Source: a virus
IMG/VR virus record: IMGVR_UViG_3300031758_000117
Coordinates: 1-51,399 of that record
Length of the DNA: 51,399 nt
Reading direction: 5' to 3' (one strand)
A program made the translations under genes and the position numbers. The notes under the pieces are model-generated. The model made no database searches. It was not told the origin of the DNA and saw only the letters and a list, made by a program, of their open reading frames with translations. Of the stretch, positions 1 to 51,399 are shown in pieces. How positions within the stretch are numbered: position 1 is the stretch's first letter; each line of letters opens with the position of its first letter.

Positions 1-1982
1 TCTCCACGTGATGCTGGTAATGTTATTGTACCATCTTGAGTGAACGTGAAACTTCTTGTTGGTGAATCAAAAAGACCTTGATTCGTCTGAATAAGAACGC
101 TAGTTTTACCATACAGCACTGCTTGACTAGCATTATCCAAATATATTCCAGTATTACCACTTTGTGCATTTGCTGTTATTGATAATACTCCATCACCCTG
201 ATTGGTAATTCTTCCTTTGGAAGGTCCGAATATTAAAGTGCCGGGAAGAGCAAATGCACCATTTGAATGTAATTGAGCAGTGAAGCCACTATTAACTAAG
301 TTTGCTTTGTCAGTATTTGCTTGATTGTACGCAGCATTTGCCCAAATGAATGCAGCATTAGCATACTGACCAGTTGCATTCTGTGAGATGTATGCCGCAT
401 TGGCGTGATCAAAAGCGGCATTCGTTTTTATAAATGCACTGTTAGCCTGAATGTATGCGGCGTTAGCAGCAGCAAAAGCACCGTTAGCGTTTGCAAAGGC
501 AGCATTGGCTCTAGCAAAAGCACCATTGGCATTTGCGAAAGCATATGATGTGTAGACATACAGGTCTACTGTACCGTTTGCACCAAAGAAATAATTTGAG
601 AAGATAGCATTAGCACCTGTAATGCTACCATTTGAACCCGTTGTTGTTAAAGTATTTGATGTAAGATTACCAACAATGACAACATCACCAGTAACTTGAC
701 CACCAACGTTTGCATTGAGTGAATTGTTTGCACGAATAAATCCTGCATTTGCATGATTGAATGCGGCGTTGGACTGAATGAATCCTGAGTTTGCTTGAAT
801 ATATGCAGCATTAGCAGCAGCAAACGCACCATTGGCATTTGCAAAAGCGGCATTGGCTCTAGCAAAGGCACCGTTAGCATTTGCAAAGGCAGCGTTCGCA
901 TGATCAAACGCTGAATTTGTTTTTATGAAACCACTGTTTGCATGAATAAATGCTGCATTCGTTTGTATAAATGCCGAGTTTGCTTGAATGTAAGCAGCAT
1001 TAGCGGCAGCAAAAGCACCATTAGCATTTGCAAAGGCAGCATTAGCATGATGATATGCAGAGTTGGCTTGAATGAAACCACTGTTCGCATAATTACCTGA
1101 TGTATTCTGAAACTGAAATGCCGAATTAGCATGAAAGAATGCTGCGTTGGCTTGTTCAAATGCCGAGTTTGCTCTGATGCCACTTGTGTTCTGACTTGTG
1201 TATGCCGCATTTGCGTGTAAGTATGCCGCATTTACATGGAAGAACGATGAGTTGGCTTGAATGAATCCTGAGTTGGCATGAATATATGCCGCATTGGCCA
1301 TCGCAAGACCAGCATTTGCATTGGCAAAAGCAAAGTTGGCGTGTAAGAATGCTGAGTTTGCCTGAATAAAACCTGAGTTGGCATGATTGAACGAATAGTT
1401 GGCGTGTAAAAATGCCGAGTTTGCTTTTACAAATGCAGAGTTGGCATATGAAGAGGCAGCAGAACCGCCGAAGTCGTCATATGTAACACCGTCATTTGTA
1501 AACTGCCATTTGTTATCTGTTTCATTCCATAACAAATAAACATTTGGTTGTGCGCCACGATCAATTTCAATACCTGCATTCATTGTCGGTTCACCCGACG
1601 GACTGATTGCAGTATTCAGTGAAATGATATTATCACCAATTAATACAACAGGTACATTGGCACCAATCGAACCACCAACGATACTTAGATTACCTTGAAT
1701 GACAACATCACCGGTAATTAAGCCACCAACATTTGCATTCAGTGCATTATTTGCACGAACATAAGCAGAATTTGCATGATTGTGTGCGGTGTTTAATTTA
1801 TCATAAGCAGAAATGCCACGAATGTAAGAATCGTAGCCGCCAATAGGAATGGCACCCGTTTCTGCTGGTGAACCAATGAATAATGTATTACTGCTGTACG
1901 AATACGCTGGTTCGCCAATGTTTAGTGTTGCTGGTGTGTTCGACGTTAGCGAACGTTTTATTTGAATTGGTGTATTTGCCAT
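1..1982 (-). CDS. tail-fibre-like protein with heptad repeats (3' end outside window)
   Basis: The frame is open from an ATG at 1982 through the left edge, so the C terminus is missing. The N terminus is a short fibre-type head. It is followed by a module with the motifs AGIEIDRG, LLWNETDNKWQFTNDG and SSYANSAFV, which also occurs in the short fibre at 21709-22806. Most of the rest is a heptad repeat of the type ANSAFIQ/HANAAFA, in two blocks (about 720-1455 and 300-545) separated by a GDVVIVGNL-type beta segment. The last visible residues (FTFTQDGTITLPASRG) resemble fibre shaft/tip sequence. This is probably a long trimeric fibre or fibre adaptor on the virion surface. It is last in the minus-strand fibre cluster, 9 nt after the 73-aa gene, with no separate promoter seen. 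Confidence 0.8.
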   Translation of the reverse strand, partial: MANTPIQIKRSLTSNTPATLNIGEPAYSYSSNTLFIGSPAETGAIPIGGYDSYIRGISAYDKLNTAHNHANSAYVRANNALNANVGGLITGDVVIQGNLSIVGGSIGANVPVVLIGDNIISLNTAISPSGEPTMNAGIEIDRGAQPNVYLLWNETDNKWQFTNDGVTYDDFGGSAASSYANSAFVKANSAFLHANYSFNHANSGFIQANSAFLHANFAFANANAGLAMANAAYIHANSGFIQANSSFFHVNAAYLHANAAYTSQNTSGIRANSAFEQANAAFFHANSAFQFQNTSGNYANSGFIQANSAYHHANAAFANANGAFAAANAAYIQANSAFIQTNAAFIHANSGFIKTNSAFDHANAAFANANGAFARANAAFANANGAFAAANAAYIQANSGFIQSNAAFNHANAGFIRANNSLNANVGGQVTGDVVIVGNLTSNTLTTTGSNGSITGANAIFSNYFFGANGTVDLYVYTSYAFANANGAFARANAAFANANGAFAAANAAYIQANSAFIKTNAAFDHANAAYISQNATGQYANAAFIWANAAYNQANTDKANLVNSGFTAQLHSNGAFALPGTLIFGPSKGRITNQGDGVLSITANAQSGNTGIYLDNASQAVLYGKTSVLIQTNQGLFDSPTRSFTFTQDGTITLPASRG
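300..1455 (-). repeat. 21-bp (7-codon) coding repeats in fibre gene
   Basis: In-frame 21-bp units encode Ala-Asn-x-Ala-Phe/Tyr-x-x heptads. Near-identical multi-heptad stretches occur twice, at about 457-545 and 801-900, which points to recent unequal duplication. The two blocks are interrupted at about 546-720. Confidence 0.85.
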
Positions 1983-1991
1983 TTGTAATTC

Positions 1992-2213
1992 TTAGAATAA
2001 TCCACCGTCAAGTTTTTCTAAAACGGTAGTAGCAATTTTCATTTCAAAACGATTATTGGCTGAACTGTAAACTAAAGAGTCACCATCTTGAACATCCTCA
2101 GTTGATACATCGTTTATCTCAGCTAAAGTAACGTTTGGTTTTGGTTTATAATTTGGTGATACAAGCGTTGTTCTATTTGGTTGAAAAACCGTGACTTTAC
2201 CTAAATCTGGCAT
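1992..2213 (-). CDS. small fibre-associated protein
   Basis: A 73-aa protein. Its middle (DGDSLVYSSANNRFE) and end (KLDGGLF) match the short DGxxLVYxxxxxxF segments often found in phage fibre proteins (general knowledge, not searched). Here the segment is a separate gene rather than part of a larger fibre. It lies 3 nt downstream of the 111-aa gene and 9 nt before the repeat fibre, so it is probably co-translated with both. A structural or fibre-connector role is inferred from context only. Confidence 0.6.
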   Translation of the reverse strand: MPDLGKVTVFQPNRTTLVSPNYKPKPNVTLAEINDVSTEDVQDGDSLVYSSANNRFEMKIATTVLEKLDGGLF

Positions 2214-2216
2214 GAC

Positions 2217-2552
2217 TTACCTCGTAACGGATGGAAGAACAACAGCAGTGCCTTCTACTACACGGGTCACAGAATTGTCAACTGAGTTTCTAATAATCAA
2301 ATCATAAACATAACGACCTGGTGTTAGACTTGATGTATTCGCAGCGGTCATTGATAATGTGATTTGACCGTTGGCATTACCAGTAATTGTTGCTGTGAGT
2401 GTATTTGCTGATGAAGAATAATATGATTTGCGTAATTGTGCCGATGCAGAATATGTTGTAAGGTTTACAGAGTCACCTTGTGTATCATTCACTGTGACGG
2501 TTGATGTTAGGTTTGCACCTTGCTCAATGGTAATTTCTACGTAAGCAGCCAA
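2217..2552 (-). CDS. small virion protein, BppU/Ig-like beta domain, TTG start
   Basis: A 111-aa beta-rich protein. The pattern EITIEQGANLTSTVTV, then SASAQLRKSYYS, then LTPGRYVYDLIIR resembles the N-terminal domain of phage upper-baseplate (BppU-like) and other tail proteins. This is pattern recognition, not a search. The start codon is TTG (2550-2552), chosen because AGAAGGAG lies 7 nt upstream and the protein begins at a natural domain boundary (AAYVEI). A degenerate late promoter sits 22 nt upstream, just past a strong terminator, so this gene probably starts a separate transcript for the final fibre genes. Confidence 0.65.
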   Translation of the reverse strand: MAAYVEITIEQGANLTSTVTVNDTQGDSVNLTTYSASAQLRKSYYSSSANTLTATITGNANGQITLSMTAANTSSLTPGRYVYDLIIRNSVDNSVTRVVEGTAVVLPSVTR

Positions 2553-2573
2553 GACTATCTCCTTCTAATCGTG

Positions 2574-2581
2574 TATTTAGT
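2574..2581 (-). promoter_or_regulatory. candidate late promoter, one mismatch (ACTAAATA)
   Basis: ACTAAATA on the minus strand differs at one position from NATAAATA. It sits 22 nt upstream of the TTG start at 2552, the same spacing as other late promoters in the window, and directly downstream of the terminator at 2601-2625. Confidence 0.45.
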
Positions 2582-2600
2582 CAATCTTGTACCGCTAATA

Positions 2601-2625
2601 AAAAACCCCGACAAGCGGGGTTTTT
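2601..2625 (-). terminator. intrinsic terminator, bidirectional
   Basis: A perfect 10-bp inverted repeat (AAAAACCCCG / CGGGGTTTTT) with a 5-nt ACAAG loop. On the minus strand it follows the 129-aa gene (stop at 2648) and ends in a T run. It is symmetrical and could work on both strands. Confidence 0.85.
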
Positions 2626-2647
2626 ATTTTAAAAATGAAAAACAATG

Positions 2648-3037
2648 TTATGCTGGTTGCTCTTCAACTTCTTTCCATGAAGTTGTTTCTTCATCCCATG
2701 AATACATTTTCTTACCTTCACCTATACCCATGTCTGCTGGCTGTGGTACAGGTGCTTCCCAATTTGCTTCTTCTGTGTTTAACACCCATGAAGCAAATGG
2801 TTTAGGTGGAACGAATGCATCAAGTTCTGCATTGTATGTATAACCGATACCTGCATAACGCTTACGGAAGTTGTGATTGTATGATGTTTGCTTCCAATTG
2901 CCACCGAACAATCTTTGGCAAAAACCAATACCCATTTCTTCACGTTCTTGACCACCAGCGTCAAGCAGTTCATTGTTAGACACAACAATGACCTGTGTTA
3001 CTACATTGTTATCATCAAGTTGTGCAAAATGTGCCAT
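2648..3037 (-). CDS. conserved marine phage protein, function unknown
   Basis: A 129-aa soluble protein. It has an N-terminal MAHFAQLDDNNVVTQVIVV segment, a central GFCQRLFGGNWKQTSYN segment, AGIGYTYNAELDAFVPPKPF, and a Trp/Glu-rich C terminus (MYSWDEETTSWKE). I recognise this pattern from many marine T4-like phages, where it is left as hypothetical. It is monocistronic here: a perfect late promoter (TATAAATA) lies 37 nt upstream and a strong terminator just downstream. Strong late expression fits a virion or assembly role, but no function can be assigned. Confidence 0.75.
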   Translation of the reverse strand: MAHFAQLDDNNVVTQVIVVSNNELLDAGGQEREEMGIGFCQRLFGGNWKQTSYNHNFRKRYAGIGYTYNAELDAFVPPKPFASWVLNTEEANWEAPVPQPADMGIGEGKKMYSWDEETTSWKEVEEQPA

Positions 3038-3073
3038 TTGTAAAACTCCCTCTTTGTTTAAAAAGTTACTTTG

Positions 3074-3081
3074 TATTTATA
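3074..3081 (-). promoter_or_regulatory. late promoter TATAAATA
   Basis: A perfect T4-type late promoter on the minus strand, 37 nt upstream of the 129-aa gene. A second candidate, CATAAATA, lies in tandem at 3086-3093 and overlaps the stop codon of the preceding glycine-rich gene. Confidence 0.8.
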
Positions 3082-3088
3082 AATCTAT

Positions 3089-5557
3089 TTATGTCCATTT
3101 GAGAATAACAATACCAGAGCCACCAGAACCTCCGTTAAAGTTCGGGAAATAGCCACCACCACCGCCTCCACCAGTGAAATTGTTTGAGGAAAAACCATTA
3201 CCATTAGGTCCACCATTGGCACCTCCACCACTTCCACCTGTGCCGGCACCGGCTGATGCAGCAGAGCCCCCTCCACCACCAGAATAACCAGTGTTTGCTC
3301 CTGTAATTGAAGAAAACGCTCCTACGCCACCAAAATTAACTGGTGCGCTTCCTCCAGAACCACCAGCACCACCACCACCAGCGGTGTATGCAAAAAATCC
3401 TGGGTTGTGACGACCTGTTCCACCAGAGTTGCCTTGCCCCGATACACCAGGCGCACCTATTCCGTCACCGCCATTTGAATAACCACTGCCTGGACATCCT
3501 CCACCACCACCTGAACCACCACTTCTACCATCACCCTGTGGTGTAGAAAATCCGCCACCCCCACCGCCACCACCTTCAGACCAAACAGAAGGAAATGGTG
3601 ATGTACCATAAATTCCAGAATTTGAGCCGTTTGAACCTTGAAATATTGGGAAGATAGCACCGCCACCACCGCCACCAACAACAACAGTGTATGTTTGTCT
3701 TGGAGTCACAGCCAAACTGGACGATGTTCTATACCCACCACCGCCGCCACCGCCGCCACCAACGGTACCACCACCGCCACCACCAGCAACAATTAAATAT
3801 TCTACACTTATGACGCCTTCTGGAGCAGTCCATGCAGCAGTGTTTGAGAAAATTGCCAGTTTGTTTTGTGTACCAGAAACTTTGATAACTGCAAAACCTG
3901 AGCCACCCGCACCGCCAGCATTTGTGCTTAAATAAGTTGTTCCTTTACCACCGCCACCACCACCTGTTGTGTTTGCGCCAGCAGTTGCATTTCTTGTTGC
4001 ATCACTTCCTTGTCCACCACCACCCGTACCACCATTACCGGCGGTGCCCGGAGAATCTCCAGCACCACCTCCACCACCACCAGCATATGCTGTGTTTGAA
4101 CCAGTAATTGTTGAAAATGCTCCTACTCCACCAGCACCAGAAACACTTGAAGTCCCATTGGAGCCAACAGCACCCGCACCACCGCCGCCACCCGCTGAAC
4201 GTGAACCCCCATCAAAACTGCTGCCTCCATTATTTCCTTGACCTAAAGTTCCTAAACCACCTAATTGAACACCAAATGTCCCAGACCCACCACCACCCGA
4301 ACCACCGGAGAGTCCAAAATTTTGACCAGCACCACCATTATCTCCACCACCGCCACCGCCGCCAATGCTAACAAGGGTGCTAAAAATAGAATTACCACCA
4401 TTAGAACCTCTTGTGCCGTTTGAAGATGCTCCTGCACCGCCTGCACCAATGGTAATTGTGTATATGTCGTTTACATTTACAGGGAAATTGGTGCCCTGCA
4501 ATAAACCACCCGCACCACCACCACCGCCTCTGCTTGATCCACCACCGCCGCCACCGCCCACTAATAGATAATCAATTGTTGTTACACCTTCAGGAACTCT
4601 AAACTGACCTGTATTTGCAAAAAAGAAAATTTGATTGGCAGGATTGTTGAAACGCCATCTGAGAATGACTACGCCGGAGCCACCTGCTCTTCCACCAATA
4701 CCAGAACCACCACGATGTCCGCCACCACCACCACCAGTGTTGATTACTCCTTCTGTACCGTCACCAGGGTCACTGACCGCTCCATTTCCACCACCACCAG
4801 CACCACCCCTTGCGCCCGGTGCAGTAGGTGCAGAAAATTGTCCAGGACCACCACCCGCACCACCTCCAGCATATGCTGTATTTGAACCAGTAATCGTAGA
4901 AAATATTCCTACACCACCATTACCACCAACTCCAGAAGCACCATTAAATCCATTTCCACCAGCACCGCCGCCGCCACCACCCGAATAGCCAGTGCCGGGT
5001 TGTCCGCCACCTCCACGATTTCCTTGGCTGAGTGTATTTACTGTTATAATTTGAGTGTTTGTGCCTTGATTACCACCAGAAGAACCAATCACAACAGGTG
5101 GAACATATTGATGTCCGCCGCCTCCACCAAAAGCGACTACATTTGAAAATGGAGCACCAGCAGTTAATGAAGAGTTTGAACCTATTTTACCTTCAGCGTT
5201 ATAGTCTGATGTTGCGCCACCTCCACCAATTGTAATTGTATAAGTTTGTCCCGGTGTCACAGAAAGATTGGTGCCTTGTAAAACACCACCGGCGCCACCG
5301 CCGCCACCACCAACACCACCGTAACCACCGCCACCTCCACCACCAACAACAAGATATTCAACTTCCGACACACCCGTTGGGGCCACCCACGATGAACTTG
5401 TCGTGAAAACTTGAACACCAACAGGTGGGTCTGGCCACAGATTGGATATTTTTGCTAATTGAATTTCATTAGTTGTCCACATACCCACAGCAGAAATAGG
5501 TGTAGAAATATTTCTAACACCAATTATACCACCATTAAATCTTCTACTAATTGCCAT
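3089..5557 (-). CDS. glycine-rich three-domain adhesin-like tail protein
   Basis: An 822-aa protein with a short unique head (about residues 1-50, ending LWPDPPVGVQVF) followed by three tandem glycine-rich domains. Each opens with a motif like TAAWTAPEGVISVEYLIV, continues with long Gly/Ser/Ala runs including VTPGQTYTITIGGGG, and closes with GGSGIVILKW. Domains begin near nt 5430, 4650 and 3880. The same layout recurs in the next gene (861 aa), so the pair is a tandem duplication. Gly-rich domains of this kind occur at phage fibre tips and may form polyglycine-II bundles as in Salmonella phage S16 gp38 (family knowledge; analogy is inferred). The likely role is host recognition at a fibre tip. 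Confidence 0.7.
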   Translation of the reverse strand: MAISRRFNGGIIGVRNISTPISAVGMWTTNEIQLAKISNLWPDPPVGVQVFTTSSSWVAPTGVSEVEYLVVGGGGGGGYGGVGGGGGGAGGVLQGTNLSVTPGQTYTITIGGGGATSDYNAEGKIGSNSSLTAGAPFSNVVAFGGGGGHQYVPPVVIGSSGGNQGTNTQIITVNTLSQGNRGGGGQPGTGYSGGGGGGAGGNGFNGASGVGGNGGVGIFSTITGSNTAYAGGGAGGGPGQFSAPTAPGARGGAGGGGNGAVSDPGDGTEGVINTGGGGGGHRGGSGIGGRAGGSGVVILRWRFNNPANQIFFFANTGQFRVPEGVTTIDYLLVGGGGGGGSSRGGGGGAGGLLQGTNFPVNVNDIYTITIGAGGAGASSNGTRGSNGGNSIFSTLVSIGGGGGGGDNGGAGQNFGLSGGSGGGGSGTFGVQLGGLGTLGQGNNGGSSFDGGSRSAGGGGGAGAVGSNGTSSVSGAGGVGAFSTITGSNTAYAGGGGGGAGDSPGTAGNGGTGGGGQGSDATRNATAGANTTGGGGGGKGTTYLSTNAGGAGGSGFAVIKVSGTQNKLAIFSNTAAWTAPEGVISVEYLIVAGGGGGGTVGGGGGGGGGYRTSSSLAVTPRQTYTVVVGGGGGGAIFPIFQGSNGSNSGIYGTSPFPSVWSEGGGGGGGGFSTPQGDGRSGGSGGGGGCPGSGYSNGGDGIGAPGVSGQGNSGGTGRHNPGFFAYTAGGGGAGGSGGSAPVNFGGVGAFSSITGANTGYSGGGGGSAASAGAGTGGSGGGANGGPNGNGFSSNNFTGGGGGGGYFPNFNGGSGGSGIVILKWT

Positions 5558-5560
5558 TTG

Positions 5561-8146
5561 TTATGTCCATTTGAGAATGACGATACCGCCACCACCAGAA
5601 CCACCTGTTGTTCCTGAGTTTTCAACACCACCGCCGCCACCACTACCAGTGGCAGCAGCTCCAGTAGTTCCACTAGTGGCAGGTCCTGTGCCACCACGAC
5701 CGCCTATACCCATGCCACCATCAGCACCAGGACCATCAGTATTGTTTCCACCACCGCCACCGCCAGCAGCATAACCTGTGTTTGATCCGGAAATTGATGA
5801 GAATATTCCTATGCCGCCATTACCTGCTGCTGGACCAGTTCCATTTTGTCCTACACCACCAGCACCACCACCGCCGGCACCAGCGTATTGTGCGCCACCA
5901 GGAGTTGATCCACCCGCACTACCCTCTGAAGGTGAATAACCACCAAGATTACCTGGCGCACCTGTTACTTGAATATAGCCAGTGGCGCCACCACCAGAAC
6001 CACCCGACATTGCTGCATAATATGCTGGTGCGGAATAACCACCACCTCTACCACCACCTGATGACCATACAGCAGTAAATGGTGAAGAACCAAAAATACC
6101 TGAATTAGAACCGTTTGTAGATTGTGCGCCAGGTGAAGGTGCGCCTGCTGCTCCACCACCACCAACACTGATGGTCATTGTTGCTCCAGGTGTAACTGTT
6201 AGTGCCGGACTTGTTCTAAAACCACCAGCACCACCACCGCCTGCACCAGCACCAGTACCACCGTCAGTGCCTCCAGCACCACCACCACCGACGATGAGAT
6301 ATTCAACACTTGTTACACCAGCAGGTACGTTCCATGTGGCTGTGTTAGAAAAGATTACGATTTTGTTTTGCACAGAGGAAACTTTGATGACTGCAAAACC
6401 AGAACCGCCGGCGCCACCATTATAAGCTGTTGCACCCGCATCGGTATAACCACCACCACCGCCGCCGCCACCACGATTCGTTAAACCGTTCCCACCGGTT
6501 GATGCTGATGGGGAATTCACCCCATTTGCACCACCACAAATAAAATGTCCGAAAGGTGCGTTTGTTGGGTTTGCATAGGCGCCGCCACCACCCCCACCTG
6601 CATAACCAACATTAGCACCAGTGATTGACGAAAATATTCCGATACCACCATTTGAAGAACCCGTTGGTGAGGCTGCTGGTCCACCAAAGCCGGCGCCACT
6701 AGCACCACCTCCTCCACCAGAACGGTCACTATTATTACCAGAAACACTACCACCAGCACCACCATCAAACCCCTGACCGGGAGTGGCTCTTCCTCCTGGT
6801 GTTGTATTGTTTATACCTCTACCATTACCACCACCTGAACCACCATTTCTACCATAACCACTATCGGTTGCAGCACCACCCCCACCACCTATCGCCGTGA
6901 ATAATGGAGCATTAGCTGTGTTACCAGCAGATAAGATTGTGTTTACTCCATTACCACCGGCGACTGGATGTGCGCCGGCTGAGCCACCAGCACCTATTGT
7001 TATTGTGTAAAGTTGATTTGGTCCTACGGAGTACCCCATACCTTGCAATAAACCACCTGCACCACCGCCACCACCTATACGAGCGCCACCGCCACCACCT
7101 CCAGCGACTAATAGATAATCAATTGATGTTACACCATCAGGTACTCTGAATTGTCCTGTGTTTGCAAAGACAAAAACTTGATTAGCGGGATTGTTGAATC
7201 GCCATTTGAGGATGACTACACCAGAGGCGCCACCACCTGCTTTACCATATTGACTGACAGGAGAACCCTGATAAGAACTACCTCCACCACCACCACCCGA
7301 ATTATTTGCACCACTTTGTGCTGTGGTAGTTGTGAACACAGGTGAAGAATTTCCTCCACCATATGAAGGATTACCACCACCACCAAAACCATTTATAGTC
7401 GCCGAAAAATATGCACCTCCACCACCACCTCCAGCATAACCAACATTGGCTCCAGTAATAGAAGAGAAAATACCTATACCGCCATTACCACCAGCAACCA
7501 CTGGGCTAGATGTGCCAGAAGTGCCTGCTGAACCAGCACCACCTCCACCCGCTGAGATATCACCTGGTCCAACTGTTACGGCGTTTCCACCACCAAATCC
7601 TTGTCCTGGTGTGGCTGCACCTCCTTGAAATGGAGCAACTCTTCCTGCACCACCACCCGAACCGCCAGAACATCCAGCAGTATTCAAAGGACTGGGATCA
7701 TCACCACCACCGGCACCACCACCCACTCCCCAAATAGCAGGAAATGGCGACGAAGACCAGATGCCAGAGTTTGAACCGTTTGAGCCTCTAGACGCTGCTG
7801 GACCAAAATTTCCTGCGCCACCACCCGCACCAACAACGATTGTATACAATTGTCCTGGTGTAACAACTAAGTTTGTTCCACTTAAAAACCCACCTGCACC
7901 ACCACCGCCACCCAATGTTCCACCAGCACCACCACCAGCAACGACAAGGTATTCAACCTGCGTTACACCTGATGGTGCTACCCAGGTTGTACTTTCATTG
8001 AAAACCTGAACACCAACAGACGGGTCTGGCCATAAGCCAGCAAGTCTACTGATACCTATTTGGTCAAGTGTCCAAATACCCGAAGCGCCAACAAATGACG
8101 ATGGGTTGTTTAGACCAATCAAACCGCCATTTAAACCTAAAGGCAT
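5561..8146 (-). CDS. glycine-rich three-domain adhesin-like tail protein (paralogue)
   Basis: An 861-aa paralogue of the downstream 822-aa protein. The heads align (NGGLIGL..., LWPDPSVGVQVF), and each of its three Gly-rich domains best matches the same-numbered domain of the neighbour: domain 2 of both starts NNPANQ-(I/V)-F-x-FANTGQFRVP, domain 3 of both starts QNK-x-x-IFSNTA. This indicates whole-gene duplication after the domains had triplicated. Domains begin near nt 8030, 7200 and 6385. The start ATG overlaps the stop of the 127-aa gene (TAATG), so translation is coupled. The role is probably receptor binding at a fibre tip, inferred from composition and position. Confidence 0.7.
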   Translation of the reverse strand: MPLGLNGGLIGLNNPSSFVGASGIWTLDQIGISRLAGLWPDPSVGVQVFNESTTWVAPSGVTQVEYLVVAGGGAGGTLGGGGGAGGFLSGTNLVVTPGQLYTIVVGAGGGAGNFGPAASRGSNGSNSGIWSSSPFPAIWGVGGGAGGGDDPSPLNTAGCSGGSGGGAGRVAPFQGGAATPGQGFGGGNAVTVGPGDISAGGGGAGSAGTSGTSSPVVAGGNGGIGIFSSITGANVGYAGGGGGGAYFSATINGFGGGGNPSYGGGNSSPVFTTTTAQSGANNSGGGGGGSSYQGSPVSQYGKAGGGASGVVILKWRFNNPANQVFVFANTGQFRVPDGVTSIDYLLVAGGGGGGARIGGGGGAGGLLQGMGYSVGPNQLYTITIGAGGSAGAHPVAGGNGVNTILSAGNTANAPLFTAIGGGGGAATDSGYGRNGGSGGGNGRGINNTTPGGRATPGQGFDGGAGGSVSGNNSDRSGGGGGASGAGFGGPAASPTGSSNGGIGIFSSITGANVGYAGGGGGGAYANPTNAPFGHFICGGANGVNSPSASTGGNGLTNRGGGGGGGGYTDAGATAYNGGAGGSGFAVIKVSSVQNKIVIFSNTATWNVPAGVTSVEYLIVGGGGAGGTDGGTGAGAGGGGAGGFRTSPALTVTPGATMTISVGGGGAAGAPSPGAQSTNGSNSGIFGSSPFTAVWSSGGGRGGGYSAPAYYAAMSGGSGGGATGYIQVTGAPGNLGGYSPSEGSAGGSTPGGAQYAGAGGGGAGGVGQNGTGPAAGNGGIGIFSSISGSNTGYAAGGGGGGNNTDGPGADGGMGIGGRGGTGPATSGTTGAAATGSGGGGGVENSGTTGGSGGGGIVILKWT

Positions 8147-8529
8147 TAGCTAATCTCTTCGAACGATGAGATGAAGTGTAGACGATTGTTTGCATCAGCC
8201 CTGACTCTGATATTATCACCTTCTTCTAAGTAAAGTGATTTTGACAGAATATCAAGTGATGATTTGGCAGGTACAGTAACTACGTTTGCGATTGCATAAA
8301 CTGAGTTACCAACACCTGTGCTTGAATTTTGTGCGCCAAATTTAAACAGTTCTACTGATACATTGCCAGCGTTTGTTCCGTCAACATTTGATACAATCAG
8401 TGTGTTAATTTTAAACACTTTATTTGAGTTGACGGGATTAACAATTACTGATGATGCAACGGTAGTAATGTTGGCGACATTACTTTTACCTCTAATATCT
8501 AATACGCTAACAATGTTTGGCGCAGCCAT
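8146..8529 (-). CDS. small virion beta-protein, family A
   Basis: A 127-aa beta-rich protein with the segments KVFKINTLIVSNVDGTNAGN-VSVELF and SLYLEEGDNIRV. The same outline (a central 'xxIxIxNxxxxxxxxVSVxL' strand set, then an 'LxxGDxLxV' strand) recurs at 11232-11570 and 12041-12373, so I treat the three as one family. Such proteins are usually annotated in marine phages as structural or unknown. The gene follows a family-B gene and precedes a glycine-rich adhesin, exactly as at 11232-11570. An RBS GGAGGTTAATAA precedes the ATG. It may be a fibre collar or adaptor, which is inference from the cassette. Confidence 0.6.
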   Translation of the reverse strand: MAAPNIVSVLDIRGKSNVANITTVASSVIVNPVNSNKVFKINTLIVSNVDGTNAGNVSVELFKFGAQNSSTGVGNSVYAIANVVTVPAKSSLDILSKSLYLEEGDNIRVRADANNRLHFISSFEEIS

Positions 8530-8532
8530 TTA

Positions 8533-8898
8533 TTAACCTCCGAAAATGATTGAGCCGACTAAGCCCGAACCTGTAATTTTTGAATTTGCTGATGGTGAAA
8601 ATTTTGCTACTGTTACTGAACCATCGACTGGAACTTGTGTCGCCATGACACCATTACCTAAATGGTGTGCAACAACATTATTTGTACCTGATGCTGGTGG
8701 TGTTGTAAAGACAAGGTAATCTACATTTAATGTATAATCGACACCTGGAGTCTTATAAGAACCATCAACAAAAACTGCCACAGAAGCAGCAGTAGCAGGT
8801 ATGCGTATCATTGGTCCAAAGACCGTTTCGCTACCTGTACCACTGAAAACATCAGCAGTAAAAGGTACAGATGTTACTTGATTTCCAATGTACGACAT
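8533..8898 (-). CDS. small virion protein, family B (MSYIGN)
   Basis: A 121-aa protein starting MSYIGNQVTSVPFTADVFSG. It shares layout with 11586-12041: an N-terminal M-x-YIGN, then FSGTG-x-x-T-x-F, a 'VxVxVDGxxKTPGxDYTL' strand set, and a C-terminal 'VTVAKFSP...GSIIFGG' tail like the VTQTALASG...FLFGG tail of its paralogue. YIGN proteins with this repeat are common in marine phage fibre clusters. A late promoter (GATAAATA) ends 20 nt upstream, so this gene starts a transcript that also covers the family-A and glycine-rich genes. A structural role is inferred. Confidence 0.62.
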   Translation of the reverse strand: MSYIGNQVTSVPFTADVFSGTGSETVFGPMIRIPATAASVAVFVDGSYKTPGVDYTLNVDYLVFTTPPASGTNNVVAHHLGNGVMATQVPVDGSVTVAKFSPSANSKITGSGLVGSIIFGG

Positions 8899-8916
8899 TT
8901 AATTCCTTATTTGTTT

Positions 8917-9333
8917 TTATTTATCAGTTCTTACCGGTGGCTCACCATCAGGTCTTGGAAACTTATCATTCACTTCTTTAATAGCGTTATGAAATTTAGT
9001 TCCTTTTCCTGGAATTTCACTGTTGTCCATTGCATCATAAAGATGATTAACCAATGTAACAATATCAGGATAGTTTGCAGCACGGTCTAAAAAGTGCTGC
9101 CAATATTCAATAAACTTATTCTGATATTCCAGTTCATCAAAAATCTCATCTCTTGTGGGTGGCTTTGAACCCGATTCATCTTCCCAACGAGTGAACTCAA
9201 AGTGTCCACCCGATGCAGACATATCATAACGAGCATGTGGTCTGAGTGCTTTAATCGCAGTATCAATACCACATACAAGTTTGTTGTTGTTACCAATTAA
9301 ATATTGTGCATAAGAAATTTGTTCGTTATTCAT
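8917..9333 (-). CDS. unknown; possible fibre assembly chaperone
   Basis: A 138-aa soluble protein. It starts MNNEQISYAQYLIGNNNKLV, followed by IKALRPHARYDM, then a W-E-D-x-S-G-S-K-x-P-T-R-D-E-I segment and a helical C-terminal half. The order 'alkyl residues - RPxAxxxxx - WxDxxxxxPTxxEI' recalls XkdW/tail-assembly-chaperone proteins encoded next to fibres, but the similarity is weak and unsearched. The gene sits between two adhesin cassettes, with a good SD (AAAGGTG) and its own late promoter 23 nt upstream. Function is unproven; it could also be a virion component. Confidence 0.5.
   Translation of the reverse strand: MNNEQISYAQYLIGNNNKLVCGIDTAIKALRPHARYDMSASGGHFEFTRWEDESGSKPPTRDEIFDELEYQNKFIEYWQHFLDRAANYPDIVTLVNHLYDAMDNSEIPGKGTKFHNAIKEVNDKFPRPDGEPPVRTDK
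8918..8925 (-). promoter_or_regulatory. late promoter GATAAATA
   Basis: GATAAATA on the minus strand, inside the last codons of the 138-aa gene and 20 nt upstream of the family-B gene at 8533-8898. It matches the NATAAATA late consensus. Confidence 0.65.
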
Positions 9334-9355
9334 TCAATCACCTTTAAAATAAAAC

Positions 9356-9363
9356 TATTTATT
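9356..9363 (-). promoter_or_regulatory. late promoter AATAAATA
   Basis: AATAAATA on the minus strand, 23 nt upstream of the ATG at 9333 and just after the stop-proximal region of the 615-aa glycine-rich gene. Confidence 0.65.
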
Positions 9364-9370
9364 TGACACT

Positions 9371-11218
9371 TTACCATCTAATAATTACAACACCAGAACC
9401 GCCGGAACCAGAAACTATATAACTGCCGGCTCCACCACCACCTGTGTTATTATTACCAGAGCCAACATATTGACCACTAGGAGTAATAACGGCATTTGTT
9501 CCACCACCAAATGGTGTGCCTAACCACGGTGCGCCATCAGAGTAACGAGCATATCCACCACCACCTCTACCTTGGCCAAAAAGATTTGCTGCTGGTTGAC
9601 CACCATCACCCGAACCGCCACCACCGCCAGCATATGCTACATTTGAGCCTGATAGTGTGGAAAACAAACCTATACCACCGTTACCACCAATCATTGGTAG
9701 GCCATTAGCATTTCCACCTGAGCCTCCCGCACCACCACCTCCACCACCGGAGTTTGTTCCATTACCTGGAGTAGAATCGCCGCCAGCACCACCAGAATTT
9801 CCTTCTGAAGGACTGTATCCGCCAATGTTGCCTGGACCACCCGGATCACCAGCACGACCACCTCCACCGCCGGATCCACCTGCCATACCTCTACCCGAAC
9901 CGCCTTTAGCACCACCGCCGCCACCTGATGACCAAATAGCAGGAAACGCTGGACCCGTGCCATAAATTCCAGAGTTTGAACCATTACCACCAATTGCTGT
10001 ATTACCAGCACCACCAGCGCCAATAACAACAGTCAGTGTTGCAAGTGGTGTTACTCCTACATTCGCACCTATTCTAAATCCTCCAGCACCACCACCTCCT
10101 GCACATTGCTGAAATGGTATGGCTGCGCCAGCACCACCAGCACCACCACCACCAAGAACGAGATACTCAATTTCTGTAATACCATTTGGAACTTCAAACA
10201 AACCAGTGGTTGTATATACAGCGATTCTTGAGTTTTGATTTGATGTAGAAGTTTGTTGATATTTTAAAACAATGTAACCCGAACCACCAGAACCTCCAAC
10301 ACCACCAGCAAATCCACCATTAAAAGAGCCGCCACCACCACCACCGCCACTGTTTGTTCCGCCGTTTCCACCCACTAGACCGGGTGAGGATGCACCAGAG
10401 TTAATTCCATTACCACCCACACCATTTGGTGCGCCTGACTCCGCTGAACCGCCTCCGCCACCACCAGCACCACCCGAACCGGCAGGTCCTCCACCAGAAC
10501 CAGCACTACCACCTCCACCGCCAGCCCAATAGTATGCTATGCCACTTAGTGATGATAAAATTCCTGAACCGCCCGAACCACCTCTTTGTGCCGGCGCTCT
10601 AAGAGCATTTGCTCCATTTGCAGCAGCACCGCCTCCGCCACCACCATTATAGTCACCACCACCGCTACCAGTTCTTACACCATTACCACCACCAAATCCT
10701 TGAACTGGAGTTACTCCTGTGTCAGCATTATTCCAATAATTTCCAAAACCACCAGGAATATCAGCGCCAGGATTGGATGCACCACCACCGCCACCAGAGC
10801 CACCCGAACTGCCTGGCGCTGACAAACCAGGACTGGATGCACCACCACCAGCAGACCAAACATTTGCAACACCAGACCAAATTCCCGAGTTTGAACCATT
10901 TGCACCGCTGCCACCACCAGCACCAATTACAACAGTAAATGTATCATTAAATTGAATTTGAGGCGCTGTAAGATAACCTAATCTGAATCCTCCAGCTCCG
11001 CCGCCACCGCCGGCGCCGGCTCCACCACCTCCACCACCAGCAACAATCATATACTGAACATTTGATGTACCAACAGGAACAGTCCAAGTATTTGAGTTTG
11101 CAAATGTACGAGTTATGTTTGCAGTATATACAACGCCAGGAGTAACAGCACCACCAAAACCGGGCACGGTCATTCGTTTGAGCGATATTCTACTTACGGA
11201 GATTCTATTCAGAGCCAT
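9371..11218 (-). CDS. glycine-rich two-domain adhesin-like tail protein
   Basis: A 615-aa protein with an Arg/Ser-rich head (MALNRISVSRISLKRMTVPG) and two Gly-rich domains. Domain 1 opens TRTFANSNTWTVPVG (about nt 11115), domain 2 opens RIAVYTTTGLFEVPNG (about nt 10235). Both have the YLVLGGGG / VTPLATLTVVIGAGG / GGSGVVIIRW framework of the 822- and 861-aa proteins, but the sequence is more diverged and one domain is absent. It follows a family-A gene, as does the 861-aa protein, so the adhesin cassette has been duplicated as a unit. The inferred role is fibre-tip receptor binding. Confidence 0.7.
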   Translation of the reverse strand: MALNRISVSRISLKRMTVPGFGGAVTPGVVYTANITRTFANSNTWTVPVGTSNVQYMIVAGGGGGGAGAGGGGGAGGFRLGYLTAPQIQFNDTFTVVIGAGGGSGANGSNSGIWSGVANVWSAGGGASSPGLSAPGSSGGSGGGGGASNPGADIPGGFGNYWNNADTGVTPVQGFGGGNGVRTGSGGGDYNGGGGGGAAANGANALRAPAQRGGSGGSGILSSLSGIAYYWAGGGGGSAGSGGGPAGSGGAGGGGGGSAESGAPNGVGGNGINSGASSPGLVGGNGGTNSGGGGGGGSFNGGFAGGVGGSGGSGYIVLKYQQTSTSNQNSRIAVYTTTGLFEVPNGITEIEYLVLGGGGAGGAGAAIPFQQCAGGGGAGGFRIGANVGVTPLATLTVVIGAGGAGNTAIGGNGSNSGIYGTGPAFPAIWSSGGGGGAKGGSGRGMAGGSGGGGGRAGDPGGPGNIGGYSPSEGNSGGAGGDSTPGNGTNSGGGGGGAGGSGGNANGLPMIGGNGGIGLFSTLSGSNVAYAGGGGGSGDGGQPAANLFGQGRGGGGYARYSDGAPWLGTPFGGGTNAVITPSGQYVGSGNNNTGGGGAGSYIVSGSGGSGVVIIRW

Positions 11219-11231
11219 TTATAAGTTCCAA

Positions 11232-11570
11232 TTAAAATATTTCTGTGCCAAATGCTGAGAAAGCAAGTAATGAACTGTTTGCATTGACTGACACGATTGA
11301 ACCTGCATTAAGTGTCAAACCAAGTGTCAGCGTAATTGCATCACGACCTGGTACATTAACACCATAAGCAATGTAACTTGCATTTGAAACCGCAGCACTT
11401 GATGTGTTTACTGATATTCTAAATGCACCACCATCTGTGGGGTCTTCATCAAGATTGGCTATTGTGATTGACGAAATGATTGCAGAGTTACCTGACGGTA
11501 CTGTGTACAATCTAGTCAACACATTTGCTGCTGGGTTTGATTGACCTAAAATTTTATATGCTCTTGCCAT
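11232..11570 (-). CDS. small virion beta-protein, family A
   Basis: A 112-aa protein. The motifs LTRLYTVPSGNSAIISSITI-AN and GAFRISV are typical of small phage proteins that assemble on fibres or baseplates. It resembles 8146-8529 and 12041-12373 in length, strand pattern and an 'LxAGSxVxVxA' C-terminal strand. It is translated between a family-B gene and a glycine-rich adhesin, repeating the order seen at 8.9-5.6 kb. An AAGGA SD lies about 9 nt before the ATG. A structural role is inferred. Confidence 0.6.
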   Translation of the reverse strand: MARAYKILGQSNPAANVLTRLYTVPSGNSAIISSITIANLDEDPTDGGAFRISVNTSSAAVSNASYIAYGVNVPGRDAITLTLGLTLNAGSIVSVNANSSLLAFSAFGTEIF

Positions 11571-11585
11571 TTGAATTTTTCCTTT

Positions 11586-12041
11586 TTACATTCCGCCAAA
11601 TAAAAATGCGTCATCAAAGATGTCTGCTGGTGTATTAACTTTTTCACCAGTAATTGAATTATTTGCAATTTTGTCTGTTGTTACAGCATCATTAACAATT
11701 TTCTGAGTAGAAACTGCTCCACTTGCAAGTGCAGTTTGTGTTACTGAACCTGGTGCGAATTGACCTGGTATATATTGTGTGCTTACATTTGTCGCCAAAT
11801 AAGTAATGACGATATTATTTGCAACTGCATCGGGTGCTTCTGTAAAAGTTAGCACACCAGCAGTTACGCTATAAGAGTCCACTGGAGTTTGCATAACACC
11901 ATTCACAACAACCGTGATTGTGTTTGCATCACTAATGGTTCTACCAAGACTAAATTGTGTGCAAGCACCAGTGCCGCTAAATTTCTCCACACCTAGAGTA
12001 TAAAAACTTACTCCTTCTGGTGTGTTACCTATGTACGCCAT
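11586..12041 (-). CDS. small virion protein, family B (MAYIGN)
   Basis: A 151-aa protein starting MAYIGNTPEGVSFYTLGVEK. It is a paralogue of 8533-8898 with a longer C-terminal helix-prone repeat (TQTALASGAVSTQKIVNDAV, then TTDKIANNSITGEKV). Such 'xxSVTxxxLAxGAVTxxKIA' stretches are well known in phage fibre proteins. The ATG overlaps the stop of the upstream family-A gene (TAATG), giving coupled translation. It probably joins a fibre or collar structure. Confidence 0.65.
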   Translation of the reverse strand: MAYIGNTPEGVSFYTLGVEKFSGTGACTQFSLGRTISDANTITVVVNGVMQTPVDSYSVTAGVLTFTEAPDAVANNIVITYLATNVSTQYIPGQFAPGSVTQTALASGAVSTQKIVNDAVTTDKIANNSITGEKVNTPADIFDDAFLFGGM

Positions 12042-12373
12042 TAACTGATCTCCAGAACTGAGACAACGACATCAGCGGAAGAAGCCACTGAAGTATTTAC
12101 CTGTAAATAGTCACCAGCCTCAAGTACAACTTTTTGGTCACCACCGATTGGAACTAATGAACCACCTGGGGCAATCGTAGCATCTTTAATCAGAAAAACA
12201 TTACCAGAAATATCTCCACCACTTAGGCTAACACTAGCCGAAATTGGAGTGGAGATCATGTTAGCAATTGTCATGCCGATTACCGTTGATTGCACACCTA
12301 CACCAACGGAATAAACATTTTGTAATCCCGCTCCAACTGCCTTTAAAGTTGAATTTCTAAAAGTATTAGCCAT
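12041..12373 (-). CDS. small virion beta-protein, family A
   Basis: A 110-aa protein. The segments VQSTVIGMTIANMISTPISA and VSLSGGD, then VLEAGDYLQVNTS, give the family-A outline shared with 8146-8529 and 11232-11570. It is the first gene after the 364-aa fibre, with a late promoter (AATAAATA) 20 nt upstream and an SD AGAGG before the ATG. It therefore probably heads the transcript of the first adhesin cassette. Its function as a virion adaptor is inferred from the repeated gene order. Confidence 0.6.
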   Translation of the reverse strand: MANTFRNSTLKAVGAGLQNVYSVGVGVQSTVIGMTIANMISTPISASVSLSGGDISGNVFLIKDATIAPGGSLVPIGGDQKVVLEAGDYLQVNTSVASSADVVVSVLEIS

Positions 12374-12392
12374 TAAAACCTCTGTTTTTGTC

Positions 12393-12400
12393 TATTTATT
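12393..12400 (-). promoter_or_regulatory. late promoter AATAAATA
   Basis: AATAAATA on the minus strand, 20 nt upstream of the ATG at 12373 and abutting the stop codon of the 364-aa fibre gene. Confidence 0.65.
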
Positions 12401-13494
12401 TAACCTAGGGCAATCGCAAATGCAATCGCCGATTCAGTTGCCGCTGTGATGGCACTGTAAATACTGTTGTTTGCTTGCCCTACAAGAATTTGAATACTTG
12501 CATTTGTTGTGTTCAGGTTTGTTGAAGTAATCTGACCAGCAACATTTAAATCATTGAAGCCAATTGAATCTAGTGTGGTATTACCAGTAATCGTCAAATT
12601 ACCATAAATGAACGCATCACCACCGACAGACAGGTTGCTCGTAATATTTGCTACGGCAATGTTTCCACCAATTGCTAATCCACCTGTAATATTGGAAGAT
12701 GCACCAGTTACGATTAAATTACCTGGAACAGACAGTGAATTAAACGACAGGTTAATGTTGGCGATATTGGCCAGTGGTGCAACAATGCTGCTACCAACGT
12801 TCAGCGTTGTTGTGACATTAGCACGTGTAATATTGCCATTGACTGTAGTATTTGCAACAAAAAGATTACCAGTTATACTAGCATTATTGACAGTTAATGT
12901 TTCTGGTACAGTAATTGAACTGAAAGACAAGTTAATGTTGGCGATATTGGCCAGTGGTGCAACAATGCTGCTACCAACGTTCAGTGTTCTAGTAACATTG
13001 ACTACTGCAATGTTTTGAGTTACAACTAAATTATTACCGACCGATGCATTACCAGCAATACTTAAATCATTAAAACCAATATTGTCTAGTGTCGTATTGC
13101 CTGTGATTCTTAGATTACCAGAAATGATAGCATCACCACCAACATTCAAACTAGTGGTTACATTAACTGTTTGAATGTTACCTGTGACAACAACATTACC
13201 AAAGGTAAGTTTATTAATCGTAGCGCCATCAAAAGTTAGATTGGCATTACCTGTCACACTACCAGCAATAATTGAAACGTTAGATATGTTTGCGGTGTTA
13301 GCCCAAACATAATTAATATTAGCATGAGTACGAACATTAAGAGAAGCCGCAGAGCCTTCAATAAAAATTGAAGAGTTCGCTAAAAATCCACCATTTGTAT
13401 TATCAGTTAGATTATTAGCGACTGCAACCAAAGTAGAAGTGGTTGATAACCATTCTTCAAACGTATTGGCTGTTGAAATTTGATTTATTGCCAT
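12400..13494 (-). CDS. fibre-like protein of repeated ITGNLTV/NVGSSIV units
   Basis: A 364-aa Asn/Ile/Val-rich protein made of short beta repeats such as NVGGDAIISGNLRITGNTTL, GFNDLSIAGNASVGNNLVV and TLNVGSSIVAPLANIANINL. The last of these occurs twice almost identically. The unit resembles the triple-beta-helix-like 'GNLTVTGNTT' repeats of marine phage fibres. The start is an ATG two bases from the stop of the 74-aa coiled-coil gene, so it is probably translationally coupled. A structural fibre or shaft role is likely; the attachment partner is unknown. Confidence 0.65.
   Translation of the reverse strand: MAINQISTANTFEEWLSTTSTLVAVANNLTDNTNGGFLANSSIFIEGSAASLNVRTHANINYVWANTANISNVSIIAGSVTGNANLTFDGATINKLTFGNVVVTGNIQTVNVTTSLNVGGDAIISGNLRITGNTTLDNIGFNDLSIAGNASVGNNLVVTQNIAVVNVTRTLNVGSSIVAPLANIANINLSFSSITVPETLTVNNASITGNLFVANTTVNGNITRANVTTTLNVGSSIVAPLANIANINLSFNSLSVPGNLIVTGASSNITGGLAIGGNIAVANITSNLSVGGDAFIYGNLTITGNTTLDSIGFNDLNVAGQITSTNLNTTNASIQILVGQANNSIYSAITAATESAIAFAIALG
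12751..12984 (-). repeat. 54-bp exact direct repeat inside fibre gene
   Basis: Positions 12751-12804 and 12931-12984 are identical over 54 bases, exactly 180 bp (60 codons) apart. Flanking sequence is diverged. This indicates a recent in-frame duplication or gene-conversion event in the 364-aa fibre gene. Confidence 0.9.
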
Positions 13495-13495
13495 C

Positions 13496-13720
13496 TTATG
13501 TTCTCGTTACAAGTTGACGGAGAAGGTCTTTAATTTCTGACATATCATCTTCTAATTTATTTACTTTATTTTCTAAACTTTGTTTTTCTTGTAGTTCTTT
13601 TATTTTCTGATCCCTCTCAGCATAATAAGTTTTCAACTGTTCTCGGTCAGTATTCAATATTGCACCGCTTTCCAAATCACGGTACAAGTTTTTATTTGAT
13701 TTTATTTGAACAAATTTCAT
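13496..13720 (-). CDS. small coiled-coil protein
   Basis: A 74-aa charged protein. The N terminus (MKFVQIKSNKNLYRDLESGA) resembles small proteins encoded next to the DUF4815-type gene in other marine T4-like phages (from memory). Residues about 28-70 are a predicted coiled coil rich in Glu/Lys/Leu (ENKVNKLEDDMSEIKDLLRQ). It lies one base from the 2129-aa gene and overlaps the region before the 364-aa fibre, so it is in the same operon. It may be a fibre oligomerisation or assembly factor; no function is assigned. Confidence 0.6.
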   Translation of the reverse strand: MKFVQIKSNKNLYRDLESGAILNTDREQLKTYYAERDQKIKELQEKQSLENKVNKLEDDMSEIKDLLRQLVTRT

Positions 13721-13721
13721 A

Positions 13722-16700
13722 TTAATTTACCGGTATGGTTGTCACTTTACCTTCAACAACACCAAGTAGAGTTGAAGCAGGTAAGGCAACAACACGAAGT
13801 TGACCAAATCTAGGAACAGCAGTCGTACTTTGTCCATACATAACTACTTTTATCTGAAACATCATAAAATCTTTATGTGTTGTTCCCTGTGATGATGTAT
13901 ATAATACTTTGTTATCTGCAAGTCCAGAACCATAAACTCCTGGAGCAAACGTCAGTTCACCATAGTCGTAAACATTTTTTGAAACGAAGTTTGCAGAATC
14001 AGAAAGTTCTGTCATTAAATTCCAGGTATTATCTTCAAATTTACTTGCGTCACTTTCAGACAATAATTTGTACCATACTAAAATGCCAGAACCCGGTGGA
14101 CGATATGCATCCATATAAACACGAAGGTCGCCAGCATCAAAACCTGAAGCCAGAGGAACTCGTTTTGTTAGGTAACGAACATCTGCATTACCACCTAATG
14201 ATTTGTCTTCACCATTATATAACACAGTTGCAGTTGTGCCACCACCAGTTGCAGGAGTATTAATTGTAATTAAAGGTGAAGTAATATATCCCGTTCCAGG
14301 ATTTGTTAGTTCAATTCGTGAAATAACTCCAGTAGCACCAGGATTTTCTACGACAGCAACAGCAGCAGCACCCGCACCTTTACCAATGGCACCATTAGGA
14401 TAGCTAAACGTCACGGTCCCATTACCTGTGTATCCAACACCAGAATTAGTAATTTGAAATCCCGTATTTTTCAATGGTAGATTATTAATCTTGTTTTCAA
14501 TCGTTAGAAGATTTAAACGAGTAATATCAATCATCGGAGATACGTCTTGATTATTTGTTGCCATTGAAACACGCAACTCAAAAGTAGTATTTCCTGTTAC
14601 AGTATTTAAAATTCTTCTTCCATAACCATCAATGTCAACTTCATAATCAATATTAGGAATAATAGGCAACAGAGGATGTGTGCCTCCGGATTCCAATTCA
14701 GAAACAAAATCATACTGAACGGTAGTATTTGCTATAACTACATCAGTTGACATTAACTGTAAAACATCATATACAGTGTTTGCTGAATACTGAGACATAT
14801 CCGATTCTAGGTAAGCATATCCAACACCATTTGTAAATACACGTTTTTGAATCGTAAACATGATGTCATTATATTGATCAGCAGTCCATGTTGAGCCGTT
14901 TTGTGACAAGAACAGAGAACCTGTGTAAGGTTGATCTGAAATTTTCACGCTAGTTCTCAAATCTGTATCATTAATACCTGCAATAAATGCTTCATATCCA
15001 TTACTATTTGAAAGAAGAACAAATGAATGTTCACCAGGAATTAACAGTAGAGGAACATCAAATTTAAATTCAGTATACTTGTTCGGATCCGTAATATCTG
15101 GAATTGTTGAAATTTTAACTTTATCTGGCGTCAAAGTTTTTTCACCAAAAGGATATACAGTTGAAGATGATGGGTAACCATTCACAACTGGACGAATCTG
15201 ACAAGTTACTGGAGCTGTTGAGTCTTTAGTTTTAAAGCAAACACGAATAGAATCAATAACAACACCCTGAGGATATTGAGCAATGTTGATAAGGAATGTT
15301 TGTGCAAGAGGGTCAACATATGCACGAACCGTGGTTGTTTCTGATTTTGTAAATGATCTAACTGAATCTGTTGATGCTGCAAATTCTTCAGTTACAGAAC
15401 GACGAGTTACTGTAGGACTAAACACCGAAATTGAACTCTCTTGTTTGGTTTGAACAATACCCGAAGCATAGAAAGTTGTGTCACCATTTGTTCTAGAATT
15501 TTCTAAGTTATTAAATTCATCGTCAACTAAACGAAGTAACTTTTCACCTGTTCTAAACACATCACCAGGAATATTAAACACGGCAGCACATGCACCAGCT
15601 TCATCAGTTTCAAGTAATCCAATTGTGTATAAAGAATCTGTGCTTGGTGTAACCGTAAATCCACTTACAGTGGCGATTCTTGTTGATGAATCATATGCAG
15701 TGATTATGCCTTCTTGCCCTGCGCCAGTTCCTTTTAGAATAAAAATTTTCTGACCAACATAATCCGCTGTGCCTTGTGCGCCGCCCGCATGAAAGTTTAA
15801 TGTAATAGAAGATGCTGTACCACCTAAAGCAAGTCCTGTGCTATGATACCACTTTGTTGCATGATAAGTTTTACCAGTTACAGTTCCTTTTACCCAAATA
15901 CCATTTGTAACATTTGACCAAGAACCAAATGCTGGCGTCGGTATAAAGTTTACAATGTATGCATCTTTATTTGATGTGAGAACAACGCCACCAGTTCCAA
16001 TTACAGTATCCGTTTCAGAGAATGTATCGGAAGAAGATGCTTGATAAATTGTAACGGTTTCTGCATTTGATAAAGTTGTTTGAAACTCCAAAGGACTTGT
16101 TTCAAACTGAACACGATTTACTTTTGCCATGTATTTGGCAACTTTAGTGTTATCAAAGAACGCATAAAGTGTAGTAAATGGTTTAAATCTTTCAGCCACA
16201 ACCAGAATATTCTTTTCTCTCATATAATGAACAATTGAAAGATCAAGAACACGGTCACCTAAAGTTTGTGTTAGTTGTTGTGGTACAATTTGTGCAAGAA
16301 TACCTGTACGAGATGCTTGCAAGTTTTGTGTTTCGTGATATCTATCTGTAGTTGTGGTTGTGCGATCAGCGGTTGCAACAAAACCAGTTGCCCCAACACC
16401 ACCTCTATTAAATTGATTTTCCCATATATCAGCAACTCTGTCACCTCTGGTTGCTCTTACTTGATCCATTGTTTGACCATTAACCCTCATGTTTGTAGTT
16501 TCGGTAGTTGTTTCACTACCCAAGAAAGTAGATGAAGTTGTCCACTGAGTATTCCACGCACCCCAAGTTGTGCTTTGAATTGAACTCCAAGCATCACGGG
16601 CGGCGTCACCACCAGTTAAGTCAATATTTTGTGCTTCTAAACGATTATCCGATTTCCAAACATCAGAAGGTGGGTCAAGTTTAATTGAACCCAAATAATT

Positions 16701-19700
16701 AACAACGTTAAATGGATTGATGTTGAGTGACTTAGATGCTTTGTTTTGTGACACAAAAGTTGTGTTTGAAGAAGCAAGCAATAACAAAGGTCCATTAACC
16801 TCAACATTAAAGTTTGAAGTTGAGTTATTTGAAAAGACTCCAGTTGATGCAATATTATAAGAACCACGACATTCACGTGCAATAATATCAATCGCAGCAT
16901 CAAAGTCGGTAGCAGTAATATCTGCTGCACGTTTATCGGTAAATGAATCTACAAAAATACCATTTTTTGGACGGCTTAAACCGATACTATCTCTCACGGT
17001 GCGGTCATTCTTGTTGATTGTTGCCAACTCAGCTAATGATAATGAAGTGTATAACTCAAGATTCTGTATGCGCTTATCAAGATTCGCAATATCTTTCATC
17101 GTATATCTACGATTATTAAAGATTTGAATCTGTGTAGATGAAGCAAAATTCAAATAAGAAGGATGCGACAAAATATACAATGTCATTGCATCATCTGGTT
17201 GAGCAGGAACAATAGGATTCGTGGAAGGAATACCTTCTAAAATCTTAAACTCACGATTCTTTGTTAAAATAACTCTATCAATTCTAGGTAGATAGTAAGA
17301 GTAATCTGTTAAAATATCCAAATCTGGTTCAGAAATTTTTGTGCCTAGATTTGCTTCGTCTGCATCTAAGACGAAATTATTTGCTGTAAATGAACCAACA
17401 GCATCTTTACGAACCGGTCTGAAATCCAAATATTCTGCTAATTTTAAAGCCTTACCATCTTGCGTAAAGTATGTTGGTATGCTACCATAATCAACACCAG
17501 AACCACCATCAGATTCTTGACCTAAACGAACGTATGAATCAACATTAAAGAATCCTGCACCAGTTGATTTGAATCGGTTATATCTTATGAGCAAAGGTCC
17601 TCTAGGAGGATTTTGACCCGACTTCAAGGAAATAGAAGACCAATCATAATATGAATCTTTTTGCCCAGTATCAAACGAATAACGATCCGTTACGTTTGCT
17701 GATGGATTAGCAATCGTGCTGTTATAGTTTGCTGTTGTAATTGGCCAAGTTCCATTAAAATCAAAAATAGCATTAATTGAATGAACATCAGCAACATATA
17801 GCGACTGTGGCCTACCAGTTCTTTTCTCTAAAATTGAATCACGAATAATAGTTTGACCATCATCTGCGGCAACATATACATTGTCATTTCCGGATGTGAA
17901 GATGCTATTAACTCTTACACCAGCACCAGCTGGATCAACTAAGATTGTATTTGCTTTAATAAATCTCTTAGTTTTTGAAGTTGGATTTGATGCGTTGATT
18001 GTGGCATAAATGTTTGCAGTCATTCCGGTAACACCACCAGAAACGGTGATTGTTCTTGAATCTGTACCTATTGTAATAGCCTGTGATGGTACAGTTTGAC
18101 CTCTGTGATAAGGAGCAGAACCCGGAGTTTTTATTACAACTCTATAATATTGTCTCTTAGAACCATCAGTTGTGGCTGCTTGTAAAGATTCGCCTGTTCC
18201 AAAAGAAAGTGCTTGTGAAACAGTATCAGTAAACACAACGTCTTGATAGAGTTTAGAATATGAGTATGAAAAATCTTTGATTGTATTATCTGCAACATTA
18301 GGAAAACCAATTCTTATAAGAAGAGGTTCATTTTTTGCTTCTTGAATTGTGGTAGGCTGAAACTGGTCTTGCAAATCAGACAGAACAGCAGGTGGTGCAC
18401 CAATTGACATATTTTTAGACAATGGGCTTATATTTGCTGATGCGATTACATAACCAGCAGCGTTTAATCTAACCAGTGATTCAGCATTGAAAAAACCACT
18501 GTCAATGATAAATCTCCAACTTGTTTGTGGTGCCGAGGTGAATGGAGGATCAATTGTAGCAGTTCTTGTTGAACCGACATATGCTGTGATTGTGCGTTGT
18601 TTTAAGTTATAAGGATCAATACCGGAACCAGAAGTTAATCCAGCAATAACAGTAGTTTTAATTTTCATGCCTTTGTAGGCATCATTGTTTGCTGAAAAAT
18701 TACCAGGTAAAACAACAGTTGAAGTTGTTCCTGCGGTATCAACATTCCAACCTTGACCACCGTTTACTTCAGCACCAATAGATTTTGAATTTGAATCTGT
18801 TATGAAAAGTTTATAGATGTAATTATTAGCGTCTTGAGTATTACCCGAAGCCGCATAAAACTTACTCATTTTAACTTTAACGTTACCAATGGTTGTATTA
18901 GCCAAAATTGCGGTATTTACAATTCCCGTTGGTGAAGCAATCGTAGGAATTGAACCCGTATCAATTGATAAAACCGCAACATTGTCATACTGATTTGTGG
19001 CAAAGTTACCAATCAAGTTATTGGCATAAACAAAGTAACCATAATCAGAAGTGATTCTTTGATTTTGTACTTCAGTTACAGTTCTTGGTTTTGGAATTGT
19101 AAGAACTGTCGGTGAAATGGTTTGATATTCATAACCTTTAATATATGCTTTACCTGAGCCTATAGTTACATTGGCAAATGCTGAATTAGCTTCACTGTCC
19201 GACATGAAGATATCAAAGTTTTTAATTACGTAGTCGCCAGATTCATCAAATGTACGACGAGCAAGTTCATCACCAATTACACCATAAATTGGAGTTTGAA
19301 TAACTTTTTGAAGACCACCTTCTCTCATCACTGCCACTTCAATAAACTCTTTTAAGTCTGAGCTATCAACAGTACGAGTTTCTAATGTCAATGCAATTTT
19401 ATAACGATCTGCTCCAGGTGCTTGGAAATTAGATGAACCTTGTGCAGGATCAAGAAGAGTTGTGTCTTCAGTATAATCAATTAAATCTTCACTAACAGCA
19501 AATCCAACAAGAGCGTTGCCTGAAGAAGTGTATTTTGCAATTGCTACCGACTGTGGTTGAGTTTTAACAAAGAAACCATCATAATAAAAAACACCTTCGT
19601 TTACAGAAAAAGTTTGATTGTTACCTGTGGCATTTGTTGATGTTGTGTTTGCATAATAAGTGATTGCAGCAGGATCGGTATTTTGAGTATAAACAGTTTC

Positions 19701-20111
19701 GTTTTCGGTAAACGGTGCACCATATAATTGATTAATTACAAATGTAATTGGTTCACCATTTGTGCTATCTGCGCCATATGATTTTAAAACGTAAGCACGT
19801 TTAGTATTGGCGGTGTTAATAATTGTTTGTTTATCAAAATTGATATGAGAGATATCTTGACCAGAATATGTTGAAGAAATATTAATATATGCGGTATTTT
19901 GAATTGTAATCTGACCACCAGTTACGACAGAACCAGTTCTAAAAATATGATCACCAAATTTTTTAATTTGATCTTGTAATGTGCTTTGTAGTTGCGTCAA
20001 CTCACGGGCTTGAACCGCATTACCAGGCTTAAACAAAACACGATAAAAGTTTTTATCGTCGTTGAAATCGTCGTAATATGGGTCTTGATTAAAATTTGTA
20101 TTAAGTGGCAT
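13722..20111 (-). CDS. giant DUF4815-type virion structural protein
   Basis: A 2129-aa protein. The N terminus (MPLNTNFNQDPYYDDF, then FKPGNAVQARELTQLQS and FGDHIFRTGSVVTGGQ) is the signature I recognise from the DUF4815 family, a large virion protein of marine T4-like phages encoded beside gp8. Residues about 1880-1965 carry a GVGY/GTGY beta module also found in gp6, gp7 and gp8 here. It follows gp8 by 10 nt (SD AGAGG), in the place where T4 has genes 9-12. It may replace the T4 peripheral baseplate and short-fibre proteins (gp9/gp10). That role is inferred; structural status is well supported by family and context. Confidence 0.8.
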   Translation of the reverse strand: MPLNTNFNQDPYYDDFNDDKNFYRVLFKPGNAVQARELTQLQSTLQDQIKKFGDHIFRTGSVVTGGQITIQNTAYINISSTYSGQDISHINFDKQTIINTANTKRAYVLKSYGADSTNGEPITFVINQLYGAPFTENETVYTQNTDPAAITYYANTTSTNATGNNQTFSVNEGVFYYDGFFVKTQPQSVAIAKYTSSGNALVGFAVSEDLIDYTEDTTLLDPAQGSSNFQAPGADRYKIALTLETRTVDSSDLKEFIEVAVMREGGLQKVIQTPIYGVIGDELARRTFDESGDYVIKNFDIFMSDSEANSAFANVTIGSGKAYIKGYEYQTISPTVLTIPKPRTVTEVQNQRITSDYGYFVYANNLIGNFATNQYDNVAVLSIDTGSIPTIASPTGIVNTAILANTTIGNVKVKMSKFYAASGNTQDANNYIYKLFITDSNSKSIGAEVNGGQGWNVDTAGTTSTVVLPGNFSANNDAYKGMKIKTTVIAGLTSGSGIDPYNLKQRTITAYVGSTRTATIDPPFTSAPQTSWRFIIDSGFFNAESLVRLNAAGYVIASANISPLSKNMSIGAPPAVLSDLQDQFQPTTIQEAKNEPLLIRIGFPNVADNTIKDFSYSYSKLYQDVVFTDTVSQALSFGTGESLQAATTDGSKRQYYRVVIKTPGSAPYHRGQTVPSQAITIGTDSRTITVSGGVTGMTANIYATINASNPTSKTKRFIKANTILVDPAGAGVRVNSIFTSGNDNVYVAADDGQTIIRDSILEKRTGRPQSLYVADVHSINAIFDFNGTWPITTANYNSTIANPSANVTDRYSFDTGQKDSYYDWSSISLKSGQNPPRGPLLIRYNRFKSTGAGFFNVDSYVRLGQESDGGSGVDYGSIPTYFTQDGKALKLAEYLDFRPVRKDAVGSFTANNFVLDADEANLGTKISEPDLDILTDYSYYLPRIDRVILTKNREFKILEGIPSTNPIVPAQPDDAMTLYILSHPSYLNFASSTQIQIFNNRRYTMKDIANLDKRIQNLELYTSLSLAELATINKNDRTVRDSIGLSRPKNGIFVDSFTDKRAADITATDFDAAIDIIARECRGSYNIASTGVFSNNSTSNFNVEVNGPLLLLASSNTTFVSQNKASKSLNINPFNVVNYLGSIKLDPPSDVWKSDNRLEAQNIDLTGGDAARDAWSSIQSTTWGAWNTQWTTSSTFLGSETTTETTNMRVNGQTMDQVRATRGDRVADIWENQFNRGGVGATGFVATADRTTTTTDRYHETQNLQASRTGILAQIVPQQLTQTLGDRVLDLSIVHYMREKNILVVAERFKPFTTLYAFFDNTKVAKYMAKVNRVQFETSPLEFQTTLSNAETVTIYQASSSDTFSETDTVIGTGGVVLTSNKDAYIVNFIPTPAFGSWSNVTNGIWVKGTVTGKTYHATKWYHSTGLALGGTASSITLNFHAGGAQGTADYVGQKIFILKGTGAGQEGIITAYDSSTRIATVSGFTVTPSTDSLYTIGLLETDEAGACAAVFNIPGDVFRTGEKLLRLVDDEFNNLENSRTNGDTTFYASGIVQTKQESSISVFSPTVTRRSVTEEFAASTDSVRSFTKSETTTVRAYVDPLAQTFLINIAQYPQGVVIDSIRVCFKTKDSTAPVTCQIRPVVNGYPSSSTVYPFGEKTLTPDKVKISTIPDITDPNKYTEFKFDVPLLLIPGEHSFVLLSNSNGYEAFIAGINDTDLRTSVKISDQPYTGSLFLSQNGSTWTADQYNDIMFTIQKRVFTNGVGYAYLESDMSQYSANTVYDVLQLMSTDVVIANTTVQYDFVSELESGGTHPLLPIIPNIDYEVDIDGYGRRILNTVTGNTTFELRVSMATNNQDVSPMIDITRLNLLTIENKINNLPLKNTGFQITNSGVGYTGNGTVTFSYPNGAIGKGAGAAAVAVVENPGATGVISRIELTNPGTGYITSPLITINTPATGGGTTATVLYNGEDKSLGGNADVRYLTKRVPLASGFDAGDLRVYMDAYRPPGSGILVWYKLLSESDASKFEDNTWNLMTELSDSANFVSKNVYDYGELTFAPGVYGSGLADNKVLYTSSQGTTHKDFMMFQIKVVMYGQSTTAVPRFGQLRVVALPASTLLGVVEGKVTTIPVN

Positions 20112-20121
20112 TTATTAACCT

Positions 20122-21696
20122 CTAAAATCTAACAATAAGTTTGATGTCTTCAGCCTGACCATCCGCTCTTGTAGTTTTTGTAGCATTTTCTGTGTAAAGA
20201 ACATCACCCGAAAAAGGTTGAAATTCTGGATTTTTTACTGAAACAATCAAACGATCATTGACACCCGAACTTGCTCCTCTTAAAGGTAGACCTGGTCTGA
20301 AGGCACCTCTTACATTAGTAAGTCTAACCTGATTTGTCGTCTGATCAAGGACAAATCCATGAGCAACTGTATTGGCTGTTGTTGTGTCATTTGGAAAACC
20401 TTGATATGCAAATTCACTTAATGAATAAAGTGGACCAGTAATCAACGTAATCTCGGTAGCTTGAGAAACAACAGGAGTAGCATTAACGGATGAAACAACA
20501 TTTGCTTCTCCATATTTATGAGGGTTTACAAAGATACCATATTGTCTAAAAGTTGTATTTGCTGGTATCTTACCATTTTCAGTTGAATCAATTTCACCGA
20601 TGCGTGACACGACCATAACACTGTTTGCACCCAATTCTCTTGCTGGATTGTATCCGTGACCAAATTTCATATCACGAATTACACGAAGAGAAGCACCAGT
20701 GCCAGTCCCGAAAACAAAAGCATTTGCTCTGGAATAGCCGGTACCAATCGTTGTTACGGATACTTTTGTGACGAAACCTGCTGCATTAACTGTTGGAGCC
20801 GCTACTGCTCCTATTCCATCACCATCAATGAAAACTCTAGTCGTCAAAGAAATTTGATTGGCTGTAGTATTTCCTCCACCGGACGCAGAAGTTGCAGTTG
20901 AAAGGAAAATATTATTATTTGGTACATCAATACTAGAAATAAATGTGCCAGGTGCTATACCTGTTCCAGAAACAGTCATGTTTGCTGCAACATTGGTGGT
21001 ATTTGCTAGTGTTAATCTAGTACAACCCGTTATAAAAATAGGCAAAACAGAAACGTTGTTTTCATAATAACCACTACCGCTGTTTTGCACAACGATTGTT
21101 GTTAATTCACCATCAACTAAATTAATGCTACTCACACCATAATCTAATTGTTGAATGCCTGCCGGTGATGGTATCCATTCATCAGATAAAAATTTATTTG
21201 ACGGTTTGACATTGTACATGTATTTCCAAATATAACCATCAACAGTAGTAATGTTACCATTTGAAGAAGTATAATCACCAGTTGGTTCAACGGTGGAGTT
21301 TGATGAAAAATTATTTGATAAACATTTATACACATTTCTCTCAGACGTATAAACATACATCGGTCTTACGTTTAGAGAATTGTTACCAGTCAATAGTTCA
21401 TCTAACTTAATTGCATCATCGTATTGTTTATATTTTGTATTCGCCGTCCAGTTATTCAGGGGTATCACAAGTTCAACATCATTCCCTGTAATTCTTTTGG
21501 CGGCAATCATATTTTCCCATGCCAATTTTTCATCAATCACTGAATCAACAATGTTGTCAGGTGAGTCTTCATCGGCATAGGCAGTATGTCTACCAATGTA
21601 AACATAACCCACTTCAGGTGCAGGTTCGTAAAAAGATTCTTTGAATTGTACAGCCGCTATGTAAGGCAGTTTTTTAGATGTTACTGTTGTAGTCAT
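20122..21696 (-). CDS. 8: baseplate wedge protein gp8
   Basis: A 524-aa protein. The N-terminal third has the gp8 outline: KESFYEPAPEVGYVYIGR, IDEKLAWENMIAAKRI, VYKCLSNN, then VDGYIWKYMYNVKP. It is longer than T4 gp8 (334 aa) because of inserted GSGY-type beta modules at about residues 199-330 (NSGSGYYENN, IGTGYSRANAF). The C terminus (TRADGQAEDIKLIVRF) matches the EINILFTF-type end of T4 gp8. In T4, gp8 is a wedge subunit binding gp7/gp10. The start at 21696 has no Shine-Dalgarno; an AATAAATA late promoter ends only 6 nt upstream. Confidence 0.78.
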   Translation of the reverse strand: MTTTVTSKKLPYIAAVQFKESFYEPAPEVGYVYIGRHTAYADEDSPDNIVDSVIDEKLAWENMIAAKRITGNDVELVIPLNNWTANTKYKQYDDAIKLDELLTGNNSLNVRPMYVYTSERNVYKCLSNNFSSNSTVEPTGDYTSSNGNITTVDGYIWKYMYNVKPSNKFLSDEWIPSPAGIQQLDYGVSSINLVDGELTTIVVQNSGSGYYENNVSVLPIFITGCTRLTLANTTNVAANMTVSGTGIAPGTFISSIDVPNNNIFLSTATSASGGGNTTANQISLTTRVFIDGDGIGAVAAPTVNAAGFVTKVSVTTIGTGYSRANAFVFGTGTGASLRVIRDMKFGHGYNPARELGANSVMVVSRIGEIDSTENGKIPANTTFRQYGIFVNPHKYGEANVVSSVNATPVVSQATEITLITGPLYSLSEFAYQGFPNDTTTANTVAHGFVLDQTTNQVRLTNVRGAFRPGLPLRGASSGVNDRLIVSVKNPEFQPFSGDVLYTENATKTTRADGQAEDIKLIVRF

Positions 21697-21702
21697 AATT
21701 TT

Positions 21703-21710
21703 TATTTATT
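21703..21710 (-). promoter_or_regulatory. late promoter AATAAATA with almost no leader
   Basis: AATAAATA on the minus strand ends 6 nt before the gp8 ATG. If transcription starts the usual distance past this element, the mRNA would be nearly leaderless. The motif overlaps the tandem stop codons of the preceding fibre gene. Confidence 0.45.
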
Positions 21711-22806
21711 ATGGTATTGGAGTATATCCATTTAACACAATTACTACATTGGCCAATCTTTCAATGGCGGCCTGTACTGTTGCTGGTGGTGAAGTTGCCC
21801 ACAAACTAGTTGATAGGTTTGCAGCCGTGTAAGCCTCAGCAGTATTAGCGGCGTCAAAGCCGGCATTAGCATGTAAGAAAGCAGCAGTAATACTATTGTT
21901 CTGGGTTAAATCAACACCAGGAATAAAAATAGTCGCAATATTGAAAGTGGTATTTGTAAGTGAAAATGCAGCAGTAATGGTATCATTTTGTGTCGCATCA
22001 ACTCCAACGGTCAAATTTGCGGCGTTAAATGCGGCGTTAGCATGAACAAATGCTGAATTTGCATAAGAAGATGCAGATGACCCACCTAAGGTATCATAGT
22101 TAGTTCCATCTTCCGTAAAAGTCCATTTATTGCTAGTTTCATTCCATAAGATATAAACATTCGCTTCGTTGCCTCTATCAACTTCAATGCCCGCATCAGA
22201 TATTGGCGTGCCAGATTGGCTTATCGCAGCATTCAATGTGAGTATATTATCAGCAACTAACACAGTTTGTGTGTTGACATAGGTTGTCACGCCAGTTACA
22301 GTTAAATTGCCTGTAATAGAAACGTCACCAGTAATCGTACCACCAACGTTTGCGCTCAGTGAATTATTTGCACGTAAAAATGCAGCGTTGGCATATTGAC
22401 CTGTCGCATTCTGAGAGAGATATGCGGCATTAGCGTGTATGAAAGCCGAATTAGATTGAATAAATGCAGAGTTTGAATGAATAAATCCAGAGTTTGAATG
22501 TGTGAATGCAGCGTTGGACTGAATAAATCCCGAATTTGCATGAGTAAATGCAGCGTTGGATTGAATAAATCCCGAATTTGAATGAATGTATGCTGAATTA
22601 GATTGAATAAACGCAGAGTTGGCATGATTGAATGCCAAGTTGGCTTGACCCTGAGAAACATCAAGCAAAGTGTCAAGCGTAAACGCAGACATTTTCTTTG
22701 AAACTGGAGTGCCAGTCTCTATGTCTGTTACGATGAAATACGTATTTTTTGTATTGGAAGACGGTATAGTTAGTTCCGTCAACTCCGATAACTTAATTTT
22801 TGACAT
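21709..22806 (-). CDS. short heptad-repeat fibre-like protein
   Basis: A 365-aa protein. It has an N-terminal adaptor (MSKIKLSELTELTIPSSNTK), then about 14 heptads of the type ANSAFIQ/SNSGFIH (residues about 55-152), a GDVSITGNLTVTG strand set, and the AGIEVDRG - ILWNETSNKWTFTEDG - SSYANSAFV module shared with the partial fibre at the left edge. A hydrophobic short C terminus follows. It lies between gp7 and gp8, where T4 has no extra gene, and has its own late promoter 22 nt upstream. It could be a short tail fibre or wedge-attached adaptor. Confidence 0.7.
   Translation of the reverse strand: MSKIKLSELTELTIPSSNTKNTYFIVTDIETGTPVSKKMSAFTLDTLLDVSQGQANLAFNHANSAFIQSNSAYIHSNSGFIQSNAAFTHANSGFIQSNAAFTHSNSGFIHSNSAFIQSNSAFIHANAAYLSQNATGQYANAAFLRANNSLSANVGGTITGDVSITGNLTVTGVTTYVNTQTVLVADNILTLNAAISQSGTPISDAGIEVDRGNEANVYILWNETSNKWTFTEDGTNYDTLGGSSASSYANSAFVHANAAFNAANLTVGVDATQNDTITAAFSLTNTTFNIATIFIPGVDLTQNNSITAAFLHANAGFDAANTAEAYTAANLSTSLWATSPPATVQAAIERLANVVIVLNGYTPIP
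22351..22644 (-). repeat. 21-bp coding heptad repeat array
   Basis: About 14 in-frame 7-codon units of the form (A/S)N-(S/A)-(A/G)-F-(I/T)-(Q/H), alternating IQ and IH ends. The same repeat type builds the left-edge fibre gene. Confidence 0.85.
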
Positions 22807-22827
22807 TTTAATCCTTAAATTTCTCTT

Positions 22828-22835
22828 TATTTATT
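22828..22835 (-). promoter_or_regulatory. late promoter AATAAATA
   Basis: AATAAATA on the minus strand, 22 nt upstream of the short fibre ATG at 22806, inside the last codons of gp7. Confidence 0.65.
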
Positions 22836-25800
22836 CCAGTACGATGTCTTTTCCTTGTTCGGTGATAATAATAATATCAGATTCAGTCATTACTCTAATT
22901 GAACTATTTGCAGAAATAATGATTGCTCTCTGTACATTTGCGGTCTGATACCAAGAAACTGGATTAATTGTGATTACCGCTCCAGTTCCACCACTGTTTG
23001 GAGTCACATCGGGAGTATAATAATAACTACCTGTACCACGAAGAACACTCTGAGTGTTTACCGTCAGTTTACGAATTGCTCCATTACTGTTATAAACCTC
23101 AACAAGCACATTTGCTGCCGTATTCTGCTCAGTGAAACCCACCGTAATTACCGCATTTGTCTGGTCATTTGCGACCGTTGTGGCAGTAATGGCGGCGTTT
23201 GTGAAATTATTACCATTAGCCGAAACAAACACAATGGCGCTTTGTGATAGATTTGCTGAAGTTGAAACGACAAGATTCGCATTGTTTCTTGTATTTGAAT
23301 TGTAACCAACACTAAAACTTGCTTGAGTCGTTGGTGTCTGTAAAACTCCAGTAGCCGGATTAAGTATTCCAACAATAATAATATCTTGGCCATTGGCATA
23401 TAAGCCAGTATGTTGAATAACTGTTTTTTGAATTGCACCAAAAGCGCCATTAGTAAACACGGTGCAATTAGCCGTAATATTTGCTGTGCCTTGAGTAGTT
23501 GAAAATACTACGTTACCATTTACATACCCAGAACCACCAATCAAAGGTAGAACCTCTGTAATAGAAACTGGAACCACATTTGGACTTACAGTGGTTGGTG
23601 GTATGCGATATAATCCCACATCAGTGATAACAATTGACTGCATGTTAATCGTTCCGTTGGAAGGATAAACACGGTAAGTCGCACTAGCAGGTCTTACTGC
23701 CAGACCACCACCAAAAATCAAGAATCCATTTGCAATACTGTTTCCAGTAAATGTATTTGCAGCCGTATTTGATAGAATCGTTATTACAGAATTTGGTGAA
23801 TTATTCAACGTTGCAGTTGGTGTTGAATAATACAAACCTGGATCTTCAACCACAATTCTACGAATTTGTCCATCAACGGGTAGAGTTGTCAACGTAAATA
23901 CGGCATTTCCAACATTCGCTGTTGCTGTTGGAACACCTGTGTATAAACCGTTAGCAAACATCACAACACCATTAATGAGTCCAGTAGAAGTGACGTAAAT
24001 TCTGGCATTTGCTGCAATGCTATCTGTTCCACCTCCGGAGAAATTAACGAATCCATTCACTCCATAGGCGTTTACATTTGCAGTGATTGATACTATTTGT
24101 CTTGTATTAGATGGGAAAGTTTCAACTCTAATTAAAGCACCACGTAACGGGTCTCCACCAGAAAGTGTAAAGACTCCGTTTGAATGTCCATTACCTTTGT
24201 TTGATACTCCAATCGTTAGTGCAACGTTTGATAAACTATTTGTTGTTGCATCATATACTTGATTGTTTTCATAATATCTTAATCCCCCAATATTAGCAGA
24301 CAAAGTAGCATTTGCCCAATAAGCACCATTTGTTCTGACTTCAACATTTTGAACATAACCGGTTGTGTTTACATAGATTCGTGCGTTTGCTGCTATGTAA
24401 GCCGGACCAACATCACTATAGATTGTAACAAAACTATTTACGGCTCTGGCACCAGCATTTGCTGTGATTGTTCTAACACCAGTAGCCACTACGGCGGTAG
24501 CAATAACAACGTTTGAGTTTGTGTTCAAAGAAACAGTTGGATTAGATTCATATAATCCAGAATCATTCACTACAAAAGTATTAATTACAGTATTTGGATG
24601 AACAATAACTCTTACATTAGCCTGTCTTAGTGGTGATCCACCTGAGAATACCAACCACCCATTTGAATAACCTTGTCCTGGATTTGTCATCACAAGACTA
24701 TTTGCATACACAACACGGTGTGGGTTATTATTTGGTAGTGCAATTGGTTTTGAAGCGTATAAACCACCACTCACGAATGAAATTGAACGAATCGCTCCGT
24801 TAGAAGGATATACTTCTACGTTTGCAACGGCAGCAATGGCTTCATCAGTCCCTCTAAAAATTATAGAACCATTATCATAACCTGAACCTGGATAAGTTAG
24901 GGTTAAAGAAGAGACTTGTCCACCACCATTAGAGAATACAAGATAACCGTTAGAATAACCGGAACCTGAGTTTGCAATTCTTAGATTAGAAATATTTGAT
25001 GAAGTAATTAATTGTGTGTTACTTAAAATCGCACTAATTTTCCTCATTTCACCACTAACGGCAATTGAAGACCCAATTGATAAAATACCATTTAGATTAG
25101 CTATATTAAACTTAGTGTTACTTCCAGTGACAACAACTCTTCCGTTTCCTACATTAACTGTACCCGAAATTGTTCTTTCCAATATCGTTTGTTCAACAGC
25201 AACATCATCAAGTTCAACGACATGTTCTTTATTAAAGACTGCATAATTAACAAGACCAACTGGATGTATTAATCTTTTTAGTAAGGTTTTATATTTACTA
25301 AATTCAACCTGTGAAGAGATGACATAAGAATAGTCAACATAATAATCTTCACCTTGAATCTTTCTTTCAAGAGATGAAATGATAGAGTCTGAAGTTGTCC
25401 AACGACCAGGTGTGGAAATAAATGAGCGTTCAATTTCGGCAGTTGCAGTGGCACTACCATCACCACCAGTAATGCTTACTTTAGGAATGTATTCATATCC
25501 TGAACCAGGGTCAATTAATTTGATTGATGTAATTTGACCATTAGCGGAGAAACCTGTACCCTCTAATCTTTCACCATCTCCATTTAGAGAATCAATTTGT
25601 ACATTGGCACCTGAACCAGTAGAAGAACTTACTGTAATTGTGGGAAAATTATTTTGAGTATAACCATATCCACCAAAAGGCCAGCGATTATAAACACCAA
25701 CTCTTCTATTAATTGAGGTATAAGTCCACTCGTTACCTATTCCTATTAGTGCAAGAGTGTCGTTTGTAATTGAATCTATCGTTCTTATTTGAGTATTAAC

Positions 25801-27507
25801 TTCAATTACATCACCAACTTTTAAGTCTTGTGTGAAGAAAGTACCGGTACCGTTGAGTTCATTACATGCAGTATTTACTGAAGATATTCCACGAATGCGA
25901 CTATTTGCAGAATCAATTCTAACGATTGCTCCAGTTGCATTGACAGAGGCAACGATAGCAGCCGCATGTTGTCCGTATGTACCTAGAGGATTAAGACCAA
26001 ATACAATTTCATCACCAACAATGTAGTTCTGACCACCATTGTTGACTTTATAACGACCAATTGATTTTAAACTTTTAGAATAACGGAAACGTGATACTGG
26101 TCCATATTCGGCACCAGCAGCATCAAATACAATCTGAGATTTTTCTGTTAATGGTATTGCTGTTGCAACGACATTAACACTAGTAATTGGTCCAACCTGA
26201 AGTCTAAGATAATTTAGAGCATCAGAAATTGTATTGGCTGCACTTATGTTGGGCTTTGCAAAAACTGCACCAAAATTTGAACTGTTTACATAAACCGTAC
26301 CATCAACATTTAAAGTGAGATTTGAAACTAAATCGGGAGAAATTAGCAAACTATTTGCAGCGTTTGCTCCAGAGGTATCAATACCATCAACGACTACGGT
26401 CATTGTTGTGAGTGGATTATTACCTGAAACCGAAATTGGAGAAAGCAGACTGAAGACTGCACCGCCGTGGTGTACATTTACAACATCAACCAAAGCAGAT
26501 TTGACACCTTCAACAATACCAAAAGCATTTGAAGATGCGTTGCCACCAACAGCAGAAACAATTTCTCCTACGCTATAGTTGTTTCCTGAGTTGATGATGT
26601 TAAATCTTTTGACAATTGAAAACGTTGAAGCACGAATATCAATTGAAATATTATTAACTTCATCATTAATTGGTATTGAAACAACTTCACCATTTAGAAA
26701 ATCACCTTTAATCGTGTCTAAATTGATGAAGAGTTCAATAGGCAGACCTAAGTTTAAAGTATCTGCTACCGTTCTTCTGACAGTTTTTTCAATGATTGCA
26801 AAAGCATTAGAAGATATTCCAGTAACTTTGCGATTTTCAATTAAAGAAATATCAAAATTATCATATAAAGCGGTGATGATTGAGTTGTTTGCTGGTGCGT
26901 TGACAAACTTTAATTGTCTGTATTCTTTATTAATGAAGTAATCTACATCAGCTAATTTTACAACACCATCAACAAAAACAGTGACTTCACTCTTGTCAAC
27001 CTTCTGAGCAAAATAAAAAGTTTTATTTGTACCGTTGCCAACATAACGACTGGATACGTCAGGATTAATTCTAAGTTTATTGTCTACCTGCCACTTACTT
27101 GCCGAAGCACGAAGCACGTTATTTTTAGGTAAAATAATATCAACATCTTCACCAAAAATAAGTTGGAATAGAAGTTTAAAAGAACCTTCAGATCCTTTTG
27201 ATTTGTATAAGTTCGCAATGTGTTTAAAGAGAAGTGCTTTATTTGATTGCACTTCTAGAGGTATCAAAGATGCGTAAGTATTATAGAAATTTTTCTCAAA
27301 TCTCTCTAAAGAATCATCAACATCTCTGATATTTCTTAAAGTCTTTGCCGTTGTAACTAAATTGTTGGAAGTAATGGCCGTATTAGCTTGAGTTTCTAAA
27401 AACTCATAATACGCCTCCAAAAACGTGATGAACTTCGGATATTCATCACGAACAAATTCTGGTACTTGACGGCTAACAAGTAGCGATGTTTTTAAATCTA
27501 CTGACAT
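22831..27507 (-). CDS. 7: baseplate wedge protein gp7, repeat-expanded
   Basis: A 1558-aa protein, well above the 1032 aa of T4 gp7. The N-terminal 220 residues (RQVPEFVRDEYPKFITFLEA, LYKSKGSEGSFKLLFQLIFG) are the conserved start of the marine-phage gp7-like wedge initiator. Position between gp6 and gp8 fits T4 order. Residues about 640-680 hold a GSGY module, and about 840-1340 are a run of degenerate repeats of 80-100 residues: GxGYSNGxLVFSGG, then an ANxxVxVxPSNG strand, then a GLYxxxPT strand. The start ATG overlaps the gp6 stop (TAATG). gp7 holds the inner wedge together; the repeats probably project outward (inference). Confidence 0.72.
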   Translation of the reverse strand: MSVDLKTSLLVSRQVPEFVRDEYPKFITFLEAYYEFLETQANTAITSNNLVTTAKTLRNIRDVDDSLERFEKNFYNTYASLIPLEVQSNKALLFKHIANLYKSKGSEGSFKLLFQLIFGEDVDIILPKNNVLRASASKWQVDNKLRINPDVSSRYVGNGTNKTFYFAQKVDKSEVTVFVDGVVKLADVDYFINKEYRQLKFVNAPANNSIITALYDNFDISLIENRKVTGISSNAFAIIEKTVRRTVADTLNLGLPIELFINLDTIKGDFLNGEVVSIPINDEVNNISIDIRASTFSIVKRFNIINSGNNYSVGEIVSAVGGNASSNAFGIVEGVKSALVDVVNVHHGGAVFSLLSPISVSGNNPLTTMTVVVDGIDTSGANAANSLLISPDLVSNLTLNVDGTVYVNSSNFGAVFAKPNISAANTISDALNYLRLQVGPITSVNVVATAIPLTEKSQIVFDAAGAEYGPVSRFRYSKSLKSIGRYKVNNGGQNYIVGDEIVFGLNPLGTYGQHAAAIVASVNATGAIVRIDSANSRIRGISSVNTACNELNGTGTFFTQDLKVGDVIEVNTQIRTIDSITNDTLALIGIGNEWTYTSINRRVGVYNRWPFGGYGYTQNNFPTITVSSSTGSGANVQIDSLNGDGERLEGTGFSANGQITSIKLIDPGSGYEYIPKVSITGGDGSATATAEIERSFISTPGRWTTSDSIISSLERKIQGEDYYVDYSYVISSQVEFSKYKTLLKRLIHPVGLVNYAVFNKEHVVELDDVAVEQTILERTISGTVNVGNGRVVVTGSNTKFNIANLNGILSIGSSIAVSGEMRKISAILSNTQLITSSNISNLRIANSGSGYSNGYLVFSNGGGQVSSLTLTYPGSGYDNGSIIFRGTDEAIAAVANVEVYPSNGAIRSISFVSGGLYASKPIALPNNNPHRVVYANSLVMTNPGQGYSNGWLVFSGGSPLRQANVRVIVHPNTVINTFVVNDSGLYESNPTVSLNTNSNVVIATAVVATGVRTITANAGARAVNSFVTIYSDVGPAYIAANARIYVNTTGYVQNVEVRTNGAYWANATLSANIGGLRYYENNQVYDATTNSLSNVALTIGVSNKGNGHSNGVFTLSGGDPLRGALIRVETFPSNTRQIVSITANVNAYGVNGFVNFSGGGTDSIAANARIYVTSTGLINGVVMFANGLYTGVPTATANVGNAVFTLTTLPVDGQIRRIVVEDPGLYYSTPTATLNNSPNSVITILSNTAANTFTGNSIANGFLIFGGGLAVRPASATYRVYPSNGTINMQSIVITDVGLYRIPPTTVSPNVVPVSITEVLPLIGGSGYVNGNVVFSTTQGTANITANCTVFTNGAFGAIQKTVIQHTGLYANGQDIIIVGILNPATGVLQTPTTQASFSVGYNSNTRNNANLVVSTSANLSQSAIVFVSANGNNFTNAAITATTVANDQTNAVITVGFTEQNTAANVLVEVYNSNGAIRKLTVNTQSVLRGTGSYYYTPDVTPNSGGTGAVITINPVSWYQTANVQRAIIISANSSIRVMTESDIIIITEQGKDIVLE
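23490..24985 (-). repeat. tandem degenerate GSGY/GLY protein repeats in gp7
   Basis: Successive units share the order GxGYSNGxLVFSGG, a V-x-V-x-P-(S/N)-N strand, and a GLYxxxPTxx strand. Examples start SGSGYSNGYLVFSNGG, PGSGYDNGSIIFRG, PGQGYSNGWLVFSGG and GGSGYVNGNVVFS. Units are diverged at DNA level, so duplication is old. Confidence 0.7.
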
Positions 27508-29564
27508 TATACAGTTTCTAATGTTGTACTAATTGATATTGGATCGGTTTCATCAATGGTTATGATGGTATCTTTTGATGTACTTATAATTCCTTTTTCA
27601 GACTCAATTGAGACTCTAATATCACCGTCAGGAGATTCAACATTTTTAATAAAAATATCTTTTACAGTAACAATACCAGAATCGTAATCAATTTCACCAG
27701 CATTTTCATTGACTACCTGTCTCTGAGATAGTGCATCATAATAAACTGTTCGCACTGTTCCAATACGGCCATCAATTACTGCTGATGCTGTACCACCAGA
27801 ACCACCACCTCCTGTTATGGTAACTATAGCACGTGTATAATCAATTCCACGATTTATCACTTCAATGCTTTGAATTTTGCCATTAACAATTGTCGCTGAA
27901 GCATTTGCACCAGCACCATCACCCTCAATTGTTATTCTTGGTTGTGAGATATAACCAGAACCAGGATTTGTTACTTGAATTGCTGTAATTCCAGAAAAAG
28001 ATTGTGGAATTTCATCAAATTGAACTTCTCTATCAACTCCCTGTGAATCTGCAACAGTGAATTTAGTTGAAGACAATTTATTATTAATTGTTCCTCTACG
28101 CAGAGGTGTATTAAATCTAATTGTATAAGGTGTAGATAAGTTCAAACTTGGAGTAAATCTTTTTTGTAAACGAACCGAAACGCTAGAACCGATAATAGAG
28201 TTTGTATCCACAGAATCAATAGTATCCTGAACTTTTGAAAGAATAAATTGTGACCCAAATTTATCAAGATTGGTTGTTTTATAAGCCAAAACCGAATTTC
28301 GTACTGCTGTAATTAATTGTTGTTCAGATAAAATAGTTTTATTTGGATCGTAAGTGACCAATGGTGAAACCAACAAGTATAAAAATTCTGGGTCACGAAT
28401 AACGGTTTGAATAGCAACGATTGCCTTTGGCTTAATTATTTCATCAATGATTCGTTGTTTTTCTGTATCTGAAATATAATAATTCTGTCTAGGTTTAAGA
28501 GAAATATAAACAACACCAAATTTGGGCGGAGATTCATCCTCACCACCCCAAACAGAAACCGAATCCACAGCAGGATAATTTTTTTGAATATAAGTTTCGT
28601 AGTCTTTAAATGTGACTAAACGATTTTGTGTCGTGAACTGCAAAGGTGCAGCAAACTTAATATTGTCTACAGATTCTCTTTCAGCACCTCCGGCAGCTTC
28701 ACTTACTGGATCAATTACAAAATCAGTTTGAGAATTTCCCAAAGAATCAGCAAGAAGGCCGGTCGCAACAAAATTATTTGCCTTGTTTGCGGCAGTGCCA
28801 TTGGTGATCAAGTAGGTAATACCAACCGAAGCGCCGTTAGGTAAACTTTTACCAATTACATCGTCGCCAAAATAAATGGCATATCTTTCACCTCGGTTTT
28901 CTTGTAAGTAAAACACTCTAGACACAGTAGTTGCATCTGTGGCGTCTGACGCCAGAGTATAGATTTCATAATCAGTATTTGAAACTGAATTGCGAACAGA
29001 AACAAACAAAGTAGATGTATCAATGTTTGTGTCTGGCAAAGAAAATATTTGCTTTGGATTTGTTGTTTGGTCGTAGATATAGTTATATGTCACCAACTGG
29101 CCTTCATATACTGGTAGATTTAAAAAGGCAAAATCTGTGTTTGATTTGGTTACTTTATTTTCTTCCAAAGTTACGAAGTTATAACTGATACCATCAATTT
29201 CATTTGATAAAAAAGAAAAGCCTTTTGGTATAGTCATTGTGCTATCATCAGTGTTATCTGTATTTACAGTGAAATTAATTGTAGCACGTGGTGATTTTCT
29301 TGAATATGGAACATATCCTAAAACTTTAGAATGTGAAATAACTGAATCACGTAGAAGAGCAGTATCCAAAAACGCTTCATTTGCTACCATATTCAAATAG
29401 TATGCATTATAGTGCGTATTGTACGCTAAGATGTCCAGTAAAACACTTAAACCAGAACCTTCAAAATCATAGTCGGTAAACTCAGACTGTCCTTTTAAAT
29501 AGGTCTTTAGATTCTGCTTAATTTGATCGAAGTCAAGTTCGGTAACTTGTAGTGGTTCAGCCAT
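27507..29564 (-). CDS. 6: baseplate wedge protein gp6
   Basis: A 685-aa protein, close to T4 gp6 (660 aa). The N terminus (YDFEGSGLSVLLDILAYNTH, then YLNMVANEAFLDTALLRDSV and SHSKVLGYVPYSRKSPRA) is the classic gp6/Baseplate_J-like signature. Residues about 531-600 contain an inserted beta module (NPGSGYISQPRITIEGDGAG, NRGIDYTRAIVTITGGGG). gp6 forms the inner ring of wedges around the hub and binds gp25, gp53 and gp7. Here gp25 lies one base upstream and gp7 overlaps the stop, matching the T4 25-6-7 neighbourhood. Confidence 0.88.
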   Translation of the reverse strand: MAEPLQVTELDFDQIKQNLKTYLKGQSEFTDYDFEGSGLSVLLDILAYNTHYNAYYLNMVANEAFLDTALLRDSVISHSKVLGYVPYSRKSPRATINFTVNTDNTDDSTMTIPKGFSFLSNEIDGISYNFVTLEENKVTKSNTDFAFLNLPVYEGQLVTYNYIYDQTTNPKQIFSLPDTNIDTSTLFVSVRNSVSNTDYEIYTLASDATDATTVSRVFYLQENRGERYAIYFGDDVIGKSLPNGASVGITYLITNGTAANKANNFVATGLLADSLGNSQTDFVIDPVSEAAGGAERESVDNIKFAAPLQFTTQNRLVTFKDYETYIQKNYPAVDSVSVWGGEDESPPKFGVVYISLKPRQNYYISDTEKQRIIDEIIKPKAIVAIQTVIRDPEFLYLLVSPLVTYDPNKTILSEQQLITAVRNSVLAYKTTNLDKFGSQFILSKVQDTIDSVDTNSIIGSSVSVRLQKRFTPSLNLSTPYTIRFNTPLRRGTINNKLSSTKFTVADSQGVDREVQFDEIPQSFSGITAIQVTNPGSGYISQPRITIEGDGAGANASATIVNGKIQSIEVINRGIDYTRAIVTITGGGGSGGTASAVIDGRIGTVRTVYYDALSQRQVVNENAGEIDYDSGIVTVKDIFIKNVESPDGDIRVSIESEKGIISTSKDTIITIDETDPISISTTLETV

Positions 29565-29565
29565 T

Positions 29566-29988
29566 TTATCTTATACGTTCTAAAAAGAAATTGATTGTAA
29601 TTGGGTTAGGCAAATTAACAATAAAAAAAGTCATTGAAACTCTATAACCATTTTCATCCGGTGCAGGTACAGCGACAATAGATTCAACTGAAACTCTAGG
29701 TTCATAGTTATTAATAACATCAAATAAACGTCTTTCTATTGAAGCACCAAAAACAGAATCAACTGGCTCAAACAATAAAGCACGAATTGCTGAACCTAAC
29801 TCTGGTTGAAAAGGTCTTTCATAAAAATTGGTTGAAACTAAGTTTTTTACAGAGTTAATAATCGCCTTTTCGTTTAGATGGCGACTTATATCCTTCTTGA
29901 CAGGATGTACTGTAAAGTTTAAATCCAAGTCTTTATAAGACCTTTCAACTTGAATTCTTGGTTCGTTGGATGTGATTGTGGTTGACAT
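29566..29988 (-). CDS. 25: baseplate wedge protein gp25
   Basis: A 140-aa protein of the GPW/gp25 family. It has the characteristic ERPFQPELGSAIRALLFEP segment and the EPR motif in NNYEPRVSV. gp25 sits at the sheath-baseplate interface and nucleates sheath assembly (T4 and type VI TssE knowledge). It lies between the PAAR gene and gp6 and is translated in tandem with gp6. An AATAAATA late promoter ends 4 nt upstream of the ATG, overlapping the PAAR stop codon; no clear SD is visible. Confidence 0.92.
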   Translation of the reverse strand: MSTTITSNEPRIQVERSYKDLDLNFTVHPVKKDISRHLNEKAIINSVKNLVSTNFYERPFQPELGSAIRALLFEPVDSVFGASIERRLFDVINNYEPRVSVESIVAVPAPDENGYRVSMTFFIVNLPNPITINFFLERIR

Positions 29989-29992
29989 CTTT

Positions 29993-30000
29993 TATTTATT
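29993..30000 (-). promoter_or_regulatory. late promoter AATAAATA with almost no leader
   Basis: AATAAATA on the minus strand ends 4 nt before the gp25 ATG and abuts the TGA of the PAAR gene. It matches the consensus; the spacing is unusually short. Confidence 0.45.
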
Positions 30001-30287
30001 CAACCTGCGAAAACGTTACCAGAACCAGCAGCTACGGAAGTGCAACCGGATATTGCATCTCCAACACGGCCGGCACCTCTACCGTTTACTTTTACAGTTG
30101 AAGAACCCGAAGATATAGAAGCAGAGTGTGCTGGACATGGTGAACCTGGTAATAAATGTACGGTGTTCACATCACCCTGTCTGGACCATGGTCTTCCATT
30201 CACGAAAACATTTCCCGAACCGGCCGCCCTTACCATTCCAGAGCAGTGAGCAACGTCAGCATCTCCAATTCTTGTTGCGGCAGGCAT
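30000..30287 (-). CDS. PAAR-repeat spike tip protein (gp5.4-like)
   Basis: A 95-aa protein. It has the PAAR pattern: PAATRIGD at the N terminus, GSGNVFVNGRPWSRQGD, GSPCPAHSASISSGSSTVKV and GRVGDAISGCTSV. PAAR proteins form a sharp cone, usually metal-bound by His/Cys, on the central spike of contractile tails; T4 gp5.4 is the phage example. Candidate metal ligands here are H14, C15 and the CPAH and GC residues. It is encoded two genes downstream of the gp5-like spike. An AGGAG SD precedes the ATG. Confidence 0.92.
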   Translation of the reverse strand: MPAATRIGDADVAHCSGMVRAAGSGNVFVNGRPWSRQGDVNTVHLLPGSPCPAHSASISSGSSTVKVNGRGAGRVGDAISGCTSVAAGSGNVFAG

Positions 30288-30295
30288 AGTTTCTC

Positions 30296-30772
30296 CTAAT
30301 TATAGTATGAACCAACAAAAGTGGTTATACCGTCTAAATTGTTTAAAATATCATGAGTTACTGTGAATTGACTTGTACTCAAATTTGTCTGTACTAAAAC
30401 TGTATAGGTTCTTGTAAATAATCTTCTTTGATCTTGACTCAGTTCATAAAAATCTTTATTTGGTGGTAAATTTGATATGCCTTTAGCCACCTTGGGTGAT
30501 TCTATTAAATTACTGCTGCCTCTTTCAATATAAGTCAGATAATCTTCAAATGGGTCTTTATATGTTCCAATTATAGAAACCGAATTTGTTGCGGAAGTAA
30601 TGCTAACGCCTGGCTCAGATATATCTATTGTTGCAGTCACAGATTGTATGATTTCTCCCATATCTCCACTAGCAGTTATTAAAGCATTCACACTTCTGGC
30701 TGATCTGGTTGTCTGTTGTATTTCTGAAGTGGGAATTGTTCCAGCAGGAGAAATAGTTATGCTAACTGCCAT
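30296..30772 (-). CDS. unknown baseplate-cluster protein
   Basis: A 158-aa protein that I do not recognise. It has an N-terminal beta-rich half (ITISPAGTIPTSEIQQTTRS, VSITSATNSVSIIGTYKDPF) and a C-terminal segment LPPNKDFYELSQDQRRLF followed by a beta tail. It is encoded between the spike/small protein pair and the PAAR tip and overlaps the upstream 67-aa gene by 11 bp. A structural role in the baseplate hub is likely from location only. Confidence 0.5.
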   Translation of the reverse strand: MAVSITISPAGTIPTSEIQQTTRSARSVNALITASGDMGEIIQSVTATIDISEPGVSITSATNSVSIIGTYKDPFEDYLTYIERGSSNLIESPKVAKGISNLPPNKDFYELSQDQRRLFTRTYTVLVQTNLSTSQFTVTHDILNNLDGITTFVGSYYN

Positions 30773-30965
30773 TCGTTTCTCTTCTTAGCAATTCCTTCAA
30801 TCTGTCATTCCAAGTGTCCATTTCCTCATGTTGTTCGTGAGTGTGTGGTGCATCAGGTATTTCAGGCAAAAACTTAATTACATTATCAAATTTTTCTGGT
30901 ATATCTTCATACCTCGTATATGTTTTCAATTCACCATTTACAAGAATTACAAATTCGTGTGCCAT
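30762..30965 (-). CDS. small conserved protein, unknown
   Basis: A 67-aa acidic protein: MAHEFVILVNGELKTYTRYE, DIPEKFDNVIKFLPEIPDAP, then HTHEQHEEMDTWNDRLKELL. I recall similar small proteins beside the spike gene in other marine T4-like phages, without known function. It starts one base after the spike gene stop and overlaps the next gene, so it is embedded in the hub operon. The His/Glu-rich stretch could bind metal; this is speculative. Confidence 0.6.
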   Translation of the reverse strand: MAHEFVILVNGELKTYTRYEDIPEKFDNVIKFLPEIPDAPHTHEQHEEMDTWNDRLKELLRRETNGS

Positions 30966-30966
30966 G

Positions 30967-31998
30967 TTAGTTCAGATCAATTCTAGGTGCCTTGAATGTC
31001 ATATTACCACCTGATGTTATTTTACATGTACCGCCAATGTCTGCTTGAAAATTTCCACTTACCTTTAAAGTTGCGTTTTTATTTACTGTTGCCGACAAGT
31101 TTTCACCAATAGTTGCTGTAACATTCTTGTCCACTTTAATCGTAGCATTCTGTTTCACATAAACCTCAGCGTCACCTTGCACGGTCACAAAACATTTACC
31201 CATGATATAAACACGGTCATTACCCATCACAATTTCATAATTGTCTTTTGTAATCTTTTCTACTTTATCACCGTTAGGAAACCATTCTTGAAATGAACCG
31301 TTGCGGTGTGCAAGTTGAATACGTTCTTTACCAACAGTATCATCAAACTCCACAATATGACCCGATTCCGTTTCAGTCACATTGTTGTATGGATATTTTG
31401 CAGCATACTGTGTTGTTGGTTCTGTCCAAGTGCTAGTAGCAGTTGGCACAGATTTTACTACATTATCTTTACGTTCTTGTATAAACGTCTTTGACATGTT
31501 TTCATCATTACGAGCCAGTCGTGACGTTGTTGGCTCATCTAATATTCTCGGATAGGATTCAGCAGCAGATTTTTCTGTAATCTTGATACCGCTTCCATCT
31601 GTGCTATAAGTTTTTGACGCTGGTGTTCTTGGTGAACTTTGTAATTCAGAAGAACTTCTTGCGTCATTAAATCCGTTTTGACGATTGGCTGCTGCAAGAG
31701 GTATGCCAGGAAGAACACCTAGAATCACAGGCTGCTGTGCATTCTCACCATCAAAGAAAAATCCAAAGACCATATCACCTTCACGTGGTGGGTATGTGTC
31801 TCTTGTATTCACAGGTAAAGAGGATTGCGCCCAAGGTAAGTTGTCTGTTGGTAACAGAGATTTATTATCTGTATGCCAACCAACACAACGAACTTTGCAA
31901 CGACCTAATTTTAATGGGTCACTAATTTTTTCAACAACACCAACCCACCAAATAAAACCATTTTTACCAGCGAAATCTTTATTTTCAGTAACTTCCAT
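30967..31998 (-). CDS. 5: baseplate central spike, gp5-like without lysozyme
   Basis: A 343-aa protein. Residues about 14-100 are the OB-fold domain of gp5/VgrG spikes (GFIWWVGVVEKISDPLKLGR, REGDMVFGFFFDGENAQQPV). A low-complexity linker follows. Residues about 246-343 are the repeating beta-helix needle (V-x-x-x-x-V-x-x pattern in VQGDAEVYVKQNATIKVDKN). T4 gp5 (575 aa) has a lysozyme domain between these parts; here it is absent. The start overlaps the hub gene by 14 bp. The PAAR protein two genes down would cap the needle. Confidence 0.85.
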   Translation of the reverse strand: MEVTENKDFAGKNGFIWWVGVVEKISDPLKLGRCKVRCVGWHTDNKSLLPTDNLPWAQSSLPVNTRDTYPPREGDMVFGFFFDGENAQQPVILGVLPGIPLAAANRQNGFNDARSSSELQSSPRTPASKTYSTDGSGIKITEKSAAESYPRILDEPTTSRLARNDENMSKTFIQERKDNVVKSVPTATSTWTEPTTQYAAKYPYNNVTETESGHIVEFDDTVGKERIQLAHRNGSFQEWFPNGDKVEKITKDNYEIVMGNDRVYIMGKCFVTVQGDAEVYVKQNATIKVDKNVTATIGENLSATVNKNATLKVSGNFQADIGGTCKITSGGNMTFKAPRIDLN

Positions 31999-33334
31999 AG
32001 GTTTCTATCGCCTTGTTTTGCTCTGGTACACCTTGTGGCACAAAGTCTGTTTCGTTTGATGTAGTTGCAAGTTCCAAAACAGTTTCGTGCATGTCATATT
32101 TAATAACATGTCTTGCTGCAATAATTAAGTATTTTCCACTCAATGAACGATCTTCGTTTTCTGAACCAGTTTCCTTTTTTGAAAAGTCTGGCACACGCAC
32201 ATTCAAATTGAAACCTGAAGTCAATTGAAAATTACCAGGCATAACAAGTTTAATTCTTTTGTTCATCAGATTGGCAAAAATTGCCTTGCGGGCAAAAATA
32301 AAATCTTCTGTTGTCTCAACTTTGGATATTGATGTTGGGTCGTATTTCTTGACATAAGCACTATTCTTTATATTCGCACCAAAAATGCTCAACACTTTTT
32401 TTGAATCATAGGCTTCCGTTGCTTTTTCACCACCACGATTTCTTGATTGTGAAAAGTTAGCAGTGTCATTACCATGATCCATAGCATTATAATGATCTTC
32501 AAATCCTATGCGTTTGTTTTGTATTGTTCTAGTAATTGGATCAAAACCAATAAATGTACCAGCAGCAACACCTTCTCTGGTAGTTTTGATTTTATCAGAT
32601 TGATTCACAACTTCAAAATGTCTAGGACTCAACAAATCTTGATTTGGTTTTGTCTCTTCTAAGTTTTTTGCTGGAAACTTAATCTTAAACAGATAGTCGG
32701 AAGAAAGCAGATACGACAATGAAACAAAATTGAATCCTAAATTGTTCTCAAAGAAAACATAGTTAGGCGACTTTTTCTGGTCAATAGAACGCTTGGCACA
32801 CCACTCTAATGCATCAAGAGGTTTAAGATTAGGTATTACTAAATCACGTATGCCTGTTGTATCTTGAAAAACACCCCTCAATTTTTGTTCGGGTACCTTT
32901 AGATAACTGTTCATTATTTTTTTAACAACATCACTATATGTCGTTTTATAAGACTGGTTTATTTTTTGTTGCTCAGAAAAAATAAACTCATCAGAAACAA
33001 ACTCCAATGTATATGTTTCGGCATTTTGTTTTAGTGTAGCCCTGTTGCTTTGGCGATATATTCTAAATGCTTTTTGTAATCTAAAAGTTTCAGAGTCGGT
33101 GTCTTTACCAATATTCACAAGTAAAACTTCAGAACCATCAAACAAAAGTTTTGAAGACAGACCTATTGAATCAATAATAACTACCGCACCCGTCATCACA
33201 GGAGATAATAGAGAATCAAATATATTTAATTCCTGAAATAACTTAGAAATGTCTAACTTACCAGTTTTGGTTACAATGGCAAGTTCATTAAGGCTGAACT
33301 TTGACGGCGTTTCTGGAAGATTAACTGTTGACAT
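31985..33334 (-). CDS. baseplate hub protein, gp27-like
   Basis: A 449-aa protein. The N terminus (KTGKLDISKLFQELNIFDSL, then LSPVMTGAVVIIDSIGL) and the C-terminal strand pattern (SGKYLIIAARHVIKYDMHET, VLELATTS) fit the hub fold shared by T4 gp27, phage gpD and VgrG N termini. gp27 trimers join the tail tube to the gp5 spike, which is encoded next, with a 14-bp overlap. Length is near T4 gp27 (391 aa). Sequence similarity to T4 itself is too low to judge by eye, so the symbol is left blank. Confidence 0.7.
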   Translation of the reverse strand: MSTVNLPETPSKFSLNELAIVTKTGKLDISKLFQELNIFDSLLSPVMTGAVVIIDSIGLSSKLLFDGSEVLLVNIGKDTDSETFRLQKAFRIYRQSNRATLKQNAETYTLEFVSDEFIFSEQQKINQSYKTTYSDVVKKIMNSYLKVPEQKLRGVFQDTTGIRDLVIPNLKPLDALEWCAKRSIDQKKSPNYVFFENNLGFNFVSLSYLLSSDYLFKIKFPAKNLEETKPNQDLLSPRHFEVVNQSDKIKTTREGVAAGTFIGFDPITRTIQNKRIGFEDHYNAMDHGNDTANFSQSRNRGGEKATEAYDSKKVLSIFGANIKNSAYVKKYDPTSISKVETTEDFIFARKAIFANLMNKRIKLVMPGNFQLTSGFNLNVRVPDFSKKETGSENEDRSLSGKYLIIAARHVIKYDMHETVLELATTSNETDFVPQGVPEQNKAIETYGSY

Positions 33335-33336
33335 TT

Positions 33337-33999
33337 TTATTCTTTAGAATTAATCACTCGTTTAAATTCATCAAGTAAACCCGACTGTGAGACAATTTCT
33401 GACCTTAGTAAACGAATTCTTCTTTTTGATTCATTCAAGTTTACCTCATAATCATAATAAGTTTCTGTCTCCTTGCTCACCGTTTCTACTATAACTGTAC
33501 CGCTTTGAAGTGTTTTTGTGGAGTTTGATATAACAACATTAGCATATGTGTTTGCATCAAGTTCTATTTTTTCTTTGATTGTATTCTTCGTGGCGTTATT
33601 GGTAACTCTTGTGACTACTTTGTAGTAAGACTTTGTATTAGACTGTGACCAAGCAAGACCTGTTTGTGGTGTAACATTAGCAGAACCATTCGCTGTATAT
33701 TTGTCGTTAATGTATTTAATAATCGTTCTTTGATCAAGCGGCCAATCATACTGTGGGTCAATAATGTCATTGAATAATAGAACTACCCAGTGTCTTTCAG
33801 GTGAACCATAATATTTGTTCGCAATTGTTTCTGGTGTATCACCATCTTGAATATCATAGGGATAGTAAATATTTGAGTTTTCTTTTAATGTACTCTCAAA
33901 ACCAAATCGTGCAATGATGTTTGTTATGGAATCAGCCGAAGTTGATTTGTTTGATAAAGAATATAAAGTCTTTGGGAAAAAATTGAAATATTTTGCCAT
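33337..33999 (-). CDS. 53: baseplate wedge protein gp53
   Basis: A 220-aa protein. Residues about 44-85 hold the gp53 signature with a LysM-like turn: YYPYDIQDGDTPETIANKYY, then GSPERHWVVLLFNDIIDPQY. T4 gp53 (196 aa) has the parallel stretch ending 'YWVLLMCNDNYDPYYGW'. gp53 locks wedges together around the hub. It lies between gp48 and the hub gene. A Ser/Thr-rich middle and a charged C-terminal helix (NESKRRIRLLRSEIV) follow. Confidence 0.82.
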   Translation of the reverse strand: MAKYFNFFPKTLYSLSNKSTSADSITNIIARFGFESTLKENSNIYYPYDIQDGDTPETIANKYYGSPERHWVVLLFNDIIDPQYDWPLDQRTIIKYINDKYTANGSANVTPQTGLAWSQSNTKSYYKVVTRVTNNATKNTIKEKIELDANTYANVVISNSTKTLQSGTVIVETVSKETETYYDYEVNLNESKRRIRLLRSEIVSQSGLLDEFKRVINSKE

Positions 34000-34002
34000 A
34001 AG

Positions 34003-35265
34003 TTATTTTTTCCCTCCGAACATTGTTGAAGAAAGATTCTGTAATTTATCTCCAACTGATTGAGAGCCTTTATATCCACCGTTGCCACGAATCATACTTG
34101 CCTTAGTGAGTATGACTGTTTCTTTGAATTCAAGTGTCAATTGAATTGCAGTCGGCATACCTGTACGACCTAAACGGGGATCATTCTCACCAAACATCTC
34201 ATATGCTGACCAGCCATTAGGTGCATAGTTGACAGAGATATTTGTCAGAACACAACGGCCAATGCCAGGTAAGTTTGGATTAGGGCGACCACCGTAATAA
34301 AAAGAAAGTTCAAACTCCGAAGGGGGTATCAAAAGTAAACCACCAGAGCCACCATCAATTTCTGGTGCTTGATGAAATCTCAAACGTTCCAAAATGTTCT
34401 GAACTTCCAATGCTTCTCTTTCATCACGTGGGTAAAACATAAATTCAAAAGTAAACTGTCTAAAGGCAGGTGAAGAGTAAAGCATTTCAAGCATTGGGTT
34501 ATTGACACCACCGAGTGTTAGAAACGCCGCTGCTTTTGCAGAATTTTGACCAATGCCTGGAATTTTACCACCACCCGTGCCAGCAATTTCAAATGCTTTT
34601 TGTATAGCAGCAGTGGCAGCGGGACCTTTGATTCCTTTTTCAGCAGCAGATTTTATATCTAAACCTTTGCTCATGTCTTCCAATACAGACTTACCCGCTA
34701 CTGCTATTTTACCGCCAAGTTCATCACCAAGTGCTGCTTCAGAATATGACTGTGCAAAAGTGTATTGCAAAGTGTCTGGCATGTAGAGAACAACAGTCTC
34801 GTCAGTTTGCTCTGTTGTTTGAATTAATGATTGATTCTCAATATTTTTTACACTGTCAATATAAGAGTTTTGATCAACGTCAACTGCTGCTTTTTGTTTT
34901 ATTGGTCCACCAAAATTAGTTGCAATGTTTTTACCGAATAAAGTTTTACCGCTTGTAAAGTTGTTTATAGCATTGTCAATTGCACCATTAATTTTTGAAG
35001 CGAATGATGTGCTTTGTATTCCAGGAGTTGCTTGTGAAATTTCACCAATTCGGTTGACATTATTTTGTTCAACTCCTAGTCCTTTGTATTGAGTATTTTT
35101 TTGTCTCAGAATATTGATAATCATGTAGTGGGCTTTATCATAATTACCGATATCTAATGGATATCTAAAAGTGTTTGATGTGCTGCCAGCAAATAAAGCG
35201 GCCAGCGGACCTCTTCTATTATCTTCTTTTGCTATGGTAATGTCTGATAGACCGAAAAATGCCAT
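34003..35265 (-). CDS. 48: baseplate tail tube cap gp48
   Basis: A 420-aa protein. The C-terminal half (FTFEFMFYPRDEREALEVQN, ILERLRFHQAPE, then GIGRCVLTNISVNYAPNGWS and PTAIQLTLEFKE) has the tube-protein fold pattern I recognise in gp48 of T4-like phages. The middle is Ala/Gly-rich and may be membrane-active or flexible. In T4, gp48 caps the baseplate and starts the tail tube together with gp54. It heads the minus-strand baseplate operon, with a CATAAATA late promoter 28 nt upstream, and is divergent from the gp4 gene. Confidence 0.8.
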   Translation of the reverse strand: MAFFGLSDITIAKEDNRRGPLAALFAGSTSNTFRYPLDIGNYDKAHYMIINILRQKNTQYKGLGVEQNNVNRIGEISQATPGIQSTSFASKINGAIDNAINNFTSGKTLFGKNIATNFGGPIKQKAAVDVDQNSYIDSVKNIENQSLIQTTEQTDETVVLYMPDTLQYTFAQSYSEAALGDELGGKIAVAGKSVLEDMSKGLDIKSAAEKGIKGPAATAAIQKAFEIAGTGGGKIPGIGQNSAKAAAFLTLGGVNNPMLEMLYSSPAFRQFTFEFMFYPRDEREALEVQNILERLRFHQAPEIDGGSGGLLLIPPSEFELSFYYGGRPNPNLPGIGRCVLTNISVNYAPNGWSAYEMFGENDPRLGRTGMPTAIQLTLEFKETVILTKASMIRGNGGYKGSQSVGDKLQNLSSTMFGGKK

Positions 35266-35292
35266 GGGAGTTCCTATTCGTTGACTAGATAG

Positions 35293-35300
35293 TATTTATG
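35293..35300 (-). promoter_or_regulatory. late promoter CATAAATA for gp48 operon
   Basis: CATAAATA on the minus strand, 28 nt upstream of gp48. It overlaps the start codon of the divergent gp4 gene (35298-35300), so the two transcripts share this region. Confidence 0.65.
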
Positions 35301-35732
35301 TCAAATAAAGGGAGATTTAAACCGAAAAACCCGCAAAAGTACAAGGGTGATGCAAACAACATCATCTACAGGTCTACGTGGGAGATAAAGGTAATGAATT
35401 ATTTAGATGAGAATCCGAACGTCATTTGGTGGGGTTCGGAAGAACTGCCTATACCCTATTATAGTCCAGTAGACAGAAAAAAGCACCGTTACTTTCCAGA
35501 CTTCATCGCCAAGATGCGTAAAGCAGACGGCACAGTTATGACCTACGTCATAGAAGTCAAACCAGAGAAGCAAACCCAACCACCAACGCAAAAACGCAAG
35601 ACTAAGACCTATCTCCAAGAAGCAATCACATATGAAATAAACAAGGCCAAGTGGTTTGCTGCCGAAGAGTTCTGCAAAGACCATGGCTGGCAGTTTCAGA
35701 TTTTGACTGAAAAGCACTTAGGTATCAGATAA
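35298..35732 (+). CDS. 4: head completion protein gp4 (TnsA/PD-(D/E)XK fold)
   Basis: A 144-aa protein. It opens MSNKGRFKPKNPQKYKGDAN and matches T4 gp4 in length (150 aa) and layout. The nuclease-like residues are visible: E29 in YRSTWE, D68 in HRYFPDF, and E86-x-K88 in VIEVKP, the TnsA-type PD-(D/E)XK core. gp4 (gp50/65) is needed to finish T4 heads before tail joining. The ATG is at a divergent junction with no SD upstream and no NATAAATA on this strand. It begins the only plus-strand cluster of the window. Confidence 0.82.
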   Translation: MSNKGRFKPKNPQKYKGDANNIIYRSTWEIKVMNYLDENPNVIWWGSEELPIPYYSPVDRKKHRYFPDFIAKMRKADGTVMTYVIEVKPEKQTQPPTQKRKTKTYLQEAITYEINKAKWFAAEEFCKDHGWQFQILTEKHLGIR

Positions 35733-35735
35733 ATA
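35728..35735 (+). promoter_or_regulatory. candidate late promoter GATAAATA (plus strand)
   Basis: GATAAATA on the plus strand overlaps the gp4 stop and ends 4 nt before the ATG at 35740. It is the same short-leader layout as at gp8 and gp25. Confidence 0.4.
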
Positions 35736-35739
35736 TAAG

Positions 35740-36321
35740 ATGGCGAAACGACTCATTGATAGAATTAAGGAATCCCTTGCTAAATCGGGATATGCTCCAC
35801 GTTCACGTGAAGCACGTGCGTGGCTAAGGTCCAAAGTTCCAGCACTCAGACCTACCAAAGGTCAATTGATGAGTGACCGTGAACGATTTAAAAATCAGTC
35901 TATCATCGGTCGTATGTATTTTTATTATTATGATCCAAAGACGAAAGATTCGTTGCCATATTACGACAGGTTCCCATTGGTTATTCCAATAGAACGATAT
36001 CCAGACGGCTTTTTAGGGTTGAATCTACATTACATTCACCCAAAGCGACGAATCATTCTTCTCGACAAGTTAAGCACAATCTTAACGGATCATCGTTATG
36101 ATGAAAGTACAAGGTTTAGAATTAGTTATGATTTTTTAAGACGAGCATCTAAAATTTATGAAGCCACACCATGTATCAAACGATACTTGTCTGGTCATGT
36201 GCAATCTCGTTTTCTGGAAATAACAGCAGATGAGTGGGATATCGCCGTGATGTTACCAGTGGAATCATTTGCAAAAGCAAGCGCCAGCAAAGTCTGGTCA
36301 GACTCAGAGGATAAATTTTAA
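35740..36321 (+). CDS. conserved T4-like phage protein, unknown
   Basis: A 193-aa basic protein. Key segments are REARAWLRSKVPALRP, GRMYFYYYDPKTKDSLPYYD, RFPLVIPIERYPDGFLGLNL, then RYLSGHVQSRFLEITADEWD near the C terminus. I recognise this from many T4-like and jumbo phages, always beside gp4 or gp54-like genes, without assigned function. T4 has gene 53 at this position, but gp53 is found elsewhere here and does not resemble this protein. A head/tail joining or baseplate role is likely. The stop overlaps the next start (TAATG). Confidence 0.65.
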   Translation: MAKRLIDRIKESLAKSGYAPRSREARAWLRSKVPALRPTKGQLMSDRERFKNQSIIGRMYFYYYDPKTKDSLPYYDRFPLVIPIERYPDGFLGLNLHYIHPKRRIILLDKLSTILTDHRYDESTRFRISYDFLRRASKIYEATPCIKRYLSGHVQSRFLEITADEWDIAVMLPVESFAKASASKVWSDSEDKF

Positions 36322-37049
36322 TGTCGTTTTCACCTAATCTATTTCTGTCAAATATTAAAGGCAAAGGTGGACTTGCACGCCCATGTCGTTATGAAGTCAT
36401 CATACCGATACCTGCTTACATTGGTCAAGCAATTGGTAATTCATTTTTGGAAAAAGTGTTAAACTTTCCAAACTCAATTTTCAGTGATGTCTCGGATGCC
36501 ATCAACTCGGCGCTGGGTTCCGAAAGTCAGGGAATGAAATCTGCAAATCCTTCTATGTCAAGATATTTGGCATTGCAATGTGAGTCGGCAGAGATACCAG
36601 GTAGAACACTTGAAACGGCAGATGCAAGAATATATGGTCCATCTTTTAAAGTGCCATATCGTATGCAGTACACAGATACAAATTTAACTTTTCTGTGTAC
36701 AAACGAATTCTATGAGAGAAAATTATTTGAACGATGGATGGAAGCAATTATACCATCAGATACAAACAACCCAAGATTTCCAAAAAGTGATGCGACAAGA
36801 TACCTTACTAATATAAGAATCGTTCAGTATGATGATTTTGTTCGTCAGATTTATGCTGTTGAACTTATTGATGCTTTTCCAGTTGGTGTTGCACCACAGG
36901 CTTTAAGTTGGGCAGAAGAAGGCTTTCATCGTCTGTCAGTTTCGTTTTCATATCAAAAGTATCGTACAATATTTGAAGGTCAATATGATATTGGTCAAAC
37001 TCTGACTTCACTAGGAGGCACAGCGGCTTCTAGGATTTTTTCATTCTAA
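36321..37049 (+). CDS. 54: tail tube initiator, gp54/gp19-like
   Basis: A 242-aa protein of the tail-tube fold. Signature segments: YLALQCESAEIPGRTLETAD, SFKVPYRMQYTDTNLTFLCT, FYERKLFERWMEAI, and the C-terminal LSWAEEGFHRLSVSFSYQKY. T4 tube proteins gp19, gp48 and gp54 share this fold. The major tube protein gp19 is usually shorter and encoded next to the sheath, so gp54 (tube initiator on the baseplate) fits the location before gp26. It is smaller than T4 gp54 (320 aa). Confidence 0.68.
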   Translation: MSFSPNLFLSNIKGKGGLARPCRYEVIIPIPAYIGQAIGNSFLEKVLNFPNSIFSDVSDAINSALGSESQGMKSANPSMSRYLALQCESAEIPGRTLETADARIYGPSFKVPYRMQYTDTNLTFLCTNEFYERKLFERWMEAIIPSDTNNPRFPKSDATRYLTNIRIVQYDDFVRQIYAVELIDAFPVGVAPQALSWAEEGFHRLSVSFSYQKYRTIFEGQYDIGQTLTSLGGTAASRIFSF

Positions 37050-37062
37050 TTGAGAGGAAATT

Positions 37063-37794
37063 ATGTTACCAAAACTTGATGTACCAATTTATACTATTAA
37101 ATTGATTTCAACAGGACAAGATGTTCGTATTCGACCATTTCTTGTCAAAGAACAAAAACTATTTTTAATGGCAGCAGAATCAGAAGATTCTAAAGATGTT
37201 ATCTCCACAATTCGCAGAGTTCTTAAAAACTGTGTACTAGATGACATCGATATTGATTCGTTACCCACATTTGACCTTGAATATTTGTTTATGCATCTTC
37301 GTGCAAGGTCGGTAGAAGAAGTTGTTGACCTAAAATATAAATGCAACAACATTCTGAAAAACGATAAAGGTGAAGATACAACATGTAACGGTTCTGTAGA
37401 CTTTAAGTTGAATCTACTGGAAATTGAACCAACGGTCCATGCGAATCATGAAAACAAATTTATGTTGAATGAACGAATCGGTATTTGTTTAAAGTATCCA
37501 ACTTTTGAGATGGTTCAAAAATATGAAAGCATGAATGAGAATGAAATTTTAGTAAATGTGTTAATTGATTGTATTGAATATCTGTACGACGATGAACAAG
37601 TATATTATGCAAAAGATTCCAGCCATGAAGAGTTGGTTGAGTTTGTAGATTCAATGTCGCAGAAAGACTTAGAAAAGATTAAACTATTCTTTGACACAAT
37701 GCCAGAACTGAAGAAAGACGTACACTTTAAATGTGGCAAATGCGGTTACGAAGAAGAAATTGAGATTAAGGGCTTACAAAATTTTTTCGCCTAA
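37063..37794 (+). CDS. 26: baseplate hub/assembly protein gp26 (T4_baseplate family)
   Basis: A 243-aa protein of the gp26 family (Pfam T4_baseplate, from memory). It has LPKLDVPIYTIKLISTGQDV, RIRPFLVKEQKLFLMA, DLEYLFMHLRARSVEE and CysCys pairs: C110/C120 region and CGKCG near the end, which may bind zinc. T4 gp26 (208 aa) acts in hub assembly and its gene precedes 51. SD GAGGAAATT lies before the ATG. The last codons read through a run AAATTTTTTC that can slip by -1 into an open extension (see 37788-37982). Confidence 0.75.
   Translation: MLPKLDVPIYTIKLISTGQDVRIRPFLVKEQKLFLMAAESEDSKDVISTIRRVLKNCVLDDIDIDSLPTFDLEYLFMHLRARSVEEVVDLKYKCNNILKNDKGEDTTCNGSVDFKLNLLEIEPTVHANHENKFMLNERIGICLKYPTFEMVQKYESMNENEILVNVLIDCIEYLYDDEQVYYAKDSSHEELVEFVDSMSQKDLEKIKLFFDTMPELKKDVHFKCGKCGYEEEIEIKGLQNFFA
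37779..37788 (+). promoter_or_regulatory. candidate -1 ribosomal frameshift site (AAATTTTTTC)
   Basis: In the gp26 frame this reads A AAT TTT TTC. Both A-AAT-TTT and T-TTT-TTC fit the X-XXY-YYZ slippery pattern. Two codons later the zero frame stops (TAA 37792-37794), while the -1 frame stays open for 64 codons. No downstream pseudoknot was identified by eye. Confidence 0.6.
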
Positions 37795-37982
37795 TCTTTC
37801 GTTATGACACACTGAGTAATTATTATCAGACAAACTTTGCCTTAATGCAGCACCACAAGTATAGTTTGACTGAACTTGAAGAAATGTTACCTTGGGAAAG
37901 AACCATTTATTTGGGTCTTTTGATGCAGTATTTGGAAGAAGAAAAAGAACGTATCAACGCACAAAAACAGGCAAGACGATAA
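37788..37982 (+). CDS. -1 frame extension of gp26 (gp51-position, LPWER protein)
   Basis: The -1 frame is open from 37770 to a TAA at 37980-37982. Slippage at T TTT TTC would fuse residue 242 of gp26 to 64 residues (RLIFRYDTLSNYYQTNFALM, then QHHKYSLTELEEMLPWERTI and YLGLLMQYLEEEKERINAQK). This has a protein-like, helical composition. The only ATG in frame is 37845, with no SD, and would discard the NYYxxNFxLM segment. A fusion of about 306 aa is therefore more likely. Alternatively it is a separate 45-aa protein. Location matches T4 gene 51 (hub assembly), but homology to gp51 is not shown. It ends one base before the next ATG. Confidence 0.62.
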   Translation, partial: RLIFRYDTLSNYYQTNFALMQHHKYSLTELEEMLPWERTIYLGLLMQYLEEEKERINAQKQARR

Positions 37983-39635
37983 ATGGCAAAAAAGAAAGAA
38001 GAAACAAAAAAGGGTCTTTTATCTTCTATTTTTGGTAAAAAAGAAAAGAAGAAAGAAACATCACCGACAAAAGAAGGTGTTGAGCAAAAAACAGAAGAAC
38101 CAACGGTTGGTTCTAACGTACTTCCTTTTCTTGATTTAATTGCTAAACAATCTCTTGCCTTTCCAGGCATGGCAAGAGATGTCAATGTGCTTCGCCAAAA
38201 TATCGCCAAACTTGTAAAGATTAAAGGTGAAACTGCCGCAACTAAAGCAGATAAGTTTTTTAAATCTGAAGATCAGCGTGAATCAGAATTAGAGGCAACG
38301 AGATCAAAGAGTAAAGCAGCAACGCCAGCAACAGAAAAGGGTGGTAAAGAAGCAGCACCAAAAGAGGAAGGTGGTATTGGTGGTTTGCTGAGTATGCTGA
38401 ATCCAGTGAAGTTAATTGGTGGTCTGATTACTGGTATTGTTGGTGGTTTTGCGGCACTGTTTAGCGGTGGTTCAATACTTGCATTACTAAGCAAGATATT
38501 TGTACCTGCTATGCTGATTGGTGGTCTAATCAATGGTATTCTTGATGGCATCAAAGTATGGAAAGAAAGTGGTAGCATTGTAGATACACTCGTTGCTGCA
38601 CTTGGTGGATTCTTAAAATTCATTACGTTTGGTTTGTTTGGTGAAAAAGAACTTCGTCAAGGAATGGATTCGGCATTAAAAATGATGATGCCTCTGTTAC
38701 TTGGTGTCACTGAACTTTTTGATAAAGTTATTACATGGATTAAAAACAATGTGGGATTTCCGGGTATAACAATACCCCTGTCAAAAGCAAATGCTTTAAT
38801 TCCAGAATGGGCACAAGAACGTGGTTTAAAATTAAAAGATTATACTATACCACCATATTATCCATTTAAGAAAGACACAAGTAGCACCAAAGCAGAAACA
38901 TACACATCATCTGCTACAACATCATTGAAAGAAATGAGTGGTAAACTTGATTCTGGTGAAGGTGTGTTCTATGATAAAGCAGCAAAAGATAGATTAGAAG
39001 ACAAACCAAAAGAAAAAGAAAAACAAGAAAAACAAAAAGCATCTCAACAAGCACTTGCTGAAACAGTAAGCAAGTCACCTACGCCCGACCCATATAGTCC
39101 AGTCAATGCAGAAAAGAGTCAAGATGCTGCAAAAGGTTTTCTAAGTTCTAAGGTTGGTATCAATGTTGACCCATCTTCATCAACTGGCTACACAGATCAA
39201 GCATCAGGTAAACCAGTATCGGAAGAAGAAGTTCGCCGTAAAGTTATTGCCGTTGGTGGTGAGCCAACCAAGATTCTACAAATGGCAAAAGGTGCAAGTA
39301 CATCACCCGCACCTGCTGCACCCGCTACTGGCGGTGGTGATGTTGGCGGTGCTTCCATGTCAACAGGAGGCGCCACAGGTGGTGCAGTGAGTTCAGGTGG
39401 CGCAGCACCTTCATCGCCTATGCCAACACCAGCCATGTCAGCACCATCGGGTTCTGCAATATCATCAGATTCGGCAACAGTTGCAGAAGGGCAAAGAATG
39501 GATGCGGCTGCTGATGCGGGAACAATTGTAAATGCACCAACGACAAGCACAACATCTGGACAACAAGCCCCATCTTCTGAAAGTGTCGCTGATCCATACA
39601 ACTCAAGTTTTATGAATAATTATCTAGCGGCATAA
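37983..39635 (+). CDS. hub/tail membrane-active protein, triad member 1
   Basis: A 550-aa protein. Residues 1-45 are very Lys/Glu-rich. Residues 61-100 hold the motif PGMARDVNVLRQNIAKLVKI ... KADKFFKSEDQRE, shared with the next two genes. Residues about 143-190 are strongly hydrophobic (GGLITGIVGGFAALFSGGS onward), followed by ITFGLFGEKELRQGM (214-228), also shared. The C-terminal 120 residues are Ala/Ser/Gly/Thr-rich. It has no hydrolase domain. Position after gp26 suggests a hub or tape-measure role (T4 gp29 is 590 aa), but similarity to gp29 is not evident. The ATG directly follows the -1 frame stop. Confidence 0.6.
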   Translation: MAKKKEETKKGLLSSIFGKKEKKKETSPTKEGVEQKTEEPTVGSNVLPFLDLIAKQSLAFPGMARDVNVLRQNIAKLVKIKGETAATKADKFFKSEDQRESELEATRSKSKAATPATEKGGKEAAPKEEGGIGGLLSMLNPVKLIGGLITGIVGGFAALFSGGSILALLSKIFVPAMLIGGLINGILDGIKVWKESGSIVDTLVAALGGFLKFITFGLFGEKELRQGMDSALKMMMPLLLGVTELFDKVITWIKNNVGFPGITIPLSKANALIPEWAQERGLKLKDYTIPPYYPFKKDTSSTKAETYTSSATTSLKEMSGKLDSGEGVFYDKAAKDRLEDKPKEKEKQEKQKASQQALAETVSKSPTPDPYSPVNAEKSQDAAKGFLSSKVGINVDPSSSTGYTDQASGKPVSEEEVRRKVIAVGGEPTKILQMAKGASTSPAPAAPATGGGDVGGASMSTGGATGGAVSSGGAAPSSPMPTPAMSAPSGSAISSDSATVAEGQRMDAAADAGTIVNAPTTSTTSGQQAPSSESVADPYNSSFMNNYLAA

Positions 39636-39636
39636 T

Positions 39637-41706
39637 ATGCTATCAGAAAAACTTGGGTTGACCATCAGTAAAAAAGTTTTAAATAAAACTTCTACTAAAA
39701 GAACTTCACCCACAGTCAAAAAACTCCAAAAAACTTCTTTGAATTTTATGGCAGTCTCACGAATTGCCAGAGACTTGAACATCATTCGTCAAAACATTAT
39801 TAAACTTGTAGAGATTTATGGTGGTAAGGCATCAGAAAAAGAAGACATGCATCTTCTAAAGGATGACGAGCGTGAAAGAAAATTCAAGGTTCTTCAAGAC
39901 GAATTTATAAAAAAGAATACACAATCTGAAGATGATGAAAAATCTTCTAAAGGCAAGTTATTCAAAAAATTTAAAAAGTTTGCCAAAGATCAAGTAAAGA
40001 AACTAAAAGAAAATCTTTTAAAATTATTTGATAAGATAAAAAAACTTGCCAAGCAACTTGTAGGTAAGATTAAAGATTTTGCCAAAAATACATTGAAATA
40101 CTTTGAAGAAGCCTTTGAGAAGTATCTACGACCGATGGTAGACAAACTCAAAGGTAAACTTGAAAAGAAAATGGCTAAGATGGCTGAGAAGTCGGCTGTC
40201 AAAGTAGCATTTAGAGGTATTGCAGCCGCAGCCGGTCCGATAGGTTGGATTGCATTAATCATTTTAACTCTGTGGGATGGCTTAACTGATGCATGGGATA
40301 CATGGCAGTCTACAGGAAGTTTATATGAAACAATCAAAGCAGGTATCGCTGGAGTTGTTGACTCACTCACATTCGGTTTATTTGATAAAGACACAGCCAA
40401 GAAAGTAATAGACGGCACTGTAGACTTTATAAAAAACTTTCCCGAAAGATTATCCAATTTTATTAATGATACATCAGATCACATCTTTACATTTGTGAAT
40501 AATGCTATTGATAAAATGATGGAGATGAATCCGCTAAAAGAAAAACCTCTCAGTGAAAAGGAACTTGGTGCAATTGTAGACCAACAAAAAGCCGCTGAAG
40601 AAGCAGCAAAGGCGGAAGTAGAAAGACAAAAACAAGTTGCCGAAAATTTAGCCAAAGCACGTGAAATCATTCTAATGAAAATGGAAGAGCGTGACCGTTT
40701 AATTGATGAAGTTGCCGTTTTAGAAGAACAATCAATGGGTAAACCATCAGAAACAACTAAAAAACTCCAAGAGAAAAGAGAAGAACTACGTACATCCGAA
40801 AAAGGTTTAGCTGATGCTATTCAGCGTGAACAACAGGCAAAAAAAGAAGCGTATGCACCAAAGCCTTCTGCACCTGGTGGTGTTCCACCATCAGCACCAA
40901 CAAAAGTTTCTGGTCGTGATGAACTTGTAAAAATTATTGTTAAAGAGTTGCAGAATGTTGGCATCACAAATAAATTTGCAATCATTGCGACTCTAGCCAA
41001 TGTACAAAAAGAAACTGGCTTTAAGAATTTTGAAGAAAATATCTTAGCATACAAAAACACAGCAAACGATAGAATACGACAAGTATTCACGACCAGAGTT
41101 AAAAATTTCTCTGATGCTGAGTTACATGAAATTAAAAAAGACCCATACAAGTTTGCTGAAGTCATATATGGCAGTAAAACTACAATCGGTAAAGGAATGG
41201 GTAATACTGCCGAAGGTGATGGTTTCAAATACATCGGTCGTGGCTTTATTCAGTTAACCGGTAAAAACAACTATGCTCTGTACGGAAAACTGGCTGGTGT
41301 AGATTTAGTAAACAATCCGGCACAGTTACTTGATCCCATTGTAGCAGCAAAAGTAACGGCACAGTTTATTCTTAAAGCAGCAGGCAGTAAAGTCAATTCG
41401 TTCACATCTCAATCGGAAGCCAATCGTGCTATTACACAAGCAATTGGTGGCAAATCTCTCAACCTAGACAAAGGTATAGGTGCTGAGATTCTGGCAAAGG
41501 TTGACAAATATTCATCCGACTTTAGTGGTGTTGAATTGTCATCAACAAGTAAAGAAGTATCACAAGGTCAAAGAGAACAACTCAAACCTAAAGATGCCGA
41601 TGTTATTAATGTGGCGCAAACAAATAATACAAAAGGTTATGACACAAAGACCGTAGCAACAAAAAAGAGTGACTCTAACGAAGTAGCAACGGCAAGAGTA
41701 GCATGA
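39637..41706 (+). CDS. hub-linked murein hydrolase, GH19 domain, triad member 2
   Basis: A 689-aa protein. Residues about 35-85 carry the triad motif (SRIARDLNIIRQNIIKLVEI, then EDMHLLKDDERERKF). A Lys-rich helical part follows, then a hydrophobic patch (AAAAGPIGWIALIILTLWDG, about 196-215) and SLTFGLFDKDTAKKVIDG (243-260). Residues about 310-405 form a coiled coil. Residues about 425-628 are a GH19 chitinase-like lysozyme: TLANVQKETGFKNFEEN with E459 as a catalytic candidate, and YIGRGFIQLTGKNNYALYGK. It would cut glycan strands, probably during infection because it is encoded in the hub cluster. Confidence 0.78.
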   Translation: MLSEKLGLTISKKVLNKTSTKRTSPTVKKLQKTSLNFMAVSRIARDLNIIRQNIIKLVEIYGGKASEKEDMHLLKDDERERKFKVLQDEFIKKNTQSEDDEKSSKGKLFKKFKKFAKDQVKKLKENLLKLFDKIKKLAKQLVGKIKDFAKNTLKYFEEAFEKYLRPMVDKLKGKLEKKMAKMAEKSAVKVAFRGIAAAAGPIGWIALIILTLWDGLTDAWDTWQSTGSLYETIKAGIAGVVDSLTFGLFDKDTAKKVIDGTVDFIKNFPERLSNFINDTSDHIFTFVNNAIDKMMEMNPLKEKPLSEKELGAIVDQQKAAEEAAKAEVERQKQVAENLAKAREIILMKMEERDRLIDEVAVLEEQSMGKPSETTKKLQEKREELRTSEKGLADAIQREQQAKKEAYAPKPSAPGGVPPSAPTKVSGRDELVKIIVKELQNVGITNKFAIIATLANVQKETGFKNFEENILAYKNTANDRIRQVFTTRVKNFSDAELHEIKKDPYKFAEVIYGSKTTIGKGMGNTAEGDGFKYIGRGFIQLTGKNNYALYGKLAGVDLVNNPAQLLDPIVAAKVTAQFILKAAGSKVNSFTSQSEANRAITQAIGGKSLNLDKGIGAEILAKVDKYSSDFSGVELSSTSKEVSQGQREQLKPKDADVINVAQTNNTKGYDTKTVATKKSDSNEVATARVA

Positions 41707-43424
41707 TAAGAGAAATATTAGGCAAATCCATTTCGAATAAACTTTTTGGTTTATCGAAACAAGACAAAGAAAAAGAAGAGCAAAGAAAAAATACTTTGCT
41801 TGGTGTCTCTGCGCTTAAAATAATATCTAAAAATATGCTTGTTCTTCCACGCATGGGAAGAGATTTAAATGCATCAACAAAAGGCTTTAGTAAATTTCTT
41901 ACAAATGAAACTGGTGAAAAACCAGCAAAAGAAAGTTTGTTGAGTAAACTTGCACCATTAAAAGATAGTTTCACACAAGTTAAATTAAAAGAACCAAAAG
42001 AAAAAAGACAAAAGAAAGAAAAAAAGCGCAGATCGCTGCTCGAAATAATCTTCAAGCCGTTAATCACTGCTGCTACTCTTTTGTTTACAGTCTTTATCTT
42101 CAATAAAGATTTGGTACTTGATGTTTTAGAAATGTATGGTGGCGTTGAAGGTATTATTGGTTCAGCACTAGATTCTCTTTACTCTTCAATCTCTGGATTC
42201 TTCTCATCATTTAATTTTGGTGAAATCATAACAGATGAGATGTCCACATTCATTGAGTTCATTTCTTTTGGACTCATTTCAAAAGATGATGCTACCAAAG
42301 TTTTAGAAAGTATCGGTAGTTTTATAAAGCCTGTGACAGACCGTGTGGGCTATTTTATTGGTGGCATCGCAGATTGGGTAAAAGAAAAACTCATGTCTTT
42401 TGGTCGTTCACTTGACAAAGGACTTGGTGTAGAAACAAAGGGTGTTAAAGAAGAACGAAGAAAAGAACTTGAAGAAGATCCGTATGCCAATGCAGTAGAA
42501 ACTATCAAAGCACTTGATGAAGATATTTCTTTGCTCAAAGGTAGAATCGTTTCACTCAAAGAATATCTCGAAAAGAAAAAACAATACGAACAAGAAAAAG
42601 CAGAAGGTCGTGCAGTAAGAGAAGCACCCACTCCACCACCAGCAATAACACCAACAAAACGAGTATCAGATAAGTCCATATTTGCACCAAAAGAAGCAGC
42701 ACCTTCTGGTGGACCATTAGCAACACCAATTAAAGGTAGTCCTAGTGAAGTGCCTTCAGGTCAACCAGTAACTAAACCAGCAGGTAACTTAGACAGCATC
42801 ACAAAAAAAGCGGATCCTGGTGTAGATACATCAAAGTTCAACGGTGAGTTTCAGCGCCGGATTGAATTGATGGCCACAGCATTTAAACAAGAAACTGGCA
42901 AAATGCTGTTGATCACATCTGGTTATCGTTCAAACGAAAAACAAAAAGAACTATATGATGCAGACTTAGCAAAAAACAACGGCAAGCCAAGTGGTAAAGT
43001 GGCACAGCCTATGGCTCCTTTGGGTCAAGGAAAAGGCAGCGTTCACATGCAAGGTCTTGGTATTGATATCAATAGTAAAGGTCCTGATGGGTTAAATGTT
43101 CTTGCCGGCACCAGAGATAATCCTACTGGTTGGTTAGAAAAATTCGGACTGATTCGTAATGTCAAAGGTGAAGATTGGCACGTTACTGTAGGTGGTGCAC
43201 CACCAACTCCTGATGATAAAGAAGTACCTGATAAAAAAGGAAATGCTGTTGATGTTGAAACTGGTAAGGTTGTTCAAGGTGCCAACATTGGTAAATCATC
43301 AAATGAAATTGCAGTTGAACAGCGCAATCAATCGAAACCAAAAAATCCTACAGTCGTGAATGCTGGTGTAACAAACAACACTACAATCATCAGAGAAGAA
43401 AAAATTATACCAGCGACAGCATAA
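41703..43424 (+). CDS. hub-linked M15 peptidase, triad member 3
   Basis: A 573-aa protein starting within the previous stop (ATGA overlap). The N terminus has the triad motif (SKNMLVLPRMGRDLNASTKG). A Lys-rich stretch leads to a hydrophobic segment (about 113-133) and FISFGLISKDDATKVLESIG (187-206). Residues about 265-300 are coiled coil, then a Pro/Ser-rich linker. Residues about 375-498 are an M15/VanY-type metallopeptidase: SGYRS (406-410), H448 and D455 in SVHMQGLGIDI, and H493 in EDWHVTVGG as zinc ligands. It would cleave peptidoglycan peptides, complementing the GH19 partner. A hairpin terminator follows the gene. Confidence 0.78.
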   Translation: MIREILGKSISNKLFGLSKQDKEKEEQRKNTLLGVSALKIISKNMLVLPRMGRDLNASTKGFSKFLTNETGEKPAKESLLSKLAPLKDSFTQVKLKEPKEKRQKKEKKRRSLLEIIFKPLITAATLLFTVFIFNKDLVLDVLEMYGGVEGIIGSALDSLYSSISGFFSSFNFGEIITDEMSTFIEFISFGLISKDDATKVLESIGSFIKPVTDRVGYFIGGIADWVKEKLMSFGRSLDKGLGVETKGVKEERRKELEEDPYANAVETIKALDEDISLLKGRIVSLKEYLEKKKQYEQEKAEGRAVREAPTPPPAITPTKRVSDKSIFAPKEAAPSGGPLATPIKGSPSEVPSGQPVTKPAGNLDSITKKADPGVDTSKFNGEFQRRIELMATAFKQETGKMLLITSGYRSNEKQKELYDADLAKNNGKPSGKVAQPMAPLGQGKGSVHMQGLGIDINSKGPDGLNVLAGTRDNPTGWLEKFGLIRNVKGEDWHVTVGGAPPTPDDKEVPDKKGNAVDVETGKVVQGANIGKSSNEIAVEQRNQSKPKNPTVVNAGVTNNTTIIREEKIIPATA

Positions 43425-43447
43425 AAAAACGCCACCCGAAGGTGGCG
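43423..43447 (-). terminator. intrinsic terminator after gp32
   Basis: The stem CGCCACC / GGTGGCG has 7 bp and a CGAA (TTCG on minus) tetraloop, and on the minus strand is followed by seven T. It ends the gp32 transcript. It also sits at the end of the convergent plus-strand triad, but there lacks a U tract. Confidence 0.85.
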
Positions 43448-43469
43448 TGGCAGTTGATTAAGTAGAGGA

Positions 43470-44336
43470 TTAATCTTCTGCTAGAGACTTAAAGTAATCA
43501 AGTTCTTCATCTTCAATATCGGGTGAAGAACGTGGTGTAAAGTCTTCAGCCTTAGTCTTTGATACTGGTGCAGTACCACTTAGACCCAAAACTTTGTCCA
43601 GTTTAGACTTCAGTTCATCATATGACTTGAAGTTTTTAGGATCAAGAAACTCTTTCAGTGAATATTCTTTTTTCCACAATGTTTCAAGTTTAGCATCATC
43701 ACCATCAAGCAAAGGTGACGAACTTTCAAATTCAGACTTATCGTAGTTGCGATAGCCTTCAACTTGACGAATCTTCAGTTTGAAGTTTGCGCCTTCCCAG
43801 AAATCAAACGGATTAATTGGCTTCTCATCCTCAAACTGAGGATTCATTGCCTCTGTAATCTTATCAAAGATTTTCTTACCAAACTTGTACAGTCTGACTT
43901 GACCTTCGTTTTCTGGATTTTTAGGATCAGAAACAACATAAATGTTTGCAATATAAAACAAACGGCGTTTCTGTTTACGTGCAATTTCTTTGTTTGCTTC
44001 AATACCAGAATTCCACAGAACAGAGTTGTATTCTGAAACTGGATCTTTCTGATTCAAAGTGGTCAAAGAGTTTTCAATGTACCAGCCACCTGGACCTTGA
44101 AAGCCATGGTCAAACAAACGAACCCATGGTAATGCTTCATCACCATCGGCTGATGGTCCTGGCAGAAAACGAATGACTGCCATACCATTACCTGCTTTAT
44201 CTACTTCTGGCTGCCAAAAACGTTCATCACCTTTAGAACCTTTGGAGCCTTCTGTGGGGGTATTGATTGATTCAACCGCTTTGGTGAGTTTATCAAACGA
44301 ATTGCGGTTGCGTTTAAGAGAAGAAAAATCTGACAT
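43470..44336 (-). CDS. 32: single-stranded DNA-binding protein gp32
   Basis: A 288-aa protein. The N-terminal LKRNRNSFDKLTKAV resembles the T4 gp32 LAST cooperativity motif. The OB core includes AVIRFLPGPSADGDEALPWV, DHGFQGPGGWYIENSLTTLN and RRLFYIANIYVVSDPKNPEN. The C terminus is acidic (SPDIEDEELDYFKSLAED), as in T4, for protein contacts. No cysteine is present, so the T4 zinc site (His/Cys3) is missing. SD GAGGTAATAA precedes the ATG. It coats ssDNA in replication and recombination and works with gp59, encoded nearby. Confidence 0.92.
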   Translation of the reverse strand: MSDFSSLKRNRNSFDKLTKAVESINTPTEGSKGSKGDERFWQPEVDKAGNGMAVIRFLPGPSADGDEALPWVRLFDHGFQGPGGWYIENSLTTLNQKDPVSEYNSVLWNSGIEANKEIARKQKRRLFYIANIYVVSDPKNPENEGQVRLYKFGKKIFDKITEAMNPQFEDEKPINPFDFWEGANFKLKIRQVEGYRNYDKSEFESSSPLLDGDDAKLETLWKKEYSLKEFLDPKNFKSYDELKSKLDKVLGLSGTAPVSKTKAEDFTPRSSPDIEDEELDYFKSLAED

Positions 44337-44361
44337 TTATTACCTCGTATAAGTTAGTATG

Positions 44362-44904
44362 TTAAATTGTATGTGCATCTTGTCCACATGATTCATTATA
44401 TACTTTTATATATGTATCGTCAAGTACAGACTGCACAGTTTTTATCGTTTTAGCCGTGTCTTTGTGAAGTATACCAATGCCGCCTGCCATATTAAAATCA
44501 TCAATGACATCTTGTGTGTCATCAATGAGTATAATATCAGATTTGGCATAGTTCGCTTTCAAATGACGACCAGGTACGATATTGGCTGTAAAGTCAATGT
44601 GGTGCCTTTTCAACCAAACCTTTTTCTGCCGCTTCACCTCTTCATGGTGCATACGGCCGCCAGAAGAAGAAAGTATCTCTACAGGAATATCAAGTGAGAT
44701 AATGTACTTCAATAGTTCTTTACCACCCGGATACCAATCAAGGGTTTCAAAGTTGTTGCCGTCTACGAACTGGTTCCATTTATCATCATGTTTCTCACCA
44801 CGTTCACGACTACTCAGTGCATTTTGTTTAAAAACTTCTTTATATCTTTTATTGAAGTCAGACAACACACCATCCATATCAAGATATATTTTCTGTATTC
44901 GCAT
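44362..44904 (-). CDS. HAD-type 5'(3')-deoxyribonucleotidase-like protein
   Basis: A 180-aa protein. HAD motifs in order: motif I YLDMDGVLSDF at the N terminus, motif II serine in EILSSSGGR, motif III lysine in QKKVWLKRHH, motif IV IILIDDTQDVIDDF. The layout fits the NT5C/phage nucleotidase group, which dephosphorylates deoxyribonucleotides. I start at the ATG at 44904 (MRIQKIYLDMD) because AAGGA lies 6-7 nt upstream; a longer start at 44946 would add 14 unrelated residues inside gp59. It is inserted between gp59 and gp32, where T4 has no gene. A role in dNTP balance is inferred. Confidence 0.75.
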   Translation of the reverse strand: MRIQKIYLDMDGVLSDFNKRYKEVFKQNALSSRERGEKHDDKWNQFVDGNNFETLDWYPGGKELLKYIISLDIPVEILSSSGGRMHHEEVKRQKKVWLKRHHIDFTANIVPGRHLKANYAKSDIILIDDTQDVIDDFNMAGGIGILHKDTAKTIKTVQSVLDDTYIKVYNESCGQDAHTI

Positions 44905-45490
44905 CGTATTCCTTTTTGAGTATAAGTTTGTATTTTGTTGGTTCAAATGGTATGAATGGTGTGTACTTCTTTATCTTGCGACTGATGTTTGGATAATGAA
45001 TCGTGTCACCGATTTTCTTATCCCATAACGGCAAAAAGTTGAGTATCTTATTCAGTATACAAATTGATTCAAGTGAAATTTCATTATGTAAAAGTTTCTG
45101 TAGCAATACTGGATACTCACCGTCTTGTACCATTAATGAATCATTTGGACTCTCCTGACTCATCAATGATTCAATCTCATTTGTAAAGGTGTATGTCAAC
45201 GACTGAATAATCTTCTGACGCTTACGATATTCAATATCAGCATCATTGGTCAGAAGATGACCTATCCATACATCATGGTTAAACACCAAATTAGCAACAA
45301 TATAATCACGGCATATGTCATCATTTGTGAATCTCCGGCTGAGTTTGTAAAAGTGCCACTTATCTTTGCGATTCTCAAATGCACCAATGCTTGTGCTTAC
45401 TTTACCATTATACTTAAAGTAATCGTAAGAATCTGAATTGAAGTGGAGTTTAAGAGAAGTGTATAAACAGAATGTTTCATATCCCGTCAT
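44879..45490 (-). CDS. 59: helicase loader gp59
   Basis: A 203-aa protein, near T4 gp59 (217 aa). Matching layout: N-terminal YETFCLYTSLKLHFN and SYDYFKYNGKVSTS; DKWHFYKLSRRFTNDD; IVANLVFNHDVWIGHL (T4 has 'SNLVANQDAWIGD' there); later ILNKILNFLPLWDKKIGD. gp59 loads helicase gp41 on gp32-covered forks. It overlaps gp33 by an ATGA junction and the nucleotidase start by 26 bp. The order 33-59-32 is as in T4. Confidence 0.85.
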   Translation of the reverse strand: MTGYETFCLYTSLKLHFNSDSYDYFKYNGKVSTSIGAFENRKDKWHFYKLSRRFTNDDICRDYIVANLVFNHDVWIGHLLTNDADIEYRKRQKIIQSLTYTFTNEIESLMSQESPNDSLMVQDGEYPVLLQKLLHNEISLESICILNKILNFLPLWDKKIGDTIHYPNISRKIKKYTPFIPFEPTKYKLILKKEYDANTENIS

Positions 45491-45711
45491 ATCGGTAAAC
45501 GATTGCCTTTCACCTTCAACATATTTAAACGTTCTGCTTGTTCATGTATTTTTGCTTTCAGATTTGGTGTAATGAGTGAAGCAGCAACCTCAATTTCCAA
45601 ACCAGTTCCTTTGCAGTGTTCAGTGATAGCCTCAAGATATGTGTAATCTGTATTGGCTACCAACCGTTCTATCTGCAAAGAGAACTTCAGCATTTCATCT
45701 TTTGTTGGCAT
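45487..45711 (-). CDS. 33: late transcription coactivator gp33 (short form)
   Basis: A 74-aa protein. Residues about 13-62 align by eye with T4 gp33: LQIERLVANTDYTYLEAITE against the T4 'IEKMVEEFGMSYLEATT' stretch, then IEVAASLITPNLKAKIHEQA. gp33 binds the RNA polymerase flap and, with gp55, drives late transcription from TATAAATA promoters. T4 gp33 (112 aa) ends in a hydrophobic sliding-clamp motif; this protein ends KGNRLPI, with no such motif. Gene order 33-59 supports the call. Confidence 0.75.
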   Translation of the reverse strand: MPTKDEMLKFSLQIERLVANTDYTYLEAITEHCKGTGLEIEVAASLITPNLKAKIHEQAERLNMLKVKGNRLPI

Positions 45712-46187
45712 CAGAATTGAACTTTAATTTTACTGCCTGTGCTGCTTGGCAATTCAGCCGACCAAGAATAAGCCTGTTCAGTTGTTAATGGCGCCATCGT
45801 AGGATACTGATTAATCTGAGAGAAATCAATCGGCTTAATAGCGGCTATATCAGCAGTAGTCAATGCAGAAATAGATTCAGTTTTCAAAGCACCAAATGGC
45901 CATCCATTGTTAGGCAAGTGGTCCATAGAAAACTTATCTTGCTTTGGTGCGTACCCATCATACTCATTATAATTCAATGGGGGATCATTTTCAAACTCTT
46001 CATAAGTTTCGTATGGCACAACTTCAATCGTACCTTCAATTTGGTAACCACAACCTTGCAAAAAGTCTCTCATAAATGAAAGTACATCATCAACATACAA
46101 GGCGTTGCAGTTCATTTCTAAATCTCGTTCACCTTCAGCAGAATGGAAGCGAAATGTGAAATTGTGTTCATCACTATTATAACTCAT
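45711..46187 (-). CDS. unknown phage protein
   Basis: A 158-aa acidic protein. The N-terminal half (HNFTFRFHSAEGERDLEMNC, ALYVDDVLSFMRDFLQGCGY, then IEGTIEVVP) looks like a small alpha/beta domain; the C-terminal half is Pro/Tyr/Asn-rich and probably unstructured. I do not recognise a function. It ends on the gp33 start and is preceded by SD GGAGAATATATT, so it belongs to the gp33 operon. Confidence 0.6.
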   Translation of the reverse strand: MSYNSDEHNFTFRFHSAEGERDLEMNCNALYVDDVLSFMRDFLQGCGYQIEGTIEVVPYETYEEFENDPPLNYNEYDGYAPKQDKFSMDHLPNNGWPFGALKTESISALTTADIAAIKPIDFSQINQYPTMAPLTTEQAYSWSAELPSSTGSKIKVQF

Positions 46188-46202
46188 AATATATTCTCCG
46201 TT

Positions 46203-46421
46203 TTATTTACGATTAGCAGCGTGTGCAATACAAACAATATCATCACTCTTGGCATATGAACACCGTACAGCCAATGGGTCAATGCCTTTTGCAATAGCGT
46301 TTTCAATATTTGCTGCCATCAGTTTACGGTCATTTAAACCGTAGATACATGCCGCAGCAACGACTGAAAGTAAAACCAGAGTAACTGAAACTGTGGTTAT
46401 ACTACTCAATCCTTTTTCCAT
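46203..46421 (-). CDS. small membrane protein, unknown
   Basis: A 72-aa protein with one transmembrane helix (TTVSVTLVLLSVVAAACIYG) and a short C-terminal domain with two cysteines (AVRCSYAKSDDIVCIAHAAN). I recall similar small proteins in marine phages without known function. I start at 46421 because AAGGAG lies 6 nt upstream; ATGs at 46424 and 46454 are possible but too close to or before this SD. It follows the SleB hydrolase, with which it may act at the membrane (speculation). Confidence 0.6.
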   Translation of the reverse strand: MEKGLSSITTVSVTLVLLSVVAAACIYGLNDRKLMAANIENAIAKGIDPLAVRCSYAKSDDIVCIAHAANRK

Positions 46422-46450
46422 CATCTTCTCCTTTTTACTTGATAAAATAC

Positions 46451-47002
46451 TCATGAACTTCTCTTTGCCTTATTATAGAATAAATGTCTGCCGATTTGCA
46501 CAGTGTATCTCATATTATTCCAACCTGGTTTTACATAGTCTGCATGAAAGAACAAAGCACCTTTTGTTGGATCTTTAAACTTCTCAGTATAAAGATAAAA
46601 CGCCAATGCTAACTCAGTAACACTATTATACAACGAATTGCTCTCTAGTGTCAAGAGGCCTTTTCGCATCATATCCTTAGGACGATTTTCACATACCCAA
46701 GAGAATTGGCAAACAGTGCCAACTTTTTGTTTCACAACACCGCAATAGGTATCTGGAAATACACCAGACTGCATCCGATTGTGTGTAACGAATGCTACAG
46801 CAAGTTGACCTAATCTTGGTTCTAGTCCTGCTTCAAAATACATGTTCTGTGCAAGGCATTCTACTTCAGCCCTAGCATCGGGTGATAAATCTTGTAGTTG
46901 AACTCTTGGTTCAATCGGTACTTTTATTTGTGCTGCTGCGTGTCCAATGTAAACAACAAATGCTGCAAATATACTACAAAGTAATAGTGTGATGTAACGC
47001 AT
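46451..47002 (-). CDS. SleB/CwlJ-type cell wall hydrolase, secreted
   Basis: A 183-aa protein. Residues 1-24 are a signal peptide (RYITLLLCSIFAAFVVYIGH, then AAA). The Hydrolase_2 domain follows: VECLAQNMYFEAGLEPRLGQ with catalytic-candidate E57, LAVAFVTHNRMQSGVFPDTY, and VCQFSWVC. SleB-type enzymes are peptidoglycan lytic transglycosylases. Such genes are common in marine T4-like phages and may give host lysis or wall remodelling. SD AGGAG precedes the ATG. It is distinct from the virion-linked GH19 and M15 hydrolases. Confidence 0.85.
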   Translation of the reverse strand: MRYITLLLCSIFAAFVVYIGHAAAQIKVPIEPRVQLQDLSPDARAEVECLAQNMYFEAGLEPRLGQLAVAFVTHNRMQSGVFPDTYCGVVKQKVGTVCQFSWVCENRPKDMMRKGLLTLESNSLYNSVTELALAFYLYTEKFKDPTKGALFFHADYVKPGWNNMRYTVQIGRHLFYNKAKRSS

Positions 47003-47021
47003 TATTTCTCCTATAAGTTAG

Positions 47022-47041
47022 GAAAGTGCCGAAGCACTTTC
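47022..47041 (-). other. UUCG hairpin between genes
   Basis: An 8-bp stem GAAAGTGC / GCACTTTC closed by a TTCG tetraloop on the minus strand, between the 90-aa and SleB genes. No U tract follows, so it is probably an mRNA stability or processing hairpin and not a terminator. Confidence 0.7.
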
Positions 47042-47048
47042 GTTCCCG

Positions 47049-47321
47049 TCAGGCAGACTTTTTGCTCTGTGATTTTTCTGCTGTGATATTTGAAACGAAC
47101 CCATTCAAGGCTTGTGCCTTGGCTATGATTTCATTTTCTGTGGGATAAGTTGGAAAGGCAGGATGATCTGGTATTGCTTGCCCGTTTAGTTTAGCGGACT
47201 CTACCTTCACTTGCCATTCATTGATTAGGCGTTCTTTACTGGAAACATAATCTTCCAATAAAAGGTCTTTCGCCATTTTAAGAAGTTCAAGACGAATCTC
47301 AAACGGTGTAAGATTACTCAT
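47049..47321 (-). CDS. small conserved phage protein, unknown
   Basis: A 90-aa mostly helical protein: NLTPFEIRLELLKMAKDLLL, then SSKERLINEWQVKVESAKLN and NEIIAKAQALNGFVSNI. I recall close relatives in marine T4-like phages, always hypothetical. It has no membrane segment or recognised motif. SD AGGAG (in CAGGAGTAATT) precedes the ATG. An EDY/NEW-type helical pair suggests a protein-binding role, which is only a guess. Confidence 0.65.
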   Translation of the reverse strand: MSNLTPFEIRLELLKMAKDLLLEDYVSSKERLINEWQVKVESAKLNGQAIPDHPAFPTYPTENEIIAKAQALNGFVSNITAEKSQSKKSA

Positions 47322-47346
47322 AATTACTCCTGTGTTGTGTGTGTTT

Positions 47347-47372
47347 ACTGGCGGGTTATGTGTGATGCCAGT
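47347..47372 (-). other. intergenic hairpin
   Basis: A 6-bp stem ACTGGC / GCCAGT with a 14-nt loop, in the 69-nt gap between the 227-aa and 90-aa genes. It has no T run; possible mRNA structure only. Confidence 0.35.
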
Positions 47373-47390
47373 ATACTTATTTAGTTACTT

Positions 47391-48074
47391 TTAATCCCAG
47401 AGACCACGGTAGTATTTACCAAACAAACGAAAACCATTGTCCATACGGTCGTAAACTTTTCTCATGCCATCGTAGTCACATTCATATGTGTGATTGGGAC
47501 CATCTTCAAATGTGTAGAGTGTTGGCTTACCATTTTCATCCCATTCGCATGGAACAGAATGTGTATCAATCTCACCAGAACGATATGCTTCTTCCCATGA
47601 ATCATCAACGAAATGTTCAAAGGCAAAAATCATTTCATTCAATACCCATTCCCAACGACGATGGGTAATTTCCCACGAATCTTTTTCGTATTGTCCTTGA
47701 TCATCAAACACCAATTCAAGTTGTGGTGAAGCATCTTGATGTCCAACAATACGCAGTTCTTCTGGCACATCTTCAACATCAACCATTGGTGAACCGTGTT
47801 TGGTATCACGCAGTTGTTTCAACATCGGTAGAATGATATCTGCCAATGTATGATCCATTGACCATGTATCATAACGGTCAATCTTCACATAGTTTATTTT
47901 TGGATGTACAAAGTCAAGAAACTTTTGCCATGATACGCTAAATGGGGTCAGAAAGTCGGAAAGTTTTTTGATGATTGGTTCATCATATTCAATCTCACGC
48001 CAAAAGAAAATCTTCTCCAGTATAACATAAGGAGAAAGCCAATGATTACGATAATTTGATTTGTAGATTTTCAT
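47391..48074 (-). CDS. conserved T4-like phage protein, unknown
   Basis: A 227-aa acidic protein with unusual Trp content. Key stretches: SNYRNHWLSPYVILEKIFFW, VKIDRYDTWSMDHTLADIIL, PMLKQLRDTKHGSPMVD, WVLNEMIFAFEHFVDDSWEE, and the C-terminal GFRLFGKYYRGLWD. I recognise this as a conserved phage protein whose function is unknown. The charged D/H residues in 'DTWSMDHTLAD' are possible active-site candidates. It starts 18 nt after the tmRNA 3' hairpin; no SD is seen. Confidence 0.7.
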   Translation of the reverse strand: MKIYKSNYRNHWLSPYVILEKIFFWREIEYDEPIIKKLSDFLTPFSVSWQKFLDFVHPKINYVKIDRYDTWSMDHTLADIILPMLKQLRDTKHGSPMVDVEDVPEELRIVGHQDASPQLELVFDDQGQYEKDSWEITHRRWEWVLNEMIFAFEHFVDDSWEEAYRSGEIDTHSVPCEWDENGKPTLYTFEDGPNHTYECDYDGMRKVYDRMDNGFRLFGKYYRGLWD

Positions 48075-48139
48075 AATGTATTGAATTTGGTGTAGAGTGT
48101 TTTGGTAATAAGGTACACTCCACTAAAACCCCATGAGAG

Positions 48140-48181
48140 TTAAGCCGCTAGGCGTTCTTCTCCGTAAAATGCGTCATTTGC
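48140..48181 (-). other. tmRNA proteolysis tag ORF
   Basis: From the GCA resume codon at 48181 the frame reads ANDAFYGEERLAA and stops at TAA (48142-48140). The AND start and LAA end match known ssrA tags; LAA is the ClpXP/ClpAP degron end (family knowledge). Confidence 0.9.
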
Positions 48182-48265
48182 ATTTATAGATTTGCTTGAT
48201 TAACGATCATCGCCTATCGTGTTGCCTTCTCCACTATCTCACCCTGTCGAAACCATGTCTAGCCC

Positions 48266-48352
48266 ATCAGAAGTGTCCTGCTGTTCACAGGTCGGGAATT
48301 CCAATCCTCAGAGTCTTGTTAAACTCTTACATATCACCCTAAACAACACTTC
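48266..48352 (-). other. tmRNA intervening segment (removed)
   Basis: The 87 nt between the encoded CCA (ends 48353) and the coding-piece 5' G (48265). Its ends pair (48352-48346 with 48276-48270, 7 bp), continuing the acceptor stem in the precursor, as expected for a permuted tmRNA. Confidence 0.8.
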
Positions 48353-48407
48353 TGGTGGACTAGGTGGGAGTCGAACCCACGTCCAGAATGCCTTCACTTT
48401 GAAGGGA

Positions 48408-49580
48408 TTACAACAATTCTTTCAAACGTTCTTCTATTCCAAGATTTTTAATATTTTGCACATAACTTAGAACTGGCCAAGACCCTATGCTTCTTTCAAA
48501 TGAAACTGTATGTGGTTTTTTTAAAGTTTTTTCATCCAAAGCTACTTTTATAATTTCAGAAAATTTAGTTTTATTTTTAAAATTTTCTTTTATAATATTT
48601 TCACCTAATTTTTGAGCATATTTCCAAAACTCGTTATTATATACTGAGCCTGAAAAATAATGCAAGCATATCATTGCTTCAGTTTCGGTTATTTCTCTTT
48701 TATAGAATTCATTTACTGCATTTTGATTAAATTCTTTCGTATACCAATAATCAAAAGAAAGTCTATTAATATAATCTGAAAATCCCGTAGATGTAGCCTC
48801 AAGTGGTTCAAGAAAATAAGAAGCGTTACCATTGTAACAAACTCTAACATCAAAATTTTGTTTTCTGGAATAATTTCTAAATTTTAGTTTTCTAGTCGCC
48901 GTTGGCACCAAATTAAATTCATCAAGTATGTCCTGAACTTCCGTTATGATATCCTCTTCAGTACAATATTGATCATTATAAACATAACCTATGGCGCATC
49001 TATTTTTTAATGGTATTCCAAAAACCCAACCAAATTTTTTGGCGAATGTTAATGAATAAAAAAATTTCGGCATATCCCAAGGACACTGAAATACCATAGC
49101 GGCATTTACTGGTATGTGATCATGAACAGTATAATCTTCCATCAAATCTTTAGGTGATCCAGTACACATCATAACATAATCACTATCAACAGAATCAGGA
49201 GTTGGTATATTTGATTCTATCAAATTAACTCTTGGATCATTCCTCATTTTTTCAAAGATATAATCTTGTAACTGAACTGCATTGAAATGTAGTCCATGGT
49301 CACCAGCAAGAAATGTGTGTTTAAAATCTTCGCCTTGACCCCAGTTTCTTTTCCAAATACCCAGTTTTGGAGTAGAGTTCACATTATCCATGTCAACGCT
49401 ACTAAATCCTAACGTTTCTCTGAGAGATTTCGGAAATATTAAATTCGTTCCTTCTCCTACCGGAGTAGTTTCAATAAGAGGATCATAAATCCAATCTATA
49501 TTCCAATTGGTATATCTAAGATAATGTGCTACTGATAAGCAACCAACCGTGCCTCTACCAACTATCGCTATTTTTTTCAT
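48408..49580 (-). CDS. flavin-dependent halogenase (tryptophan-halogenase family)
   Basis: A 390-aa protein. The FAD fold starts IAIVGRGTVGCLSVAHYL (GxGxxG at 8-13). GEGT is at 43-45 region, catalytic-lysine candidate K72 in TPKLGIWKRNWG, WxxxIP motif W185-VFG-IP190 (second Trp of WxWxIP replaced by Phe), and FLEPLEATS (256-264) with E261 aligned to PrnA E346. It is shorter than typical members (about 500-540 aa). A related enzyme, VirX1 from cyanophage Syn10, is a halogenase (literature from memory). GC is low for the window (7 of 60 at 48541-48600), suggesting recent acquisition. Its stop abuts the tmRNA gene. Substrate is unknown. Confidence 0.82.
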   Translation of the reverse strand: MKKIAIVGRGTVGCLSVAHYLRYTNWNIDWIYDPLIETTPVGEGTNLIFPKSLRETLGFSSVDMDNVNSTPKLGIWKRNWGQGEDFKHTFLAGDHGLHFNAVQLQDYIFEKMRNDPRVNLIESNIPTPDSVDSDYVMMCTGSPKDLMEDYTVHDHIPVNAAMVFQCPWDMPKFFYSLTFAKKFGWVFGIPLKNRCAIGYVYNDQYCTEEDIITEVQDILDEFNLVPTATRKLKFRNYSRKQNFDVRVCYNGNASYFLEPLEATSTGFSDYINRLSFDYWYTKEFNQNAVNEFYKREITETEAMICLHYFSGSVYNNEFWKYAQKLGENIIKENFKNKTKFSEIIKVALDEKTLKKPHTVSFERSIGSWPVLSYVQNIKNLGIEERLKELL

Positions 49581-49588
49581 AGTTTATA

Positions 49589-49759
49589 TCAGTTTGAAGA
49601 AATTACTTCAAACCCTTCTTGTTCTATTTTTCTTTGAAACTCATTTTTCTTTGCTGCATACCAACCCCATGAACCAAAGAAAGTAGTACCTGGATTAGGA
49701 CCTTGCTCTCTCAAGTACGCATCAAGTTTTTGGTCGTATTCTTTTTCAGTAATTTGCAT
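49589..49759 (-). CDS. small conserved protein (56 aa)
   Basis: A 56-aa protein translated from ATG 49759 to TGA 49591-49589: MQITEKEYDQKLDAYLREQG, then NPGTTFFGSWGWYAAKKNEF and a charged C-terminal helix (QRKIEQEGFEVISSN). The Trp/Phe-rich centre and helical ends look like a real small protein. The start lies one base after the stop of the 176-aa gene (TGAtATG), giving coupled translation, and the stop lies 8 nt before the halogenase. Function is unknown. Confidence 0.6.
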   Translation of the reverse strand: MQITEKEYDQKLDAYLREQGPNPGTTFFGSWGWYAAKKNEFQRKIEQEGFEVISSN

Positions 49760-49760
49760 A

Positions 49761-50291
49761 TCACACCGTTGTGAATCTTGCTGAACCTTTGCTCGTTCTT
49801 CCTGGTTTCAGCGGCTTGTCAGATTTTGGTTTTGTTTCTGTTTGAAACGGTGCATGTGGCTTATTGAAAGCCATCTTGCCTACATTCTCTGTCTTGCCGT
49901 GACCTGGGAATCCTGTTTTGTTTGTTCCGTGTAGGGTCGCTGTTTTTCCATCGTGATGTAAGATTGAGTCTTGATTATAATGTTCTCCATGTTTTTTAAT
50001 ATCATGGAGGAGTTGTTTGCCGTGTTCATCTCCTTTTCCTTTTGCATGTACCAATATAGACTTTTCTTTACCACCTTCCCAATGACCTTCAACTTCTTTG
50101 TGAGTGTAGCCTTGTGCAGTCAGTTTCTTTTTAAGTTCTTCATGATGCTTCTTATTTTGTTCTGGCGATACTTCATCATGTGGTCGCTGTGAGGAAATAA
50201 CAGCATAGTGCCTACCCTCTTCAGCGTGTTTAGCCAGTCTTGCCAGCGTGTTACCTTCATCTAATTGAGTATGTTGTTTAAATGATAGCAT
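49761..50291 (-). CDS. putative packaged internal protein with capsid-targeting N terminus
   Basis: A 176-aa His/Lys/Gly-rich protein. The first 12 residues (MLSFKQHTQLDE, then GN) resemble T4 capsid-targeting sequences (such as MKTYQEFIAE), with LDE matching the L-x-E cleavage rule of the gp21 head protease. The rest has LAKHAEEGRHYAVISSQRPH, GYTHKEVEGHWEGGKEKSIL and a basic C terminus. This central part recalls small phage proteins of unknown role. A late promoter 23 nt upstream sets it apart from its early-type neighbours. Packaging with DNA is inferred, not shown. Confidence 0.55.
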   Translation of the reverse strand: MLSFKQHTQLDEGNTLARLAKHAEEGRHYAVISSQRPHDEVSPEQNKKHHEELKKKLTAQGYTHKEVEGHWEGGKEKSILVHAKGKGDEHGKQLLHDIKKHGEHYNQDSILHHDGKTATLHGTNKTGFPGHGKTENVGKMAFNKPHAPFQTETKPKSDKPLKPGRTSKGSARFTTV

Positions 50292-50306
50292 GATGCCCCC
50301 AAAATG

Positions 50307-50972
50307 TCAAGCATATTTATTAATCATCTCAATCAATGGTTGCCGATAATCGTGAATCTGCTTTTCAAATACTTGCGCTGGTCCTTCTTCGGTAGCAATC
50401 AATACCACAATATCATCAATCCAAATACCAGTTCGTTCAGCAAACATTAGTGCATATGCTGTACACTGCATAAAGTAATTCTGAATATAATGCTCGTTCT
50501 TCTGCTTGGTGGAAGTCTTAAAGTCAATGACCGATAACTTACCATTCCATTCGGCAATCAAGTCTACACGACCAGCAATACGGTATTTGTCAGAGTATAG
50601 TGCTTGTTCTTGTGAATAAACATTACCAACATTCTCATCAATGATTGGCTTGATTTTGAAGAATAGTTCCTTCAGATCAGGCATCAACATTTGCATTCTA
50701 AAATCGTTTATTTCATTGTTGATGTAATCTTCACAAATCTTGTGTACCTTTGTGCCACGATTTGATGCCTTGCGTGATATCTCGTTTGCTCGTTCTTCAC
50801 CTACGGCCTGTCGCCACTCATAGATTGCTTGTTTGTTGAAATGAGAAAGCACCGTAGTGATAGACCTATACTGATTGCCTTCTGGCGTAGTATACAATCT
50901 ACCACTATCGGTGGTTTCTGCTTTTAAGTCAAATTGTAATTGGGGTAAAATTACATGTTCAAATGTTCGCAT
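50307..50972 (-). CDS. PD-(D/E)XK exonuclease, Cas4/RecB-like
   Basis: A 221-aa protein. The RecB/Cas4-type nuclease residues are in order: H77 in GTKVHKICE, E122 in SQEQALYS, D137 in AGRVDLIAEWNG, D150-x-K152 in VIDFKTST, and Q169-x-x-x-Y173 in MQCTAYAL. No Cys cluster for an Fe-S site is seen, unlike true Cas4. Relatives are common in marine T4-like phages as exonucleases of unknown role, likely in recombination or host DNA breakdown. It ends 16 nt before the internal protein and overlaps the next upstream gene by one base. Confidence 0.83.
   Translation of the reverse strand: MRTFEHVILPQLQFDLKAETTDSGRLYTTPEGNQYRSITTVLSHFNKQAIYEWRQAVGEERANEISRKASNRGTKVHKICEDYINNEINDFRMQMLMPDLKELFFKIKPIIDENVGNVYSQEQALYSDKYRIAGRVDLIAEWNGKLSVIDFKTSTKQKNEHYIQNYFMQCTAYALMFAERTGIWIDDIVVLIATEEGPAQVFEKQIHDYRQPLIEMINKYA
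50314..50321 (-). promoter_or_regulatory. late promoter AATAAATA for internal protein
   Basis: AATAAATA on the minus strand, 23 nt upstream of the ATG at 50291, inside the last codons of the nuclease gene. It is the only late motif found in the replication region. Confidence 0.6.
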
Positions 50973-51154
50973 TATGTAAAGTAGTGATTTCGGCTGTGGT
51001 GTGGATAACTTTGTCTAGGATACTTCTTTTCTATCTTTGCAGTGATATTGTCTTTTTCTATTTGTGATAATTCTGTGGTCATTTCTTTTTCAATTTCTCT
51101 GGTGATGTACTCATTCAGAAGTGCTACTTTTTTCTGCAAAGATTTTTTAGCCAT
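50972..51154 (-). CDS. small charged protein, unknown
   Basis: A 60-aa highly charged helical protein (MAKKSLQKKVALLNEYITRE, then IEKEMTTELSQIEKDNITAK) ending in a His/Ser/Tyr-rich tail. The start codon is ATG; the stop overlaps the nuclease start. It is plausible as a real gene because it fills the space between two genes in an operon, but I do not recognise it. Confidence 0.45.
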   Translation of the reverse strand: MAKKSLQKKVALLNEYITREIEKEMTTELSQIEKDNITAKIEKKYPRQSYPHHSRNHYFT

Positions 51155-51187
51155 ATATGCCCCTTTGTAAAAGTTAGCATAATGTAG

Positions 51188-51399
51188 TTACTGCCCAAAT
51201 TTTCCTAGATGCTTGTCCACGATACGTTGTGTTTGTGATTCTCTGATAGATTTCTTGCCGTGTTTGTTTGCAACGGAAGATTGTTTGTGATTCTCGGAAA
51301 CTTTTGCTAGAACTTCTTTAAAGCCGTCTGGTACTTTACCAGTAATTGATACGCCACTGACAATTGACATGGCGCCAAGATGAATTTGTTGAATGTGTG
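51188..51399 (-). CDS. small phage protein, 5' end beyond the window
   Basis: The frame is open from the right edge (HIQQIHLGAM, then SIVSGVSITGKVPDGFKEVL) to TAA at 51188. An ATG at 51370 lacks an SD and sits inside a continuous protein-like stretch, so the true start is probably beyond 51399. The visible 70 residues end in a Lys/Gln-rich helix (SIRESQTQRIVDKHLGKFG). I do not recognise a function. Confidence 0.5.
   Translation of the reverse strand, partial: HIQQIHLGAMSIVSGVSITGKVPDGFKEVLAKVSENHKQSSVANKHGKKSIRESQTQRIVDKHLGKFGQ

Follow-up and report, generated by a model that had tools for sequence, protein, structure and literature searches.

Putative tape-measure paralogs with paired wall hydrolase domains in a T4-like phage

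Why should a T4-like tail module hold three similar genes in a row, and why should two of them carry wall-cutting domains, one directed at glycan and the other at peptide? The window (the whole stretch of DNA analysed, a 51.4 kb fragment from a virus record) encodes such a module: gp5, a gp27-like protein, gp53 and gp48 on its minus strand, and on its plus strand, in this order, a gp4-like protein (so named by position), gp2, a gp19-like tube protein, gp26, a gp51-like ORF and the three genes at issue, here called X, Y and Z, after which comes gp32, again on the minus strand. The source is a freshwater, T4-like virus. The window also contains a permuted tmRNA gene that matches the betaproteobacterial tmRNA model as well, and its host is therefore probably a betaproteobacterium.

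Three genes with a common plan

X (550 aa, 37983..39635), Y (689 aa, 39637..41706) and Z (573 aa, 41703..43424) are consecutive plus-strand ORFs: Y begins 1 base past the end of X, the last 4 bases of Y are also the first 4 of Z, and together they fill 37983-43424, just where a preliminary description had placed them. Every position given within them is likewise on the plus strand. That description had credited the three with a common N-terminal motif, and its wording of the motifs was right: X has MARDVNVLRQNIAKLV at residues 63-78, within a motif segment at residues 47-80 (38121..38222), Y has IARDLNIIRQNIIKLV (39715..39816), and Z has MGRDLN (41802..41906). The full form, ARDxNxxRQN, is confined to X and Y; that of Z is degenerate. 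The hydrophobic central segment is borne out in all three by hydropathy (four such segments in X, one each in Y and Z) and is accompanied in each by the (I/L)(T/S)FGL segment: TFGLFGEKEL in X (both kinds of segment within residues 132-257, 38376..38753, by hydropathy and conservation), TFGLFDKDTA in Y (both within residues 185-292, 40189..40512) and SFGLISKDDA in Z (both within residues 112-232, 42036..42398).

The C-terminal parts had been thought simply to differ, and up to a point they do. Y carries a GH19 domain at residues 425-626 (40909..41514; Pfam 3.2e-6, 27.6 bits against a cut-off of 25.5; PHROG 181, an endolysin family, 3.8e-28; PDB 8p8e, 1.2e-12), in which the acidic E459 and GDG at 527-529 are invariant in 16 relatives, two of them with a divergent GH19. 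Z carries an M15/VanY domain at residues 366-500 (42798..43202; Pfam 3.2e-6, 27.4 against 25), with its zinc and catalytic residues of the HxxxxxxD and ExxH motifs (H448, D455, E490 and H493) invariant in 18 relatives. Judged by these residues the catalytic signatures of both are intact, and both proteins are presumably active enzymes. X, the paralog without a hydrolase, had been called Ala/Ser-rich at its C terminus, but not all of it is: residues ~370-440 (39090..39302) form a small conserved domain with a predicted fold (pLDDT 84-89), which has no match in Pfam or PHROG and occupies the slot filled by the hydrolase in Y and Z. The very ends of the three proteins are again related. X (39441..39632), Y (41527..41703) and Z (43278..43421) have homologous C-terminal tails, S..VA.GQR...VxNAxxTNNT (pairwise 3e-5 to 5e-12; reversed 0.2-0.6), and that of Y is retained through hydrolase swaps.

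Are these resemblances more than a matter of a few motifs? Single-sequence BLASTP connects X with Y (5e-9 and 2e-8) and Y with Z (8e-7), and X with Z weakly (0.006). Comparison of family alignments (hhalign, 14-18 relatives each) gives 1e-13 for X-Y, 2e-12 for X-Z and 2.5e-11 for Y-Z, and comparison of the cores alone (23-25 diverse rows each) gives 1.6e-15, 1.6e-15 and 9e-15, in the same order; since such E-values refer to one pair and not to a database, the reversed-sequence controls for the cores (5e-5, 0.06 and 0.02) matter to how they are read. A lack of homology in profile comparison of the N-terminal and FGL segments had been named beforehand as refuting the scheme, and this is not what was seen. 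On these comparisons X, Y and Z are true paralogs, each built of an N-terminal core, an exchangeable cargo and a C-terminal tail.

Structure prediction adds little. The AlphaFold2 models of X (mean pLDDT 47) and Z (mean pLDDT 38) are mostly helical and of low confidence, the small domain of X alone being usable; Foldseek found no match to the X model in the PDB below E 1, and profile searches of the PDB that started from the alignments of X and of Z gave no meaningful match. A search of X, Y and Z for gp5 domains found none; by that test they are not hub lysozymes of the T4 gp5 type.

Co-inherited cores and exchanged cargo

Relatives were gathered by scanning IMG/VR with Z and then with X. Removing near copies at 95% left 30 complete loci, 22 of them X-Y-Z and 8 X-Y only (it is Z that is missing from two-gene phages). 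All 30 lie between gp26 and/or gp51 at one end and gp32 at the other, and the intergenic gaps run from -7 to +6 bases. A further three-gene lineage is represented by one complete locus (L203) and two whose third gene is cut by the contig end (L195, L202). Among 50,697 phage records, tblastn with X found no match, and in the matches listed for Y and Z only the hydrolase domains align; two candidates, BUCT-ZZ01 and the huge phage LR756502, were discarded, their GH19 matches lying in other proteins, without the three-gene design.

In a tree of the cores alone, those of three-gene phages fall into one group for X, one for Y and one for Z (99% SH-aLRT for each); the deep branching order is unsure because the branches are long. 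The internal order of the three groups is much alike, and core distances are correlated at r 0.96 (Mantel, p 0.0002; 22 non-redundant three-gene relatives). Going by the trees, therefore, the triplication is older than the divergence of the three-gene clade, and the three cores have been inherited vertically and together.

The cargo has not stayed put in the same way. X never has a hydrolase among its relatives. Pfam and targeted searches find in the Y of three-gene phages either GH19, in several subtypes, or a GH24 phage lysozyme (L085, L088, L091, L092, L093, L123), with an SLT transglycosylase (L105) and a GH73 glucosaminidase (L103) in two further loci; Z has M15/VanY or, in L093, L095, L096, L101 and L106, M23. 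By parsimony the fold has been replaced at least three times in Y and at least twice in Z, and the class has never changed: Y has a glycan cutter and Z a peptidase in all three-gene loci, 26 Y and 24 Z domains without exception. The exchange can be seen as sharp drops in identity between conserved flanks: the Y proteins of L032 and L036 are mostly 92-100% identical in the core, 20-40% over most of the hydrolase and 83-84% in the tail, and the same profile recurs in L085/L105, in L101/L103 and in the Z of L093/L085. From such alignments we conclude that cargo is exchanged between conserved flanks. The proposal that a triplicated scaffold pairs a hydrolase for glycan with one for peptide thus comes through well, the pairing being kept across the 22 non-redundant three-gene loci despite repeated swaps of fold.

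How strictly is the rule obeyed? Most two-gene relatives have GH19, but two of them (L207, L210) combine GH24 with M15 in a single protein, and in a truncated locus (L205) M15 sits on a Y-type core that shares 87% identity with the GH19-bearing core of L213. This last example led us to drop a strict, universal version of the class rule; together with the freer two-gene relatives it confines the rule to three-gene phages. The rule might even reflect shared ancestry and small sampling, with no selection for the pair. Five fold replacements are few, so that tossing a coin would give the same pattern 1 time in 32; the L205 core carries M15 where its near-twin has GH19; and two cyanophages with related genes, S-N03 and S-CREM2 (see below), have two glycosidases each. 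Set against this are the unbroken run of Y and Z domains in three-gene loci and the joining of GH24 to M15 on a single protein in L207 and L210. On balance this reading is unlikely, though it has to be taken seriously.

Hub or tape measure?

The preliminary description called X, Y and Z hub proteins; their place among the tail genes argues for another name. X starts directly after gp26 (37063..37794, plus strand; of the T4 baseplate hub/tail-assembly chaperone family, Pfam T4_baseplate 2.7e-59, PHROG 150) and the gp51-like ORF (45 aa, 37845..37982, plus strand, immediately 5' of X), that is, downstream of tail-assembly chaperone genes. The small ORF, identified by phmmer, matches the annotated gp51 of Melnitz, HTVC008M and phiM12 (2e-13 to 2e-8), and it is kept at the same position in related loci. 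In these three phages the gp26-gp51 slot is followed, after one small intervening gene, by a single large protein, annotated "putative tail tape measure" in HTVC008M and "similarity to phage tape measure proteins" in phiM12. Because other T4-like phages have just one tape measure in this slot, "tape-measure-type" fits X, Y and Z better than a generic "hub". The core of two-gene Y proteins matches tape-measure PHROGs (in L110, phrog_58 at 3e-10 and phrog_991 at 7e-10), and T4 gp29 and the HTVC008M tape measure have hydrophobic segments, as X, Y and Z do. Profile comparison detects no homology between X, Y or Z and T4 gp29; gp29 itself is reported to diverge beyond BLAST recognition in distantly related T4-like phages (PMC2147016). 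For the reading of the three paralogs as tape-measure-type proteins that double as an entry lysin, we put the probability at roughly 0.65.

Cyanophages offer a two-gene counterpart. Their gp26-gp51 slot mostly holds two large proteins (one in S-CRM01): T4-GC 13 and 14 of P-SSM2, PHROGs 790 and 1200, filed as "endolysin"; gp208/gp209 of S-CREM2; and, in S-SCSM1, gp158, which RefSeq calls a "tail length tape measure protein", with its partner gp159. The two members of the pair share homology in their N-terminal regions (8.5e-16; reversed 0.02). The connection to the window is moderate: the best match is between the Z core and cyanophage gene 2 (E 1e-7, probability 94%; reversed 2e-3), the other core pairs being weak or close to their reversed controls, and by profile comparison the C-terminal tail of X, Y and Z is not common to the cyanophage pair. 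Cyanophage cargo comes as GH73 with M15, as GH19 with GH24, as M23 on one protein and none on the other, or with no hydrolase found.

For eight of these phages, tail lengths have been published by different laboratories: S-SRM01 (~100 nm; gene 1 and gene 2 proteins of 536 and 636 aa), S-SZBM1 (114 nm; 893 and 780 aa), MS29 (124 nm; 932 and 990 aa), S-H34 (129 nm; 943 and 735 aa), S-N03 (138 nm; 933 and 722 aa), S-CREM1 (165 nm; 1016 and 991 aa), S-SCSM1 (173 nm; 950 and 1131 aa) and S-CREM2 (418 nm; 1565 and 1456 aa). Protein length rises with tail length (Spearman 0.95 for gene 1 and 0.79 for gene 2). Each protein taken alone has 5.2-8.0 residues per nm, apart from those of the outlier S-CREM2 (3.5-3.7); T4 gp29 has ~6.0 and lambda gpH 6.3. 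Rulers placed end to end were rejected for most cyanophages on these figures, only S-CREM2 fitting a tandem, and the lengths fit rulers lying side by side. This is support, short of proof, because gene 2 without S-CREM2 gives a rank correlation of 0.68 (p 0.09) and the lengths come from different laboratories. Published mass spectrometry detects both proteins of the pair in S-CREM2 virions (73 and 71 peptides; PMC10665884) and in those of S-SCSM1, whose authors considered them non-structural enzymes (PMC9602691); the virion protein list of S-SZBM1 does not include them.

Might X alone be the ruler, with Y and Z as lysin carriers derived from tape measures, docking in the hub lumen through core and tail and not spanning the tube? 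Among three-gene phages the length of Y ranges over 686-912 aa while X (about 530-640 aa) and Z do not follow, and Y is accordingly no strict ruler; X has the larger share of hydrophobic segments; and two-gene phages do without Z. Yet both cyanophage paralogs scale with tail length, mostly at 5-8 residues per nm, and all of X, Y and Z have retained a core and a tail that co-evolve, so that we consider a lone ruler improbable. Far less probable is packaging in the capsid as head-internal or ejection proteins, which the S-CREM2 authors propose for their homologous "endolysin" pair (PMC10665884): the genes sit in the tail and hub cluster after gp26-gp51, the lengths relate to tails, and the cores are hydrophobic and tape-measure-like. 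A role for Y and Z in lysis, as endolysins acting at release in line with the PHROG label of related families, can hardly be credited, with a separate gene for a SleB-type cell wall hydrolase at 46451-47002, relatives present in purified virions, and hydrolases that have a hydrophobic core on one side and a conserved tail on the other.

A divided tape measure and what it would mean

If X, Y and Z are indeed tape-measure-type proteins, how might they work? The chaperones gp26 and gp51 would probably assist their folding, and the gp27/gp5 hub would hold them, the short C-terminal tail serving as anchor; they would then run in parallel along the tail tube and set its length. On contraction they would leave the tube first: the glycosidase of Y may cut glycan strands at the point of entry and the metallopeptidase of Z the peptide bridges at the same spot, and the hydrophobic core segments may help to form a membrane channel for DNA, a role in membrane passage that has been proposed for the hydrophobic segments of T4 gp29 (PMC8718954). 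Wall digestion, the task of the gp5 lysozyme in T4, would be carried here by the tape measures Y and Z. The window's gp5-like central spike (343 aa, 30967..31998, minus strand) has an OB domain and a C-terminal trimerisation domain, and a search of it for a lysozyme domain found none, which fits such a transfer. For this virus, we infer the presence of X, Y and Z in the virion, their co-assembly, their stoichiometry and their timing.

One can go a step further. The T4 tail has three copies of gp29 along with trimeric gp27 and gp5 (PMC3004832, table), so that three paralogs could form a single heterotrimer: an obligate assembly of one X, one Y and one Z, which would give the threefold tail three unlike ruler strands, one structural, one cutting glycan and one cutting peptide. 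Modules would be swapped only within their enzyme class, and the cyanophage pair would be a two-component form of the assembly. This is a tentative proposal, and the odds are somewhat against it.

Some features of the scheme are shared with known systems. The cyanophage pair shares the slot after gp26-gp51, homologous N-terminal regions and variable C-terminal hydrolases with X, Y and Z; it differs in gene number, in its C-terminal tail, in an enzyme pairing that is not fixed and in a core homology to the window that is moderate. T4 gp29 is of comparable length and has a hydrophobic segment and the hub/tape-measure role proposed for X, Y and Z, but it is the product of a single gene, has no hydrolase and no detectable sequence homology, and T4 has its lysozyme on gp5, a different protein with the same presumed task of local wall digestion at entry. 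Tape measures of siphophages such as mycobacteriophage TM4 (PMC1796659) likewise carry a peptidoglycan hydrolase motif that aids entry; there it is one motif on one tape measure, and here glycosidase and peptidase are divided among three paralogs. As annotations, then, tape measures with enzyme domains and the two-gene set of cyanophages are already known. The claim that no named system has this design accordingly stands for the three-gene form, of which we found no description, and fails for the two-gene version, which is known and in some cyanophages combines a glycosidase with a peptidase. The openly searchable literature yielded neither the paralogy nor the three-gene form, and the shared tail, the class-preserving swaps on co-inherited cores and the treatment of cyanophage "endolysins" as paired tape measures were not found in searchable literature either.

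What would follow? Proteins filed until now as endolysins or hypotheticals would become a model of hetero-oligomeric tape measures with matched wall-cutting enzymes. Since natural paralogs would label the strands of the tape measure, its asymmetry would become measurable, which bears on its stoichiometry and on its fit to a sixfold tube. The conserved flanks mark natural junctions for modular exchange in a phage tail. And the ruler of the tail, it is suggested, may also be a two-bladed tool for piercing the wall.

Cargo in the three paralogues and their relatives

X, Y and Z, three consecutive paralogous genes most likely of the tape-measure type, each have a cargo slot between core and C-terminal tail. 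In X this slot holds a conserved and confidently predicted domain of 70 residues, of unknown family (window 39090-39302, + strand). In L110, a phage with X and Y only, the X slot is filled by a different, charged sequence; judged by eye, that stretch looks like a coiled coil.

Two further two-gene relatives carry phage lysozyme and VanY on one protein (L207, 2076-4553; L210, 3548-6073): here the pair of glycan hydrolase and peptidase is fused naturally in a single polypeptide. The cores of L205 10493-11977 (M15), a locus that ends at the contig end, and L213 3685-5460 (GH19) are 87% identical, so close that the cargo swap between them, which crosses enzyme class, is recent. L213 also has an additional ORF between Y and gp32 (5460-6302, - strand), with a signal peptide and a porin-like look.

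Neighbouring proteins and tail length

Between gp51 and the tape measure, HTVC008M (L051, 16021-16353), Melnitz (L050, 12262-12591) and phiM12 (L049, 7511-7930) encode a small protein combining an EF-hand-like motif (DxNGDGK / DLDGDGK) with hydrophobic segments; the window lacks it. The longest counterpart pair seen is that of cyanophage S-CREM2 (L142, 6484-15555; 1565 and 1456 aa). With a 418-nm tail it gives only 3.5-3.7 residues per nm, and all others differ; either the tail measurement differs in this case or the arrangement does.

Other genes of the window and a hint of the host

Pfam Gly_rich_2 domains mark three large proteins encoded at 3089-11218 (- strand), likely by tail-fibre genes. 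These genes lie where GC is raised (up to 0.51 vs 0.37) and skew is strong; perhaps they are a recent acquisition. Separate from Y and Z, a SleB-type cell wall hydrolase (46451-47002, - strand; Pfam Hydrolase_2, 4e-21) is likely the lysis endolysin. Rfam and ARAGORN find a permuted (two-piece) tmRNA gene at 48049-48456 (- strand), scoring 144 bits to tmRNA_permuted and 139 bits to beta_tmRNA (Rfam), with the tag peptide ANDAFYGEERLAA (ARAGORN). This tmRNA, carried by the phage, is of betaproteobacterial type and gives a hint of the host.
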